From the NCBI GenBank assembly GCA_018242295.1, contig JAFECE010000003.1, forward strand, positions 186,001 through 250,000: DNA of 64,000 nucleotides. Reading direction: 5' to 3'. The stretch comes from Pseudomonadota bacterium. Lineage in GTDB: Bacteria; Pseudomonadota; Alphaproteobacteria; Rhizobiales; Hyphomicrobiaceae. Both the position numbers and the translations under genes were made by a program. Below are positions 1 through 64,000 of this stretch, in pieces (within the stretch, counting starts at the first letter, position 1; each line of letters opens with the position of its first letter). The notes under the pieces are model-generated. The model was not told the origin of the DNA, ran no database searches, and saw only the letters and a list, made by a program, of their open reading frames with translations.

Positions 1-3000
1 GCGATCGCAGTTGGGTGCAACGCGCAAGAGGATCATGCCCGTTCCGCAGCCGATCTCGAGGACGCGTTGCGGCCGGAGATCCTGGACGCGCTCAACCGTC
101 CGCTCGATCCAATCCTGCATTTGCTCTTCGGGGATCTGTTCGCCCGTGTAACTGCTCCTCCACCCCACCGTTTCAGAGACCGCCTCACCTCCGCCGCGAT
201 ATGTCTCGTCCCAGATTGTTTCCCAATGCGCCGTGCTCGGGGCTGCCGACGCCCCGCTGCCATTGGCTGCAGGCACGACATAGGCGATGAGGCGTTGCTC
301 GCTGCTCACTTCGTCGGACCGCGGCACGACTGCGCTTTGCTTCACCGAGGGATGCCGGTCCAGTACGGATTCGATCTCGCCGGGCTCGATCCGGTGGCCA
401 CGAATCTTAACCTGTTGATCGAGCCGGCCGAGGTATTCAATCGTACCATTGGGAAGCCAACGCCCGAGATCGCCCGTGCGGTAGAGACGCTCATCGTCCG
501 AGCCGAACGGATTGCGGACGAACCGTTCTTCCGTCAGCTCGGGGCGCCCCAGATAGCCGCGCGCAACGCCTGCGCCACCGATGATGATTTCACCGGGAAC
601 CCAAATAGGCTGTAGACGGAGTGATTGATCGACCACGTAAACACGGGTGTTCGCGATCGGCCCGCCAATGGTGATCGGATCGCCGGCACCGCCGACCTTG
701 GCTGTCGTCGACCAGATGCACGTTTCGGTTGGGCCATACATATTGTTGATCGGCCCCTTGTATGTGGTGCGCAATCGCTCGATCAGCGCACGCGGAAGCG
801 CTTCACCGCCCAACAGCAGCATGCGCAAATGTCTCAGCGCATTGAGTGAGGCATCGTCGGACGCCAGAATGCTCGCAAGGGAGGGAGTGGCCTGCAGGTG
901 AGTCACGCCATGGCGGGTGATTTGCGAGGGAATATCCTGGTGCAGTTCATCGGCGCCAGGATTGGACAAACGGCGCAATTCATCGAGGTGCGGAAGGTTT
1001 GCCAATACCTCTTCGGTCGAGATGCCGAAATCAATTAGGCAGGCAATTTCGTCGACGCCATATGCCTTCAGCTTCTCGATCTTGTCGACGCAAGATGCCG
1101 GAGTTCCGAACAAGCCCGCGGTTTCAAAGTAGCGTGCGAAGGCGTGCTCCATGATCGCGTCGAGTTCTTCGGGCTGAAGATCCGCCAGCGCCATACGAGG
1201 GTCGGAGGTGTCGCGGTCATCGCGCTTGGCGAAGGGCGTCAGTTCCCACCGCATTTTCGCAACCAAGTCGGTGGACGTCTTGAGGTATTCGATGAAGGGG
1301 CCGCGAACCTTCCGTCGCACCTCTTCCTCATTTGCGCCCACGAATGTGTGCAGCATCAGTGTCACCGTACCCGCACCGGCGTGGCCTGCTTCAGCCCAGG
1401 CCTTGCGATAAACGGCGACGTTCTCGACGAACTGCTCCGGCTTCATCACCAGGAGGTTCGTCAGGATGTTGGCGCCGAGCCGCCCTGCGAGCGCAAACGT
1501 ATCTGGGTGGGAACTCGCGGTTACCCATAATTTAGGTTCTTTCTGCACCGGCGGCGGGAAGGTCTTCACCTCAACGGTCTGGCCATCGCCATCGATCGTC
1601 TCGATCGCCTCGCCGCGCCAGAGCGCTTTGACCGTTTCGATGCCGCGGGCAAAAAGTTCGCGGCGGTTTTTGTAGTTTTGAGGTTGCAGAGCGAAATCAC
1701 GCACGTGCCAGCCAGAGGCAAAGCTCAGACCGACGCGGCCGTTGGAGAGATTGTCCACCACTGACCACTCTTCGGCGATACGGAGCGGACTGTGCAAAGG
1801 AAGCACGACGCTACCGGCTCGGATAGCGATGCGCCGGGTGACGGCGGCAACCGCTGCGCCCGTTACCGCAGGGTTTGGGTACAAACCGCCAAAAGGATGG
1901 AAGTGACGTTCCGGTGTCCAGATGGCGGAAAAGCCATTGTCGTCAGCGAATTTTGCGCCTTCAAGCAACAGACGGTATCTGCCGTTGGCATTGCCGGCAG
2001 CCTCATTGGAGTCGGCGGCAAAATAGAACAGGCTGAAATCGATGGGTGTGGCGCTTCCACGTTGGCGGGCCGCGCGTGCCTCACGCTCAGCCTCTTTCTG
2101 GATCACCACCGTAAACCCGCGCGCCAACGTCCAGAACAGCTCAAGTACCGAAATGTCGAAGGAGATGCTGGTTGTCGCGAGCCACACGCCGGGCGCCATT
2201 CCGAGCGCTTGGTCCATCGCGGTGAAGAAGCTTGTTACGTTGCGGTGCTCCAGCATCACGCCTTTGGGGCGTCCTGTGGAGCCGGACGTGAATATGACAT
2301 AAGCCAGATTGTTACCGGTCACCGCAATCCGCGGCCGCTCGCCATTTCCATGGTCTCCGGCTCGCTCAGCGCAGATGAGATTTAATCCCGAAGGCAATTT
2401 GCTGCGCAGGTCCGATGTCGTAACGACGATCCGGGCTCGCGTATCTTCGAGAATGATCGCGAGGCGCTCGGCGGGGTAAGACGGGTCCATCGGCACATAG
2501 GCCGCGCCGGCTTTCAAAATACCGAGCAGAGCGACCATCATCTCGATGGAGCGCTCGATAAAAATGCCGACCATCTGATCCGGCGCGACACCTTGGGCAA
2601 GGATCTCGTGCGCCACTTGATTGGCGCGTTTGTCCAACTCGCGATAGGTGATCGACCTATCGCCATCAACGAGTGCTACCGCGTCGGGTGTCCGATCCGC
2701 CTGCTCTTCGAAGGCTTCGTGAACGCAGCTCGGGCCAGGCAACGGCTTGTCCGTAGCGTTCCAGGTCTCGCGCACCAACCGGGAATCTTGCGATGGGAGT
2801 CGTGGCAGATCGCCAATCTTCGCATCTGGATTGTCGGCGATTGCCTCCAGCAGTGCGTGCAGCAGGTCGCCGATCCTATCGGCCGCTGATCGGGAAAAGC
2901 AGCTGGTATCGTATGACAGCTTGAACGTTATCTGAGGCCCGTCGTAGGCCATCACGTTGAATGGAAAGTTCGTCTGGTCGTGGAGCTTGAAGTGCCGGTG

Positions 3001-4140
3001 TTGCCACTCTGGTCCAAACGACTTGAAGCGCGCGTCGTTGGTCTCAGCATTGAAGACGATAATGGTGTCAAAGAGAGTCTGCGCGCGAGGCAACTCGCTG
3101 TGGCGCAAAACATCCGGCAAGGGGGAATGCTCGAAGGCGCGCGTATCTACCTGATTGCGCCGCAATTGCCGACAGAGTTCGAGCGCAGTGATATCGCCGT
3201 CGAGCTTCACCCGCGCGGGCACCGTATTGATGAAAAGCCCGACGACCCGATCGGCGTCCTGAATTGTTGACCGACGGCAAGTCCGCGTAACGCCAAAAAC
3301 CACATCGTCACGACCGGAAAACGCAGAAAGCACGAGCGCCCAGGCCGCCTCTATGACGGTGGACGTTCGCAGCCCCGCCTTATCGCAGAGCGCGTGAAGC
3401 TTCGCAGTCTGCGCCGGAGACAGCTCCAACTCGACAGTGGCGTGAGGCCCGGATGTACGCGTCGAGCCGCCCGGAAGACGCAGCGTCTCCAGATTGGTTG
3501 GCGTTTGAAAACCGACGAGGGCCGTCCGCCAGAAGGTCTCGGCGGCATCCGCGTTGGACGAAAGATGCTCGCCTAGCCAGTCTATAAAATCGCGATATGG
3601 CGGCCGATGTGGAAATGAAGATTGTTCACCCCGATCCAGCGCGGCGTATATATCGAACACGTCCTGGATAATGAACGCGAAGCAGGAGTCGAGGATTGCG
3701 TGAGAGTATGTGAAAACAAGATTGTGGCGGTCTGCTCCGAGGCGAAACAGAGTTACGCGCCAGAGCGGTGCCTGATCCAAAGGCAGAGGCGTCAAACGAT
3801 CTTGCGTCAGAAAGGCACTGAGTCCCTCCACCTGATTGGCGGGCGATAATGCCGATAAATCCCGCTCTTCGAACGGGACATTAACCTCTCTTAAAACTTC
3901 CTGAACCGGGTTCCGCAAATCCTTCCAGCTGAAGCGGGTACGCAGGATCGGATGCTGCGCGGCGACAATGGCCCACGCGCGTGCAAGAAGATTGGCGTCG
4001 ATCGGCTCGTTAAGCTCGACCTCAAGTTGCTCCACGTCAACGCCGGGACTCTGCGCCTCAAGATGGTGGAACAGCATTCCCTGCTGGAGGGGCGAAAGAG
4101 GGTACGAATGTTCGACCATAGTTCGAGCTTCCGATAGCAT
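1..4140 (-). CDS. Non-ribosomal peptide synthetase, C-A(LLM)-MT..., 3' end beyond window
   Basis: This is the first 1380 residues of an NRPS read leftwards; the C-terminus lies outside the window. A condensation domain (about 10-450) starts with YPLSPLQQGML; its HHxxxDG motif reads SHAILDS (His147, Asp151), keeping the second His. The adenylation domain has A3 near 612, FDIS (A4) near 664, YGPTE (A5) near 1135 and GHRIEPGEIE (A8) near 1250. Between A4 and A5 sits a luciferase-like monooxygenase domain (about 695-1055, beginning PIDFSLFYFAADS) of the natural-product LLM type. After A8 a SAM methyltransferase begins (LEIGCGTG near 1360) and is cut by the window edge. The first ATG is at 4140; an ATG at 4119 with GGAAG upstream is an equally good start. 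It diverges from the PKS, which probably acts with it. The A-domain substrate was not predicted. Confidence 0.93.
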   Translation of the reverse strand, partial: MLSEARTMVEHSYPLSPLQQGMLFHHLEAQSPGVDVEQLEVELNEPIDANLLARAWAIVAAQHPILRTRFSWKDLRNPVQEVLREVNVPFEERDLSALSPANQVEGLSAFLTQDRLTPLPLDQAPLWRVTLFRLGADRHNLVFTYSHAILDSCFAFIIQDVFDIYAALDRGEQSSFPHRPPYRDFIDWLGEHLSSNADAAETFWRTALVGFQTPTNLETLRLPGGSTRTSGPHATVELELSPAQTAKLHALCDKAGLRTSTVIEAAWALVLSAFSGRDDVVFGVTRTCRRSTIQDADRVVGLFINTVPARVKLDGDITALELCRQLRRNQVDTRAFEHSPLPDVLRHSELPRAQTLFDTIIVFNAETNDARFKSFGPEWQHRHFKLHDQTNFPFNVMAYDGPQITFKLSYDTSCFSRSAADRIGDLLHALLEAIADNPDAKIGDLPRLPSQDSRLVRETWNATDKPLPGPSCVHEAFEEQADRTPDAVALVDGDRSITYRELDKRANQVAHEILAQGVAPDQMVGIFIERSIEMMVALLGILKAGAAYVPMDPSYPAERLAIILEDTRARIVVTTSDLRSKLPSGLNLICAERAGDHGNGERPRIAVTGNNLAYVIFTSGSTGRPKGVMLEHRNVTSFFTAMDQALGMAPGVWLATTSISFDISVLELFWTLARGFTVVIQKEAEREARAARQRGSATPIDFSLFYFAADSNEAAGNANGRYRLLLEGAKFADDNGFSAIWTPERHFHPFGGLYPNPAVTGAAVAAVTRRIAIRAGSVVLPLHSPLRIAEEWSVVDNLSNGRVGLSFASGWHVRDFALQPQNYKNRRELFARGIETVKALWRGEAIETIDGDGQTVEVKTFPPPVQKEPKLWVTASSHPDTFALAGRLGANILTNLLVMKPEQFVENVAVYRKAWAEAGHAGAGTVTLMLHTFVGANEEEVRRKVRGPFIEYLKTSTDLVAKMRWELTPFAKRDDRDTSDPRMALADLQPEELDAIMEHAFARYFETAGLFGTPASCVDKIEKLKAYGVDEIACLIDFGISTEEVLANLPHLDELRRLSNPGADELHQDIPSQITRHGVTHLQATPSLASILASDDASLNALRHLRMLLLGGEALPRALIERLRTTYKGPINNMYGPTETCIWSTTAKVGGAGDPITIGGPIANTRVYVVDQSLRLQPIWVPGEIIIGGAGVARGYLGRPELTEERFVRNPFGSDDERLYRTGDLGRWLPNGTIEYLGRLDQQVKIRGHRIEPGEIESVLDRHPSVKQSAVVPRSDEVSSEQRLIAYVVPAANGSGASAAPSTAHWETIWDETYRGGGEAVSETVGWRSSYTGEQIPEEQMQDWIERTVERVQDLRPQRVLEIGCGTGMILLRVAPNCDR

Positions 4141-4448
4141 GCGCGCTTTGCTGGATTATTGAATTTTGGCTTCGTCCCGCACTCGAAATCCGCGAATACA
4201 TTGCACGGACAATTTGTGTCGGGCCTATACGTTCAAGGGTGCAAAAGCCGTGAGAGCTGGCGGCGTACACGTACAATGCACATTCTATCCTTTACATTAA
4301 TTTTAAGTCCATTCTGTGCTAGTAATAGTCAGCATTGATTAACGACTGAAACCGGTTCAGTTTGACGCCTTTTCCACGCGCCTCTTCGTCCAACGCATCG
4401 ATCGGGGATCTGCTATCGGGAAATTGGTAAGGGGTAAATGGAGGTTGC
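4141..4448. promoter_or_regulatory. Divergent promoter region between NRPS and PKS
   Basis: This 308-bp gap separates the divergent NRPS and PKS genes and must hold both promoters. It is AT-richer than the flanking genes. An imperfect palindrome at 4345-4361 (ACTGA, 7 nt containing ACCGGT, TCAGT) lies about 90 bp before the PKS start and could be an operator. A Shine-Dalgarno GGAGG ends 4-5 nt before the PKS ATG. I see no convincing -35/-10 pair and no RNA gene. Confidence 0.5.
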
Positions 4449-7400
4449 ATGGCTCAGGGGGATCGGACTGACGACGAAGATCATGCGATCGCAATCATTG
4501 GTATATCGGGCAGGTTCCCGGGCGCATCCAACGTCGCCGCCTTCTGGAAAAACCTGCGAGAGGGTCGCGAGTCCATTCGTGTATTCAGCGAAGAAGAATT
4601 ACTTGCCTCCGGCGTTCCGCTCGAAACCGTTCGCGATCCGGCGTACGTCAAAGCTTGCGGCTACTTGGACGGCATAGACCAATTCGACGCTGCGTTCTTC
4701 GGATTGTCGCCGCGCGATGCCGCGGTCTTTGACCCTCAGCACCGCTTCTTTTTGGAATGCTCTTGGGAAGCTTTCGAGGACGCGGGATACGTTGGCGAAA
4801 AAATCGACGGACGGGTCGGAGTCTTTGCTGCCTCCGGCGCCACCGAATATTTCACTTATAATCTCGTTACCAATAAAGAGGTGCTGGAAACGGTCGGCGC
4901 ATGGCTTTTGCGCCATACCGGCAACGACTCGAATTTCCTCGCCACGCGCGTTTCATATGAGTTGAACCTCACTGGCCCGAGCATGAACGTGCAGACGGCT
5001 TGTTCGTCGTCCCTGGTCGCTGTGCACGTCGCCTGTCAGAGTCTGCTCAACGGCGAGTGCGATGTCGCGCTGGCCGGTGCTTCAACGATCTATCCGGAGC
5101 AAACCGGCTATCTCTATAGACCGGGAGAGATCCTCTCGCCCGACGGCCATTGCCGTCCCTTCGACGCGGATGCCAGTGGAACTGTCATGGCTTCGGCAAC
5201 GGGTTGCGTTCTGCTGAAGCGACTTTCGGACGCTCTCCGCGATGGGGATTGCATTCGTGCCGTGATACGGGCTTCCGCCGTCAATAACGACGGCTCCGAC
5301 AAGGTGGGTTACCTTGCACCTAGCGTCAGCGGGCAAGCGCGGGTGATCTCCGAAGCACTCGCTCTGGCCGATATTGATCCCAGCGATGTATCTTACATCG
5401 AGACCCACGGGACCGGCACGCTGATCGGTGATCCGATTGAGGTCGCGGCGCTTGTCGAGGCGTTTGGTCCCGACGTGCCCCTGCAGTCATGCCCAATTGG
5501 CTCGCTCAAGTCCAATATAGGCCACGCGGGCGAGGCCGCCGGCATTTGCGCCCTCATCAAGGTGATCTGCGCACTCGAGCACCGTGAACTTCCGGCGTCA
5601 CTTCACTACCAGCGGCCAAATCCGCAGGCCGATCTGTCTAATACGCCGTTCTTCGTCAATGCCAGCCTTCAGCCATGGAATGCGCGCTCCGGCAAGCGGC
5701 GGATCGCCGGCATCACGTGCTTAGGTGCTGGAGGCACCAACGCTCACCTCGTGCTCGAAGAGGCACCGCCGCGAAGGTCAAACGTTAGCGGCGAAAACGA
5801 TCCGCAGTTGCTCGTGCTCTCGGCGCGCAGCAATAAGGCCCTCGATGCATCTTCCAAGAATCTCGCCGATCATCTGCGTGCGGATCACCAGCAGCGGCTG
5901 GATAACGTCGCCTTTACGCTGATCAATGGACGCGAGACGTTCGACAATCGTCGCGTGATCGTGGCGGACAGCACGGCTTCGGCTGCTGCATTGCTCGACG
6001 AAAACGATGCACGCAAGGTGTTTACGGGCAAAGCCGCGCGCGAGCCCCATTCCACGGTATTTCTTTTCCCCGGTGGCGGGGCGCAGTATTGCGGGATGGG
6101 GGCAGAGCTTTACGCAAAGTTTCCTGAATATCGCAAGGCCATCGACGAATGCCTTGCCGTCGTTCAGCCGGAACTTGGTATCGATCTGCGCTCGCTGATG
6201 TTCGCGCCGCCGAGCTCGGCCGAGATTTCGAACCTTCGGCTTGCAGCGCCATCGCTGGCGTTGCCTGCTCTCTTCGCAACTGAATACGCACTGGTCAAAC
6301 TCCTGGCATCGTGGGGCGTGACGCCCGCGGCCATGATTGGCCATAGTGCCGGCGAGTATGCAGCCGCATGCGTCGCGGGCGTCCTTTCGATGCGGGATGC
6401 GATTTCGCTGGTCGCGACGCGTGGCAGGCTGTTCGAAAAGCTGCCCCGTGGTGCAATGCTGTCCATTCCACTCCCCGAGGCAGAAGCGCGCGCATACCTC
6501 TGCGATGAACTCTCGATCGCCGCAGTCAACGGTCCGACGCTTTGCGTCGCATCGGGCCCGGTTCGGGCGATCGCGCAGCTCGAGCAAAAGCTAGCCGCAG
6601 CTGAGGTCGAGTGTACGCGCGTTCATATCGATGTGGCTGCGCACTCGGCAATGCTTGAACCCATATTGCCGGAGTTCGAGCGCTACTGCCGGAAGATTGC
6701 GTTCCAGAAGCCACGGATCCCGTTTGTTTCGAACTTCACGGGAACCTGGATTACCGATGCGGAAGCGACCGACCCGACTTACTGGGTTCGCCACCTGCGC
6801 AATACCGTGCGCTTCGATGAAGGCGCGGCGACGTTGCTGCAAACCCGTGGCCGTGCGTTGCTCGAGGTGGGGCCCGGACGCACACTTTCCAGTCTCTGCC
6901 GGCAACAGCCGGTAAAGGCCGCCATTGTGGCCAATACGTTGCGGCATCCACAGGAGAGCGTATCCGATGTGGCGTTCCTGCTGGAAGCCGTCGGCAAGGT
7001 CTGGGCCGCTGGCGGCGACATCGATCTCAGCCGGTTGACGCGCGGGTCTCAACGCCGGGTGCCGCTGCCCACATATCCCTTCGAACGCCAGCGGCATTGG
7101 ATTGAAAAGGGCCAGGCTCCCTCTGCTCAGCCGACGCTGAAACGCAGGAGCGATCTGACAAAGTGGTTCTCTGCACCATCCTTCCATCGTTCGGTCCAAC
7201 CCAACCCGATTTCGAACGAACAGCTCGCGAAGCCATGGCTCGTATTTACTGATGGCTCATCGTTGGCCGCAGCACTCGTGGCCGGTCTTCGCCGGTCCGG
7301 CGCGACCGTCGCGACCGTGGAGCCGTCGACACGCTTCAGCGTGCGCGACGGACTGGCCTTTGGCATCGACCCGTCGAATGCTGAAGACTATGCGAAGCTG

Positions 7401-10400
7401 AAGATCGCCTTGCGCCAGGAAAATGCGACGCCGGTCCATGTCGTGCACCTGTGGGCTTTGGCGCAGCGTCCGTGGCGGCCCCTGCGTTCCGCGCCCGACG
7501 CCGATCTTGCCGCCTGGGATCGAGACGTCGCGCGCTACTACGACAGCCTGTTTTATTTATCGCAGACGTTTGCCTTCGGTACGGACGGCTTCCGGCTGAC
7601 CGCAATCGGTACCGCTATCGAAGCGCTCGAAGGAGAGCGTGAGGTTCATCCTGAAAAGGCGACCTTGGCTGGCGTCTGCCGCGTCTTGCCACGCGAAACG
7701 CCCGAGGCCTCATGCTCGGTCGTGGATGTGATCGTGCCTCCAGGCGGCTCGGACGCCGAAATGCAACTGGCCGATCGTCTTCTGACCGAAGTTCAAGGTG
7801 ACAATCGCGATCCCCTCGTCATCCTGCGGAAGAGCGGACGGTGGGTGCAGCGTTTCGAGCAACTGCCGCTTGAGCCAGCTTCGACCGCACGTACTTGGCT
7901 GCGCGAGCGCGGCGTGTATCTCATCACGGGCGGACTTGGTGGCATTGGCCTGGAAGTCATGGAGCATCTCGCGCGGCATGGAAAAGCCCGCCTCGTATGC
8001 GTCGGCCGCTCCGCGCTTCCTGACGAAATGGCCTGGGATTCCTGGCTGAAAGAGCACAGGGAGGATGACGACACCTCGCGCAGGATCAGAGGCGTCAGGA
8101 ACCTGCGTGCCCTGGGCGCCGAGGTGATGCTCGCCACGGCCGACGTCACGGATCGCAAGGCCATGGCCGGTGTGATTTCAGAGGCGCGAGCCCGCTTCGG
8201 CCGGATCAATGGCGTTTTCCATAGTGCTGGCGTGCTGCAGGATCAGTTGATCGCGCTCAGGCCGCCGGTGGCTCGCTCAGCGGTTATCGACGTCAAGGCG
8301 AAGGGTGCCTTGGTGTTGCAATCGCTGTTCGGTGAGAGCGAATTAGATTTCCTGGTGCTGTTCTCGTCGGTCAGCTCGGTCCTTGGTCTACCGGGACAGG
8401 TGGACTACACCGCCGCGAACGCTTTCCTGGATGCACTCGCAAAAGCCCGCTCGGCACGCGGTTGCCGCACGCGCACCATCAGCATCGACTGGAACGCGTG
8501 GAAAGTCGGCATGCTTGCGGCACTGGTCCGCGAGCCGCAACTGAATGGCGTTCGAGCCGTCGCCCATGCGGGTCCGCCGCTGGGCGATTGTCTGAGCGAC
8601 GATGCGGAACAGTCACGTTTCCGCTCGGTCCTGAGCCGAAAGACGCACTGGCTGCTCGGGGATCATGTCGTCAAGGGTGGCCAGGCTGTGATGCCGGGCA
8701 CAGGCTACCTGGAGCTTGCACGCGCAGCATTGGCCCATCGGCCCGAAGACAGACCTATTGAGATCCGCGACCTTACTTTCCTGCAGCCGTTCACTCTCGG
8801 CGTTGATGAAACGCGCGCGTTGAATATCACGCTGAGCCGCAATGGCGATCATACCTTCACGGCGTTTGGCGATTCCAAGGAGCAACCGTTTGCGACCGCT
8901 CGCGTCGCGTATTTCGATGCGCCGCCGGAGATCCATGAATCGGTACCGGCAGTCCGCGAGCGTTGTTCCCGTTCCGTCGAGGTTCCGAACGGTCGACTCG
9001 TGCAGCATTTCATGGATTTTGGACCACGCTGGGCCAACATCGAGTCGATCCAATTGGGAGACGGCGAAGCGCTGATCCACATCGCATTGCCGGATGCCTA
9101 CAATTCCGATCTTTTAGAGTGTGGCTTGCACCCCGGAATGCTCGACATGGCGACGGGAGCCGCGCAGATGCTCATCCCGGGCTTCAACGGCCTTGAGGAA
9201 TTTTACGTCCCGTTTTCCTATGGCCGTGTTCTGGTGCGCCAGCGCCTGACCCCAAAACTCTACAGCCACGTCCGATTGCGCTCTTCTGACGGCAAGAGCG
9301 CGATTTTTGATGCGACGTTGCTCGATGAGAACGGCAACGTGCTTGTGTCGGTAGAACACTACATTATGCGCCGCGCCCAAGCGTTCGCTGCGACGAGCAC
9401 CGCGGCTTCAGACACCGCCGCTTCGGCCAAGCCGCGGACCGCGGAGACCGCTGCGGAAGGCTACCTGCGCGAGGGCATGACGCCTTCAGAGGGATTGGAA
9501 GCGCTCGACCGCATTCTCGCCAACGACATTTCCCCGCAAGTCATTGCCTCCACACTTGACGTCGAGCTTTGGCTTTCCCGCTTGGATACCGGCGCTCATC
9601 GCGTATCTGGCGCGAATACGACCCAGCCTGCGCAGGACGCCAACAGCAGCGACGCCGATATCGTCGCGCCCCGCGATACCGTCGAGCGGGAACTGGCCGC
9701 GATGTGGAAAGAGATGCTTGGCGTACAGCGTATATCGATCACGGACGACTTCTTCGACCTCGGGGGCCAATCGCTGATCGCGGTCCGTCTGCTCAATCGA
9801 ATCTGCAAGCATTTCGCGGTCGAGTTGCCGCTCTCCGTTCTGTTTCAGGCTCCGACAATCGCGTCAACGGCGGAACTTCTGCGCGGTCCTTTCAAGGCGG
9901 ACGAAGAAGAAGAAGGGCTATCAAAGCCTACCGAAGGCGAAGTGCCCCCGGCTTCGGGTTCTGCGAAAAGCATCAATCTGCCGGAAGCGGCAATCGAGGT
10001 TGGCGCGACAATTCCCTTCACGCCGAAGCGCTTTCAGTATTTGGTCAACATCACCAAAGGCGGAAATCGCCCGGCCCTATTCTGCGTGCATGGCGCCGGC
10101 GGCAACGTCCTCAACTTCCGCGACATTTCCCGGGCGCTACCTAAGGACCAACCCTTCTATGGTCTTCAGGCCCGCGGCATCGACGGCACGAACCGGCCGC
10201 ACGAGTCCATACGGGAGATGGCGAAGGCCTATGTTGATGAGATCCGCGCGCAGCAATCCCACGGTCCCTATCTGCTGGCGGGCTATTCCGGCGGGGGCGT
10301 GGTCGCGTTTGAAATGGCGCGGCAGCTGACCGAACTCGGCGAGGATGTGCCTCTCGTCGTCTTCTTCGATACCTACCACCCGCAAATGCCCATCCAAACC

Positions 10401-10895
10401 GTGGACTTCAAGCGCAAACTGTCACGCCTGCGTAACGAAGGCCTCGACTACATCAAGAATATCATTTCGCTCAGGCTCGAGTGGATGCGCCACGCACTTC
10501 AGCGCCGGCAGATCGCAAAATATCTCCAGCGAGACGCGACTATTCCCTTCGACCTCAGAGACCGTCAGCTAACGGATAATTTTGTGCGCGCCGCTTCGAG
10601 TTATCGCCCGCAGCCATGGTCCGGAAAGGCGATGCTGTTCCGGGCTGCAAGCGCGAACTACATCTTCAGCGGCGGCGGGCCTTGCTACGGTTGGGACAAG
10701 GTGATCATGGGCGGCATTGAAACCGTGGTGATCTCCGGCGATCACGACACCCTGCTGCTCGGCGCCAATTCTTTGGAGCTCATGGGCCACCTTAACAAGG
10801 CGCTCGAGAAGGCGGTCACTCCACATCGTGAACAACCCGGTCAGGCCCCTGTATTCGACCGCAAAGGCGATTTTTTCGACGCGCGCGCGATTTAA
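4449..10895 (+). CDS. Type I polyketide synthase, KS-AT-KR-DH-ACP-TE
   Basis: A single-module 2148-aa PKS with its own thioesterase. The KS (about 12-435) has the triad Cys185 (TACSSSL), His320 (ETHGTGT) and His359 (KSNIGH). The AT (about 530-835) has Ser633 in GHSAGE and VAAHS further on, which fits malonyl-CoA better than methylmalonyl-CoA, though weakly. A KR structural half (about 880-1150) precedes the catalytic KR with TGGLGGIG near 1160 and Tyr1320. The DH follows the KR, with His1406 (DHVVKGGQAVMP) and Asp1566 (HPGMLD). The ACP carries Ser1775 (DLGGQS). The TE has Ser1947 (GYSGGG) and His2099 (GDHD). KR before DH is the reverse of the usual modular order. GGAGG just upstream supports this ATG. 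With no ER, the module should make an enoyl unit if all domains work, then release it. Confidence 0.95.
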   Translation: MAQGDRTDDEDHAIAIIGISGRFPGASNVAAFWKNLREGRESIRVFSEEELLASGVPLETVRDPAYVKACGYLDGIDQFDAAFFGLSPRDAAVFDPQHRFFLECSWEAFEDAGYVGEKIDGRVGVFAASGATEYFTYNLVTNKEVLETVGAWLLRHTGNDSNFLATRVSYELNLTGPSMNVQTACSSSLVAVHVACQSLLNGECDVALAGASTIYPEQTGYLYRPGEILSPDGHCRPFDADASGTVMASATGCVLLKRLSDALRDGDCIRAVIRASAVNNDGSDKVGYLAPSVSGQARVISEALALADIDPSDVSYIETHGTGTLIGDPIEVAALVEAFGPDVPLQSCPIGSLKSNIGHAGEAAGICALIKVICALEHRELPASLHYQRPNPQADLSNTPFFVNASLQPWNARSGKRRIAGITCLGAGGTNAHLVLEEAPPRRSNVSGENDPQLLVLSARSNKALDASSKNLADHLRADHQQRLDNVAFTLINGRETFDNRRVIVADSTASAAALLDENDARKVFTGKAAREPHSTVFLFPGGGAQYCGMGAELYAKFPEYRKAIDECLAVVQPELGIDLRSLMFAPPSSAEISNLRLAAPSLALPALFATEYALVKLLASWGVTPAAMIGHSAGEYAAACVAGVLSMRDAISLVATRGRLFEKLPRGAMLSIPLPEAEARAYLCDELSIAAVNGPTLCVASGPVRAIAQLEQKLAAAEVECTRVHIDVAAHSAMLEPILPEFERYCRKIAFQKPRIPFVSNFTGTWITDAEATDPTYWVRHLRNTVRFDEGAATLLQTRGRALLEVGPGRTLSSLCRQQPVKAAIVANTLRHPQESVSDVAFLLEAVGKVWAAGGDIDLSRLTRGSQRRVPLPTYPFERQRHWIEKGQAPSAQPTLKRRSDLTKWFSAPSFHRSVQPNPISNEQLAKPWLVFTDGSSLAAALVAGLRRSGATVATVEPSTRFSVRDGLAFGIDPSNAEDYAKLKIALRQENATPVHVVHLWALAQRPWRPLRSAPDADLAAWDRDVARYYDSLFYLSQTFAFGTDGFRLTAIGTAIEALEGEREVHPEKATLAGVCRVLPRETPEASCSVVDVIVPPGGSDAEMQLADRLLTEVQGDNRDPLVILRKSGRWVQRFEQLPLEPASTARTWLRERGVYLITGGLGGIGLEVMEHLARHGKARLVCVGRSALPDEMAWDSWLKEHREDDDTSRRIRGVRNLRALGAEVMLATADVTDRKAMAGVISEARARFGRINGVFHSAGVLQDQLIALRPPVARSAVIDVKAKGALVLQSLFGESELDFLVLFSSVSSVLGLPGQVDYTAANAFLDALAKARSARGCRTRTISIDWNAWKVGMLAALVREPQLNGVRAVAHAGPPLGDCLSDDAEQSRFRSVLSRKTHWLLGDHVVKGGQAVMPGTGYLELARAALAHRPEDRPIEIRDLTFLQPFTLGVDETRALNITLSRNGDHTFTAFGDSKEQPFATARVAYFDAPPEIHESVPAVRERCSRSVEVPNGRLVQHFMDFGPRWANIESIQLGDGEALIHIALPDAYNSDLLECGLHPGMLDMATGAAQMLIPGFNGLEEFYVPFSYGRVLVRQRLTPKLYSHVRLRSSDGKSAIFDATLLDENGNVLVSVEHYIMRRAQAFAATSTAASDTAASAKPRTAETAAEGYLREGMTPSEGLEALDRILANDISPQVIASTLDVELWLSRLDTGAHRVSGANTTQPAQDANSSDADIVAPRDTVERELAAMWKEMLGVQRISITDDFFDLGGQSLIAVRLLNRICKHFAVELPLSVLFQAPTIASTAELLRGPFKADEEEEGLSKPTEGEVPPASGSAKSINLPEAAIEVGATIPFTPKRFQYLVNITKGGNRPALFCVHGAGGNVLNFRDISRALPKDQPFYGLQARGIDGTNRPHESIREMAKAYVDEIRAQQSHGPYLLAGYSGGGVVAFEMARQLTELGEDVPLVVFFDTYHPQMPIQTVDFKRKLSRLRNEGLDYIKNIISLRLEWMRHALQRRQIAKYLQRDATIPFDLRDRQLTDNFVRAASSYRPQPWSGKAMLFRAASANYIFSGGGPCYGWDKVIMGGIETVVISGDHDTLLLGANSLELMGHLNKALEKAVTPHREQPGQAPVFDRKGDFFDARAI

Positions 10896-10937
10896 GCAAG
10901 CCAACCTGGCGACGGCGGGCTCCCGCCGCCGCGCCGG
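10896..10937. terminator. GC-rich hairpin between convergent PKS and SGNH genes
   Basis: The gap between the convergent PKS and SGNH-like genes holds a near-perfect palindrome at 10913-10928 (CGGCGGG, CT, CCCGCCG). No T-run follows on either strand, so it is a possible bidirectional stop rather than a classic rho-independent terminator. Confidence 0.35.
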
Positions 10938-12083
10938 TCAATCCGTGGGCGCAGCGAAGGGGTTTTCGGGATCCCGTGCGTCAGCGTAGTCGCGCCTGCA
11001 GGAATTGGTGACAAGGTAGCGCTTCAGTGCGGTGAGCACTGGCATTCCCGAACCATGAAGAAAGTCCGCGTACGCCGGGCAGACTTTCTCCTGCATCAGC
11101 GTCCGGCAAGCAGCCATGTCGCGTTGCGCGGCGGCATTGGCACGCTGGCCGTACGAAAGCGCATATTGCCAAGCCAAGGTCTGCATATGCCGGCCCATCT
11201 CCGGAGAGACGAATGTGGGAATCATGGCGCCCTCGGGGTTGCGGCCGAAGAGAACGGCGTAGTGTACGAGCGCCATATAGTAGCGTCCGATATCGCTCAT
11301 ATGCACGGTGTCGGAGAAGAGAAGGCGCACTCGCGCACCCGGCGTATTGGCCGCGACGCCCGGCACCTTGCCATCCCAAAGCGCGGCGGCCAATTCCGCC
11401 AGCGCGCCGCCACCCGGCAGCACACGAACGCGCGGAACATTACCGCGCGTGGGCAAGTCGAGGTTCGCGCGGCTGGCGACACATTCCCACATCGGCGCCA
11501 CCGCCCGCTCGTAGTCGATCCAGGGCCATGGCGCATCGGGGTCGATGTTGAGCCACGTGTGATAGAGAAGAACCTCGCCGTCAGGATTGCCGGCCAAGAG
11601 CTTTTTGGCCATTTCGGTCAGATAAAATGCCGTACGCTCTTTGCGCGCAATGCCGGGGAGGTCGTGACGTTCCGTAACCACCAGCACGTCGTACTTGTTG
11701 CCGGGCGGCAGGCGCCGGGGCAGGGACAGTTCCTCAGCGACATCCAAGCCGCTGCCCTGGCAATTATGGCCGGCACGATATCCCGGCCACTCGGATGAGG
11801 AAGGGTCCTCTCCTTTCGTCCGCTGACGCAAGAGGGAATAGCCGAGGACTTGCACCTCAAAATTCAGGCGATGCCCAAGCGAGTGTGCAATCTGTTCGAC
11901 GACCTCCGGAACGCCTTCGCTGAGACTATGGCCGGAGTAGAAGGCGCCGACTTGATCCCTCTCAGCCCATGCCGGCGTGCCGGAGGGTCCGCGCGCTTCT
12001 TCACTCATGGCCGAGCCTCCATTGATACCGAGGATGATCAAAGCCGCGAGGACGACTCCCAGCTGGCTGATGCACGGCCTCAT
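10938..12083 (-). CDS. Secreted SGNH/GDSL-like hydrolase
   Basis: A 381-aa protein with an N-terminal signal peptide (hydrophobic 8-25, likely cleavage after GGSA). FYSGHSLSEG puts Ser53 in a GxS nucleophile position like block I of SGNH hydrolases, and near the C-terminus DTVHMSDIGRYYM gives the DxxH of block V. This pattern suggests a periplasmic or extracellular esterase-type hydrolase; the substrate is unknown. Its ATG overlaps the stop of the upstream phosphopantetheinyl transferase by 4 bp, so the two are translationally coupled. Its position next to the NRPS/PKS genes suggests action on the product or an acyl group, but a polysaccharide deacetylase role is equally possible. Blocks II and III were not identified, so the family call is moderate. 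Confidence 0.7.
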   Translation of the reverse strand: MRPCISQLGVVLAALIILGINGGSAMSEEARGPSGTPAWAERDQVGAFYSGHSLSEGVPEVVEQIAHSLGHRLNFEVQVLGYSLLRQRTKGEDPSSSEWPGYRAGHNCQGSGLDVAEELSLPRRLPPGNKYDVLVVTERHDLPGIARKERTAFYLTEMAKKLLAGNPDGEVLLYHTWLNIDPDAPWPWIDYERAVAPMWECVASRANLDLPTRGNVPRVRVLPGGGALAELAAALWDGKVPGVAANTPGARVRLLFSDTVHMSDIGRYYMALVHYAVLFGRNPEGAMIPTFVSPEMGRHMQTLAWQYALSYGQRANAAAQRDMAACRTLMQEKVCPAYADFLHGSGMPVLTALKRYLVTNSCRRDYADARDPENPFAAPTD

Positions 12084-12763
12084 GGCGTGCGCTCCGTCGT
12101 CACGACGACCGCACTCGCGATATAACCGTCCGAGATCGCGAAACGTCCAAGAAGCCTATCATGGATCTCGAACTGGGGTACGGCCCTTTGATAGGTCGCA
12201 GTAAATGTGCCGGCTTCAGCGTCGACGTCGACTGCGAAGTCGGCGAACTCCAGCATCGCCCCACTGATTGGATACTGGCACTTGAACGCCGCCTCCTTCA
12301 TGCAGAAGATGAGGTGAGCCGCAACGCCCGGCGTCACGCCGCAAATGACAGACAGCATTGCCCGCTCGGCCGGCGTGCAAACCGAATCCCACAGATCGAA
12401 TGCGAGCTCGTCTGCTGGCTCGAGGTCGATGCCGATCGCGAGGAAGCCCTGGTCGCGCCGTGCCACGGCCGCAGCCGTCCACGCGGCCGTATGCGTAATG
12501 CTGCCGACGAGAGCCTCCGGCCAAACCGGCATTCGATCCTGTCCTCGGGGCAAAGATGCGTTCGCGTGGCCGAGGGACGCCATGGCTTTCCGCGCGCAAT
12601 CCCTCCCCTTTGCAAATTCCAGTCGGCGGCGCGGAACGGCATGGGCGACGACGCGCGCTTCCTCGGCCAGAAGGTTCGGAGGTTCACCCGTCAGTGGCGC
12701 TTCGGCGATCGCAATTCTCGGATCTAACAACTCTGCGAAGTATCTCACGGCATTCGCCCACAC
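12080..12763 (-). CDS. 4'-phosphopantetheinyl transferase (EntD/Sfp type)
   Basis: This 227-aa enzyme is expected to move phosphopantetheine from CoA to the serine of carrier domains, here most likely the PKS ACP (Ser1775) and the NRPS carriers. It shows GSITHT (87-92), the Mg-binding pair Asp113/Glu115 in GIDLE, and FCMKEAAFK with Lys156, Glu157 and Lys161. These are the hallmark EntD-like motifs and the length fits the family. The start is GTG without a clear Shine-Dalgarno. It overlaps the SGNH-like gene by 4 bp. It might also serve the stand-alone ACP domain encoded at 55.5 kb. Confidence 0.93.
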   Translation of the reverse strand: MWANAVRYFAELLDPRIAIAEAPLTGEPPNLLAEEARVVAHAVPRRRLEFAKGRDCARKAMASLGHANASLPRGQDRMPVWPEALVGSITHTAAWTAAAVARRDQGFLAIGIDLEPADELAFDLWDSVCTPAERAMLSVICGVTPGVAAHLIFCMKEAAFKCQYPISGAMLEFADFAVDVDAEAGTFTATYQRAVPQFEIHDRLLGRFAISDGYIASAVVVTTERTP

Positions 12764-13499
12764 GACGTCCGGGCGAGCCCATAAATTCTTGGCGCCGGAA
12801 AGCGACGGAAGCCGATGATGAACACGTCGAGCGAAATTCTGGCTTTACGTTTACGGCTCGCCTTTAGCGCCAACGTTAAGTGCCCGGGCAAATTAAAGAC
12901 GTTATCGTTCATGCCTCACACAATCGGTCCCACACGCATGCGACGATATCCTGCAAAGATGTAACAACGTCCTCAAGCCACCGGCCGCGTAAATACCCGT
13001 GTAGGCAATGCGTAATTCCCGATTTTTTCTGTACACAATGCGCGTGATTAGCCTTTCTCCGCAAATCATCAAGACAAGCAACGAGTTGGAATTTGGCTTT
13101 CGTCGTTCAGAAATGCGCTTGAGAACGCTGTGAAGAGCGCGTCCTACGTTTCCAACCTGAACAGCGACAATCTCAGTGGGTGTGAGACGCACCGTTCAAT
13201 TTGCGGCTGCGGCCCAATTCGCGGAACGGGGGCTGGCGGACCGATAAGCCGGCACCTTCCTATTATGGAAAGACGCCGAAAGAAAAACGACGGGCTATTC
13301 GGTTTGGTATCCGTAAGAGGGACTAATTGTCATAGTGCTTTAATCATACTACAGACTAATGCTTGCGAAATGCCTAACAATGGCTAAATATCGTCCCTAA
13401 AAATAACAGCATTTCCCAACAATTGATCGAGTGTCAATTTCCAAGAGGGTGCATCAAGACTCCTTACGGCTCTTCCGACGATGATCTGAATTAAGTTGT
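12764..13499. other. 736-bp intergenic region before the EPS locus
   Basis: This AT-richer stretch separates the leftward PPTase gene from the rightward first EPS gene and should carry both promoters. TTGTCA near 13330 followed after 17 nt by TACAGA is a weak sigma70-like candidate for the EPS direction. Short ORFs here (for example 12902-13192 on the minus strand) show no recognisable features. Nothing else is evident. Confidence 0.4.
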
Positions 13500-14975
13500 G
13501 TGGCGGCGTATATGGCTAATACTAGTGCCCGTGTTGAGTTTGACGCCCTTCGTCGTCGGCAACTTTTCCGTCTTCCGGTTGCCTGGGCTTCCAAGTTTTC
13601 GAAGCTCGATACGTGCGTTTCTCTGCTCGCAATCTTTGAAGCCTTGTCCGTCATTTTGGCGGCATGCGCTGCCAAATTTCTCTACCTCGATCTTTTCATC
13701 GGTCGAATGCAGCCTTGGTGGCCCTATTTGGTGCCCGCTCCCCTATTGGCGACCACGCTTTATCTTTTCCTGAAACGGGCCGACCTCTACGATCCGAGTT
13801 CTGTCGGTCAACCGGTCGTGCCGTACGGCAAGATCTTCGGCGTGCTTGTCACATCGTTCCTTCTGCTTCTTGGAATTTTATACATTCTCAAGTTCGCGGA
13901 TTGGTATTCGAGAGGGTGGCTCCTCACGTGGTTCGGCATAAGCGCGTTGCTTCTGATCACTGTGCGGATCGTCGGAATGCATTACGTGCGCCGGAAGATG
14001 GCGCAGGGTAAAATTCGACAACGGATTGCAATGTTCGGAGATCCCGAATTCATTGCCGCCATGAAAGCCAGCGCCGAAACTGCAGGTCCATCAGCTGCGA
14101 TCGAAGGGATTTATCTGGCGCCGACGGACGCTTGCAGCGAGGATCTTCTCTCTGATGGCGGGCTCGACGACCTCAAGTTTGCAATTGAACGGCGAAGGTA
14201 CGACACGATTATAATCGGTTTTCCGGCGGAACAGATTGGGTCCATCAAAGCCGCCGTGAACGATTTGGCGTCGTATTCCACGGAACTCCTCCTCTGCACG
14301 AAGCTTGAGCGCGAACCGCACATTGTTCGAGGCGCTCGCCATATTGGAACGCTTCGGGCGGATATCGTCAATTTGGTGCCGCTGTCGGAAAGCAATCGCG
14401 TGCTCAAAGCGGCGCTCGACTACATCCTGGCTGGAACCGGTCTTTTCCTTTTGTCTCCTCTCCTCATTCTTATTGCGATTGCCATCAAACTTGACAGCCC
14501 GGGGCCGGTGTTTTTCCGCCAACGCCGATACGGGCAGAACAACCGCATTTTCCGGATTTTCAAATTCCGAACGATGTTCGTCACCGAAGACGGGCAGCAC
14601 ATCAAGCAGGCCGAACGCAATGATCCCAGGGTTACGCGTATCGGATGGTTTCTGCGTCGTACGAGCCTCGACGAGCTTCCTCAGCTTATCAACGTTTTGC
14701 ATGGAGACATGTCGATCGTCGGACCCCGTCCGCATGCCTTGGCTCACGATCAGTTATTCGATCAGCAGCTCGATCTCTTTTCTCTTCGCCGTCGCGTTCG
14801 TCCGGGCTTGACGGGATGGGCGCAGGTGCACGGCTTTCGCGGAGAAACCAAGACGACCTTGGATATCCGCAAACGCGTGGAACACGATCTTTACTACATC
14901 GACAATTGGTCGATATGGCTCGACGTCGAGATCATGATCCGGACGATTTTCGTGCTTTTTCGCGGAGCGTTTTGA
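13500..14975 (+). CDS. Undecaprenyl-phosphate sugar-1-phosphate transferase (WcaJ type)
   Basis: A polyisoprenyl-phosphate hexose-1-phosphate transferase that should start repeat-unit synthesis by loading the first sugar phosphate on undecaprenyl phosphate. The N-terminal part has about four membrane helices (roughly 40-160) followed by a cytoplasmic CoA-binding-like segment. Another hydrophobic segment near 305-325 leads into the bacterial sugar transferase domain, with FRQRRYGQNN, IFKFRTM, DELPQLINVL and MSIVGPRP. At 491 aa it is a full-length WcaJ/PssY-like protein rather than a short ExoY. The start is a GTG at 13500 or an ATG four codons later; neither has a strong Shine-Dalgarno. It opens the EPS locus. 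Confidence 0.93.
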   Translation: MAAYMANTSARVEFDALRRRQLFRLPVAWASKFSKLDTCVSLLAIFEALSVILAACAAKFLYLDLFIGRMQPWWPYLVPAPLLATTLYLFLKRADLYDPSSVGQPVVPYGKIFGVLVTSFLLLLGILYILKFADWYSRGWLLTWFGISALLLITVRIVGMHYVRRKMAQGKIRQRIAMFGDPEFIAAMKASAETAGPSAAIEGIYLAPTDACSEDLLSDGGLDDLKFAIERRRYDTIIIGFPAEQIGSIKAAVNDLASYSTELLLCTKLEREPHIVRGARHIGTLRADIVNLVPLSESNRVLKAALDYILAGTGLFLLSPLLILIAIAIKLDSPGPVFFRQRRYGQNNRIFRIFKFRTMFVTEDGQHIKQAERNDPRVTRIGWFLRRTSLDELPQLINVLHGDMSIVGPRPHALAHDQLFDQQLDLFSLRRRVRPGLTGWAQVHGFRGETKTTLDIRKRVEHDLYYIDNWSIWLDVEIMIRTIFVLFRGAF

Positions 14976-15215
14976 ATCCGTAATCGGCCGATCCTGAGCG
15001 AGCATTTAACAATACTGGCCAGTCCGACGATTAGGGCCAGCGGGGATCGCTCCGCGAAGCTGCTTGTTGCCGACGGAAAATTGATCAGGCGTGCACCCGC
15101 GGCTTCGAGTTGCGGTTCACCTCCCCGAGAAAATTCAATCCTCTGTCGATGACAGCGGCCTTGGACTATGCCATGGACCAAGCCAGCCATTGTTCTTGGG
15201 GGAGAAGCACAGCCG

Positions 15216-16295
15216 ATGCACCGCGTTGCTCTAGCAATCTTGCGGGGACCTCGAGCTCGGCAGCCGCGCTTGGATGACCCCACCGGCGAGACAGCGCCAC
15301 GCGGTCAGGTGTTTGACAACGCATTCTCACCTGTTTGGGATGAAACTATCCTCGACAAGGCCCCCTCGCCGGGGAAAGGACCGGAGTGGTGGCGCCTGGC
15401 ATCGGAAATTCTGCGACGTGCCAGCGAGTATGATGCTGTCGTCACCTGGGGTGAGAAATTAACATTGGCTGTCGCAGCACAGCAGCGATTTGCGCGTAAC
15501 AGAAAACCGCATATCGCCATGATGTACTACTTCGATAAGCCCAACATAAAATATCCAATGAGGCTGTTCGGGAATACGCTTCACGGCGTGGTGACGTGGA
15601 CGACGGTGCAGCGGAAGGTCCTGATTGACGACCTGCACTTTCCGTCCGAGCGTGCTTATCTCGTCCGCCACTACGTGGATCAACTGTTTTACAGTCCCCG
15701 GCAAGCTGATGAGGATATGATCTGCGCGGTCGGCGCGGAAATGCGCGATTACGCAACGTTTATTGAGGCCGTCCGGGGCACGGATCTGCGCTGTCACATT
15801 GCAACGGACCACGTGCGCATTCCTGGCAAGGTTCGTCTCATCAACGACCGGCGCTTACCGATCGGCGATATCGTTACCCAAACGGACGCGCAAATCACCT
15901 CAGGCCGTATGTCTCTTCCCGAACTTCGCAAGCTCTATGCGCGGTCGAAATTCGTCGTCGTACCTCTGCTGCCGTCCGACAGCGACAATGGCGTGACGGT
16001 CATTCTAGAGGCGATGGCGATGGGGAAACCCGTTATCTGTTCTCGGACACGCGGACAGATTGACGTCATTCAGGATGGCGTAACGGGCCTCTACGTGCCG
16101 GTTGGAGACGCCGCGGCGTTGCGCGCCGCGATGCTTTCCCTCTGGAACGACCCGCAGCGTGCTCGGGAGATGGGTCGCCGGGCGCGAGCTTATATCGAGG
16201 CGCACCACACGCTGGAGATGTTTACGTCCGGCGTGAGATCGGCAGTCGAAGCGTCACTCGACGGCCGCCCGGCGCCCGATACTTGGTGGGCATAG
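15216..16295 (+). CDS. Glycosyltransferase, GT4/GT1-like
   Basis: Likely adds a sugar to the lipid-linked repeat unit in the cytoplasm. The C-terminal half has the GT-B donor-binding segment VILEAMAMGKPVI followed by GQIDVIQDGVTGLYVP, typical of family 4. The N-terminal half is divergent (MMYYFDKPNIKYP, HGVVTWTTVQRK). The frame is open to an ATG at 15168, but GGGGGAGAA shortly before the ATG at 15216 favours the latter. About 240 bp without a clear gene separates it from the priming transferase. Donor and acceptor cannot be told from sequence. Confidence 0.85.
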   Translation: MHRVALAILRGPRARQPRLDDPTGETAPRGQVFDNAFSPVWDETILDKAPSPGKGPEWWRLASEILRRASEYDAVVTWGEKLTLAVAAQQRFARNRKPHIAMMYYFDKPNIKYPMRLFGNTLHGVVTWTTVQRKVLIDDLHFPSERAYLVRHYVDQLFYSPRQADEDMICAVGAEMRDYATFIEAVRGTDLRCHIATDHVRIPGKVRLINDRRLPIGDIVTQTDAQITSGRMSLPELRKLYARSKFVVVPLLPSDSDNGVTVILEAMAMGKPVICSRTRGQIDVIQDGVTGLYVPVGDAAALRAAMLSLWNDPQRAREMGRRARAYIEAHHTLEMFTSGVRSAVEASLDGRPAPDTWWA

Positions 16296-16539
16296 ACGTC
16301 CGCCCTCCGCCTCGTCACGAATTCGAAGAAGCCTCCGGCGACCCGCCCGTCCCTCCTCACTTCTGCACTCGGCTAATTTGTAGGGTAAGTTAGGAGGCAA
16401 TGGCCTGCCCGCACCAGCCAAAACTACGGCGATCGTCTCCGCATTATCCAGCCGTAGCTTCTACGCGTGCGGCAGAGGTCAATTTTGTAGAATTCCGTAT
16501 AGCCACCTAATATATTCCCTATATCAGGGGAGATAAGAC

Positions 16540-18084
16540 GTGACTTTTTATATCGGTCGCAGCTCGATAAAAATCGCAAATCCCGCCATCGCATTCGCAG
16601 CAATTGGCGCCTCCCTCGCACTCCTATTACTGACACCGCAAATCTCTGCGCGATTGCAGCATTATCAAGCCAAAATAAACCTGCGCCTTTCCGCGGGCGG
16701 CTGCAGCGACGTTGCGCCCAACACCCTGCTCAATCGCTTTTCTCCGAGCGACACCGACTTCAATTTCTCCTATCCGGTGGAAACGTCCGGTCGCCGGTTT
16801 GTCGATCAGAGCGGAAAAGTTTATTTGCTCAAGATGATGGCGTCGTGGGCGATGGCACAAAGATGTTCCAACACCACGATCACAAACGCCTTGGAAGGAT
16901 TGAAATCGCTCGGCTTCAACGCGGTCCTCGTGGCGCCATTCGGCGTTCATCTGAATGCCAGTTTTGGCGACCGCTACCAAAATGAAGCCGGGCAAAGATT
17001 TTTTGCAGGCGCACCATATGCCTCCGCCTTCGGCCCAGCGTGGTCCTCAATGGACTGGGTTGTCGCGGAGGCGACGCGGCTGGAAATGACCGTCGTGCTT
17101 TCCATATTCCTGAGTTTTGATGATACCGGGACGGCACCGGATTTGATCAGCGCGGGACCAGCGAATAGCTACGACTACGGTAAGGCTCTCGCTCTTCGCT
17201 ATGCGAAATATCCGAACATTATCTGGCATGTCGAAGAAGATACCGTGTGGCCTTCGAACGGTCCCGCCGGCCGGCAACTCGATGCGGTCTTTCACGGCAT
17301 CAAAGACGGAGAAGGCTCGAAACATCGTTTAATTATTGCAGAACAGCAAAGAGGCTTCACCGGCTACGGACAGTTCATGCGAGACGGCGATTACCGGTGG
17401 TTCAAGCCAAGCACCAACACGTTGTACAGCTATGAGGCCAACGCCGTTGAACTGTTCGATGCAGTCTATGAAGAAACAGGCGCCGGCAGCTATGGGGTGA
17501 TTGATATCGAACCCCCCTACGTCAACTCACCACATTATACGGGCGACAAGGATCAACAGTACAGGGAAAGAAATTATTCAGTATTTCTACGTGGTGGGAT
17601 CGGAATTAATTATGGTCACGAGAAATGGTGGCCGTTTGGCGCTGCTGGGATCTACGATGGCGGCGCAAGATGGTTCGAAATTCTGAACGAGGCACCGCAA
17701 CTGCAGGCCAAGTACGCGTGGTCCCTGATCGACAAGTATGTAACCGATCCTTCCTGGAGCCGCGACCGCGGAAGATTTCTCAGGCTGGGCACCGGAGATG
17801 GGGACACTAAAGCTGCGTCCGGTTATTCGAATGTTGCCGCGGTTGCATATTTCCCCACGGACCGTTCGGTAATGGTGGACACGACTGTGATAGCGGGACC
17901 GACAAATGTGAAGCTGAGTTGGTATGATCCAACCACCGGCAAATATACCATTATTTCCAATTCGGAAGCCGCAACAGAGAATAGGTCAATTGCGTCGCCG
18001 GGAGTCCGGCCTGACGGTTCGGCCGACTGGGTCCTTGTGGTCGAAAGATCATCGTTTGAAATATTTGGCTCAGGACCTCGATAG
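16540..18084 (+). CDS. DUF4038 / apiosidase-like (GH140-type) glycosidase with collagen-binding-like C-domain
   Basis: A 514-aa, probably membrane-anchored or secreted protein: a hydrophobic stretch (about 15-35) near the N-terminus acts as signal or anchor. The middle resembles DUF4038/apiosidase-like barrels: RRFVDQSGKVYLLK, then LKSLGFNAVLV, then ALRYAKYPNIIWHVEEDT. The C-terminus (AYFPTDRSVMVD, LSWYDPTTGKY) resembles the small beta domain that usually follows DUF4038. It starts with GTG after a strong GGGGAG. Within an EPS locus it may trim or release the polysaccharide. Activity and linkage are inferred, and the catalytic acids were not assigned. Confidence 0.75.
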   Translation: MTFYIGRSSIKIANPAIAFAAIGASLALLLLTPQISARLQHYQAKINLRLSAGGCSDVAPNTLLNRFSPSDTDFNFSYPVETSGRRFVDQSGKVYLLKMMASWAMAQRCSNTTITNALEGLKSLGFNAVLVAPFGVHLNASFGDRYQNEAGQRFFAGAPYASAFGPAWSSMDWVVAEATRLEMTVVLSIFLSFDDTGTAPDLISAGPANSYDYGKALALRYAKYPNIIWHVEEDTVWPSNGPAGRQLDAVFHGIKDGEGSKHRLIIAEQQRGFTGYGQFMRDGDYRWFKPSTNTLYSYEANAVELFDAVYEETGAGSYGVIDIEPPYVNSPHYTGDKDQQYRERNYSVFLRGGIGINYGHEKWWPFGAAGIYDGGARWFEILNEAPQLQAKYAWSLIDKYVTDPSWSRDRGRFLRLGTGDGDTKAASGYSNVAAVAYFPTDRSVMVDTTVIAGPTNVKLSWYDPTTGKYTIISNSEAATENRSIASPGVRPDGSADWVLVVERSSFEIFGSGPR

Positions 18085-18257
18085 ATCAGAGAAAATTTAG
18101 GACATTCCACTAAAGGCGAGGTTTACTCCGGGTGCGCGGAAACAACCGCGATATAATGAATATGCATTCGAATTTTGAGCCGGTCTTGTTCGACCTGAGC
18201 GAAAATAGCGAGTGCTAGCGCACCGGAGGGCGTAGCAGAGGGAGGCAATGAGGTTCG

Positions 18258-19178
18258 ATGGACGCTCTTGTTAAAGCCGGACCGGCCGTCAGCATCTGTC
18301 TGCCGGTTTACAACGGTGAGAATTACGTTGCCGAGGCAGTCGAGTCGATGCTGGCACAGACGTTCACCGACTTTGAACTTATCATCTCCGACAACGCCTC
18401 CACGGATCGAACCGAGGAGATCTGCCGGAAGTTCGCTGACGTCGACGCCCGTGTCCGATACCACCGGAACGAACGCAACGTCGGCGGCGCGCGCAATCAA
18501 GCGATCGCCATCCAACTTTCTCGTGGCCGCTATGTGCGGATCTCGGCGCACGACGATAAGATTGCGCCGACCCACATCGAGGAGTGCGTTGCCGCTCTCG
18601 AAGAGCGACCCGACGCTGTCATTGTTTTCACCGGCACCATCGTGCTCGACGAGGCCGGCAACGAGAAGAGCCGGTACCGATCCACTCGCGGTACCGCCGA
18701 CACGCCATCGCGCCGCTTCCGCGAGTTGATCTTCCGTGACCACAACTGCGACGCCATCTATGGCGTCATGCGCGGCGATGCCGTGCGCGGCGTGAAACCT
18801 CTGGAGAACTTTATCGACGCCGATAAGGTGTTCCTCTGCCGGCTGGCGTTTCTCGGGCCTTTCGTGTCCATCGACCGTCCACTGTTCTACAAGCGCTTCC
18901 ACCCGAAGAACTGGGTCGGCAACTGGCGCGACCGTATGGCCTGGTACAATCCGGATGCCAAAGGCAAGCCGACGCTCCCAAACTGGATCGAACTCCATAG
19001 CTACATCCGCACCATAGTGACGGCGCCGATTCCGGTGCTGGAGCGGCTGCGCTGCGGTATGGCGATGGTGCGGTGGGTCGTGCGCTACTGCCCCAATATG
19101 GCGAAGGATCTCGCGATGGCCGTCGCCTCGTACGCTACTCCGACGAGACAACGGCAAGGTCTCTATAACTGGGAGTAG
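18258..19178 (+). CDS. Glycosyltransferase family 2
   Basis: A 306-aa GT-A fold enzyme. It starts with VSICLPVYNGENYVAEAVES and continues with LIISDNASTD, RNVGGARNQAI and the metal-binding-like SAHDDK in the DxD position, the normal order for GT2. It lacks membrane helices, so it should act at the cytoplasmic face on the lipid-linked intermediate. The sugar is unknown. It stands alone, facing the convergent export gene. Confidence 0.93.
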   Translation: MDALVKAGPAVSICLPVYNGENYVAEAVESMLAQTFTDFELIISDNASTDRTEEICRKFADVDARVRYHRNERNVGGARNQAIAIQLSRGRYVRISAHDDKIAPTHIEECVAALEERPDAVIVFTGTIVLDEAGNEKSRYRSTRGTADTPSRRFRELIFRDHNCDAIYGVMRGDAVRGVKPLENFIDADKVFLCRLAFLGPFVSIDRPLFYKRFHPKNWVGNWRDRMAWYNPDAKGKPTLPNWIELHSYIRTIVTAPIPVLERLRCGMAMVRWVVRYCPNMAKDLAMAVASYATPTRQRQGLYNWE

Positions 19179-19370
19179 ACCAAGGGGAGTGAGCGGCTCT
19201 CAATTTGAAGCCTGCGCAGGCTGGAATGCCGTGCGGCCTCATTAATCGCTCGTGTAGAGGCTACCCCGCCCGCGCCTGAAGTCTTCGAGTACGGCGATTG
19301 CTTGTGTGGCTTCGCGCGCCCAGCTGGCCGATCACGCAGCGGCCAGCACCACAAAAAAAATCCGAATTAA

Positions 19371-19404
19371 GAAAAGCGCCTCAGCCACTAGAGGTAGCTG
19401 AGGC
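19371..19404 (-). terminator. Rho-independent terminator of the export lipoprotein gene
   Basis: Read on the minus strand, an 8-bp stem (GCCTCAGC, 11-nt loop, GCTGAGGC) starts 6 nt after the stop codon of the export gene and is followed by GCTTTTCTTAATT and later a T8 run. This is a good intrinsic terminator for the leftward gene. Confidence 0.8.
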
Positions 19405-19409
19405 CTGTC

Positions 19410-20765
19410 CTATGGCGCGGCGACTCCACCGACGACCAGAGCGGTGGCTGGGCCGCCGCCCCCGAGAATCTGAGCGCTCGTCAGGACACTCGCAGCATTG
19501 CCCACATAACCGGCCGCAGACGAACTCCAGAGGGTCATGTAGTTAAGCGCTTTCCCAACCTCGACGGAATCCGCGTTGGCAACGTAGAGGAGGTCTTTGT
19601 CCCGCATCTGAAACTTCTGGGCCATGAAGAAGGCCGAGGGGTCTCTAAAGTTCACTCGGTAAACAGTTGGTATGAACTGCTGATCGGGTGGGAACTTACT
19701 GAGATTCACATCCAATTTCTGGAGCGTCTGACGTCGCTCTCCGCGGTATATGAATATCTGCGATGGATTTGCGCGCTCATCCAGAAGGCCGCCCGCTTTA
19801 GCAACCGCCTCGCTGAGTGCCAGCCGCTCTTGACCAAATTGGAAGATGCCATCCAGTCCGGATACATCGCCTCCACCGATTGTCGTCCCGCCCGTAGCGT
19901 TTCCTAACGCGCCAAACGCTACGAATGTTCTTGGACGCCGATGCACGTAAATGACGTCGCCGGCGTTGACGTATATGTTTTCACTCGGATTATCGATGAT
20001 GCTGGAGAGACGGACTGTTCCGATCCGATTTTTGCGCTGTAGCGTTATTTCCAGGTCATACGGCGCAAGCTTGCCGCCGCCGCCTCCGCCACCTGTGCTC
20101 TCGGCCTTGGAAATCAGATCCAATATGCGCTCGCCAGAGCCTGTCAGCTTAATTCTGCCGTGTCCTGCGTCGCCAATAACGATAGCCGCATCGGCATTTT
20201 GCTCGGTTATATTGATGACAACCTGAGGCTCGATAGCGCGAGTGGCAAGCTTAGCCTCGATATCCTTCTGAATTTCGTACGATGTTCGCCCAGCGGCTTT
20301 GACTTGCCCCGCGTACGGGATCGAAATTGTTCCATTGCCGGCGACTGTTTGGGGTGGAAGCGTAACGTAGTTCCCCGCCCGACCTGTCGCGTCGCCCGAA
20401 ACAAAAAGACCGCCCGCTGACGATTCAAAAATGGACGTCTGCACAACGTCACCGACCCCGACCCTTATCACAGGCACCGGGCCACGCTGCTGACCAAATG
20501 TTCCCTGGAATGTATCCGGTGAGATTCCACTCAGGACACTTAGAACGAACGGATTGATATCGATGAGCGCGTAATTGAAATCAACGGCGTCCCGGCTCGT
20601 GTAAACGAAGAGCGGGTCTCTGCCGTTGGTCAATGTTGTGGCTGCACCACTTTTTATGTCGCGATAGCTGGGTCCCACCACTGGCAACTGGGTGCAGCCC
20701 GAGAGCATGCCAACGATGGCGATTACCCCCATAGGCAAGATGATCTTTAACCTGCTGACGATCAT
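19410..20765 (-). CDS. Polysaccharide export outer-membrane lipoprotein (Wza/ExoF-like)
   Basis: A 451-aa lipoprotein with signal peptide and lipobox MLSGC (Cys24), so it is likely anchored in the outer membrane. After an export domain (DVVQTSIFESSAG, then ISIPYAGQVKAAGRT) come SLBB-like segments, one around AAIVIGDAGHGRIKLTGSGE and one around the glycine run and LEITLQRKNRIGTVRLSSI. NIYVNAGDVIYVHRRPRTF is typical of Wza-like proteins. It should form the export pore with the kinase encoded just upstream. It is longer than E. coli Wza (about 380 aa). A GAGGGGG lies right before the ATG. It ends at the terminator at 19371-19404. Confidence 0.93.
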   Translation of the reverse strand: MIVSRLKIILPMGVIAIVGMLSGCTQLPVVGPSYRDIKSGAATTLTNGRDPLFVYTSRDAVDFNYALIDINPFVLSVLSGISPDTFQGTFGQQRGPVPVIRVGVGDVVQTSIFESSAGGLFVSGDATGRAGNYVTLPPQTVAGNGTISIPYAGQVKAAGRTSYEIQKDIEAKLATRAIEPQVVINITEQNADAAIVIGDAGHGRIKLTGSGERILDLISKAESTGGGGGGGKLAPYDLEITLQRKNRIGTVRLSSIIDNPSENIYVNAGDVIYVHRRPRTFVAFGALGNATGGTTIGGGDVSGLDGIFQFGQERLALSEAVAKAGGLLDERANPSQIFIYRGERRQTLQKLDVNLSKFPPDQQFIPTVYRVNFRDPSAFFMAQKFQMRDKDLLYVANADSVEVGKALNYMTLWSSSAAGYVGNAASVLTSAQILGGGGPATALVVGGVAAP

Positions 20766-21151
20766 CGCCCCCTCTTAACTTACCCGTTGCAAACAGACAC
20801 CAATATGCCCGGCCTTCCCAAAGCCGGACATAGACTAGGCCTGATATAAATGATTCGACTACTGAGAGTCGTCGTTTGATCGGAATGCAGCGTAAGTGTG
20901 GCCCAGCAGCGTCACCGGCTCACAAGCAGGGTTAAATACGGCCTTACTGCCGCAAAATATGTATTGATTCGCGAGGCCGAATCAGTTCGGCGCGGACTCG
21001 ATTGAGGCCTAATACGCCTATGCAACGTCTCAATCAGGCCATTGTGCCGCGTGCTGACCAATCCTCCACCACGCGTTAACCGAATGCGCGCTCATCACAG
21101 TTAACGCGGGTGGCGGGTTGTATTTACTGAACGACCCTCAGAAGGACGTTC
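20766..21151. promoter_or_regulatory. Structured intergenic region upstream of the export gene
   Basis: This 386-bp gap between two leftward genes contains three inverted repeats in a row: GATTCG/CGAATC at 20966-20983, GATTGAG/CTCAATC at 21000-21035, and CGCGTTAAC/GTTAACGCG at 21072-21108 (9-bp perfect arms, 19-nt spacer). None is followed by a T-run. It probably contains the export gene's own promoter and operators or an RNA leader. Confidence 0.45.
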
Positions 21152-23311
21152 TCACTCCTCAAAGTACTCAGCAATCCTCTGGCCCTTGTAGGATTCGATG
21201 GTCCGCAGCGTGGCCGGATCTGCTTTGTTGAGGATCATGCACGCAATACGATCGCGAATAACTTCGGCTTCGGAAAGAGCCTCTTCGACCAGGCTGCGCT
21301 TCGTTTTTCCCCACTCGACGACGAAGATAAATTTGTCGACCATATGCTCGATCATCTTGATGTCTACGACGGACACGATCGGGGCAATCTCGATGATGAT
21401 GAAATCGTAGGATTCGCGGGCAACCGCCAGCAGTTTCTCCATCTGAGCTGAACCCAGCAACTCCGCAACGTTCGGATTGCGTTCGGAGAGAGCACACGGC
21501 AACACGTCCACCCCAGATCGCTCGCGTTTGGAAATATACTTCGCCAATTGCGAGGGGTCGTCCAAAGCTTCCAATAAGCCTTCGCGTGCTTCCGGCGCCA
21601 ACTCGGCTGTGAGATTCCGCCGGTGGAGATCGCAATCGATAATCAGCGTTTTGCACCGCGAGTACGCACTCAAGAGAGACGCGAAATTATGGGCAACGGT
21701 CGTCTTGCCTTCATTCGCAACGGACGAAACGACACCGATGACCTTGTCGCTATTCGGGCTCGGATACGCTCGCATCGACGCCCTGACCTTGCGAATAGCC
21801 TCCGTATACCGAGAGTATGGCGCGTCGAGAACGTAATCGTCGAGACGCCCGCGCTTCCGCATGGAGACTGTCGGCAGGATAACGCAGTATGCGCCGGTGT
21901 CCCGAGTCACCTGCTCCGGAGTGCGATACACACCAGCCAGCAATTCCCGCCCTATGGCCGCTGCGACGCCTGACATGAACCCGAACACGATACCGCCGCC
22001 GAGCACCAGCAATGACTTATTCGAGTCCTTGTGCAGAGGCGGAGATCCACTCGTAATGATATGGGCATCCTGAGTGTCGCGGCTCGTTTGGTTCAGTTCG
22101 TCGTATTTCCGCAGACCGGTATGATACAGAACTCGCAACGTGTGCGCGGTGAAATCGAGATCGCGGTACTTGGCCTGCGCCGCGCTATCCAATTTTTTCA
22201 AACGAGCAAGGAGTTCGTCGTTGGGAGCTTGCGGTGCAAGGTCCTCTTCGATGTTATGATATTCGCGTTTCGGGTCCACGATCGACATTTCTTCGGACCC
22301 GGTAACCCGCTCTGTTTCTGCGCGGATCGCTGCATTCAAGGCATCCATTTGCTTGCGAAGCTTCGCAACCGCCATATGGTCCGGTCCGACGGCTTCGGCT
22401 ATGTCAGTTGCCTTTCGCTCCAAGTCCACATACTCGGAACGCAGCCGTGAGATGAGTGCATTATCGACCGTTGTCGTTATGCCCGTTAAATTGTTTGCTG
22501 TTTTGAATTCTTGCAGCGCTCGATCTGCATCGATCGACTGCTGCTTCGTTTCCTGCAGCCGCTGCTCGAGAAACTGGTTGACCAGTTTGTTGGACGCAAG
22601 TTTGCGCTCACCGACCTTCGCAATGTAGGTGTCGGCGATGGCGTTGGCTATTTTTGCGGCCTTCGTCGGATCTTCCGAAGCGAAGCTGATGCTGATTACG
22701 TTATTGACATCTCCCCGTTCGATGGTCAGCCGACGGAGAAACTTTTCGGCAGCGGTTCTCTCGAGCAAGGTATCGGGATCAAGTGCGGTGGGGGACTTCC
22801 AACCGACGAGCTGCTTGAAATAATCCTTCAGCGTTCCAATTCCGTATGAAAGACACGGGCCGCCGAAACTCTTGGCGCAAGGATTTCCCTCGTCCTCTTC
22901 AGCACGCCCGCCAATTCGACCGACGAATTCCGGGTCGCGGGTCAAATTCAGCGAGCGGATAACGGGTATAATGATACTGTCCGATGACAGAACGTAGAAC
23001 TGGCCCGCCATATCGACATCGTCGAGAGTTGGCTGGTCCACAATCTTGCTGTCCTGCAGAAATCGATTGACGCTCCGGTCTACGAGAATACGAGCAGTGC
23101 TCGTGTAAAGTTGCGGCATGGACGCCACAACGGTCAGAGCCAAGAGCGCCCCGATTAGAGTTCCAATTAGGGGGAACAGCCAAGCGCGTCTCAATATCCA
23201 GCGAACATCTGAGAGGCTAAACTGACCGATGCTCGATCTATGAGGTTCCGCCGGGATCGAAAAATTATCGTCTGTTGCGAGCATGTCTTTGGATCTACCT
23301 CGAAAGACCAC
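21152..23311 (-). CDS. Chain-length determinant / BY-kinase (Wzc/ExoP-like)
   Basis: A 719-aa inner-membrane co-polymerase fused to a bacterial tyrosine kinase. TM1 is about 44-66 (FPLIGTLIGALLALTVV), then a Wzz-type periplasmic domain with long helices (about 240-360), then TM2 near 427-450. The cytoplasmic kinase has Walker A SSVANEGKTT near 525 and Walker A' LIIDCDLHRRN near 553. The C-terminal tail has only two tyrosines (SYKGQRIAEYFEE), fewer than the Tyr cluster of E. coli Wzc. It should set chain length and gate export with the lipoprotein gene downstream. A second start (ATG at 23284) is possible. Confidence 0.94.
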   Translation of the reverse strand: MVFRGRSKDMLATDDNFSIPAEPHRSSIGQFSLSDVRWILRRAWLFPLIGTLIGALLALTVVASMPQLYTSTARILVDRSVNRFLQDSKIVDQPTLDDVDMAGQFYVLSSDSIIIPVIRSLNLTRDPEFVGRIGGRAEEDEGNPCAKSFGGPCLSYGIGTLKDYFKQLVGWKSPTALDPDTLLERTAAEKFLRRLTIERGDVNNVISISFASEDPTKAAKIANAIADTYIAKVGERKLASNKLVNQFLEQRLQETKQQSIDADRALQEFKTANNLTGITTTVDNALISRLRSEYVDLERKATDIAEAVGPDHMAVAKLRKQMDALNAAIRAETERVTGSEEMSIVDPKREYHNIEEDLAPQAPNDELLARLKKLDSAAQAKYRDLDFTAHTLRVLYHTGLRKYDELNQTSRDTQDAHIITSGSPPLHKDSNKSLLVLGGGIVFGFMSGVAAAIGRELLAGVYRTPEQVTRDTGAYCVILPTVSMRKRGRLDDYVLDAPYSRYTEAIRKVRASMRAYPSPNSDKVIGVVSSVANEGKTTVAHNFASLLSAYSRCKTLIIDCDLHRRNLTAELAPEAREGLLEALDDPSQLAKYISKRERSGVDVLPCALSERNPNVAELLGSAQMEKLLAVARESYDFIIIEIAPIVSVVDIKMIEHMVDKFIFVVEWGKTKRSLVEEALSEAEVIRDRIACMILNKADPATLRTIESYKGQRIAEYFEE

Positions 23312-23446
23312 AGGATTTGCGCGATGAATAAGCGACTAAATCCCACAACTTACACAATAACATTGATCAGTGGTTTACGTATATAGCGCTCACTGGCAGC
23401 GAGATCGCATCTCTCCCTTTGCGCGTCTTTTTGGCCGGGTTTTCTA

Positions 23447-23836
23447 GTGCCGTGTGCCGTTTGGTCTCGGAGGGAAGGCGGCTTTTCCATCAACGACGTT
23501 AATCGAATAGGAACATTCGACGTGTACGATAGATCTGTGGCGGCCGTTTGTTTCCAGATCATGCGGATACAGGATGCATTCAATGTGTACCGCTGCGCGT
23601 CCCTCGCCAACTCAAGCACGTCTATTGCGGCTCGCACTCGAAACGACGCCACCGCGATGGGACGCATCGTCGAAGTACGAAAGCAACTTGAACGCTTCGT
23701 GAAGGTCTGCGGCTTCGAAATGCGCAACGCACGCTGGATGGCCGAAACCGATTTACTAGCCGGCCACATGGTCCTTGTTCGGACACCGCCAGCTGATAAA
23801 ACCGCAAAAAAATTGCGAAGCTTCGTGGGCGGATGA
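23447..23836 (+). CDS. Possible small hypothetical protein
   Basis: An open frame of up to 129 codons between the divergent kinase and SDR genes. I do not recognise it. An ATG at 23561 would give a protein of about 91 aa starting MRIQDAFNVYRC, with a helical region (VRKQLERFVKVCGFEMRN) and a basic C-terminus. No Shine-Dalgarno is seen, and an overlapping minus-strand frame of similar length exists, so this may be only promoter DNA for the two flanking genes. Confidence 0.25.
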   Translation: MPCAVWSRREGGFSINDVNRIGTFDVYDRSVAAVCFQIMRIQDAFNVYRCASLANSSTSIAARTRNDATAMGRIVEVRKQLERFVKVCGFEMRNARWMAETDLLAGHMVLVRTPPADKTAKKLRSFVGG

Positions 23837-23976
23837 GAGTCTGAGGCGAGAAATTCCCATCATAGAACCGCGCAAACGTGCTGCCTTCTTCACCCCAATC
23901 GGGAAGCCATGACGTCAAGGCACCGTTTGGAGCAGCACGCAGTGAACATCGATCAGTAGACGGCAGAGTGGTATAA

Positions 23977-25023
23977 ATGAAAGTCTTTTTGACCGGTCAC
24001 ATGGGCTACATCGGCACGGTGATGACGCCAGCCCTTCTCGCAGCCGGGCATAGCGTCGTCGGATGCGACAGCGATCTTTACGAGCGATGCACGTTCGCCC
24101 ATGGCGGCCGCATCGTTCCAATTCCCTCCATCCGGAAGGACATCCGCGACCTCGAACCCGCTGATCTTGCAGGGTTCGACGCCGTCGTTCATCTGGCGGC
24201 GCTTTCCAACGACCCGCTGAGCGATCTGAACCGCGATACGACGTATGCGATCAATCACCGCGGCAGCGTTCATGTTGCACAGACGGCCAAAGCTGCCGGA
24301 GTTCGCCGCTTTGTCATGGCCTCGTCGTGCAGCAATTACGGACTGGCAGGGGACGATTTCATCGACGAGACCGGCGAACTCAATCCAGTGACAGCCTACG
24401 GAGAGTCCAAGGTCTGGTCAGAGCGCGATATCTCGAAGCTGGCAAGCGACAATTTCTGCCCCACATTTCTCCGGCCTGCGACTGCCTACGGCCTTTCCCC
24501 GCGCATGCGGTTCGACATTGTTCTCAACAATCTCGTGGCATGGGCCGTCACAAAAGGACTGATTTATTTGAAGTCCGACGGCACGCCTTGGCGGCCGATC
24601 GCGCATATAGAAGATATCTCGAGCGCTTTCGTCGCGGCACTCAACGCACCGGCCGACACGATCATCAACCAAGCCTTCAACGTCGGCAGCACGGCCGAGA
24701 ACTACCGGATCAGCGAGATCGCCAATATCGTCGCCGAGGTGGTTCCGGGATGCCAGGTCGCGTATGCGGCGGACGCGGGACCGGACAAGCGCTGCTATCG
24801 CGTGAACTTCGACAAGATCGCTCGTACATTGCCGGACTTCAAACCGAAATGGACCGCACGCACTGGCGCGCAGCAAGTCTACGAAGCGTTCAAGGCGTCA
24901 GGTCTCACCCTTGAGGAATTCGAGGGGCCCCGCTATCAGCGCATCAGTCACATCAAAAAGCTTTTGGCGGAAGGCATCGTCGATACCACGCTCCGCCACA
25001 CGGCAAACGCTGCGGTCAAGTAG
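23977..25023 (+). CDS. NAD-dependent epimerase/dehydratase, extended SDR
   Basis: A 348-aa extended short-chain dehydrogenase, a nucleotide-sugar epimerase, dehydratase or ketoreductase. It has the Rossmann motif TGHMGYIG (6-13), [16 protein letters not shown] and the catalytic Tyr141-xxx-Lys145 (YGESK). The C-terminal substrate-binding part is typical of NDP-sugar enzymes. Together with the cytidylyltransferase, C-methyltransferase and PIG-L genes at 28-31 kb it probably makes an unusual deoxy- or branched sugar; this is an inference from neighbourhood. The exact reaction cannot be decided. Confidence 0.9.
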
Positions 25024-25153
25024 AGCTGGCTGACCAGATCCGGGGCGCGCGGTTCAGAGCTTTTCAGCTACTTGCGACGACGTCAGCGCACCGACAATCG
25101 CCGAACGTCAATGCTCCTGCGATGGTCATCAAAACCCCGCGCAGTCGGCGTCT

Positions 25154-26188
25154 TTAGCTGTGGCTGCCGGCCCGCCTATCTTCGGAGACTCTCTCTAGCC
25201 AAATTTCGCGCCACCAGGGGAGAATGCTGCGCGGGCAGTTTATTCTGCAGTTGGAATACTTCGACCGGCAAATCGCCCCCTCCAAAGATACGCAGCGATT
25301 TTTGAGTTTCGTTATTTTACCAGTCTTCTCATCGATCATCGTATCTATGACGGCTCGGACGCGAAATTCCTTTCCACAATAGGGAACCATTTCTGCGTCA
25401 AATGACAGCCCCCTATTCCTACAGTCGACGTCAATCGTCTTTAGAATTTCATCGTACGATTTCACGCGCACGAGTTCCCCGGCCTGGAGATTTTCAACCG
25501 ACCATGGGAGAGGCTGGCCCTTTAGCACTTTACCAGGCCTGCGCGGGAAGGGGCCGCACACAAATGCGAACTGATCGTAAAGCCAGCGCAACGGCCCTCC
25601 CAACTTGAGACCCAGCCTGTTACTGGCGCCGACAAGGCTGGTGAATGTGCCAAACGCCATGCCGTTGAAAAGTGTCTGCAGATCAACGTTGCCCGTGCGG
25701 TAGTCTCGAAGATATTGGCGCATATCCCACCAAGCCAGCGGTGAAGAAAAGCGCGGGATATCCGTGCCCTGACATGAATAGATCGTTTCGTTACGTTCAT
25801 TTGTTGATTGCGCCGTCGCGAGGACGTCGGCTTCAGTGCAGTCGTCTCCGCTTGCTACCGGCTGCCCGTCTCGATCATCGCTCAAAGCGTATGGGTCTTT
25901 CAGCCACGCCTTCTTCCAATAGAGGAGACACGCGTGTTGGCACCCGCCGTGAAATGCGCCGTCGCATCGAAGGTCGAGGTGCACGGTGTTCGGAACAGAT
26001 CGCGATTTAAGGGTATAAACGAATTCGCAAGTTTTATGGGCGCTCTTATAGACCTTGAATTTCTGACCGCAGAATTGAAACATTTCCGGCATGAAAGGCA
26101 TTCCCTCAAGCCGGCCAGTCTTGTCCAGTGTTGCCAGTATTTCCTCTTTGGACCGGATCTCAACCCATTCGCCCACCTGGAACGTCAT
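25154..26188 (-). CDS. Uncharacterised protein with two copies of a Cys-rich module
   Basis: Up to 370 aa; I know no function. It holds two related modules. Module 1 begins VGEWVEIRSKEEILATLD, then FCGQKF, a further Cys, then RCDGAFHGGCQHACLLYWKKAWL split here as Cys-x7-Cys-x3-Cys with aromatic tail YWKKAWL. Module 2, near the C-terminus, begins AGELVRVKSYDEILKTID, then YCGKEF, a further Cys, then Cys-x6-Cys-x3-Cys with tail WWREIWL. The repeated spacing suggests a metal or Fe-S site in each. Between them lies a 100-residue linker. No signal peptide. The frame is open to an ATG at 26266; I prefer 26188 because module 1 starts at once and AAGG lies upstream. It sits alone between polysaccharide genes, so a role in sugar modification is only a guess. 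Confidence 0.8.
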   Translation of the reverse strand: MTFQVGEWVEIRSKEEILATLDKTGRLEGMPFMPEMFQFCGQKFKVYKSAHKTCEFVYTLKSRSVPNTVHLDLRCDGAFHGGCQHACLLYWKKAWLKDPYALSDDRDGQPVASGDDCTEADVLATAQSTNERNETIYSCQGTDIPRFSSPLAWWDMRQYLRDYRTGNVDLQTLFNGMAFGTFTSLVGASNRLGLKLGGPLRWLYDQFAFVCGPFPRRPGKVLKGQPLPWSVENLQAGELVRVKSYDEILKTIDVDCRNRGLSFDAEMVPYCGKEFRVRAVIDTMIDEKTGKITKLKNRCVSLEGAICRSKYSNCRINCPRSILPWWREIWLERVSEDRRAGSHS

Positions 26189-26636
26189 TTTTTCGCGACC
26201 TTGCCCCAATCCTTTTACGAGGATTGTATCACGAATAGGCCGGCAGGAATCCATGAACGGCGTCATGTGGTGAACAGCGCCGGCAGCACCCTGATGTAAC
26301 CATAGATCCTGGATTCACTTGATCGCCGTAAGCCACGGGAACGCTTAATCCATTTTTCAGGGCCCTCTGTCATGAAGGAAACCTGTCGTGTAGGGATCAA
26401 TGCGTTCGATTGACCGAGGGCCAATTTCTGGTCTGGCCGACCACGTGCCAAACCGAATGCCGAGACTCGGAAGGCCGATAGGCGGAAAGCTCCGGTAACA
26501 GCAAAATGGGATCGAACTGCCGCTCTCACGTCGGTATTGTGACGCGCCTGCTCAACATTACTGGGCACGTTCCGGCATCGATCGCGGACGCTACAGTCCA
26601 GATAGATGCGAACTGGGATGACGCGATCTTGAATGA
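26189..26636. other. Intergenic region between divergent genes
   Basis: About 370-450 bp between the leftward Cys-module gene and the rightward flippase gene (its size depends on the chosen start). It should hold both promoters. I see no RNA gene, strong repeat or clear promoter boxes. Confidence 0.35.
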
Positions 26637-28157
26637 ATGCAGCGCGGACCGGGGCAAAGCGTGGAGAACTTAAAGCAGAAGGCGTTGCGTAGCGGCCTCG
26701 TAAAGCTCGTCGGTCAAGGGCTCAATCTTCTTCTCCGGCTCATTTTCCTTTTTGTTTCCGCCCGCTTGCTCGAGCCGAGCGATTTCGGCCTCATCGGGAT
26801 GGTCACCGCTGTGACCGGCGTCTATCAGCTGTTCACTTCAGCGGGACTTTCGACGGCAACGATCCAGTCGCCCAGTATCACCGATCAACAGCTTTCGACG
26901 CTCTTCTGGATCAATGTCTTTTTTGGAGCGGCTTTATCCCTCCTGTGCGTCGCGACCGCGCCGCTCGTCGTCCACTTCTATAATGAGCCGCGTCTCTTCT
27001 GGGTGACGCTCGCCATTTCAGCTGGCTTTGTGTTCACCGGGTTGGGCGTGCAGCATTGTGCCATTCTCAATCGGCAAATGCGTTATTCCGCCCTCGTCGC
27101 GATTGAGCTTTTTGGCCAAGCCGCGGCCATGACCATCGCGATCGCCATGGCGGCTTTCGGCTTCGGATATTGGTCGCTCGTCGCGAACGCAACAATTCCT
27201 GCCGCGCTTGTAACTGCGGGTGCATGGCTTGTCACACGCTGGATCCCGGGAGCGCCTCGCCGGACCCATGGCGTCCGATCGATGCTGTGGTTCGGGGGCA
27301 CCGTCACGCTGAACGGTCTCGTGGCCTATATCGCATATAATTTGGACAAGGTTCTCTTGGGTCGCGTATGGGGCCCCAGCGCCGTCGGCATTTATGGCAG
27401 GGCGTATTTTCTGATCGAGATCCCAACATCGAGCCTCAATCATGCACTCGGCAGCGTAACGTTTGCTACCTTGTCTCGATTGCAGGACGATCCTCAGCGG
27501 CTCAAAACTTACTTTCTCAAGAGCTATTCGGTCCTCGTTTCGATTACCCTGCCGATGACTCTGTTCTGTGCGCTGTTCGCGAACGAGATCATCCGCGTCG
27601 CCTTGGGGCCAAAATGGGCCGAGGCGGCTGTCATATTCCGCTTGCTGGCACCGACTATTGCAACGTTCGGGATGATCAATCCGCTCTACTGGTTCCTTCT
27701 TGCGGTAGGATTGCAAAGACGTAGTCTGAACATTTCGCTCTTCATCGCGCCTTGGGTGACGGCCTTTTATCTGATCGGATTGCCGTACGGCCCGCAAGGC
27801 ATAGCAACGGCCTTCTCAACGGCGATGATTCTCTTTCTGATCCCGTGTCTGATGTGGTGTCTGCACGGTACCGCCGTCTCGCTGCGCGAATTGCTGATTT
27901 CGATATCCCGGCCCTTTGCTTCGGCGGTCATATCCGCGGCCTGCGCGTTCGCAATCCTTCAAATGGAAGGCGACTGGTCCTCCCCGCTGCTCAAATTGAT
28001 CGTCGGGGGCGGTATCATGGCGATGACCTATTTGTTCGTCTTGCTGTTCGTACTCGGGCAACGGGATTTTTATCACGACTTATTCAAGACCCTAGTGGGA
28101 GGCTCGGCGACGCCACCCGGCCCCATTGCTCTCGAAAGCCAAGGCCCGGTCCCGTGA
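26637..28157 (+). CDS. Polysaccharide flippase (Wzx/MOP family), first copy
   Basis: A 506-aa membrane protein of the MOP exporter superfamily with about 12-14 helices. The characteristic N-terminal stretch reads SARLLEPSDFGLIGMV, followed by STATIQ, LFWINVFFG and later YNLDKVLLGRVWGPSAVGIYGRAY. It should flip lipid-linked repeat units across the inner membrane. The start is ATG 26637; a GTG eight codons on, preceded by GGGGCAAAG, is possible. A second family member lies at 39.2 kb, so the locus may make two polymers or need a second flippase for a lipid-linked donor. Confidence 0.93.
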   Translation: MQRGPGQSVENLKQKALRSGLVKLVGQGLNLLLRLIFLFVSARLLEPSDFGLIGMVTAVTGVYQLFTSAGLSTATIQSPSITDQQLSTLFWINVFFGAALSLLCVATAPLVVHFYNEPRLFWVTLAISAGFVFTGLGVQHCAILNRQMRYSALVAIELFGQAAAMTIAIAMAAFGFGYWSLVANATIPAALVTAGAWLVTRWIPGAPRRTHGVRSMLWFGGTVTLNGLVAYIAYNLDKVLLGRVWGPSAVGIYGRAYFLIEIPTSSLNHALGSVTFATLSRLQDDPQRLKTYFLKSYSVLVSITLPMTLFCALFANEIIRVALGPKWAEAAVIFRLLAPTIATFGMINPLYWFLLAVGLQRRSLNISLFIAPWVTAFYLIGLPYGPQGIATAFSTAMILFLIPCLMWCLHGTAVSLRELLISISRPFASAVISAACAFAILQMEGDWSSPLLKLIVGGGIMAMTYLFVLLFVLGQRDFYHDLFKTLVGGSATPPGPIALESQGPVP

Positions 28158-28375
28158 CGCGGGGTTTGGCGGAATTGAACGAGGATCGTCAGATGACGTC
28201 TAAAACGGTAGTCCGATGAATATCTACATCTCTGGATTTGCCCTGCCCATTCACCCTTGGCATCGAATTTATCCTGAATTGACCGGCATTCGGTATAGAC
28301 TTTGCACCGCGTGTGGTCGGGCTAGAGGCGCGTTGTCTTTACCAAAAGCCAATTTGGAACGAGTGGATTCTATCA

Positions 28376-29665
28376 ATGCAAATTGACGTGCTGACCGCTC
28401 CGCAGGCTACCCACCTTGAGGGAACGGCCAAACATTGCCGGCTTTGCCAGGCGCCGCTGACGAAGACATTTGTCGACCTCGGAATGTCGCCTCTTTGCGA
28501 AAGCTTTCTGGCTGCCGATCAGACAGATCGCATGGAGCCGTACTTTCCACTCCACGTTCTTGTCTGCGATAAATGCTTCCTGGTTCAATTGCAGGAATAC
28601 GTAAATCCTGAAAGCATCTTCACCGAATACGCGTACTTCTCCTCGTATTCGACGTCATGGGTCGAGCACGCCAAAAAATACACCCATATGATCAAGGATC
28701 GCCTTGGTCTTGGCGCTCAAAGCCAAGTCTACGAGGTCGCGAGCAACGACGGATACCTGCTGCAGCATTTCCTACCGCTCGGCATCCCCGTTACCGGAAT
28801 TGAACCTGCTGCCAACGTTGCGGAGGTGGCGCGCGCCAAGGGCGTACCGACGCTTGTCGAATTTTTCGGAACGGACCTCGCCGGTCGACTCGTGGACGAG
28901 GGACGCCAGGCAGACCTTATCATCGGCAATAACGTGCTGGCGCAAGTTCCGGATCTGAACGGCTTCACCGCCGGCATGGCCCACTTACTGAAACCCGATG
29001 GAGTGATCACGATAGAGGTGCCGCACCTGACGCGCCTCATCGACGAAAATCAGTTCGACACGATCTATCACGAACATTTCTCCTACTTCTCGCTCACCAA
29101 CATGGATGAGCTGGCTCGGCGCCACGGTCTCAGGGTATTCGACATCGAAGAACTGCGAACGCACGGCGGGTCGATCCGGGTCTATCTGTGTCGCCAAGAC
29201 GCCAGCCACGCCGCCACGTCCGCCGTGGCGAAAGTGCGCGCAGAAGAACTGGCGATGGGCTTCAATACGATCGAGGCCTATCTGAAATTCGCGCCCAAAG
29301 TGCACGCGACCAAGAGGAAGCTCCTATCGTTCCTGATCACATGCAAGGAGCAAGGGAAGAGCATTTGCGGCTACGGCGCGCCCGGCAAGGGCAATACCCT
29401 TCTGAACTACTGCGGTATCGGCGTCGACTTCCTCGACTTCACCGTTGATCGCAATCCGTACAAGCACGGCCGCTTTACGCCGGGAATGCACATTCCGATC
29501 CTTCCCGTCTCGGCGATCGAGGATGTCCGTCCCGACTATATCCTGATCTTGCCTTGGAACCTGCGGGACGAGATCGCCGCCCAGCTTCACTATACGTCCA
29601 AATGGGGATGCAAGCTGATCGTGCCGATTCCCGAAGTTTACGTGATTGACCCGCGCGAGGCTTGA
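28376..29665 (+). CDS. NDP-sugar C-methyltransferase-like SAM enzyme
   Basis: About 429 aa with the three-part build of TylC3-like sugar C-methyltransferases: an N-terminal zinc-binding part (CRLC, Cys21/24, and CDKC), a SAM-binding core (VYEVASNDGYLLQHF near 115, then IIGNNVLAQVPD) with YHEHFSYFS, and a C-terminal Rossmann-like part (ICGYGAPGKGNTLLNY, VPIPEVYVI). These enzymes put a branch methyl on a ketosugar nucleotide. The open frame reaches a GTG at 28313, but the ATG at 28376 fits the family start. The cytidylyltransferase follows after 3 bp, so they form an operon with the PIG-L gene. Confidence 0.9.
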   Translation: MQIDVLTAPQATHLEGTAKHCRLCQAPLTKTFVDLGMSPLCESFLAADQTDRMEPYFPLHVLVCDKCFLVQLQEYVNPESIFTEYAYFSSYSTSWVEHAKKYTHMIKDRLGLGAQSQVYEVASNDGYLLQHFLPLGIPVTGIEPAANVAEVARAKGVPTLVEFFGTDLAGRLVDEGRQADLIIGNNVLAQVPDLNGFTAGMAHLLKPDGVITIEVPHLTRLIDENQFDTIYHEHFSYFSLTNMDELARRHGLRVFDIEELRTHGGSIRVYLCRQDASHAATSAVAKVRAEELAMGFNTIEAYLKFAPKVHATKRKLLSFLITCKEQGKSICGYGAPGKGNTLLNYCGIGVDFLDFTVDRNPYKHGRFTPGMHIPILPVSAIEDVRPDYILILPWNLRDEIAAQLHYTSKWGCKLIVPIPEVYVIDPREA

Positions 29666-29668
29666 GAA

Positions 29669-30454
29669 ATGAAGGTCGTTCTTTTTTGCGGCGGTCTCGG
29701 CACACGCATCCGCGATTATTCGGAAGCTATACCGAAGCCGATGATCCCCGTCGGCCATCAGCCGATATTGTTGCATATCATGCAATACTACAGCAATTTC
29801 GGGCATCGCGATTTCGTGCTGTGCCTCGGGTACAAGGCAAACGTTATCCGAGAATATTTTCGCGATTTCGATCCCTCCGCTTACAGCGACTGCGTCATCT
29901 CGGAGTTCGGCAAAAAAGTCGAAGTCCTCGGCCCGCAACCGCCCGACTGGCGCATTTCCCTCGTCGACACGGGGATCTGGCGTAACATCGGGCAGCGCTT
30001 GCTGGCTGTGAAGCATCTCGTTCAGAACGAAGACTATTTTCTCGCAAACTACAGCGACGGCCTCACCGACGCTCCAATCCCCGAAATGATTGATCGCTTG
30101 AAAAAAAGCGGCGCTGTAGGGTTGTTCGTGGCCGTTCGCCCCCCGTTTAACTTTCACCTTGCGGAGTTCGGGGACGACGGTTTGGTCCACCGCATGCGGT
30201 CGAACCAACAAAGCGATATATGGATCAACGGCGGATACTTCGTCTTTTCCAATAAGATTTTCGACTACATTCAAGATGGGGAGGAATTGGTATTGGAACC
30301 GTTCAATCGTTTGATTGCAGAGCAACGGCTTATCGCTTTCAAGCACGAAGGATTCTGGCGGGCGATGGATACCCTCCAGGACAAGCGCGTGCTGGAGGAG
30401 ATGGTCGAGAAGGGCAGCATGCCCTGGCGTATTCACGCGAATGCCGCCGAGTGA
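29669..30454 (+). CDS. Sugar-1-phosphate cytidylyltransferase-like
   Basis: A 261-aa nucleotidyltransferase with the signature GGLGTRIRDYSEAIPKPM (8-25), then VGHQPILLHIMQYY, NYSDGLTD in the metal-binding position and INGGYFVFS. The pattern fits RfbF-type glucose-1-phosphate cytidylyltransferases, which make CDP-glucose as precursor of CDP-deoxysugars. It starts 3 bp after the methyltransferase stop and is followed 10 bp later by the PIG-L gene. No canonical CDP-glucose 4,6-dehydratase is in the window; the SDR at 24 kb might fill a later step. Confidence 0.88.
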   Translation: MKVVLFCGGLGTRIRDYSEAIPKPMIPVGHQPILLHIMQYYSNFGHRDFVLCLGYKANVIREYFRDFDPSAYSDCVISEFGKKVEVLGPQPPDWRISLVDTGIWRNIGQRLLAVKHLVQNEDYFLANYSDGLTDAPIPEMIDRLKKSGAVGLFVAVRPPFNFHLAEFGDDGLVHRMRSNQQSDIWINGGYFVFSNKIFDYIQDGEELVLEPFNRLIAEQRLIAFKHEGFWRAMDTLQDKRVLEEMVEKGSMPWRIHANAAE

Positions 30455-30464
30455 GGAACATAAG

Positions 30465-31118
30465 ATGCTTCCGCTCAAGCTTCCTGCCGCAGGGGAACGG
30501 CTCTCTGTTCTGTGCCTCGGCGCGCATTCCGACGACATAGAAATCGGCGCCGGCGCCACGCTGCTGCAATGGATCGCCAAAGGCGCCAAGCTCGATATCA
30601 TGTGGTGCGTCCTGAGCGGGGTCGGCGATAGGGAGGCCGAGGCGCGAGGATCCGCGGATTCATTTCTTCAGGGCGCAGAAACCGCCAACGTTGACGTGAT
30701 GTCGTTCAGAGACGGCTTTTTCCCGACGCAGGGAGAGCAAATCAAGGGCTGGTTTGAAACGCTGAAAGACCGGTTCAATCCGGACCTGATTTTGACTCAC
30801 CGGCGCGATGATGCCCATCAGGATCATCGGGAGGTTTGCCGTCACACGTGGAATACGTTTCGCGATCACCTGATCCTCGAGTACGAGATCCCGAAGTGGG
30901 ATGGCGATCTCGGCCAGCCGAACCTTTACGTTCCTCTCGAGGCTGACATTTTAGCCCGCAAGATCGAACTGCTCATGAAGCATTTCGGCACGCAGCGCTC
31001 GAAACACTGGTTCGACAAAGAGACGTTTCAGGGGCTCGCGCGACTGCGCGGCATGGAATGCCGGGCGAGCGAGCGCTACGCGGAAGCCTTCGTGGCGCGC
31101 AAGCTGACCGTTGCATGA
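30465..31118 (+). CDS. PIG-L family deacetylase
   Basis: A 217-aa zinc-dependent N-deacetylase of the PIG-L/LmbE family. AHSDD (20-24) is the metal motif AHxDD, and HRRDDAHQDHREV gives the second metal-binding part. It should remove an acyl group from an amino sugar, probably on a nucleotide or lipid-linked sugar. GTGAGGAAC just upstream supports the ATG at 30465; a longer frame from 30315 is not needed. It is the third gene of the methyltransferase-cytidylyltransferase operon. Confidence 0.92.
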   Translation: MLPLKLPAAGERLSVLCLGAHSDDIEIGAGATLLQWIAKGAKLDIMWCVLSGVGDREAEARGSADSFLQGAETANVDVMSFRDGFFPTQGEQIKGWFETLKDRFNPDLILTHRRDDAHQDHREVCRHTWNTFRDHLILEYEIPKWDGDLGQPNLYVPLEADILARKIELLMKHFGTQRSKHWFDKETFQGLARLRGMECRASERYAEAFVARKLTVA

Positions 31119-31289
31119 CGATGACGCGGCCGTGGCCCCGCTGCTGTGTGCCAGCACCCGCATGGGTTGGGCGCGCCGCGACGCATGCGTTGCTTCTCGG
31201 CCGTCTGAATACCGCAATATTCAGGCAAGGGCTTACCAGCATGGTGCCGCGAGAGGAATGATGGTCATGCTTCCTAGGTCGAGACCCAT

Positions 31290-32399
31290 ATGAGCAAGGC
31301 GCATGCGCTCAGCATCCCATCGCTTGACGGCATTCGGGCCATCTCGGTTCTGATCGTTGTTTTGTCTCACTCCGGCTTCTCGGCTGTGCCGGGTGGGCTT
31401 GGCGTCACGATATTCTTTTTTCTCAGCGGATATCTGATCACGACGCTGATGCTCGCCGAGAGTGAGCTCACTGGCGAAATCGATATCTTGAAGTTCTATG
31501 CTCGCCGCGTATTCAGATTGATGCCGCCGCTGCTGATCACCCTCGCGATCGCCTACAGCCTCACGTATTTCGGATGGTTGCAGGGGGGCATATCCCTCTA
31601 CGGGCTGGCAGCGCAAGTTTCGTATTTCGCCAACTACTACGGCATTTTTTTTGATCCGGGAAACACCGTTCCGGATGGAACAGGTATCCTGTGGTCGCTC
31701 GCGGTCGAAGAACACTTCTACATGTTCTACCCGCTACTCATGTCATTGCTGCTGGGTAGCAATGTGCGTCCGCGCACGATTGCCGCGCTGCTCGGCCTCG
31801 GGTGCCTTGCCATCCTAGTTTGGCGCATCCATCTCATCGGCACTCCGGGCTTTAATTCCCTTCGAACCTATTACGCGTCGGACACGCGGATCGACTCGAT
31901 CATTTACGGCTGCATCCTGGCCATTGTCGCGAACCCCGTGAAAGCCGTGCATCGAGGCGACGCGATGTCTTCAATGCAATGGGCGTTGTTGGCGATCGCG
32001 GGAGGCATGCTGCTCGGGACTTTGCTTTATCGCGATGAAACGTTTCGCGAAGGCATCCGCTATAGCCTCCAGGGCCTGGCCCTGATGCCGATATTCTATT
32101 TTGCGATCCGGTTCTCCGATCGCCCGCCGTTTCGGTTTTTGAATTGGCCTTGGGTAAAAAAAATCGGCGTCTACTCTTACGTGATCTACCTTAGCCATTA
32201 CGTCGTCATCAGACTTTTTGCGGCGGATTTCCCCGCGATTGCCGCGAAGCCCTACCTCATGTTCCCGATCGCCCTTTTGACCTCGATCGCATTCGCGGCA
32301 GCCGTTGATCGCTTCGTTGACCCCTATTTCAGAGGGCTCAGACGACAGTTCCGGCCGGGGGCGGTCCCAAGACCTGCTATTCTAAGGGTTAGCGAGTGA
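31290..32399 (+). CDS. OafA-type membrane acyltransferase (family 3), first copy
   Basis: A 369-aa integral membrane O-acyltransferase with about 10 helices. It begins IPSLDGIRAISVLIVVLSHSG, where the final His is the proposed catalytic residue, followed by FFFLSGYLITTLM, RRVFRLMPPLL and SLAVEEHFYMFYP, all typical of the family. It should acetylate or otherwise acylate the polysaccharide from the cytoplasm-facing side. Its end overlaps the end of the convergent epimerase gene by 11 bp. A gap of 171 bp precedes it. Confidence 0.92.
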   Translation: MSKAHALSIPSLDGIRAISVLIVVLSHSGFSAVPGGLGVTIFFFLSGYLITTLMLAESELTGEIDILKFYARRVFRLMPPLLITLAIAYSLTYFGWLQGGISLYGLAAQVSYFANYYGIFFDPGNTVPDGTGILWSLAVEEHFYMFYPLLMSLLLGSNVRPRTIAALLGLGCLAILVWRIHLIGTPGFNSLRTYYASDTRIDSIIYGCILAIVANPVKAVHRGDAMSSMQWALLAIAGGMLLGTLLYRDETFREGIRYSLQGLALMPIFYFAIRFSDRPPFRFLNWPWVKKIGVYSYVIYLSHYVVIRLFAADFPAIAAKPYLMFPIALLTSIAFAAAVDRFVDPYFRGLRRQFRPGAVPRPAILRVSE

Positions 32400-32937
32400 C
32401 AGATGCTCTTCCTGAGAAATTTGGCCAACGTGCATCCTTTGCCGAGATCTCCGTCACCGGCAGCGGCCAGGAAATGTTGAACGCCGGATCGTTGTAGCGA
32501 ATACCATCGGATGCACCGGCCGAATAGAACTCAGTCATCAGGTAGGAAACTTCCGTTTCCGGAGCGAGCACTTGAAGGCCGTGAGCAAACCCGCAGGGAA
32601 CGTAGAGTTGCAGGCCGTCGCCAGCGCTAAGCTCGTATGCTTCCCATTGCATATAAGTTGGCGACGCGGGCCTGATGTCTATCAGAACATCATAAATTGC
32701 GCCCGCGAGGCAGCGGATCAATTTAACCTCTTCATGCGGAGCACGCTGAAAATGCATGCCGCGTAAGGTCCCCGTTTGCAAAGTACGAGAAATGCTTCCC
32801 TGTACGAATGCCGTCGCGAGACCAGCAGCGGCGAATTCGTGGACACAGAAGGTCCTCGCGAAGTAGCCGCGCACGTCGGTAACCGGTTCGAGCGCGATTA
32901 GCTTGACGTCTTGCAGTCGAGTGGCTTGAAAGCGCAT
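32389..32937 (-). CDS. dTDP-4-dehydrorhamnose 3,5-epimerase-like (RmlC family)
   Basis: A 182-aa cupin epimerase. VTDVRGYFARTFC, LRGMHFQ (with the catalytic-type His), KLIRCLAGAIYDVLID, VPCGFAHGLQ and DGIRYNDPAF follow the RmlC pattern. It should epimerise a 4-keto sugar nucleotide. No rmlA, rmlB or rmlD neighbours are present, so the substrate may be another ketosugar made by the CDP-sugar genes nearby. It is transcribed against its neighbours, with only 43 bp to the divergent DUF4910 gene and an 11-bp overlap with the convergent acyltransferase. Confidence 0.9.
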   Translation of the reverse strand: MRFQATRLQDVKLIALEPVTDVRGYFARTFCVHEFAAAGLATAFVQGSISRTLQTGTLRGMHFQRAPHEEVKLIRCLAGAIYDVLIDIRPASPTYMQWEAYELSAGDGLQLYVPCGFAHGLQVLAPETEVSYLMTEFYSAGASDGIRYNDPAFNISWPLPVTEISAKDARWPNFSGRASVTR

Positions 32938-32980
32938 GCTGTCCCGTCGGAGATCGATTCAGAGGCGATAAGGTTATCAG

Positions 32981-34318
32981 ATGGACTTGTGGCCTGACCC
33001 GGAGAAAATAGGCGGAGACATCTACAGTCTAGCTACTGAAATCTATCCGATATGCCGAAGTATCACTGGCGATGGCGTTCGCGCAACGCTCCGCCACCTC
33101 GCGCAGCACATTAAGCTTGATGTCCATGAGGTGGCGACCGGGACTCCGGCGTTCGACTGGACGGTGCCGCGAGAATGGAACATTCGTGACGCCTATATCA
33201 AAGACAGCGCAGGCAACAAGATCGTCGACTTCGCCCACTCCAACTTACACGTGGTGAGCTACAGCGTCCCCGTTCGCGCGCATCTTTCCCTCGCCGAGTT
33301 GAAAAAGCACTTGTACTCGCTACCGCTTCAGCCTGACCTCATCCCTTACCGCACCTCGTATTACGCGGAGAACTGGGGATTCTGCGTCCGTCACTCGCTT
33401 CTCGAACGTCTCAAAGACGATACGTACGAAGTCGTCATCGATTCAACGCTCAAAGACGGTTTTCTTACCTATGGAGAGTTTCTGCATCGTGGCGAGACCG
33501 ACGATGAGGTTCTCTTGTCGGCGCATATTTGCCATCCGTCGCTCGCCAACGACAATTGCTCGGGGCTCGCGCTGCTGACGTACCTCGCAAAGGCCATCGC
33601 TCAGAAGAAGACGCGCTACAGCTACAGGTTTCTCTTCGCTCCGGGTTCGATCGGCGCCCTCACCTGGCTATCGCAAAACGAAGACAAGGCCGCACGCATA
33701 AAGCATGGGATCATCGTCTCCGGCGTCGGCGACGGGGGTGGCCCGACCTATAAGAAAAGCCGTCGCGGCGACGCCGAAATCGACATGGCGATGGCACGCG
33801 TGCTGAGGAGCTTCGGGCAACAAGCGAACGTTATCGACTTCTCGCCGTACGGATATGACGAGAGGCAATATTGCTCTCCTGGATTCAACCTGCCCGTTGG
33901 CCTTTTTCAGCGCAGCAAATGGGGAACCTTCCCCGAATACCATACGTCGGCGGATAATCTCGATTTCATCAAGCCGAAGTATCTGGGCGAATCCTACGGA
34001 CTCATCTCCGAAGCCCTCGCGGTTATCGAAAGCAGTCTGAAATACGAGAACACCTCTCCGAAGGGCGAACCGCACTTGGGCAAGCGGGGTCTCTACGGCG
34101 CGATCGGCGGAGACAAGGACGGCGCCTCACGTATCATGACGATGCTGTGGGTGCTCAATCTTTCGGATCGCGAGCATTCGCTGCTCGACATAGCCGAGCG
34201 TGCCGGGCTGCCTTTCGCGGACGTGTCGGCGGCGGCGGCGTTGCTCGAAAAGCATGGTCTCTTGCGGCGTGTTCAGCCGACGGACGCCGCTGCGGGATCG
34301 GCTGGTGACGGGCAGTGA
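32981..34318 (+). CDS. DUF4910 aminopeptidase-like protein
   Basis: A 445-aa protein of the DUF4910 (DUF2172/peptidase M28-like) family, often found in sugar-nucleotide clusters. It begins with IYPICRSITGDGVR, typical of these proteins. HICHPSLANDNCSG contains probable zinc ligands of an M28-like fold, and FPEYHTSADNLD gives a late His. A C-terminal winged-helix-like part (about 370-430) follows. Peptidase activity is unproven; the linkage to PIG-L and methyltransferase genes suggests it removes or transfers an aminoacyl or acyl group on a sugar. It overlaps the next acyltransferase gene by 4 bp (GTGA). Confidence 0.88.
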   Translation: MDLWPDPEKIGGDIYSLATEIYPICRSITGDGVRATLRHLAQHIKLDVHEVATGTPAFDWTVPREWNIRDAYIKDSAGNKIVDFAHSNLHVVSYSVPVRAHLSLAELKKHLYSLPLQPDLIPYRTSYYAENWGFCVRHSLLERLKDDTYEVVIDSTLKDGFLTYGEFLHRGETDDEVLLSAHICHPSLANDNCSGLALLTYLAKAIAQKKTRYSYRFLFAPGSIGALTWLSQNEDKAARIKHGIIVSGVGDGGGPTYKKSRRGDAEIDMAMARVLRSFGQQANVIDFSPYGYDERQYCSPGFNLPVGLFQRSKWGTFPEYHTSADNLDFIKPKYLGESYGLISEALAVIESSLKYENTSPKGEPHLGKRGLYGAIGGDKDGASRIMTMLWVLNLSDREHSLLDIAERAGLPFADVSAAAALLEKHGLLRRVQPTDAAAGSAGDGQ

Positions 34319-35457
34319 CATATCGGTGGAACGAAATAACCGCAGCCAAGCCGCGCGTATCTGATGCTGGCCGTTTCGCGATGATCGACGGGCTGCGGGG
34401 CATCGCGGCTCTTGCGGTCTTTCTTTATCACTGCAACGAAGGTCATCACCTTACGAACCTGATGGCGGTCGCTCCTGCTTGGCTTGAATGGACTGTCCGC
34501 CAAGGTCACCTTGGCATTGCGATCTTTTTCGTCATCAGCGGATTCGTCATTGCACATTCGTTGCGCAGATATTCCGTCACATTTCCACTTTTTGGCCGGT
34601 TTTTGCTTCGCCGATCCGTTCGGCTGGATCCACCGTATTGGTTCGCGATCGCACTCACGATCTCCATGGCCGCCGTCTCCGCGCACTTCGTTCAAGGCAA
34701 GGAGCCACTGTCGATTTCGACCGGGCAACTCGTTGCGCATGTCTTCTATTTGCAAGAGGTGCTTGGATACCGTGAAATTGGTCCAATTTTCTGGACGCTT
34801 TGCCAGGAGGTGCAGTTCTACCTGATCTATGCCCTTCTTCTTGCCGTGACACGCAACGATCCGGCTCAGAATATGCAGGGGCGCGCAACCGCCGTGGGCA
34901 TCGCGGTGGCTGCACTGATAAGTCTGCTGTGGCCACTCGGGATCGTCACTTGGGAGCCGTGGCGCGGCAGCTTTCTTCCGCTATGGCATTGCTTCCTGGT
35001 CGGCGCCGGCGCCTATTGGACGTGGCAATACCCACGGATCGCAATCTATTATTTTTCCTACATCGCCATACTTGTCTTGAGCGCTGCCGTGCGGATGGAC
35101 GAGGTGACATTGGCCGCCGGGCTGACGGCGATGGCATTGTGGTATGCGACCAGAACGGGCGGAATTTACCGCTGGTTGAATTGGCGCTGGTTGCAATTCT
35201 TGGGTCTCATCTCCTACTCGCTCTACCTCACTCATAATCCTGTTTCCGGCGTTCTCTTTCGCATTGGCTATGGCCTCACGGGACGGTCGGCCTTAACGGA
35301 GGCCTTCTGGTGGGTGATGGTGATCCTGGGATGCGTCCTGTTTTCCGCAGCAATGTGGTGGTTGATCGAGCGGCCGAGTCTGGCGCTTGCGAAGCGCATT
35401 AAGCTCGAGGTTCAGAACGCGCGAGAGATAGCGACTATCGAACCGCGTTCTATTTAG
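34315..35457 (+). CDS. OafA-type membrane acyltransferase (family 3), second copy
   Basis: A 380-aa membrane O-acyltransferase. MIDGLRGIAALAVFLYHC holds the proposed catalytic His; GHLGIAIFFVISGFVIAHSL, LLRRSVRLDPPYW and TLCQEVQFYLIY follow in family order. It starts with GTG inside the stop of the DUF4910 gene (4-bp overlap), so the two are translationally coupled and may act on the same sugar. The RDPPYW-like motif (here LDPPYW) separates it from the copy at 31.3 kb. Confidence 0.92.
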   Translation: MTYRWNEITAAKPRVSDAGRFAMIDGLRGIAALAVFLYHCNEGHHLTNLMAVAPAWLEWTVRQGHLGIAIFFVISGFVIAHSLRRYSVTFPLFGRFLLRRSVRLDPPYWFAIALTISMAAVSAHFVQGKEPLSISTGQLVAHVFYLQEVLGYREIGPIFWTLCQEVQFYLIYALLLAVTRNDPAQNMQGRATAVGIAVAALISLLWPLGIVTWEPWRGSFLPLWHCFLVGAGAYWTWQYPRIAIYYFSYIAILVLSAAVRMDEVTLAAGLTAMALWYATRTGGIYRWLNWRWLQFLGLISYSLYLTHNPVSGVLFRIGYGLTGRSALTEAFWWVMVILGCVLFSAAMWWLIERPSLALAKRIKLEVQNAREIATIEPRSI

Positions 35458-35596
35458 CGTATTTGCGGATTCTATTCGGGCAATTGGGAAGTTGGCCATC
35501 CAACCTCATTGACACTGTCTTAAAGACATTGACAGACTACTGTACAAGCCAGTTGCGGCCCGTCTTCCAGCCTCGAACGTATGACCGAGAATCCGG

Positions 35597-36853
35597 ATGA
35601 GTAATCCAGAACGCCTCAGCGTTCTCTACGTCTCGCAGATGCCAGCCAGTCCTCCGCGCTTTGGTGCACAAGCGCGCATACATGGATTGATGACGCAACT
35701 GGCTGAGCGCCACGATCTCACAGCAGTCATGCTGGTCGACGATGAGTTCGACGAAGACGAGAGCCGCAAGGCCATGCAGGCCTATTGCCGCGAGGTGGTG
35801 CTTGTTCCGAACCCTCACAGTCACGAAGGTCCGACCAAACGATTGGAGCAGCTCCAGTCGCTGGTCTCGACGCAAAGCTTCGAGAGGTTGCGGGCCACGG
35901 TCCCGGCGCTCCAGTCCGCACTTGACCGAACTCTGCGGACGAAGCGGTTTGACATCGTCAATCTCGAATTCTCATTTCTTGGCCACTGCAATCTGCGGCA
36001 AGCTCCTCAAGGCGAGAGGCTGCCCGCTCTCGTCGTGGATTCGCACAACATCGACTACGAGCTCGCCAAACAGTACGCGCGTTCGGGAAGCAGCCTGATC
36101 CGCCGCCTCTACGCCGGCGTCAACTGGCGCAAGCTAAGACGAGAGGAACTTGGAACCTATCGCGACGCCGACGGCGTTTATCTCTGCAGCGCTGCTGACG
36201 AACGGCGCGTGCTCGCTGAGGTTCCGGACGCAAACACGACAGTCATCCCCAACGCGGCTGACGTTGACTACTATCAGCCGCGCCCGACCGATCCGCCGCC
36301 GGACGGCCGCACACTGCTCTTCTTCGGACTTCTTTCCTACGTTCCCAATATCGACGGCGTGCTGCACTTCGTCGAGAATATCTGGCCGTTGATCGCCAAA
36401 GCCCATCCCGACGCGCGCCTGAAGATCGTCGGCAAGAACCCTCCGCCGCAGCTCAAGGCGCTGGCCGGGCCCCGGATCGAATTCACCGGATTTGTGCCGG
36501 ATCTGCGGCCACACCTCGCGTCGGCAGCGGTGGTCATCGTGCCGCTTCGCCTCGGCGGCGGCACGCGCCTCAAGATCGTCGAAGGGATGGCGATGGGAAA
36601 GGCGATCGTCTCGACCGAACTCGGCGCCGAAGGTATCGAGGCCAAGTCCGGGCGTGATCTTTTGATTGCGGATCAGCCGAAGGCCTTCGCGGACGCTGTC
36701 GGCCGGTTGCTGAGCGATCCAGAATTCGCGGCACAAGTCGGCCAAGCGGCGAGGAAGCTCGCGGTGCAGCGCTACTCGTGGAACAGCGCGGCACAAAAGC
36801 TCGAAGTTTTTTATCGCCAAATCTTGGCCGGCTCGCGAGGTAAGCGCTCATGA
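35597..36853 (+). CDS. Glycosyltransferase family 4, PEP-CTERM/EPS type
   Basis: A 418-aa GT-B enzyme. The N-terminus (YVSQMPASPPRFGAQARIHG) and VVDSHNIDYELAKQY fit a subgroup common in exopolysaccharide loci. The C-terminal half has IPNAADVDYY, FFGLLSYVPNIDGVLHF and VPLRLGGGTRLKIVEGMAMG, which binds the nucleotide. It should add an internal sugar to the repeat unit. Its stop overlaps the start of the GH9 gene by 4 bp (ATGA), an unusual coupling of synthesis and hydrolysis. Confidence 0.93.
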   Translation: MSNPERLSVLYVSQMPASPPRFGAQARIHGLMTQLAERHDLTAVMLVDDEFDEDESRKAMQAYCREVVLVPNPHSHEGPTKRLEQLQSLVSTQSFERLRATVPALQSALDRTLRTKRFDIVNLEFSFLGHCNLRQAPQGERLPALVVDSHNIDYELAKQYARSGSSLIRRLYAGVNWRKLRREELGTYRDADGVYLCSAADERRVLAEVPDANTTVIPNAADVDYYQPRPTDPPPDGRTLLFFGLLSYVPNIDGVLHFVENIWPLIAKAHPDARLKIVGKNPPPQLKALAGPRIEFTGFVPDLRPHLASAAVVIVPLRLGGGTRLKIVEGMAMGKAIVSTELGAEGIEAKSGRDLLIADQPKAFADAVGRLLSDPEFAAQVGQAARKLAVQRYSWNSAAQKLEVFYRQILAGSRGKRS

Positions 36854-38886
36854 CTTCGAGATCGACGCGAACATTGGTGCTTTCCGGTTTGGCGCTGCTG
36901 ATCTCGATCGCGACCGTCGCGAGCCGGGACGCCGCGGCCACGGATGCGCAGCCTGCAACTTCCACATCGGCAGATAAGCCGAGCGCCGACACGTCCTGGA
37001 ACCAAGGACTGAAGCTCGGCGTCAACGGCTCGATCCCTGTCATCGTCGTCGACCAGTTCGGCTATCCGGCGAAAGGCACCAAGGTTGCCGTTATCAGAAA
37101 CCCGCAGACGGGATACGATAAAAGCGCATCTTTCACGCCCAGCCGCGAATTGCAGGTGGTCGAACGCAGCAGCGGCAAAGTCGTAAAGAGCGGAAGTCCA
37201 ACCCCATGGAACAACGGCGCGACGGATGCCGTGTCAGGTGACCAGGTCTGGTGGTTCGACTTTTCGGACGTCGAAACGCCGGGAACGTACGCGATCGTGG
37301 ACGCCGAGAGCCAACTCAGATCCGTAGAGTTCGACATTGACGATCACGTTTATCAACGTGTCATGAAGCATGCCGTCCGGATGTTCTTCTACCAGCGCGC
37401 CGGCATGGAAAAGACGGCGGAGACAGCCGGCGCGTCATGGGCCGACCGGGCGAGCCATCTGGGTCCCGGACAAGATCCTTTTTCCCATTCGTGGCTCGCC
37501 AAGGATGACCCGTCTCTGGTCAAGGACCTCCGAGGCGGATGGTTCGACGCCGGTGATTACAACAAATATACAAGCTGGGCAGCGCGCAACATTATCTCTC
37601 TGCTGCGCGCCTACGACGAGAACCCGGGCGCGTTCGGGGACGACTATAAAATTCCGGAATCGGGGAACGGCATTCCTGACATTCTCGACGAAGCGAAATG
37701 GGGCTTGGATTGGCTCGTACGCATGCAGAATGCCGATGGCTCGTTGCTCTGCGTTCAATCTCTGTCTGAAGCGAGCCCACCTTCGGCAGCGACGGGTCCG
37801 AGCTTTTACGGCCCTCCGACCACCAGCGCCACCCTCATGGGAGCTGCCGTATTTGCCTACGCGTCCAAAGTGCTTTCCGTCCGGCCCGAACCAGCACTCA
37901 AAGCCTATGCGGCGGATCTGGCCAAGCGAGCAAAAACGGCATGGACCTGGGCGACGGCCAATCCGCAGGTTCTCTACTACAATAACGACAACGGGCGGCA
38001 GCCCGGCTCGCAGGGACTTGCATCCGGTCAGCAGGAAATGGATGACGCCCATCGTCTAGCCGCGCGGTTTGAAGCCGCCGTCTATCTCTTCGAGATCACG
38101 GGCGAGGAAGAATACGCAAAGTTCGCGGAAGCAAACTTTGCGTCCATCGTGCCGCAATGGGGGCCTTCGCAGTGGGATGCCGTCGCCCAGGAGGCCTTGC
38201 TCCATTACGCGCGACTGCCTAACGCGAGCAACGCCGTCAAATCGGCGATCATCGCGCAATTCGTCACCACAATGACGCAAAAGGGCGATCAGTTGCCGAT
38301 GGTCATCGGTAAGAATGACCCGTACCGGTCGCCGATGAAGGATTTTACCTGGGGCAGCAATCTCTCCAAGGCGACCCAGGCGAGACTGTACGAACTCCTC
38401 GCGTCGCTCGCACCCGACCCGAAGGTAGCGGCGCTCGCAAAATCCGCCGCGGCTGAGTATCTTCACTACATCCATGGCGTGAACCCGCTCGGTCTCGTCT
38501 ACCTGACGAATATGAAAGCTGCGGGTGCCGAGAATTCAGCGGTAACGATGTACCACGCCTGGTTCTCCTACAATTCCCGCCGCTGGTCGAAAGTCAGCGG
38601 AATAAATCCGGGCCCGGCGCCCGGCTATCTCGTCGGGGGGCCAAATCCCTCCTATGCCGTTGATCCGTGTTGCTTTGCCCCTTCCGGATCGCCGAACTAC
38701 AAATGCTACATGTCTGCTGCTTTTTCGCTGTGCCGCCGTGGGTTCTCACCGCCGTTGGATCAACCCGCCAGCAAGTCCTACCTCCAGTTCAATGATCCGT
38801 GGCCTGCAGATTCCTGGGCGGTCACCGAACCGAGCACTGGATACCAGGCTGCCTATATTTTGGCCCTCTCACGATTTCTGAATTGA
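36850..38886 (+). CDS. Secreted glycoside hydrolase family 9 (endoglucanase-like)
   Basis: A 678-aa exported GH9 enzyme. A signal peptide (about 1-30) is followed by a low-complexity linker, an N-terminal Ig-like domain (about 60-165; IPVIVVDQFGYPAKGTKVAV) and the (alpha/alpha)6 barrel. GGWFDAGDYNKY places the catalytic base pair at Asp233/Asp236, and VTEPSTGYQAAYILALSRF gives the acid Glu660. HGVNPLGLVYLTN and the SYNSRRWS region are also family features. It should cut beta-1,4-glucan-like bonds, and here may release or trim the EPS. Cys are clustered near 615-632. It is translationally coupled to the upstream GT4. Confidence 0.93.
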   Translation: MTSRSTRTLVLSGLALLISIATVASRDAAATDAQPATSTSADKPSADTSWNQGLKLGVNGSIPVIVVDQFGYPAKGTKVAVIRNPQTGYDKSASFTPSRELQVVERSSGKVVKSGSPTPWNNGATDAVSGDQVWWFDFSDVETPGTYAIVDAESQLRSVEFDIDDHVYQRVMKHAVRMFFYQRAGMEKTAETAGASWADRASHLGPGQDPFSHSWLAKDDPSLVKDLRGGWFDAGDYNKYTSWAARNIISLLRAYDENPGAFGDDYKIPESGNGIPDILDEAKWGLDWLVRMQNADGSLLCVQSLSEASPPSAATGPSFYGPPTTSATLMGAAVFAYASKVLSVRPEPALKAYAADLAKRAKTAWTWATANPQVLYYNNDNGRQPGSQGLASGQQEMDDAHRLAARFEAAVYLFEITGEEEYAKFAEANFASIVPQWGPSQWDAVAQEALLHYARLPNASNAVKSAIIAQFVTTMTQKGDQLPMVIGKNDPYRSPMKDFTWGSNLSKATQARLYELLASLAPDPKVAALAKSAAAEYLHYIHGVNPLGLVYLTNMKAAGAENSAVTMYHAWFSYNSRRWSKVSGINPGPAPGYLVGGPNPSYAVDPCCFAPSGSPNYKCYMSAAFSLCRRGFSPPLDQPASKSYLQFNDPWPADSWAVTEPSTGYQAAYILALSRFLN

Positions 38887-39248
38887 CGGACTGGCGTGCA
38901 GGAACGGGGGTGCGGCTTGTACGCATCCATGGCCGCGGATCTTCAAGTTGGCGTTTTTTTACTACCTCCGTGATGGAGTTTCCGGCACATCAGTTTTGGT
39001 CAACGTGCTATCAGGGAATATGTGCTTAGGTCCCTCGTACCGAAAAATGGATCAACCCGATCCGCCGAGCCAGCGGAAAGCGAAGACGCCATTCAATATC
39101 GCTGATCAATATCACTGAGTGAATTTGGTGGCTGTGGACCCAAGACGAAATCCTGTCTATTCGGATCGAAAGGCAGACGCCGCGGTTCGCTGCGGTCAAA
39201 CATTTGAAATCAGCTTGCGGCATACAAGACGTGGGATACTCCGGGGGA
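38887..39248. other. Intergenic region before second flippase
   Basis: A gap of 362 bp. A TTG-started extension of the next frame (from 39204) is possible but not favoured. I see no RNA, repeat or promoter that I can support. Confidence 0.3.
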
Positions 39249-40817
39249 ATGGCGCCAGATGCCAAGGGACCGTCTCGGAATGACAATGAAAAGCGAGCGG
39301 ATTCTTTGAGCCAAACCGACAAATATTTTCAAGATAACGAGCCGATGGCTGGCCTCGGTCGTGCCTCCCTGCACAGCGGGATGATCGTCGTTGCCGGGCG
39401 GTTGGTCAGCGTTGCGTCACAAGTTGTATCGATGATTGTGCTGGCGCGCCTGCTCGACCCTCATGACTTCGGGCTCACGGCAACGATTTTTGCCCTCATC
39501 GGTTTTGGCCCGATGCTCATCGATCTTGGGACATCCGATGCCACCAGTCAGAAGACCCATATTTCGCGGGCCGAAGTCAGCTATCTTTTTTGGCTGAATA
39601 CCACAATTGCCGTTGTATTGTCCCTTCTCCTCATCGCCAGCAGCGGCTTCATCGCCAAGTTTTATAATGAGCCCGCATTGAGCGGCATTGCCGCTGTATC
39701 GTCCCTGACGTTCATCGCGGTTGGAATATCGACCCAACATTTGGCATTGCTACGCAGAGCGATGCAGTTCCGCAGCCTCACCATTCTCGATATCTGCTCG
39801 AACGGTATCAGCAGTGTCCTGAGCATTGTCATGGCGCTTACCGGGTGGGGATACTGGGCACTCGTCGCAAAACCTGTCGCGATGGCCGTTCTAACTGTCG
39901 TCGTTGCCTGGATCGCCTGCCCGTGGTTGCCGGGACGGCCGCAGCAAACAAAAGAGACCAACGCCTCCGTCCGATTTGGACTGGGTGTTGCCGGCTTCAC
40001 ATTGACGGATACTTTCGCGCAATCGTTCGACCGGCTTGCTCTCGGTTATTTCTACGGCGTTGGCACGCTTGGATATTACCAAAACGCCTTCCTTTTCTAC
40101 ACCAACCTCATCAATCTTCTTATAGGGCCACTGCACAACATCGCCGTATCGAGTCTCAGCAAGCTCAGAGGCAACCTCGTCGAGTTCAGAAAATCGTGGA
40201 CCACTGCGCTGTCGACGGTGACCTTCTTGTCGACCCTGGCATTTGCGGTGCTGGCGGTGACGGGGCCCGATGTCGTCACGATATTGCTCGGCGAGAAATG
40301 GGCGCCTGCGGGACCTGTGCTGTGTCTCTTTGCCATCAGGGGCATCGCTCAGGCGACCGAACGTACGCTCGGATGGCTTCACGTCTCGACGGGTCGGTCT
40401 GATCGCTGGATGCGGTGGGGATTACTCAGCGCCGTATGCCAAATTGCGGCCGTCGCTATCGGCCTCCCATTCGGGATTATGGGGGTGGCGGCAACGAGTG
40501 CAATAGCGATTTATATCCTGTTCGTGCCGGCATTGGCCTATGCCGGCCGGCCGGCCGGAATCGGTGCCAAGGAAGTATGGGCGGCCGTTGGCCCGCAAAC
40601 AGTGGCCGGATTGATCGCGGTTGCTGTTGGACTTGGCGTGCGCGAAACGATGCTCGTTGATCTCTCGCAATGGCCAAGATTTTTGATCGCTTCGTCTCTC
40701 AGTCTGACGACGTACCTGGTCGTGGCGATCGTGCTCTTCAAAGTGACCCAACCCATGTATTTGGCGTTGTCGGCTTTGCGCAATTTCGGTCCAAAGGGAC
40801 TGCTGGGAAACCCCTAG
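39249..40817 (+). CDS. Polysaccharide flippase (Wzx/MOP family), second copy
   Basis: About 522 aa with 12 or more membrane helices. LARLLDPHDFGLTATIFALIG, YLFWLNTTIAVV, FYNEPAL, LRRAMQFRSL and FDRLALGYFYGVGTLGYYQNA match the other flippase at 26.6 kb in pattern and order, so they are paralogues. The N-terminus carries about 45 hydrophilic residues before the first helix. The frame is open from a TTG at 39204; the ATG at 39249 with GGGGGA directly in front, or the ATG at 39345, are more likely starts. It should flip a lipid-linked sugar. Confidence 0.9.
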   Translation: MAPDAKGPSRNDNEKRADSLSQTDKYFQDNEPMAGLGRASLHSGMIVVAGRLVSVASQVVSMIVLARLLDPHDFGLTATIFALIGFGPMLIDLGTSDATSQKTHISRAEVSYLFWLNTTIAVVLSLLLIASSGFIAKFYNEPALSGIAAVSSLTFIAVGISTQHLALLRRAMQFRSLTILDICSNGISSVLSIVMALTGWGYWALVAKPVAMAVLTVVVAWIACPWLPGRPQQTKETNASVRFGLGVAGFTLTDTFAQSFDRLALGYFYGVGTLGYYQNAFLFYTNLINLLIGPLHNIAVSSLSKLRGNLVEFRKSWTTALSTVTFLSTLAFAVLAVTGPDVVTILLGEKWAPAGPVLCLFAIRGIAQATERTLGWLHVSTGRSDRWMRWGLLSAVCQIAAVAIGLPFGIMGVAATSAIAIYILFVPALAYAGRPAGIGAKEVWAAVGPQTVAGLIAVAVGLGVRETMLVDLSQWPRFLIASSLSLTTYLVVAIVLFKVTQPMYLALSALRNFGPKGLLGNP

Positions 40818-40892
40818 CGTGCCAAACAGGCTTGCCGCCAATCAGATGCCTTTAGTTCGTTCTTGCGATCCAGGTCCGACAGCCGACCGGCG

Positions 40893-41486
40893 TCAAGAGA
40901 TTGATTTTATCACTCTCGCAGGCTGACCCGCCGCGACAGAGCGTGGAGGTATGTCGCGCGTCACCACACTGCCCGCGGCAACGACACTGTCGGCTCCGAT
41001 CGTCACGCCACTAAGAACGATGACACGCGCGCCGAGCCACACGTTCTCCTCAAGGATGATTGGTGCAGAGGCCGGTCGAATGCCGCGTTTGGTGGGATCG
41101 ATCTGATGGTAATCGTTGTCGATCATGAGCACGTCCATGCCGATTTTGCAGTCGGGGCCGATGCTGATCAGCTTGGTAGCGGAAATCGAGCATCCGTAAT
41201 TCATGAATGTGCGCGCACCTATTTCCAGCTTTCCGTTGGGCTCGGTGCTGAGCTGAATTGGGACGGCAGTCGAGCTCAGGCTTGCGCGCTGCCCTATGAT
41301 CATGCTGCCGGAGTTTCGAACGATGACGCGTCCCCAAACTCTTACGCGCTCGCCGACCGAAGTGGCATTGCGGAGATACCAGCGCGCCCGCAATAGCGCC
41401 AGCACGTCGTCCCGCACCTCGGTTGGCGTCATGCGCCGTGAGGTAGCCAACCTCATCTCAGGAAGAATGCGGTCCAAGAGGGGCAT
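40893..41486 (-). CDS. Hexapeptide-repeat acyltransferase (WbbJ type)
   Basis: A 197-aa left-handed beta-helix protein. Hexapeptide turns are seen from about residue 50, and the acetyltransferase signature region reads GPDCKIGMDVLMIDNDYH, then ILEENVWLGARVIVLSGVTIG and VVAAGSVVTRDIPP. His in NDYH is the usual catalytic residue. It should O-acetylate a sugar of the repeat unit. It is leftward, 181 bp before the end of the polymerase gene and could be the last gene of that operon. Confidence 0.92.
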   Translation of the reverse strand: MPLLDRILPEMRLATSRRMTPTEVRDDVLALLRARWYLRNATSVGERVRVWGRVIVRNSGSMIIGQRASLSSTAVPIQLSTEPNGKLEIGARTFMNYGCSISATKLISIGPDCKIGMDVLMIDNDYHQIDPTKRGIRPASAPIILEENVWLGARVIVLSGVTIGADSVVAAGSVVTRDIPPRSVAAGQPARVIKSIS

Positions 41487-41667
41487 CGTGCAGGTGTCCT
41501 TGCCTAGATCCGCGGATTACTTGCCCTCAAGAAAGAACCAGCTCGCTGATCTCGCGCCGGCTCCGCAAAACTCCCGAAGTTTTTGATCTCTACTCGAACA
41601 GTTTAACCTAACACAATGTGTGGGAGTGTCTCATCGAAGCATGACAACAACGCGGACAGACCTTCGG

Positions 41668-43113
41668 CTAGCGACCGGTCCGGACGCCTTGTGGTAGTCC
41701 GCCCCTGCGAATTGGACCACTCTTTCGCATCGGGCCCTGCCTCCTGGCTGTTACGGGAATTGGCTTAGGTACGCGCGAATAGCGGGTGGTCTCAGCGGCA
41801 ACCAGCACAAAGAGAAACCACATCGGATCATTCGTCGACAACCACAGGGTTTCAATCAAATTCGTGATGGTGACATATAAAGCCAGCGAAAGCAGGATCC
41901 AGGCACGAAGCGGGTCCTGCCGTCGCACGCGCTCTATTGCATATAATGTCGCCATTATAAAAATGAGAAACAGCCAATATCCTATAATTCCGGTTTCGAT
42001 TCTAACATCGAGATAGCCGCTATGGCTACCGGTCATATGTTTTACCCAATATGGCGCCTGAGTTACGCTCGGGGCATCATTCCCGACGAGCCAAAACGAA
42101 CGGAACCCCCACCCAACCCAAGGCCTTTGGGCAATTTCCCTATATATGAAATCCCATATGACGGTGCGGCCAGTCAGCGTTGAATCGCCATAAATCATGT
42201 ACGAGATGCGGTTTACCAAGTTGCTGCTCGAGAACATCGATGCCGCGATGTAGGTCGCCGGGATTGCGAGCAAGACGAGAAGCGCTGAAACTCGCAGCTT
42301 GCCGCTCATCACGAGAGCCACTCCCGCGACACAGGGCGCAACGAGCATAAAGACCAACGAGCCTTTTGATTCACTCGCAAAGACCAGAAAAACGGCACCG
42401 ATGGCGACCAGGATGGCAACAAATCGCCTCCAACCTGGAAATAGGACCTCATAAAATGACAACAGAATTGCGACCGAGGCGCATTGACCGAGATACTGCT
42501 TAAAGCCGAAATAGCCAAAATATCCGAATATCGTTCCTTCAGGCGTCATCACCGGCTTCTGATTCAAAACGACAATGACGTTAATAAGTATTGCGAGCGC
42601 GTAGCACCAAAACAGGCTTCGCACCGTATCTCTTATTGGAGATCCCATCGCGAACGGCAAAATGATCGGCGTAAGAACCATCAACTCCAGGCAATATCTG
42701 TTGAAGGATATTTCCCTGCTGTATGCCCATGTGACGCTGGCGCCTGCGAACAGCAAAAACACAGCAAGGCTCATAATCGGCGGCGTCCGGAGGCGCGCAA
42801 AATTCAACCGCGGCCTATTGGCGAAGGCGAGCAGCAAAGTTGTCGCGAGCAGGGCCAACAGGAATGCCCTGTTTTCCCAGTCGGCAGTGGTCGTCCCTAG
42901 CGAGCTCGCGGATTGCTCAGCGGACGCTTTGATTGCGGGGGTCTCAAGGTATCCCAGCAGAGGGCGAAAGATCAGATACCAGCTGAAGAGAACGAACGGT
43001 AACGTCGCAAAAATCTTGCTCGTCAGTGGCGGGGGGTTCGGGCGAGCAAAAGCAACCAAGGTATTCTCTCCAGAGTGTCTTAGGTCCAGTCGACTGTAGA
43101 GCGCGCCGGCCAC
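41668..43113 (-). CDS. O-antigen ligase/polymerase family protein (Wzy candidate)
   Basis: A 481-aa membrane protein with about 11 helices. The Wzy/WaaL loop reads DSTLTGRTVIWDFI, then PWVGWGFRSFW and HMTGSHSGYLDVRIETG, with the conserved Arg and His of the family. As the only member in the window it is the best candidate for polymerase. The C-terminus is a basic tail rich in Arg, Pro and Gly. It starts with GTG directly after the stop of the aldo/keto reductase gene (no gap), so its expression is tied to the oxidoreductase genes upstream. Confidence 0.9.
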   Translation of the reverse strand: MAGALYSRLDLRHSGENTLVAFARPNPPPLTSKIFATLPFVLFSWYLIFRPLLGYLETPAIKASAEQSASSLGTTTADWENRAFLLALLATTLLLAFANRPRLNFARLRTPPIMSLAVFLLFAGASVTWAYSREISFNRYCLELMVLTPIILPFAMGSPIRDTVRSLFWCYALAILINVIVVLNQKPVMTPEGTIFGYFGYFGFKQYLGQCASVAILLSFYEVLFPGWRRFVAILVAIGAVFLVFASESKGSLVFMLVAPCVAGVALVMSGKLRVSALLVLLAIPATYIAASMFSSSNLVNRISYMIYGDSTLTGRTVIWDFIYREIAQRPWVGWGFRSFWLVGNDAPSVTQAPYWVKHMTGSHSGYLDVRIETGIIGYWLFLIFIMATLYAIERVRRQDPLRAWILLSLALYVTITNLIETLWLSTNDPMWFLFVLVAAETTRYSRVPKPIPVTARRQGPMRKSGPIRRGGLPQGVRTGR

Positions 43114-44136
43114 TCAATCGTAAACTGCCGGCTCTTCTTTCAATTCGTGGATGTGGCGACAGAGTTCGGCGTATTCCTGATTGGTCAAGTTTGGAGAACG
43201 GAAATAGCGCTGGTTATCCCTGAGATGATTCTCCGTGTGCATTCCAAGCAAGGTTACGCTGACAGCCGGCGTCGCACGACAGAATTGTAGCGCGCTATCG
43301 AGCAACGGGCGGCCCAGTTTCTCGCTGAGCGCCCGCAGTGCCAGGATGCGCCGCCACTTGGGTGTGGCGGCCTTCAGCGCATCTTCATCCAGGCCCTCTT
43401 TCAAGAGCCCGCCACCAAAACACCCGCGCGCGATCACCCCGAGACCTCGGGCCTCAGCGGCTGCCAGGATGCCCAGATCGAGCGCTTCGAGGTCGAGCAA
43501 TCCGAAGCCGAGTTGCAGAGAGGAGATACCGGGAGCCGACACGCAGAATGGGGCATCCTCCACCACTTCCGTTGCTACTCCGTAAAAGCGAAGCTTTCCC
43601 TGCCTTTTCAGCTTTTCCAGTGTTTCAAGTGCCTCACCGAAGGCACCGCTCTGAATGAAGGGCGCGCGCGGACTATGCAGCTGGTAGAGATCAACGTAGT
43701 CCGTTTGCAGACGTTTGAGGCTCGCCTCAAGGGCCGCCGTCAAATACGACGGCGAGAAGTCCTGCGACAGCGTTCCGGAAACGACCGAGGGCAATCTCGA
43801 TCGCTTCAAGCCCAGTGCATGCACGATCGGGCGGACGAGGGGTTTGATCCGCTGCATGAGCTTGCGCTGTGCGGGAAGGCAGTATCCGCCCTTTGTAGCC
43901 AGGACGACCTGCTGCCGCCGGCCGCGAAAGGCTTTGCCGATCAGGGCTTCGCTTTCTCCCTGCGCGTACATGTCGGCGGTATCGTAGAATGTGATACCCG
44001 AATCCAAGGACTTCTGAAGAACGTTCAGCGCTTCCTGGCCACCATTCTTATTTGCGAAAAACCCGCCGATCCGCGATCCACCAAAGCCGATCTCGGAAAC
44101 TTGCATACCTGTTTTGCCGAATTCATTGATCTTCAT
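43114..44136 (-). CDS. Aldo/keto reductase
   Basis: A 340-aa NADPH-dependent TIM-barrel oxidoreductase. The catalytic tetrad is visible as Asp52 and Tyr57 (DTADMY), the Lys of LATKGG and the His of LYQLHSPRAP. The final third has LLGMHTENHLRDN, the cofactor-binding end. Its place between a GMC oxidoreductase and a polymerase gene, with gaps of 9 and 0 bp, suggests reduction of a keto sugar or aldehyde in the polysaccharide pathway. Confidence 0.92.
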   Translation of the reverse strand: MKINEFGKTGMQVSEIGFGGSRIGGFFANKNGGQEALNVLQKSLDSGITFYDTADMYAQGESEALIGKAFRGRRQQVVLATKGGYCLPAQRKLMQRIKPLVRPIVHALGLKRSRLPSVVSGTLSQDFSPSYLTAALEASLKRLQTDYVDLYQLHSPRAPFIQSGAFGEALETLEKLKRQGKLRFYGVATEVVEDAPFCVSAPGISSLQLGFGLLDLEALDLGILAAAEARGLGVIARGCFGGGLLKEGLDEDALKAATPKWRRILALRALSEKLGRPLLDSALQFCRATPAVSVTLLGMHTENHLRDNQRYFRSPNLTNQEYAELCRHIHELKEEPAVYD

Positions 44137-44145
44137 GCGATGAAA

Positions 44146-45624
44146 TCAGCTGTGCTTCAGATCGCGAGCGAGGCGCGTTGCCGCCCGCGCCGCAATCGCC
44201 ATCACTGTCAGGGTTGGGTTCTTTTCAGCAGCAGTCGTGAAGCAAGCGGCATCGCAGACGAGTACATTCGGAGCGCGATAAACGCGGTTCCAAGCATCAA
44301 CGACACCGTATTCCGGCTTTTCGTGCATCCGGGCCGTTCCGCCATAGTGGGCGACGGTTCCAGGGAACAAGGTCGGGACGACCTCTCCGATCGTTGCGCG
44401 GCAACCCGCCTCCTCCAACACATCGAGGAGGTGCTGGCGGGCACGAACGACATTGTCCACTTCCGCATCACTGTAGCGAATGCAAACATCGAGGACGGGA
44501 AGTCCGAATTCATCTTTCTTTGTTGCCGACGGTTTCGCGACACACGTCTCCGTTGGGATCATCGTTCCGATCATCTGCACACCGACCGTCGTTCCTGCCT
44601 GACCGAAGCGGCTTCGAACGCGATCACTGATATTGGCCACTCCGAGCGTCCACGAGGTCGCCATGAGTGGCGGAGAGGTATCGTAAGGCAGGCGCGTCAG
44701 GTAAGCGGCGGGCGAGAGAAGTTTGAGGGGGCGCTCCATCTCGAAGGACCACCATTCGCGAGGGTGATCGTGCAGGAAGCGTCCGAGCAATCCCTCCGAG
44801 TTTCCGAGCCCTTCCGGGAAGTCCTTGGAGACCGAGTTGTGCAAAAGCTTTGCAGTTCCGAGCGGACCGCACGCAACGATCACCGCACTTGCTTCGATGC
44901 GTTTCGTCCCGCCCGAATGACGGTCGTGATAAAGCAGCCCGTCGACCTTCCCCTTCTCCGGAGACCACTCAAGTGACAACGCGTAGGCGCCGGTCACCAA
45001 GCGGAAATTTGGCGACTTGAGCAGAGGCGTCACAATGTTGGTGAAGCTATTGAAGGCGGTTCCCCGGCGGACGAGCATCGTCGGCGGACCGTCCGCGAGA
45101 GGATAGATCGTGAAGCCCTGGCCATGGCGGTTCGCCGCCCGTTCCACAACTTCCCAATCCTCCGGGATGCGGCGGTCATAAGCAGCATACCCGCCGGGTA
45201 GTTGGGGTTTATCGCGGCGATCGGCCGTGATTTCGAGAGATCGTTCGACCTTTTCGTAATAGGGCGCAAGATCCGTGTACGCGATTGGCCACCGATAGCG
45301 TTCGTGCAGCCTCTCGCCTTCGGTGAAATCCTCCGGCGCAAAGCGCGGTACAGCGCCGGTCCAGCAATTGGAGAGACCACCCGGCGCAAGCTTCGCGTAG
45401 CACACGGTTTGCGGATCACCCGAAACCGAATGGCCGCCCTCCTCCTGCAACGGGGGAGTACGACGGTAAAGATTCTTGCCACCCGACCGCACGAGCAGAC
45501 CAGGTTGGAAGCGCGTGCCCGCCTCCAGCATTGTCACGGAGATTCCGGCTTCCACGAGTTCGCGGGCGGCCGCCGCACCCGCCGGACCGCTGCCGACGAC
45601 CACGACCTGTCGTTCATCCTGCAT
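44146..45624 (-). CDS. GMC-family FAD oxidoreductase
   Basis: A 492-aa flavoprotein. VVVVGSGPAGAAAARELVEAG (7-27, shown here in part) binds FAD, LAPGGLSNCWTGAVPRF is the second GMC element, and the C-terminus has AHYGGTARMHEKPEYGVVD and EKNPTLTVMAIAARAA. The family oxidises sugar or alcohol hydroxyls. It lacks a signal peptide, so it acts in the cytoplasm, perhaps on a nucleotide- or lipid-linked sugar. It lies 9 bp after the PhyH gene and 9 bp before the aldo/keto reductase. Confidence 0.92.
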   Translation of the reverse strand: MQDERQVVVVGSGPAGAAAARELVEAGISVTMLEAGTRFQPGLLVRSGGKNLYRRTPPLQEEGGHSVSGDPQTVCYAKLAPGGLSNCWTGAVPRFAPEDFTEGERLHERYRWPIAYTDLAPYYEKVERSLEITADRRDKPQLPGGYAAYDRRIPEDWEVVERAANRHGQGFTIYPLADGPPTMLVRRGTAFNSFTNIVTPLLKSPNFRLVTGAYALSLEWSPEKGKVDGLLYHDRHSGGTKRIEASAVIVACGPLGTAKLLHNSVSKDFPEGLGNSEGLLGRFLHDHPREWWSFEMERPLKLLSPAAYLTRLPYDTSPPLMATSWTLGVANISDRVRSRFGQAGTTVGVQMIGTMIPTETCVAKPSATKKDEFGLPVLDVCIRYSDAEVDNVVRARQHLLDVLEEAGCRATIGEVVPTLFPGTVAHYGGTARMHEKPEYGVVDAWNRVYRAPNVLVCDAACFTTAAEKNPTLTVMAIAARAATRLARDLKHS

Positions 45625-45633
45625 GGCTTTTGC

Positions 45634-46467
45634 TTAGTACTCTTTGTCCACGAGAGAGCGAGCAAAGCGAAGCGCCGAATAGGTAACGGGCACCTTTACG
45701 AACAACTCCTCGCGAATCCGTCCTGCCCTCGTCGGCTTGAACCAGTTCGGGAGGAATTTGATCTTCCCGCCCTCGGCTGCAAACGGATCTGCAAGGTTGT
45801 TGCCGCCGTCCTCCCAAGTCATGGCAAGCATCGGACGCGGGACTTTAGTACGGTTCGCCGTCCCGCGATGCCAGACGTTCGAGGTGCGGACCAGCACGTC
45901 CCCGCGCTTCAACGGAACGCGCACGGCCTTGCGTGCGACGCCCTCCAGGACGAACTGCGTATATTTATAAAAGCGTTTATGAGTCCCCGGGATTGCCTCC
46001 ATCGCGCCATTCTCGATCGTCGAGTCGACGACCGCGACGTTGGCGATCATGAAGTCCCGCGTGAACGGACGGTCGAGGTGATAGTGCTGCGTGTGGCTGC
46101 CAGGCAGATTGAAGTTGCACCCGACATTCGGCATGCGAACAACGCGGGGATCCAGCTCCTTGATCAGGTCTATGATCCCGCGTTCTTGCAGCGTGTCGTA
46201 GACGAACCGCGCACCGGCGCCAGGGAAGCAGTTGAGATGGCCGCTTTTCAGACCGCCGCCCGAGAACAACGCGCCCGACTTCGATTGCGCCTCGAATTCC
46301 TGCTCGAGGGACTTATGCAATTCGGCCAGCCGCTCCGGCGAGACGACATTGCGAATGACAAAGTAGCCATCGCGGGCAAACGCCTGCTTCAGATCTTCTT
46401 TTTCAGCTGCGGTGAGTGGACCAGCTTTTTCACCTGCCGTTCGTGCACCGTCATCAACTGTCAGCAT
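45634..46467 (-). CDS. Phytanoyl-CoA dioxygenase (PhyH) family protein
   Basis: A 277-aa Fe(II)/2-oxoglutarate dioxygenase. The iron facial triad is His130-x-Asp132 (HYHLD) and His200 (WHRGTANRTK), with the following Arg able to bind 2-oxoglutarate. DGYFVIRNVVSPERL at the N-terminus is typical. It should hydroxylate or oxidise an unactivated carbon, possibly on a sugar or lipid carrier. It overlaps the upstream glycosyltransferase by 7 bp and precedes the GMC gene by 9 bp. Confidence 0.9.
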   Translation of the reverse strand: MLTVDDGARTAGEKAGPLTAAEKEDLKQAFARDGYFVIRNVVSPERLAELHKSLEQEFEAQSKSGALFSGGGLKSGHLNCFPGAGARFVYDTLQERGIIDLIKELDPRVVRMPNVGCNFNLPGSHTQHYHLDRPFTRDFMIANVAVVDSTIENGAMEAIPGTHKRFYKYTQFVLEGVARKAVRVPLKRGDVLVRTSNVWHRGTANRTKVPRPMLAMTWEDGGNNLADPFAAEGGKIKFLPNWFKPTRAGRIREELFVKVPVTYSALRFARSLVDKEY

Positions 46468-47699
46468 CGTGGACCTCCGTCAACTCCCAATGAATTCGGA
46501 ATGTTTCGCAGCGTTTCGCCTCTGGATGCGGCGACGAGATTTTCGTAGCGCATCGCCACTTCGCGACACTGCTGGCGCGGCGTAAAGCGGAGCCGGATCG
46601 TTTTGCGGGCGTGCTCGCCCAATCGCCGGCGGAGTTCCGGATCGCCCATCAACGTCGCGATTTCCCTCGCGACCGCCTCGGCGGAATGCTCCTCCACAAG
46701 CAGCCCGTCGACGCCATGCGTAATGATTTCGGGAACGCCGCCTGTCCCACAGGCTATGACCGGCTTCTGCATCGCCATTGCTTCGGCGATCGAAAGTCCG
46801 AAGGGCTCCCCATAGGACGGATGCACGAACAGATCGAACTCGCGGAGAAACGGCCGGACATCTTTTTGGAATCCGCCGAAATGGAGGCGATCCGCGATGC
46901 CACCCTCGCGCGCCCTCTTTTCAAAGTCCGCCCGGACTTCAGGCACATCGGAGCCGAGTATCATGATGTGCAGATCGGGGTGCGTCTCTCGCAGGAGTGC
47001 CACCGCACCAATAAGCTCAAGCTGTCCCTTCCACGGATTCATCCGGGCGGCAATTCCCAGGAGCGGCGCATTCTCAGGAATGCCGAACTGCGCGCGAATG
47101 TTCGCCGAGCCCGCAAGTTCTTTTTGAGGATCGAAGTGATCGGTATCGACGGCGTTATAGATCGTATGGATTTTTTGCAGATCCATTCCCATACGGCCCA
47201 GTCCATTTCTTATGTAGTCCGAGATGGCGAATATCGCTTTGGCATTGCGCATTCCCCAAAGTGTCGGGCCGGTGTGATAATCGCCGAGGTGTGAATGCAT
47301 GTGCACGACAGACGCGGCCCCGGTCACGCGCCCGAGCAAGCTCGCATAGCTTGCATCCCTCGGCCGGTCCGTGGCGTGAATGATTTGTATGCGGTTGCGC
47401 TTGATAAACGCGGCAGCCTTCGCCAATGACGCAGCACTCGGTCCATAGGCCAGCGCTTTGCCCAGTATGCCTCTACCCGCCAGCGCGCCGGCGGGCTTCC
47501 CAAGCGGCAGGAACGCACTCGATACATTCGGCATTCCGGCGAAGCGAACCCGCATCTCTTCCGCATCGACCGCCTCACTGTTGGAGAGGACGAAGACCTC
47601 AGCTTCATCCGGCGCGAAGTTGGCCATGAGCGACAGATGCACAGCAACGTCCGCACCGCACTGATCGCGCGTATTTAAGAACAGTACACGGACTGGCAT
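46461..47699 (-). CDS. Glycosyltransferase family 4
   Basis: A 412-aa GT-B enzyme. VLFLNTRDQCGADVAVHLSL forms the acceptor side, VHMHSHLGDYH and IYNAVDTDHFDP follow, then GIAARMNPWKGQ and HPSYGEPFGLSIAEAMAMQ with the E-x7-E donor motif, and GVPEIITHGVDGLLVE. It heads a tight leftward operon with the PhyH, GMC, aldo/keto reductase and polymerase genes. Its sugar is unknown. Confidence 0.94.
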   Translation of the reverse strand: MPVRVLFLNTRDQCGADVAVHLSLMANFAPDEAEVFVLSNSEAVDAEEMRVRFAGMPNVSSAFLPLGKPAGALAGRGILGKALAYGPSAASLAKAAAFIKRNRIQIIHATDRPRDASYASLLGRVTGAASVVHMHSHLGDYHTGPTLWGMRNAKAIFAISDYIRNGLGRMGMDLQKIHTIYNAVDTDHFDPQKELAGSANIRAQFGIPENAPLLGIAARMNPWKGQLELIGAVALLRETHPDLHIMILGSDVPEVRADFEKRAREGGIADRLHFGGFQKDVRPFLREFDLFVHPSYGEPFGLSIAEAMAMQKPVIACGTGGVPEIITHGVDGLLVEEHSAEAVAREIATLMGDPELRRRLGEHARKTIRLRFTPRQQCREVAMRYENLVAASRGETLRNIPNSLGVDGGPRC

Positions 47700-48311
47700 A
47701 TACAGAGCCCAGACGATCGATTTAGTTTGGTTATTCCTATAATGCGTTTACTTGACATTCTCTCATCAGGGATGACGGTCTGTCTCGCGACTTCTCATCC
47801 CTCCCGACGATAGCAATCTTCCAATCCGCCGTCGTCGCCTCAATTGCGTTTTCTGATGGATGTCAAATGTCTTGCTTATTTTCCTAATGGCGGCGTCGTC
47901 AGGTCCGCAAAGTTGCCAATCCAGAAGGCATCAGGCCGCTAAATCGGATTCAGCGAGACGCTCGTGAACCCGCTCGATGATTTGACGTCTGCAGATCGAA
48001 CGGGAAATCCCACTCCTCATTTTTCCAAACGCTTTTGCGGATTTCCTCTCCTCGTCGGCAGTTAGCAGCAAAAAGATTGAAGAATTGACTGTAAGCCGGA
48101 TTTACGCCGGCAAAGCGCCCTTTCTTTCTGGAAAGTTAATTGCCCAATGGATGATCCTGAGCATGTAATTCCAGTCCTTTAATGGCTGGATCGCGGCGCC
48201 CTAGGGACAATGTCGACCGACCGCAGATGCTAAATCGCGGCAAGCGCGGCCGCCTTACGGCGTGGTGAATAGCCGGTGCGATATGCAATGCCTACAAACA
48301 GAACCGGCGTA
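47700..48311. other. 612-bp intergenic region
   Basis: This gap lies upstream of the leftward GT4 operon and downstream of the leftward BNR lipoprotein gene. It should contain the promoter of the GT4 operon; TATAGG near 47739 on the minus strand is a weak -10 candidate. No ORF with recognisable features, no RNA gene and no terminator that I can defend. Confidence 0.35.
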
Positions 48312-49445
48312 TTACGGCTCGACGTAGCGCCATAGTCCTGTGGCCCACATCGAGCCGACAAAGATGTTGTGCGTGCCGTCGGACGTTACCGCGACGCTGT
48401 TCGGGCCCCAGACGAGGCCTTCGGGCAGCCCCGTTTCCTTGGTCCAGGCGCCGTGATCGCCCGGCTGCGGTGCTGTCTGCAGCTTTGGACCTCCCTCCTT
48501 GAGTCCACAGCTTGCACATGCCCAGCCCCACATGGCGTAGACAGTTTTCGCTGAGCCCCATACGACCGCGGCATCGCCATCGGTAACGCGCGTCCAGTTG
48601 GCGCCGAGATCGACGCTGCGATAAACGCCGTGCCCCGCGGACGGCCGCCAGCCGCCGATGAACAGCGTTCGGCCCGTTTGGTAGAGCTGTGAGCCACCGT
48701 GCGGATGCGTCAAACCTTCGATGCCGTTGGGCTTCGTCCAGGTCGCGCCGCCGTCACTGGTCATAACGGCCGAACCGCTGCCCTGCGGAATGGCGAACCA
48801 AGTCTTGCGTGTCGTCGCAGCCTCCCCCGTCTCGACGAAGTATGGGAACCACGATACGCCGCCCGTTGGCCAGCCGGCGCCTGACACGAACCTCCATGTT
48901 TCGCCGCCGTCCGTCGACTCGGCGAGGCGATCAGCTTCATGAAAACCCGTGATCAGGTGTGATGGATCGTGCGGGTCGACGACGATCGAGTAGAAGCTCG
49001 AATCGTATTTTTCCGGCAGCAATCCCGTGAGCCGAAAGGTCAGACCACCGTCGATCGACTTGAACACCTTCTGATCGCCATTGACGTTCGCCATCCAAAG
49101 CGTCGCGGGCGTCGTGCCCGCTATAGCCAGCACGTGGCCAAGCGGCTGGTACGGCGGATTGGGCCGGCTAGGAATCTGCGCCCAGGTCTTTCCATAGTCC
49201 ATCGATTTCCAGATTGATCCATAGCCGCCGACGTAAAGATCGCTCGGCCGCGCCGGATCAACGACAATGTTACCCACGCCAAAGCCGTCCGGGCCCTTAA
49301 AAAGCGACGCCGGCATCTCCGGCGAAGTCACATTTTCCCAGACACCCCGCGCGGTCTGCGACTTCCCCTGACACGCGGTGAGCACGAAGCAAATGAAGAG
49401 AATTGTCAGGCTCTGGTTCAGGCGAGCAAATCGGTTATTGGCCAT
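48312..49445 (-). CDS. Lipoprotein with BNR/Asp-box beta-propeller
   Basis: About 377 aa. A lipoprotein signal (LFICFVLTAC, Cys25) is followed by a propeller with repeated Asp-box-like turns: SMDYGKTW, SIDGGLTF, STDGGETW, TSDGGATW and SVDLGANW. Such folds occur in sialidase-like and xyloglucanase-like enzymes and in binding proteins; catalytic residues were not assigned. It may bind or cut the polysaccharide at the cell surface. The frame is open to 49469, but GGGGAG five bases before the ATG at 49445 decides that start. It ends the leftward UbiA-HAD-GtrA group, 70 bp after GtrA. Confidence 0.85.
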   Translation of the reverse strand: MANNRFARLNQSLTILFICFVLTACQGKSQTARGVWENVTSPEMPASLFKGPDGFGVGNIVVDPARPSDLYVGGYGSIWKSMDYGKTWAQIPSRPNPPYQPLGHVLAIAGTTPATLWMANVNGDQKVFKSIDGGLTFRLTGLLPEKYDSSFYSIVVDPHDPSHLITGFHEADRLAESTDGGETWRFVSGAGWPTGGVSWFPYFVETGEAATTRKTWFAIPQGSGSAVMTSDGGATWTKPNGIEGLTHPHGGSQLYQTGRTLFIGGWRPSAGHGVYRSVDLGANWTRVTDGDAAVVWGSAKTVYAMWGWACASCGLKEGGPKLQTAPQPGDHGAWTKETGLPEGLVWGPNSVAVTSDGTHNIFVGSMWATGLWRYVEP

Positions 49446-49515
49446 TTTGCTCCCCAGGAAGCGGATCATGAGTTCGTGCTCGATAGAACGTCGTTCTCGA
49501 TCGTGGCGAGAGCCA

Positions 49516-49908
49516 TCAAGGCGCGGGGCCCAAGTCTCGAGGCGGGGTCCGGAAGACCCAAAGCAGATTGATAAAAAAATTGCCGACGAACGCGGTGCCG
49601 ATGCCGATGATCTTGGAGAGCATCGGCGCGATGCCGATCAGCGTGGCGCAGATCAAGGTAACGCCGACGTTGATGGAAAGTCCGACGGCGGCGCCAAGCA
49701 GAAACTGCACGAACCGGCCTCTGCTCGCGGCTTGCTCGAAAACAAAGCGGCTTGTCAGGTGATAATTGACGAACGCGGCGATGAGCCAGCTGAGGCTCGC
49801 GGCAATTGCGATCGGCAGTCCTGCATCCAGCAGAACGTGAAATCCGGAAACGTCGACGATGGCTGCGACACCTCCGGTGCCGATATAGCGGACGAATTTG
49901 GAGATCAT
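49516..49908 (-). CDS. GtrA family membrane protein
   Basis: A 130-aa protein with four membrane helices and the GtrA pattern: FVRYIGTGGVAAIVDVSGF, FVNYHLTSRFVFE, GLSINVGVTLI and GNFFINLLWVFR. GtrA proteins move or support polyprenyl-phosphate-linked sugars at the membrane. The ATG overlaps the stop of the HAD gene by 4 bp. In mycobacteria a GtrA-like protein (Rv3789) works beside the decaprenyl-phosphoryl arabinose genes, a parallel to this group. Confidence 0.92.
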   Translation of the reverse strand: MISKFVRYIGTGGVAAIVDVSGFHVLLDAGLPIAIAASLSWLIAAFVNYHLTSRFVFEQAASRGRFVQFLLGAAVGLSINVGVTLICATLIGIAPMLSKIIGIGTAFVGNFFINLLWVFRTPPRDLGPAP

Positions 49909-50606
49909 CCCGGCGACCGTTCGAACAGGGGCGCGAACAGCGCGTCAGAGTACGTTGAGAAGTGCAGCCAGCCATTGAGCGGCCGGGCGGAGCGGATGAG
50001 GGCCGTCGCTCCGGCGCGGCGTGCCGCTGCACCATCTCTCTCGATCCGGTCGCCGATGAGGATCGTCTCGGCGGGGCTGGCTCCAGCGGCATTCATGAGC
50101 ACTTCGAGGCCCCGAGGATGTGGTTTAAGGATTCCGACATTGGCATCGCCCGCAGCAACCACGTGGTCGGCTGCAAGTCCCATCGCACTCAGCTTGTCGA
50201 GTGCAGGATAGTCCGAGAAGATGCCGATTGTCTTCCCCTTGAGCTTCAATACCGAGAATAGCTCGACAATGTTCGGATAGCGACAGGCGCGGATGTGTGC
50301 GAGCGGACGCTTCTCCATCCACTCGGCGACGATGGTGCGAACCGTCGCCGGATCGACCCTGTTCGCCGCTGCCGTACGCGCGACCAAAACGTCCTCGAAG
50401 CTGGCGATTTCATCGTCGCCTGCGCTCTCACGAAGCTTGCGATACGTATGAAGGACGCGCAATGCAGTCAGACTGCGCGTCTCAACCACGTTGCCTGCGA
50501 TCTCGCGCAACATACGCAAGCGCATGGCCTTCTGATCGTACAAAGTTCCATCAACGTCGAAGGCGACGAGGCGAATAGAGCTCCAGTCGATCTTCAAGTC
50601 GTTCAT
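49905..50606 (-). CDS. HAD-superfamily phosphatase
   Basis: A 233-aa HAD hydrolase. Motif I FDVDGTLYD has nucleophile Asp17 and acid Asp19; IGIFSDYPA is motif II; KPHPRGLEVLM holds the motif III Lys; LIGDRIERDGAAARRAG is motif IV. It overlaps the UbiA gene and the GtrA gene by 4 bp each. Its likely job is to remove the 5-phosphate from the polyprenyl-phosphoryl phosphopentose made by the UbiA enzyme; this is an inference from context. Confidence 0.92.
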   Translation of the reverse strand: MNDLKIDWSSIRLVAFDVDGTLYDQKAMRLRMLREIAGNVVETRSLTALRVLHTYRKLRESAGDDEIASFEDVLVARTAAANRVDPATVRTIVAEWMEKRPLAHIRACRYPNIVELFSVLKLKGKTIGIFSDYPALDKLSAMGLAADHVVAAGDANVGILKPHPRGLEVLMNAAGASPAETILIGDRIERDGAAARRAGATALIRSARPLNGWLHFSTYSDALFAPLFERSPG

Positions 50607-51586
50607 TGGATCGTGATGTAGCGCTGCTCGGCGAGCGTTTCCAGGAACGGTATGTTGACAAAGCTCGTGAAGAGAAATGTTGCAACCAACGCCAACACGA
50701 TCAGGATGAGCCCGGACTCGCGGAAAAGCTTTTCAGGCTTTTGAGCAGACGATCCGGGCAGCGTCGACATCGAAAAATAGGTGGTGAAGAGCAGCACGAC
50801 GATCGGAATGATGAGCACGAATTCGATGCGGTACTTCACCAGGAAGACGGTGAGAAAAAAGACCGAGAGCAACGAATAGGCGAAGCAGGAGGCGGTCAGC
50901 GATGTTTCTGTGTACTGTGCGAAGCTGGCGCGGTAGCGCACCAGGAGATCGAGCCCTTTAGACGCGACAATTTCGCGATATTCGGAAAGGCGTTTCGCGG
51001 CCATGAGGAAGGCACCGCCGAACCAGTACGATAGGATGATCGATCCCGGGGGCAGCGACGTCGGGTCAATGATTGCCCAACCGATCACGAGGCGGATCGG
51101 ATTGTTGATCGATTCCGAAATCACATCGAGGTAGGCTTTGTCTTTGCTCCTCAGCGGATTGACATTGTAGACGACGCCCTGCACCGCAAAGAGAAATGCG
51201 ACAAAGAACATGAGTTCGCTCGACAGCGCCGCGCAGGTGAGGCCAGCGGCGACGAGGAAACCCCATTCGAGCGCGACGATCGGGCCGCTCATGACCTTTT
51301 GCACGGCCGCACGCTTCGACTTGTCGGGGTGGTGCTTGTCGAAATCGCGATCAAGCCATTCATTGATCACGTAGTTGGCCGAGGCGATGCAGATCGCGGT
51401 GACAAAGCCAAGCACCAGCGACAGAAGAAGGTGGTCGGTGCGAACGCCGCGAAGCAAGTACGCGAGAATGATGCCCGGAACGATGAAGATGTGCTTGGTG
51501 CTATGATCGAGCCGGGCGATCGCAAGGTATTCCTTGAAACCGGCCTGTTGCGGCACGTCGACCGGTGAGCTTTCCGACAAGACCAT
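50603..51586 (-). CDS. UbiA-family polyprenyl-phosphate phosphoribosyltransferase-like
   Basis: A 327-aa membrane enzyme with about nine helices. NEWLDRDFDKHHPDKSKR carries Asn75, Asp79 and Asp83 (NxxxDxxxD) followed by HPxKxxR, the pattern of decaprenyl-phosphate phosphoribosyltransferases rather than of quinone prenyltransferases. YNVNPLRSKDKAYLD gives the second Asp-rich region. It should move a phosphopentose from PRPP to a polyprenyl phosphate. Mycobacterial Rv3806c and Azorhizobium NoeC are known relatives. It is coupled to the HAD and GtrA genes. Confidence 0.88.
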   Translation of the reverse strand: MVLSESSPVDVPQQAGFKEYLAIARLDHSTKHIFIVPGIILAYLLRGVRTDHLLLSLVLGFVTAICIASANYVINEWLDRDFDKHHPDKSKRAAVQKVMSGPIVALEWGFLVAAGLTCAALSSELMFFVAFLFAVQGVVYNVNPLRSKDKAYLDVISESINNPIRLVIGWAIIDPTSLPPGSIILSYWFGGAFLMAAKRLSEYREIVASKGLDLLVRYRASFAQYTETSLTASCFAYSLLSVFFLTVFLVKYRIEFVLIIPIVVLLFTTYFSMSTLPGSSAQKPEKLFRESGLILIVLALVATFLFTSFVNIPFLETLAEQRYITIQ

Positions 51587-51641
51587 GAATTAAGATCTTT
51601 CCTTTCGTGCGCCGTTCAAGTGGATGACTGCCGCGATCGCG

Positions 51642-52913
51642 TCAGGCCACCGCCTCTGATGATTTCGGTGCGGAAGTTATCGTGCCTCGCCTCTCCAAGA
51701 GCGTGTCAACGCCGAATGCCGCCATAATCGTCAGCAACGGCAGTATCGGCACAGAATAGCGCCCCAGAGGAATCAAGATCGCCACGAGGACGTTCATGAC
51801 CACGATCGGAACCCAAAGCAGCCAGGCCGGTCGGCCCTCGCTGTGGGACCTACGCCACCCGATGAACGCCAGCACCCAGCCGATGATGGCCAACACGGCT
51901 GGGACCAACGAATTCGGCAAGGACGTCATCTCGTACCAGAACGTGAAAAATCCGACGAAGATCTTGCGGGCCGTGTCGAGCGGCTCAGTAACAATCATTT
52001 GCTTGGCGACACGTGCGTTGTTCGCCTCGTCGACAACCTCGTCGGCCTCCCACGTGGTGCCGGCATCGCTGGCGATTTTCCGGAACCACGCATTGGATTC
52101 ATTCTCGGCGTCGGTATACGGGGGCTTTTGCAGCGTGGCGAACTCCATGCGCGTGAAGATGTAACCACGCAGGAAAGAGTCGCTCGACCCCGGCGTCAGG
52201 AGCACAAACTTACCGCCCGTGACTTGATAGTTTCGATACGTCCAAGGCGCCAGAATAAGCGCCATGGTTACGAAAATGGCGCCTACTGCGATGACTTCCT
52301 TGACCGAACGGCGTTTGATGGCGAGCACAAAGCTAATGATGCCGAACACGACGACGAGGGGCAGGATCACACCCTTCGCCAGCGTCCCCATCATGCCGAC
52401 CGCACCAAGCAGGATACCGTTAGCCACGGTCGATTGGTCGTGAAAGCGGACTGAGAACCAGACCGTCAGCACGCAGAGGAACGTCAAGAACGTTTCGAGG
52501 TGCAAGTCTGCCACGTAGCGCAAAAGCATTGGATGCAGAGCGCAAATGAGCCCGGCCAGCAATCCTGTTCGCGCGTTGTAGAGACGCTTTCCAAGCGAGT
52601 ATACGAGCAAGCACGTGCCTGCGTGCAGGAGACATTGCAGGAGCACGACGGTAAAATTGCTACCGCCAAGCCGATATATTACGGCGATGACCTCCACGTA
52701 GAGCGAGGCGCCCCTGCGGGTCAATTTCGTAAAACCATGGTCGATAAGTCCGCGCGCGAGGTCGCCGTACTGATACGGGTCACCAGCGTTCGCGACAAAG
52801 GTCTGCAGGCGGAAGACGCCGAAGACCATGGCCAGCGACGCAGCCAGCGCAACGACGGCAATGATGAACGGGTAATTGGCGTACAGGGGGCGGGTGTTCG
52901 TCGTGGCAATCAT
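51642..52913 (-). CDS. GT-C (PMT/ArnT-like, GT39/83) glycosyltransferase
   Basis: About 423 aa with 9-11 membrane helices. The first outer loop has DPYQYGDLARGL, with the acidic residues common in enzymes that use polyprenyl-phosphate sugars; ALHPMLLRYVADLHLETF and LIPLGRYSVPILPLLTIMAA follow. It should act at the outer face of the inner membrane. The frame is open to a TTG at 52976; the ATG at 52913 after GAGATAG is preferred. It lies 55 bp before the UbiA gene and is the natural user of the lipid-linked sugar made by that group. Confidence 0.88.
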   Translation of the reverse strand: MIATTNTRPLYANYPFIIAVVALAASLAMVFGVFRLQTFVANAGDPYQYGDLARGLIDHGFTKLTRRGASLYVEVIAVIYRLGGSNFTVVLLQCLLHAGTCLLVYSLGKRLYNARTGLLAGLICALHPMLLRYVADLHLETFLTFLCVLTVWFSVRFHDQSTVANGILLGAVGMMGTLAKGVILPLVVVFGIISFVLAIKRRSVKEVIAVGAIFVTMALILAPWTYRNYQVTGGKFVLLTPGSSDSFLRGYIFTRMEFATLQKPPYTDAENESNAWFRKIASDAGTTWEADEVVDEANNARVAKQMIVTEPLDTARKIFVGFFTFWYEMTSLPNSLVPAVLAIIGWVLAFIGWRRSHSEGRPAWLLWVPIVVMNVLVAILIPLGRYSVPILPLLTIMAAFGVDTLLERRGTITSAPKSSEAVA

Positions 52914-53312
52914 ATCTATCTCGATGTCTCGACGATGCGTATGACGTCTGACGTCCGATACGTTTGCGGATCCCAAGACATCGCCAACTTAAGGTCCTTT
53001 TGTAACAAGAATGAAACGCAGGTTAAGCGCGGTATTCCTGGACAATGCCGGCGATGGCTGCCCCAATTTGCGGCTCGTGCCATTACATAAGCTATTCGCC
53101 AGGTCGTCGCCCCAGTAAAAGCGCAAAAACGTAAATAATGGTTCCGCTGAGACTCCAATTGGCTGATTGCCAATTCGTCAGTCAGTATCAACGCGGCTTA
53201 TCGAATTAACCGGCGCAAATCGATTACTTTGGTAATAGTGCCGCCCGCGGCTTCGCGTGTACAGACAATCGTTGCGGCGTACTGCTTACAATTTGGGCAG
53301 ACGACGGCAGTG
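52914..53312. promoter_or_regulatory. Upstream region of the GT-C/UbiA operon with inverted repeat
   Basis: A 399-bp gap. A perfect inverted repeat at 53157-53175 (AATTGGC, TGATT, GCCAATT) lies about 245 bp before the GT-C start and 138 bp after the end of the upstream GT2 gene. It could be an operator or, less likely, a weak terminator. No gene was seen. Confidence 0.4.
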
Positions 53313-54521
53313 TCAGCTCCGGTCTGTTCTCACCCAGGTCGTGGCGCGGTTACCTGCCAGAATGCGAACGTACTGAACCAGCTTCGAGTAAACGTAAGGA
53401 ACGATCGACAGCAAGGATCTTGGCGGCAAGGCTTCGCGCCCATAACGAGCCCATGCGAAGACGATGCTCAGCGCCAATCCGGCAATGGCTGAGCAACTGA
53501 TATAAAAAGGAACGAGTGATAGGCCCAAAACCGCTCCAGTTGCCGTGATCGCGAAGACCGCCGACAATAATAGAACGAGAAGAAAAATGGGTGGCACGGC
53601 CAAGTCCAGGGCCATCGCCATCAATCGCAAATCGCGGCTCGCAAATGCCGACGATAAAACACGCGGAACCGTAGAGAAAATCAGCTCTCGATGGCCCTGC
53701 TCCCAACGCTGCTGCTGCGTATTCCGTCCGTGTACAGATGACGCAAAGCAGCTTGTTACGACAGCCGACGGACAAAATAGTGGCAAGTGGCCTTTCAACG
53801 CGAGCTCGAGTCCAAGCTTCAAGTCCTCGGTCAGCGCCCCGGTTGCGAGATTGGCCGCGTTCAAGGTACTCCACGGAAATGCCATTCCCGTGCCGACCAG
53901 CTGACAAGGGAGACCGAGGTTCGCGAGACCGAGTGGACGCACCCAATTCTTCAAGCGCCACGTGAATTCCGATACCTGCTCGTTGACGGATGAACCATCC
54001 GGCGCATGCATCAGATAAAGGGCTTGAATTGGCCGTCCGGCTGCGGACGCACGTTCAGCCAGAGTATCGATGGCGCCATTTTCCAGGCGGCAATCGGCAT
54101 CGACGATAATCACGACCTCAGGTGGCGTTTCCGAGAGATGCCGAATTCCATAGTCAAGAGCGTGACCTTTTCCGCGGTTTTGTTCATCTCGGCGTTCGAC
54201 GACTTCCGCTCCCGCCGAACGGGCAACCTCCGCGGTATCGTCTGAACAATTATCTGCGACCACCAGCAGACGATCACGCGGGCCGATCTCAGTCAAAATG
54301 TCAGTCAATGTCGGAAGGATGCTCACGCTCTCATTGTGAGCGGGAACGAGTACGGCCAGGGACGGTCTATTGGAATTGGGCTTGCGCTCGGAATTTCTTT
54401 TCGAAAGCGCTGCCAAAACTTCAATTAGAAGAACGACAACGGGAATACTTACGAGTAACGCAACCGCGCCCAGGGCTCCCGAAACGAATGCAGCGGCGAC
54501 AGACATTTCGTGGGAAACCAT
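53313..54521 (-). CDS. Membrane glycosyltransferase family 2 (cellulose-synthase-like)
   Basis: A 402-aa processive-type GT2. One helix near the N-terminus (about 10-35), then LAVLVPAHNESVSILPTL, LLVVADNCSDDTAE, IIVDADCRLENGAI (DxD), TEDLKLGLELAL (TED) and QQQRWEQGH (QxxRW), then two or three C-terminal helices. All catalytic motifs are in place. It may extend the chain or add a side branch. A second start five codons in is possible. Confidence 0.93.
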   Translation of the reverse strand: MVSHEMSVAAAFVSGALGAVALLVSIPVVVLLIEVLAALSKRNSERKPNSNRPSLAVLVPAHNESVSILPTLTDILTEIGPRDRLLVVADNCSDDTAEVARSAGAEVVERRDEQNRGKGHALDYGIRHLSETPPEVVIIVDADCRLENGAIDTLAERASAAGRPIQALYLMHAPDGSSVNEQVSEFTWRLKNWVRPLGLANLGLPCQLVGTGMAFPWSTLNAANLATGALTEDLKLGLELALKGHLPLFCPSAVVTSCFASSVHGRNTQQQRWEQGHRELIFSTVPRVLSSAFASRDLRLMAMALDLAVPPIFLLVLLLSAVFAITATGAVLGLSLVPFYISCSAIAGLALSIVFAWARYGREALPPRSLLSIVPYVYSKLVQYVRILAGNRATTWVRTDRS

Positions 54522-54651
54522 CAGAAGCTATTCATCTCAATGCGGAATTCGCCAACGCACCCCTCATACGCCCTTAAACACCGCGAAAAAGCACGATAGC
54601 CGCCTTCAGTGTACATATTATTATCGGAGATCCTAGCGCAACATTCCGCGT

Positions 54652-55410
54652 TTACGAACGAAATCGCGGATTCATCATTTGGGCGACGACCAAACCGAAT
54701 ATTTTCGGGCCTTTAACCAGGTATCGCTTCGCGAGACGCTTGGGATCCGACAAGAGGCGATGCAACCACTCGAGGCCCGAATTCTGAATCCAGAGCGGCG
54801 CACGCTGCTGTTTTCCAGTAAGAAAATCAATCGATGCACCGATACAAAGAGCCACTCCCCTTGCTTCGGGGTATTCAAGGAGCCGGTGCGCCAAGATTTC
54901 TTGCTGCGGCGATCCAACGGCCAGGAAAGTGATGTCGGCGTTCGCATCCAAAATGAACGCGATGCATTTCTGGACCTCGACATCGGACTTAATAAATCCC
55001 ATCGGCGGCGTATAGGACGCGATTTCGAGGCCGGGAAAACGGCGGCCGAGGATTGCGCAGTCGTCGGCGCTCGGCCCGATGATTCCGACTTTCAGCCCGA
55101 GACCCGAGGCCCGTTCCAAAAGGCGGGCGGTAAGATCGCTGCCGGTTACGACATCGAGCTTCGAACCGCATAAATACGCCAATTTTCTCAGTACCCGACT
55201 GTCGCAGTATATGCGCCATGCGCCGGTGTATTTGGCTTTGAGTGCGTCGCCCTGCTCGTAAATCTCGACGACATGTTGCACGTTGGGGGTGACGACGTAT
55301 CTGAACGGCTGTCCAATTGCACCCAATATTTCGTCTATTGCCGTTTCAGTCGAACCGCTGTTGAATTTCAGGCCAAGAAAATTGGCTATATTGGACGCCG
55401 TCATTTGCAC
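54652..55410 (-). CDS. WecG/TagA/CpsF family glycosyltransferase (GT26)
   Basis: A 252-aa GT26 enzyme. VTPNVQHVVEIYEQGD, RIYCDSRVLRKLAYLCG, VTGSDLTARLLERAS, FLAVGSPQQEILAHR and CIGASIDFLTGKQQRAPLW then GLEWLHRLLSDPKRL are the conserved family blocks. These enzymes add a ManNAc- or uronate-type sugar to a lipid-linked first sugar, so this may be the second step after the priming transferase. An ATG two codons in is an alternative start. Confidence 0.94.
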   Translation of the reverse strand: MQMTASNIANFLGLKFNSGSTETAIDEILGAIGQPFRYVVTPNVQHVVEIYEQGDALKAKYTGAWRIYCDSRVLRKLAYLCGSKLDVVTGSDLTARLLERASGLGLKVGIIGPSADDCAILGRRFPGLEIASYTPPMGFIKSDVEVQKCIAFILDANADITFLAVGSPQQEILAHRLLEYPEARGVALCIGASIDFLTGKQQRAPLWIQNSGLEWLHRLLSDPKRLAKRYLVKGPKIFGLVVAQMMNPRFRS

Positions 55411-55500
55411 CCCCCGCGAGGCATTGCATATCTCTCGTCATGCCGCGGGGAAATGACAAGTGGGAAATGTAAAGAAGATTAGCGCGTGTCGCCGACGCCG

Positions 55501-56301
55501 CTATGCGGGAATTCCAGTCACGTCTTCATATCGCCGAGATGCCTCAACGAGTTCGGAAAGGGCTGCCATGGTAGCTGCCGACTGGAACTCATGTTCACCC
55601 ACAGAGATTCCGTACGTCTCTTCAACCGCAAGCAAAAGGCGAAGTGCACCGAGCGAGTCCCATTCGGGGATCTGGTCGGGACCATCGGTCATTGCAGGCA
55701 AAGCCGAAAGGCCAAGCACGCTTTGGACGAGTTGCGATAATCCGACATCGCCACCCGCCGCCGCTTCGCGCACGGCGCGCGCGGGAACTCCGCGTGCCGT
55801 TTCTCCGGCGGCAATGTGACCGGAGACCATACTGCCACTGAGAATTGTGGCACCATCACCGATGGTGGTGCCCCTCAGAATCGCTACGCGTGCGCCGATC
55901 GTCACGCTACGTCCTATCGAGATAGGTCCTGTGTCGCCCGGCGCGTCGCGATCCCCCGGGCGATGAAAGTCGCTATCCATGATCTGGACGAAGGGGCCAA
56001 TCCGCGTGTCATCACCGATTTCAACTTTATCCAGCGCCGCGATGGCTGCTCCGTAGGAAATGTGGACGCGATCTCCCACGCGCACAGTCCCGCCGTTGAT
56101 GGCAGCGATATGGGATTGGACAGGATCGGAAGAAAAAGAAAAATCCTCACCGATCGTGATCTTGCCGTTGTTGATGATCGTCGGCTTGCCCTTCAGCGAC
56201 GGTCTTGCACCAATGCGATCGACGGCCCGCATCCAATGCTTGATACGCAGGCGCTGCAGCGCATCTCCGGCGGTAGAGCGGATGTCTTTCACTTCTGCCA
56301 C
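55501..56301 (-). CDS. Hexapeptide acyltransferase fused to acyl carrier protein
   Basis: A 266-aa two-domain protein. Residues about 30-180 form a left-handed beta-helix acyltransferase (ITIGEDFSFSS, VEIGDDTRIGPFVQIMDSDFH with the usual His, GARVAILRGTTIGDGA). Residues about 187-255 form an acyl carrier protein; EWDSLGALRLLLAVEE holds Ser216, the expected phosphopantetheine site. Its start overlaps the end of the FkbH-like fusion by 13 bp. The ACP should carry the acyl group activated by that enzyme, and the beta-helix should pass it to the polysaccharide. The reaction is inferred from both domain sets. Confidence 0.88.
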   Translation of the reverse strand: MAEVKDIRSTAGDALQRLRIKHWMRAVDRIGARPSLKGKPTIINNGKITIGEDFSFSSDPVQSHIAAINGGTVRVGDRVHISYGAAIAALDKVEIGDDTRIGPFVQIMDSDFHRPGDRDAPGDTGPISIGRSVTIGARVAILRGTTIGDGATILSGSMVSGHIAAGETARGVPARAVREAAAGGDVGLSQLVQSVLGLSALPAMTDGPDQIPEWDSLGALRLLLAVEETYGISVGEHEFQSAATMAALSELVEASRRYEDVTGIPA

Positions 56302-58667
56302 TCGAGATTGACCACATCAGGCAACGCATAGGCCCGGGAATTGTCCCAGACGAATTCGTGGTCGCCTTCGTTCGTGAAGCCGGAATTCTGCCAGAACGTC
56401 AAACATGGCTTATTCTTCGCGGTGGGAATGTATTCGGCGACAACGCGCTTCGCCCCTCGCTCGATCGCGGCGGCCACTGCGACATGGACGATCGTATCCT
56501 CCACACGCCGGCCCATCACGCGGCAGCTGAGGACGAAATCAACGACGTGCGCTGTACCGCCGTCAAACTTCATACCGAGCAGACCAGTCAGACCTGCATC
56601 GCCCATACGGTCCGAGACGTTCACAACCCAAAACGCGTTATCTGGCTCCGCCGCCCAATCGATCAATTCACGCTCCGTCAACCGCCGTGTCGTCAAGTTG
56701 AGCTGGTTCGTCTTATTCAAGAGCTGGGCGGCCCTGGTCGATGTCGTTGAACTCAGCGGTGCGATTGTGACTTTGATCTCGAGCGTTTTAAGCCACTCTT
56801 CGATCGAGCCGACTTGCTGGCGCAATGCTTCGCGTTGTGTCTCCTCGTCGTACATCCGTGTACGCTCGGCATCCTCGCGGGTCAGAGCCGCCGCATCGAA
56901 GCAACTCAGATTGCGCAGATAACTGGCATAGAGAAATTCTTCCTTCGGCCATTCCGGGACGTAAACTTCGGGGAGTGCCTCTCGCACCCGCGCGCGCTCG
57001 ACCGGATTATCATCGATGAAGACGACCGACTGGAGACCGAGGTTCAACGACTGCGTCAGCTCAGCGACGTTTCGCGCTTTGTCGGTCCAATTGATTTTCC
57101 AACCGACGAAGTCCTCCTCTTTCAGAACCATGGAGGGATTGTTGCGAATAGCCTCGAGCGCGACCGACTCTTCGTTCTTGCTGACGATGCCCAGAACGAC
57201 GCCGCGCTTTTTCAAATCCTTGACGGCTTTTTGAAAGTCGACGAATGCCTCACCACTGGCGTCCATGCCACCGAGTTTCAGGCCTACCCAGCCCACGTCT
57301 CCGACAATGCCGCCCCACATCGTATCGTCGAGATCGAGGATGAGCAGCTTTCGGGGACCGTTCGAAAGAGACGCGAGTGCGGCGCGCATATCGCGAGCTG
57401 CTTCTGCGAGCACGGGTCGGGCGAAAGCAATCTTTCCGAGATACCAAGCCTTGGGATTGAAAGCTGCGGGACCAACTGCGGCCAGCCACCGCGATGCGTC
57501 CAAGACATAGACGTTCGAGATGCCGGACAACCGCTGCATCAGTTGAGCATTCATGCGCACGAGCGCGGACGACACACCGCCTTTTCGCGTATCGAGCATG
57601 CCAAGTCCGCGCTGCCAGCTCGGCATCGTCCAGCTCGGAACGAATACACTGCGATAGAGGGGCGCGGCCTTTTCAACCTTCGCGCAAAACGCGTCCACCT
57701 CGGCCTGCAGTGCGTCATCATCAATGGGCTCGAATGCCAGAAGCTTGGCGAATGAAGGAACGGCTTTCTGTGGCTGTGTCCAGACAACGGCAAAGTCGGC
57801 GGCATCGGGAGGCGGCGGCGAGAGCAATGACTGCGTCACCTGATCGAACGGCGCGACGCGCGCGCCGACGCCGGAATGCACGTCTGAGACGCCAAGCTCA
57901 TTGCTCAGCTCATCAATCGTGAAATCGGAGATCAAATAGCCGTTGATTTTTGGCTTGCTGACCGGATGCGCAAGATCTGGAGCGATGCTGCCTAGCGCCG
58001 GCGCGGTCTTCGCAACGCTTGCGCCAACGGTTTGAACGGAAGTTTTCGCATCCGTTTCGGTTTCGCCAATTCTCGAAATGGGCCGCGCCGGAATTCCTCC
58101 GGCGATGACGCCTGGGGGGATGTCACTTTCGACGATGCTCCCGGCCATGATTATGGCGCCCTTGCCGATCTTCACTCCAGGGCGCACGGTCACTCTGACA
58201 GCCAACCACGCGTCGTCGCCTATTTCAACGGGTTGTGTCTGCTCCCTTGCATTATCGACGGGCATATCCGGATATTGGCTGTCCGCAATAATGCAGTACT
58301 GCCCAATCATCACACGATTGCCGATAGTGACTTTGTGGTGCGCAGATATCAAAACGCCGAAATTGATCCAGACGTCGTCGCCAATTGAGATTTGAGCTTC
58401 TTTCCCGGCGATCAGCTCCGTCGGAACCCAGCGCGACAAGATGAATACGCGGCGACCAATTTGGATCGAGCCACGATTTTCAACGCGTATCCGGCCTTGG
58501 ATACGGCCCCCGGCGCCCGTGACCTCGCAATTCCACAAATACCAAATCGCCCGGACTCGCTCGAAGACGCGGATAAAGCCTTTGCCGAGCAAGCCGCCAA
58601 TTCTCGAGCTAACGACATGCGCACGTGCGCGGCTGACGAAGGTGGCAGCAATATCTTCGTTGGTCAC
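56289..58667 (-). CDS. Hexapeptide acyltransferase fused to FkbH-like HAD-IIIC/GNAT protein
   Basis: A 792-aa fusion. The N-terminal part (about 45-200) is a beta-helix acyltransferase (IQIGRRVFILSRW, VTIGNRVMIGQYCIIADSQY, GVKIGKGAIIMAGSIV). After a linker and an FkbH-type N-terminal part (about 300-435) comes the HAD-IIIC domain with LDLDDTMWGG near 445, VLGIVSKN and VVFIDDNPVER. NKTNQLNLTTRR near 650 and a GNAT-like end (GDAGLTGLLGMKF) complete the FkbH layout. FkbH proteins load a glyceryl group from 1,3-bisphosphoglycerate onto an ACP. The start is GTG after GAGG. The ACP-acyltransferase gene follows and overlaps it. Confidence 0.9.
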   Translation of the reverse strand: MTNEDIAATFVSRARAHVVSSRIGGLLGKGFIRVFERVRAIWYLWNCEVTGAGGRIQGRIRVENRGSIQIGRRVFILSRWVPTELIAGKEAQISIGDDVWINFGVLISAHHKVTIGNRVMIGQYCIIADSQYPDMPVDNAREQTQPVEIGDDAWLAVRVTVRPGVKIGKGAIIMAGSIVESDIPPGVIAGGIPARPISRIGETETDAKTSVQTVGASVAKTAPALGSIAPDLAHPVSKPKINGYLISDFTIDELSNELGVSDVHSGVGARVAPFDQVTQSLLSPPPPDAADFAVVWTQPQKAVPSFAKLLAFEPIDDDALQAEVDAFCAKVEKAAPLYRSVFVPSWTMPSWQRGLGMLDTRKGGVSSALVRMNAQLMQRLSGISNVYVLDASRWLAAVGPAAFNPKAWYLGKIAFARPVLAEAARDMRAALASLSNGPRKLLILDLDDTMWGGIVGDVGWVGLKLGGMDASGEAFVDFQKAVKDLKKRGVVLGIVSKNEESVALEAIRNNPSMVLKEEDFVGWKINWTDKARNVAELTQSLNLGLQSVVFIDDNPVERARVREALPEVYVPEWPKEEFLYASYLRNLSCFDAAALTREDAERTRMYDEETQREALRQQVGSIEEWLKTLEIKVTIAPLSSTTSTRAAQLLNKTNQLNLTTRRLTERELIDWAAEPDNAFWVVNVSDRMGDAGLTGLLGMKFDGGTAHVVDFVLSCRVMGRRVEDTIVHVAVAAAIERGAKRVVAEYIPTAKNKPCLTFWQNSGFTNEGDHEFVWDNSRAYALPDVVNLEWQK

Positions 58668-59095
58668 CTGAGAGCCTCGCTGTCGCTGCTAGGCGTTGCT
58701 TCGAAAATATTTCGCATTCCGTTCACGGCTCTGAGCGCATTTCCGCCGAGCATTTGACGACCCCGATATTCGGGCTCGAGGCATCAAGCGCGTCCTAATG
58801 ATTAATTCAGACCGGTATAAGCCTAAACTTATTGTGTGAAAGTTGACGGCTGGCGGCAGCGACGCATTGACCGGCCTCGACCCTTGAAATGAACCGCGGA
58901 TTTTTGGTGTATATAGGCCGATGACAATTCGCATCGGCCTGCTGCGACGTGTTTGAATTGCCGCTTTTCAAGGCACGCACGCTGGAGCTTGCCAAATATG
59001 AATGCCAGCGGCCGGACTGCGAAGCCCGACTTCATCACAAATACGGCGTACACGTAGATGACGCAGATATTCCAGCCTCAAGATGTAGGCGGATT
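58668..59095. other. Intergenic region at the end of the EPS locus
   Basis: A gap of 428 bp that should hold the promoter of the FkbH-like operon. An AT-richer part (58795-58850) could carry it. No gene, RNA or repeat that I can support. Confidence 0.35.
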
Positions 59096-60214
59096 TCAAT
59101 CCAGCAGGCGAGCAACGCAGTCCGCAATCGCCAGTGACGCGGTCAAACCCGGGCTCTCGATCCCGTAGAGCCCGACGAAACCCGGCACTCCGTGCTCGTT
59201 TTCACCGTGGATCGCGAAGTCCGCGGGCGGCGTTCCCGCGGCGTAGATCTTCGGCCGGATGCCGGTGTAGGCGGGGACGAGCGCGCCTTCGGGGAGGCCC
59301 GGCCAATAGCGTTTGATCTCTTTCGCGAACACCGCGTGGCGCGCATTGGGATCGATGAACGCATAATCGATGTCGTCCTGCCAGTGGATATCGGGTCCGA
59401 ATTTGGCCGCGCCGGACATGTCGAGCGTCAGGTGAATGCCGAGCGCGTCGGGCGACGGCATCGGATAGACGAGGTGCTTGAACGGCGCTCGCGCCGATAG
59501 CGCGAAGTAATGGCCTTTCGCGGGGTAAAGCTTCGGTGCGACATACTCGGACTTCGCGGGGCGCAGCATGCACCCGATGCGCGAGGCACCCAGCCCGGCC
59601 GCGTTGACGACGCGGGCGCAGGTCAGATCCGAGGTCTCCCCTGCCGACGAGATCGACAGCCGGAATTCGCCTTTCGAGACCGGAACTATACCGACGACCT
59701 CGGAATTGAAAGCGACTTGCCCGCCCGCGTCGAGAAGCCGGGTTTCGAAAGCTGCCATCAGGCTGTGGCTGTCTATTATTCCTGTCGACGGCGACAGGGT
59801 TGCAGCCACGCAGCGAATTTCGGGTTCGAGGCGGTTGGCCTCCGCCATCGTCAAGCGCGTCAGATCGCCGACGCCGTTGCGGATAGCCCTTCCTTCGATC
59901 CTCGCGAGCTCATCGACTTCGGCTTCGTTCGTCGCGACGAGAAGTTTGCCGCAGCGGTCGAACGGGACCTTGTGTTCCTCGGCAAATGCGTAGAGGCGCT
60001 TCTTGCCTTCGACGCAGAGTTTGGCGCGGAGCGATCCCTCCGGATAATAAATTCCGGCATGGATGACTTCGGAATTTCGTGAAGACGTTTCGGTGCCGAA
60101 CGCCGGGTGGCGCTCGACGACGAGGACGTCATGTCCAAGGCTCGCGCGTTCGGCTGCGACGGCGAGCCCGACGACGCCGGCTCCGATGACCACCGTTTCG
60201 ACCTCAACCGACAT
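59096..60214 (-). CDS. NAD(P)/FAD-dependent oxidoreductase, L-2-hydroxyglutarate dehydrogenase-like
   Basis: About 372 aa of the DAO/LhgO-type flavoprotein family. VVIGAGVVGLAVAAERA binds FAD, SSRNSEVIHAGIYYPEGSL is the conserved block after it, and PAKGHYFAL, IHLTLDM and FVGLYGIESPGLTASL follow. It should oxidise a 2-hydroxy acid to a 2-oxo acid. GGAAGAGG before the ATG at 60214 supports this start over the longer frame to 60295. It seems unrelated to the EPS genes. Confidence 0.9.
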   Translation of the reverse strand: MSVEVETVVIGAGVVGLAVAAERASLGHDVLVVERHPAFGTETSSRNSEVIHAGIYYPEGSLRAKLCVEGKKRLYAFAEEHKVPFDRCGKLLVATNEAEVDELARIEGRAIRNGVGDLTRLTMAEANRLEPEIRCVAATLSPSTGIIDSHSLMAAFETRLLDAGGQVAFNSEVVGIVPVSKGEFRLSISSAGETSDLTCARVVNAAGLGASRIGCMLRPAKSEYVAPKLYPAKGHYFALSARAPFKHLVYPMPSPDALGIHLTLDMSGAAKFGPDIHWQDDIDYAFIDPNARHAVFAKEIKRYWPGLPEGALVPAYTGIRPKIYAAGTPPADFAIHGENEHGVPGFVGLYGIESPGLTASLAIADCVARLLD

Positions 60215-60885
60215 TTCCGGAACGCCTCTTCCCGTTTGCCGGGTCTCATTAGCCCCTTCCGGCCGGATCGTGAATGGGTTCGCCAGGGAATACAAACGGC
60301 TTCCGCGGCGGCTTCACGCAGAAGGCGCAATCGCGAGGTGGTCGCGGAACGCTCGTGGGATCCAGCGGTTGCGGGACAAAGTTCGCATTCGAAGAGCGGC
60401 TCACACCGCCCAGGCGCGCCGCTCCGGCGAAGCTCGGCCGCAACGTCAGCATGTCAAAGCGAGGTGAGCGTAATGAATGAAAAAATGAAATGGCATCCAT
60501 TTGACTCCGACCTCCCCGCCGCCACCAAACGTGGTAAGCGGCATCCAAGCGCGAAACCCGTCAGCCATCGAACGACCAGCGATCGGCTTCTCCCCCGCGA
60601 ACAACGCCCGGACGCTCGCGATCCTACCCGGCGGAGGGAGAGAGCGGCGAAGAAGCGGTAAGGGATTTTGCGCAATTTGCTCAGCCGCACGGCCCGGTGG
60701 CCCCCAAATCCATAGAACCCCCAAATTGGCGGACTTAAAGTCCTGGCGATGTAATCGGCCGCCGCAAGTGCATTTTACGTCCGGCGCATCGCGCTTTTCC
60801 TAACACTTCTTGCGTCTCTTGAAGTAACAGGTCATCACTCGTCGGAAAGAGGACGGACAAGAAAAGCGCACGCTAGGGAGTGCGA
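60215..60885. other. Gap with one doubtful small ORF
   Basis: 671 bp without a clear gene. One short frame at 60473-60661 (+, 62 codons) has a good AGGTGAG before its ATG and encodes a basic, Pro/Arg-rich peptide beginning MNEKMKWHPFDSDLP; I do not recognise it, and longer frames overlap it on the other strand. It could be a remnant. Confidence 0.3.
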
Positions 60886-61548
60886 ATGCCATTAATCGTG
60901 TCGTTCGTCAGTCAGAAGGGGGGCGTCGGCAAAAGCACGCTCGCACGGGCCCTCGCCGCAGTCGGGGCCACGGGCCGGCTGAGGGTCAAGCTCGCGGATC
61001 TCGATATCCAGCAGCAAACTGCCGTCAGATGGGGCAAGGCGCGCCGGCAGCGCGCGGCGGCTTCTCCCGTCGAGGTCGGAGCCTTCCGCACATTCGAAGA
61101 CGCGCTCGAGGATTGTGAATCTTTTGATCTCGTCATCGTCGATACACCCGGGCACACGAGCCCAGCGACAGGTACAGTCGCACGCGCCTCGCATGTCGTC
61201 GTCGTGCCGACGAGCGCCACCATTGACGATCTCTATCCGACCGTTCTCCTGCTCCATGCGCTCGAGGAAATCGGAATTCCGCGCAGCCGGCTCGCCGTCG
61301 CGCTCTGCCGCGTCTTGGAAGCAGAGGAGGAGAATGTCGCGAGGGACTACGTCCATGCTGCCGGATACGAGTTGTTGCCGGGGTTCATCCCCGAGCGTTC
61401 AACGTATCGCAATGCGCAGAACCGCGGCCAGGCGCTCACCGAGACCATCGACGGATCTGCGAACGAATCCGCGAATCTTCTCATCGAGAGTTTGCTGAGG
61501 AAGATCGCGGCACAATCGGCCGGGATGCGAAACGGGACAAGCGACTGA
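60886..61548 (+). CDS. ParA/MinD-like ATPase
   Basis: About 220 aa. The deviant Walker A motif KGGVGKST (residues 11-18) is followed by VKLADLDIQQQ (Walker A'-type) and VIVDTPGH (Walker B). The protein is shorter than plasmid ParA and has no N-terminal HTH, like solo ParA-type proteins on chromosomes and elements. No parB-like partner is next to it. GGGAG lies seven bases before the ATG at 60886. Its role could be positioning or partition of an unknown cargo. Confidence 0.9.
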   Translation: MPLIVSFVSQKGGVGKSTLARALAAVGATGRLRVKLADLDIQQQTAVRWGKARRQRAAASPVEVGAFRTFEDALEDCESFDLVIVDTPGHTSPATGTVARASHVVVVPTSATIDDLYPTVLLLHALEEIGIPRSRLAVALCRVLEAEEENVARDYVHAAGYELLPGFIPERSTYRNAQNRGQALTETIDGSANESANLLIESLLRKIAAQSAGMRNGTSD

Positions 61549-61634
61549 CGCCGCACGCGACGCTCCACGTTAGTTAGCAGAAGGCGACGACCGTTCCACC
61601 GGCGACCGCCGCCCGCGACGTCGTCACTGAATGC

Positions 61635-61925
61635 TCAGCTCGCCAATCTCGACTTCAGAAAACCGAGAACGAGCGCGGTCAAACCACCGCTGACGCCGCC
61701 GGTGACGAAATTGGATACAATCGTTCCGATGTCGAGCCCGGAGGCCGCAGCAGCGCCGCCGAGGCCAAGGAGAGAACTCAAAATCTGACCGCCGACGCCG
61801 CCGCCAAGCGCGCCGACGATCGAATTGCCGAGCGTCCCCAAGCTCGCCTTCTCGGAAAGCGCGCCTGCGGCGTTACCGCCGAGCGCACCGCTGATAAGTT
61901 GGATGATCAATGCCGTGAGGTTCAT
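61635..61925 (-). CDS. Small glycine-zipper membrane protein
   Basis: A 96-aa hydrophobic protein with repeated small-residue spacing (ISGALGGNAAGAL, GNSIVGALGGGVGGQIL, GLGGAAAASGLD, TGGVSGGLTALVLGF). It may span or associate with the membrane through glycine zippers. GAGGAG before the ATG at 61925 sets the start, not the longer frame to 62036. It converges with the ParA gene. I do not know its function. Confidence 0.8.
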   Translation of the reverse strand: MNLTALIIQLISGALGGNAAGALSEKASLGTLGNSIVGALGGGVGGQILSSLLGLGGAAAASGLDIGTIVSNFVTGGVSGGLTALVLGFLKSRLAS

Positions 61926-62302
61926 ATGAATTCTCCTCAAATACGCACAACGCAAAGCCGGAGGCCGCGCTGAGCCTCGGCGCTCCACCGGGTCATGAAA
62001 ATACAACACCAGAGAACCCGCTCCGCGTTGCAGCAATTTCTTGGACAGGCTTAAAAATTTCGAGCTGCTGCGGGGCGGAACACGGTCGTGCCATATGTCC
62101 GCTTGCGGAGTATTTTACGGCACGTAAGTCAATACGGCGGGCGGTGCCGCCGGTGGCGGCACTCTAAGAGGTCTATGAAGTTAAGGCAGCACCTAAGCGG
62201 CTAGTCAGCGCGGCGCCCAAAGGGCCGGACCGATTATTGCGTTCCGAGCCATTGCAACATGATCTTTTTCAGCTGGGCATTGCGGGCGATACCGCTACGG
62301 TG
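61926..62302. other. Gap with GC-rich hairpin and a possible gene remnant
   Basis: The first part holds the promoter of the glycine-zipper gene. A perfect hairpin lies at 62144-62162 (GTGCCGCC, GGT, GGCGGCAC) with no T-run. On the minus strand 62234-62302 is open and reads like a protein C-terminus (IARNAQLKKIMLQWLGTQ, stop), cut off at the first palindrome of the next feature. Confidence 0.35.
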
Positions 62303-62368
62303 TTAGATACAAAAAATTCCTATTGTATCTAATATCTGTTAGATACAAAAAATCTAGAATGTATCTAA
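62303..62368 (+). promoter_or_regulatory. Two tandem 30-bp palindromic operators
   Basis: Unit 1 (62303-62332) and unit 2 (62339-62368) both read TTAGATACA, 12 nt, TGTATCTAA, with a 6-nt gap, so their starts are 36 bp apart. In unit 1 the arms are 10 bp and perfect. They lie directly upstream of the nucleotidyltransferase-fold gene and the second touches its likely start, the placing expected for an autoregulated repressor site. The spacers differ, so only the arms are kept. Confidence 0.75.
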
Positions 62369-62370
62369 TC

Positions 62371-63369
62371 ATGCGAGCCATACCCCTAAACATACAAACA
62401 ATGTATGCGGATCTTTTGCAGAGCAAAAGCCTCGGCGATATTGACCACGGATCCGTTTCTATCAGGACGATAAAAGGCAAAGATTACCTATACGTCACGA
62501 CGAAAGACGGGGGTACAAGACGCCAAAGATCTCTTGGCCGCGCCAACGATCCGGCCGCAATGGCGAAGGCAGAGGCAATTCGGGAAGCAGCCAATAGAGC
62601 GCGCGGGTTGCGTACGACAGTTGCCGCGCTGAAGAAGGCTCACATACCGGGACCTTCGCTTCCTCTTGGCAGAGTTCTCGAAGCGATAGCCAATGCCGGT
62701 CTTTTCGAAAACGGCGTGATACTCGTGGGTACCGCCGCATATCAGACTTATCCTTGTTTGGTGGGAGCCCACTTACCTTCCAGCGCCTTGATGACCAATG
62801 ACGCCGATCTTCTTGTAACTTCGTTCGTGTCCAAAGACGATCCGAAAGACTTAGAAGAGATCCTTCAGCGGGCCAACCCAACGTTCAAAGCCGTCATGAG
62901 TCGCGATGACCGTATGCCAAAGGTTTTTCGATCGTCAGACAACTTCCAAGTGGACGTTCTGACCACGTTCGGACGCGGCCGAAAATCCCCAGTGATCATC
63001 GATGATCTTCAGTGCTCCGCAGAGGCCCTGAAATTTATGGAGTACCTCGCGGACGAGAGCATAGAAGCGGTAACGCTTTATGGGACGGGAGTATTAGTGA
63101 GCGTTCCACCACCCATGAGATACGCCGTACATAAATTGCTGATCGCACAGGAGCGCAAAACAAATGCGCCCAAGAGGAATAAAGATTTGAAGCAGGCGAA
63201 AGATTTGATTGATGTCTTTTTAGAAACTGACAGCGATGGCTTCGAGGATGTTTTACAAGAGGCAAGAGGCCGCGGGCCAAGTTGGAAAAAGAACATCGAT
63301 GCGTCGTTAGGTGAAATCAAGAAACAGGCACGCCAAGGAAGTCTCTCGCTGTCATCGCGTAAAAAGTGA
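62371..63369 (+). CDS. GSU2403-family nucleotidyltransferase-fold protein
   Basis: About 332 aa. The central part (VILVGTAAYQTYPCLVG, then TNDADLLV with Asp144/Asp146, then FQVDVLTTFG) has the G(S/T)-x-DxD-D pattern of a nucleotidyltransferase fold, like the NTP_transf_8 family. The N-terminal part is a beta-rich segment (VSIRTIKGKDYLYVTTKDGGT), the C-terminal part is lysine-rich and helical. GC content is visibly lower than in the neighbours, suggesting transfer. No Shine-Dalgarno is seen; ATGs at 62359, 62371 and 62401 are possible. It has no obvious partner gene. A defence or toxin-antitoxin role is only a possibility. Confidence 0.85.
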   Translation: MRAIPLNIQTMYADLLQSKSLGDIDHGSVSIRTIKGKDYLYVTTKDGGTRRQRSLGRANDPAAMAKAEAIREAANRARGLRTTVAALKKAHIPGPSLPLGRVLEAIANAGLFENGVILVGTAAYQTYPCLVGAHLPSSALMTNDADLLVTSFVSKDDPKDLEEILQRANPTFKAVMSRDDRMPKVFRSSDNFQVDVLTTFGRGRKSPVIIDDLQCSAEALKFMEYLADESIEAVTLYGTGVLVSVPPPMRYAVHKLLIAQERKTNAPKRNKDLKQAKDLIDVFLETDSDGFEDVLQEARGRGPSWKKNIDASLGEIKKQARQGSLSLSSRKK

Positions 63370-63494
63370 CAATCGTACCCAGCTCAAATTGACTGTTGAC
63401 GTGGCGTGCTCAAGCCAGCGGCCAGCATCATTGTGCGGGGCCGCTGCATTTTGCAGTTTTGAGGAGCTTGTCTCTCCGCGAACAAAAAGGGCAG

Positions 63495-63531
63495 AAAGTC
63501 TGAATGCGCACAAAAGCAAAAGTCTGAATGC
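63495..63531. repeat. Short 13-bp direct repeat
   Basis: AAAGTCTGAATGC occurs at 63495-63507 and again at 63519-63531, 24 bp apart, in the gap between the nucleotidyltransferase gene and tRNA-Gln. It may be a relic of a recombination event or chance. Confidence 0.5.
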
Positions 63532-63564
63532 CGCGGATTATGACATTATAAGTCATTGAAACAT

Positions 63565-63639
63565 TGGCTGGGATGCCAGGATTCGAACCTGGGAATGGCG
63601 GAATCAAAATCCGCTGCCTTACCACTTGGCTACATCCCA
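63565..63639 (-). tRNA. tRNA-Gln (anticodon TTG)
   Basis: On the minus strand a full cloverleaf: acceptor TGGGATG/CATCCCA, D arm AGCCAAGTGGTAAGGC, anticodon stem GCGGA/TCCGC with loop TTTTGAT (anticodon TTG), T arm CCAGG-TTCGAAT-CCTGG, discriminator G and an encoded CCA. Its 3' end faces the lower-GC gene, the side where an island would integrate. Confidence 0.95.
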
Positions 63640-63931
63640 CCAGCGCGTGAGGAGAATCGCCGCCCGAGGGACGGTCGGCGGCACCATAGTCAGTCGTTCG
63701 CGGCCGGGCAATGGCACGCGGCAATGCGCTCACCCCTTCTTCCCAATTGTCTGCCGGCGCGCAAGCCTGCTGGGGTCCGTCGATTTCAAGCCGCGGGTAT
63801 TGTTGCATAAAGAACCCCTAAATTCGCCGGATCGAAGCGCTTGCGGTACGTGAACGAGGTCGCTATAACCCCCCTCTCCTCGGTGCCTACCCGGCGCCGG
63901 GAAAAGCCTATATTCAGGCTGGACGGTCGGG
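63640..63931. other. Intergenic region between two tRNA genes
   Basis: 292 bp between the divergent tRNA-Gln and tRNA-Pro genes, which must carry their promoters. No coding frame or repeat that I can support. Confidence 0.35.
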
Positions 63932-64000
63932 CGGAGCGTAGCGCAGCCTGGTAGCGCACTTGCTTCGGGAGCAAGGGGTCGGAGGTTCGAATCCTCTCGC
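63932..64000 (+). tRNA. tRNA-Pro (anticodon CGG), 3' end beyond window
   Basis: The first 69 nt of a tRNA: 5' acceptor CGGAGCG, D arm GCGCAGCCTGGTAGCGC, anticodon stem CTTGC/GCAAG with loop TTCGGGA (anticodon CGG), and a T arm with GGAGG-TTCGAAT-CCTCT. The 3' acceptor strand starts at the window edge. Confidence 0.93.

Follow-up and report, generated by a model that had tools for sequence, protein, structure and literature searches.

Two fusion genes lie on the minus strand of the window (the whole 64,000-nucleotide stretch of DNA that was analysed), where they head a run of EPS genes. The first (56289-58667) encodes a protein of 792 aa joining a hexapeptide domain, LbH1, to an FkbH enzyme, and the second (55501-56301) encodes a protein of 266 aa joining a hexapeptide acyltransferase domain, LbH2, to an acyl carrier protein (ACP). 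The two ORFs share 13 bp, and with a second in-frame GTG at 56292 the overlap would be 4 bp (GTGA), while ATGA forms the gene junction at the related loci L060, L144 and L165. The LbH1-FkbH protein passes the curated threshold of the FkbH model TIGR01686 (285.9 bits against a cut-off of 146.65), with 283.6 bits for L060 and only 30.8 for L144, and both hexapeptide domains show their repeats above the PF00132 cut-off of 27 (46.4 bits for LbH2, 40.7 for LbH1). Both fusion genes are real and are not chance joins because their relatives are conserved, LbH1-FkbH and LbH2-ACP being 91 and 89% identical to the window in the complete pair of a genome of the same genus (G014), and about 57% (56-58%) and 44% identical in the complete pair of the uncultured proteobacterium bin-559 (locus L060, genome G710). 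The two ORFs, their 13 bp overlap and the carrier serine Ser216 in WDSLG are thus as described in the original prediction.

The FkbH part is complete, comprising an N-terminal domain (around aa 241-436; 57360-57947), a HAD-IIIC domain (around aa 437-595; 56883-57359; TIGR01681, 60.8 bits) with D445, D447, T449, S496, K497, D552 and D553, and a GNAT-like domain (around aa 630-775; 56343-56780), recognised by residue conservation and Foldseek, that carries the invariant Cys715 in SCR. All 102 other FkbH rows aligned share D445, D447, T449, S496, N498, D552 and C715 with the window, and 100 of the 102 share K497. These rows were partly selected by LDLD..T, NFxGWKIN-like and NKTNQ motifs, which biases positions within those motifs; S496, K497, N498, D552 and C715 were no part of this selection. 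The nearest solved structure is 3slr (BF1531), the top Foldseek match of the whole LbH1-FkbH model (E 1.6e-22).

The ACP domain (around aa 187-262; 55516-55743), with Ser216 at 55654-55656, is marginally under the PF00550 cut-off in the window (20.5 against 20.8 bits), and a PF00550 scan of its own genome gave six matches, none of them at LbH2-ACP. The assignment is carried by the orthologues in G014 and L060, which score above the cut-off (22.2 and 23.5 bits), and by an AlphaFold2 model with ACP-like helices at 188-196, 216-230, 236-241 and 245-262, the second of which begins at Ser216. Foldseek on this model placed ACPs at ranks 1-3 (TM 0.72-0.76 of target), at E values of 0.015-0.045 and none at or below 0.001. 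Confidence in the models of the two proteins is moderate (pLDDT 77.4 and 79.7, pTM 0.61 and 0.49), and they are silent on assembly.

The two hexapeptide domains differ at the catalytic position. When 17 hexapeptide domains were aligned, all five LbH2 domains (around aa 33-180 in the window; 55762-56205) carry His, which is His113 of DSDFH at 55963-55965, as do LbH3, L110 and L132, whereas all five LbH1 domains (around aa 55-205 in the window; 58053-58505) carry Pro, within ADSQYPDM in the window. In the other four rows this column holds a gap or a different residue, and some of them carry a His two or three positions before it, where every LbH1 lacks one; among four aligned LbH1 rows no His is invariant. 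Vat and related enzymes use a His at the position matching that of LbH2. Since the catalytic-position His is absent from LbH1 in five of five pairs, the pair is likely to hold one transferase, LbH2, rather than the two originally proposed, and LbH1 is probably not a transferase. By pairwise domain identity LbH1 is conserved to the same degree as LbH2, pointing to a structural role.

The locus is an EPS locus. The rest of the minus-strand run (40893-55410; Pfam) encodes WecG, GT2, PMT_2, UbiA, HAD, sortilin/VPS10-like, GT4, PhyH, GMC, AKR and Wzy proteins and the third hexapeptide protein, LbH3, and in G014 these genes are 81-95% identical with their order unchanged. Elsewhere in the window are two flippases, glycosyltransferases, AT3 and sugar genes, Poly_export, Wzz/AAA and a sugar-phosphate transferase. 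A 4'-phosphopantetheinyl transferase (PPTase; 12080-12763, minus strand; PF01648, PF17837) is a possible activator of the ACP, its own genome having four PF01648 matches, three of them above the cut-off. A complete FkbH loader and a carrier with its serine kept do therefore sit side by side among EPS genes, as had been claimed. The same window holds a one-module polyketide synthase (4449-10895), and together with the PPTase this would be in keeping with a module that feeds polyketide synthesis instead of EPS. Such a role is highly improbable, as the synthase is around 45 kb distant, the L060 ORFs scanned include EPS export genes and no polyketide synthase, and neither a FabH-like partner of FkbH and ACP, as used to recognise tetronate glycerate-utilisation operons, nor an FkbI/FkbK-type dehydrogenase was found among the window ORFs scanned. 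A Cj1295-like gene (DUF4910) at 32981-34318 was considered as a link to glycerate and set aside as a weak hint only, being present in two of seven genomes (G000 and G014; E <= 1e-20; not found in G710, G795, G861, G180 or G250) and in none of the 80 FkbH loci described below with up to 8 kb of flanking sequence.

Among the matches listed, five genomes have the pair: G000, G014, G710, G795 and G861, the last two in decayed form. The cross-genome search proposed with the original prediction thus found the pair in four other genomes among those matches, with an EPS setting also at L060 and the gene order kept in G014. LbH2-ACP queries covered 299, 246, 396 and 397 genomes and LbH1-FkbH queries 60, 385 and 148, in overlapping draws, with some searches scoring only the best few candidates of each genome, and a scan of an 84,980-species collection, with patterns blind to decayed FkbHs, returned at least 594 stretches and at least 391 relatives; more pairs may occur in other genomes. 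A Hyphomicrobium sp. locus (L107) is 71% identical at the DNA level, across 2.8 kb, to a same-family genome (L015), which makes Hyphomicrobiaceae the likely family. No plasmid record covered 80% of the query among 900 and 238 matching records in searches for LbH-ACP or LbH-FkbH fusions, no relative was found in viral contigs with the LbH2-ACP profile, the only one used, and no description of the paired fusions was found in searches of open-licence PMC papers, in line with the original prediction, whose author knew of none. The pair of fusions is rare and conserved, and its FkbH and ACP chemistry is of an already known kind.

At L060 an AT3 gene adjoins the pair, with EPS export and GT2 genes farther along, and this AT3 is 41% identical to the window protein encoded at 31290-32399, one of two PF01757 (AT3) proteins there (the other at 34315-35457). 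In Sinorhizobium meliloti, MBOAT, ACP and FkbH genes lie close together, and the annotation consulted there names no LbH gene. Both observations would fit a scheme in which glyceryl-ACP is made by the module, a membrane acyltransferase (31290-32399 or 34315-35457 in the window) performs the final transfer, and LbH1 and LbH2 are scaffold only. We consider this unlikely, given that LbH2, the domain to which the ACP is joined, keeps its His in five of five pairs and that the window AT3 genes are at least 20 kb away on the opposite strand. The alternatives weighed here and below overlap, and their odds are not expected to sum to one.

Between the window and L060 identity is highest in the HAD domain (74%), followed by GNAT (64%), the FkbH N-terminal domain (55%), LbH1 and LbH2 (51% each) and ACP (42%). 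In the decayed pairs this pattern changes, HAD identity falling to 39-42% (window-G795, L060-G795 and L060-G861) while in the same three comparisons LbH1 stays at 50-58% and LbH2 at 47-51%, against 51% between complete pairs. T449, S496, K497, N498 and D553 are all altered in both G795 and G861, position 496 of G861 being Thr, a mild substitution, and the whole Cys domain is missing; G795 retains D445 and D447, and G861 D447 and D552. The carrier serine is also lost (WTAIG in G795, WQPLG in G861), with no PF00550 match to either carrier at E up to 1, and the LbH2 His is kept (DIDYH/DNDFH) in ORFs that are otherwise open. Each of the two genomes carries another FkbH gene. The loss was probably one event, and since FkbH motifs, Cys domain and carrier serine went together, the loader appears tied to the carrier, the two being evolutionarily coupled.

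The retention of LbH1 and LbH2 in the decayed pairs indicates that they can persist without loader and carrier, and LbH2 may work without the ACP, for example with acetyl-CoA. This unchanged conservation is the main evidence for taking LbH2 as an ordinary acetyl-CoA O-acetyltransferase throughout, with FkbH and ACP doing a separate and dispensable job. In keeping with this, the solved LbH structures that come closest are those of sugar acetyltransferases, galactoside and maltose O-acetyltransferase among them, and these enzymes use acetyl-CoA. The joining of ACP and LbH2 in one chain in all three complete pairs argues against such a division of labour, as does L074 (Phycisphaera sp. RI_212), where LbH, FkbH and ACP occur in a single protein of 911 aa, and on balance it seems improbable.

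The neighbourhoods of FkbH genes were examined in the best 80 of the at least 391 relatives. An ACP lies within 3 kb of FkbH in at least 61 of these 80 loci, archaeal ones included, an LbH within 3 kb in at least 17, and both in at least 14, L060 and L074 among them; the counts are lower bounds, as all 80 loci were kept and several end at contig edges, and the ACP and LbH models used were built from the same 80 loci. In a tree of 104 of the 106 aligned FkbH rows (the decayed G795 and G861 omitted), the three complete fused FkbHs form a clade (support 100) nested in a clade of 16 rows from several phyla (support 100). Of the 13 unfused loci of this larger clade, 10 have the ACP directly upstream of FkbH, and two of the other three end at contig edges; the fusion would therefore most likely derive from an ACP-FkbH gene pair. 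Some of the nearest FkbH relatives (L063, L071) have MaoC or MaoC-SDR genes beside them (Pfam), which would suit a carrier load other than glyceryl, for instance another short acyl group taken from an acyl phosphate, and the substrate is not fixed by sequence alone. This reading, which overlaps the others, is a possibility that we regard as doubtful: the active-site residues of the window FkbH match those of the FkbH of a Streptomyces FabH-FkbH-ACP cluster, and polyketide-pathway FkbH is taken to use 1,3-bisphosphoglycerate in the available part of a published account (PMC7489565).

Taken together, the pair is best read as a self-contained unit for acyl loading and transfer that decorates EPS, most likely with D-glyceryl groups, a reading to which we give a probability of about 0.5. 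In the first step a PPTase would add phosphopantetheine to Ser216 of LbH2-ACP. FkbH would then pick up a hydroxyacyl group of three carbons, D-glyceryl from 1,3-bisphosphoglycerate being the most likely, with the HAD domain removing the phosphate and the acyl group passing via Cys715 to the ACP. LbH2, with its own C-terminal ACP, would transfer this group in cis via His113 to an EPS sugar precursor, at one of its hydroxyl or amino groups, and LbH1, its catalysis lost, would act as a trimerising scaffold that keeps FkbH close to the LbH2-ACP trimer. Support for the unit comes from the domain make-up, the intact active-site residues, the conservation of the pair, the disappearance of loader and carrier serine together, and the missing LbH1 His; the setting of the pair in the window and at L060 points to EPS, and the single chain of L074 argues that the LbH domain uses the carrier. 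Glyceryl is our best guess for the load on the carrier, and we infer that transfer happens in cis, that LbH1 acts as scaffold and that the acceptor is an EPS sugar. A more elaborate version, which we put forward as speculative and rather improbable, has LbH1 as a pseudo-acyltransferase that forms trimers together with LbH2, either mixed or stacked, in which one active LbH2 core would be ringed by three FkbH loaders and as many tethered carriers. The result would be a machine that loads acyl groups and transfers them to polysaccharides using carriers of its own, and the G795/G861 lineage would have given up the loader and carrier functions and returned to using a free donor.

The route by which glyceryl and similar hydroxyacyl groups reach bacterial polysaccharides is, to our knowledge, poorly understood. 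If the proposed unit is real, a compact two-gene set of loader, carrier and transferase would represent a testable acylation route and a marker for such polymers, with the decayed pairs as a natural experiment separating loader and carrier from the transferase.

Glyceryl-ACP is accepted as what FkbH makes in polyketide pathways, where its formation has been studied in vitro. The available part of one study assigns this step to FkbH in tetronate and methoxymalonate pathways, calling it "likely" for the cluster described (PMC7489565). The polyketide loaders (tetronate, methoxymalonyl-ACP; Mad7/Mad8, Mad14/Mad12) share with the window the FkbH family, the conserved residues (compared for the Streptomyces cluster) and a dedicated ACP. 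In the window, by contrast, a hexapeptide domain precedes both FkbH and the ACP in their chains, the genes belong to an EPS locus, and no FabH-like partner is present among the ORFs scanned. In the flagellar glycosylation locus of Campylobacter jejuni, cj1302 is an FkbH-domain gene (PMC7099621, in the part available), and the flagellar glycan carries di-O-methylglyceric acid on pseudaminic acid in dependence on Cj1295 (PMC3068675, likewise). The likeness to the window lies in an FkbH gene within a surface-glycan locus and in the Cj1295-family gene; in the available parts of these accounts fusions are unmentioned and cj1302 is not credited with making glycerate. The S. meliloti genes also bring loader, carrier and acyltransferase close together, with a membrane MBOAT in place of the hexapeptide transferase and no fusion. 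The isolation ascribed to the arrangement in the original prediction accordingly holds for the paired fusion, which is rare, and not for its parts, since FkbH-ACP neighbourhoods are common, one stands beside an MBOAT and, from the C. jejuni text available, an FkbH gene lies in a surface-glycan locus.

LpxA and LpxD are left-handed beta-helix transferases with an acyl-ACP donor and a catalytic His, their ACP being a separate protein loaded by fatty acid synthesis. LbH2-ACP resembles them in fold and His and differs in having the ACP fused, and the LpxD profile scores far under its cut-off on LbH2 (31.2 against 242.5). L074 contains the same three kinds of domain as the window pair in one chain, with one LbH only, of another type (serine acetyltransferase-like by inspection); P450-like and AMP-ligase-like ORFs, also assigned by inspection, are its neighbours. 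In the tree its FkbH is a long branch placed next to, and not within, the 16-row clade (support 90), a placement that is unsure, and L074 probably arose by a separate joining of such domains.

The EPS locus encodes UbiA, HAD, GMC oxidoreductase, AKR and PMT_2 proteins (window 43114-52976), identified by domain and profile matches, and together this set looks like a polyprenyl-phosphate pentose route within the locus. The UbiA protein resembles decaprenyl-phosphate phosphoribosyltransferase with a score of 53.8 bits, under the cut-off of 234. The same locus contains genes encoding an apiosidase-like protein (16540-18084) and a GH9 glycosidase (36850-38886). The window also contains a one-module PKS with the domains KS-AT-KR-DH-ACP-TE (4449-10895) and a PPTase (12080-12763).

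A Cj1295-family gene, a possible marker of glycerate, lies at 32981-34318 (PF16254, PF09940, PF16221). The family's C. jejuni member, Cj1295, is required for di-O-methylglyceric acid on the flagellin glycan (PMC3068675).

Combinations of FkbH and ACP occur at FkbH-related loci in other organisms. In Phycisphaera sp. RI_212, LbH, FkbH and ACP form a single protein of 911 aa (locus L074, 1397-4132). Three archaeal loci from Nitrososphaerota (L072, L073 and L079) carry FkbH-ACP pairs with a hexapeptide gene some 100 bp away on the opposite strand. In S. meliloti, genes for MBOAT, ACP and FkbH are clustered at short distance (locus L172, 815-5849).
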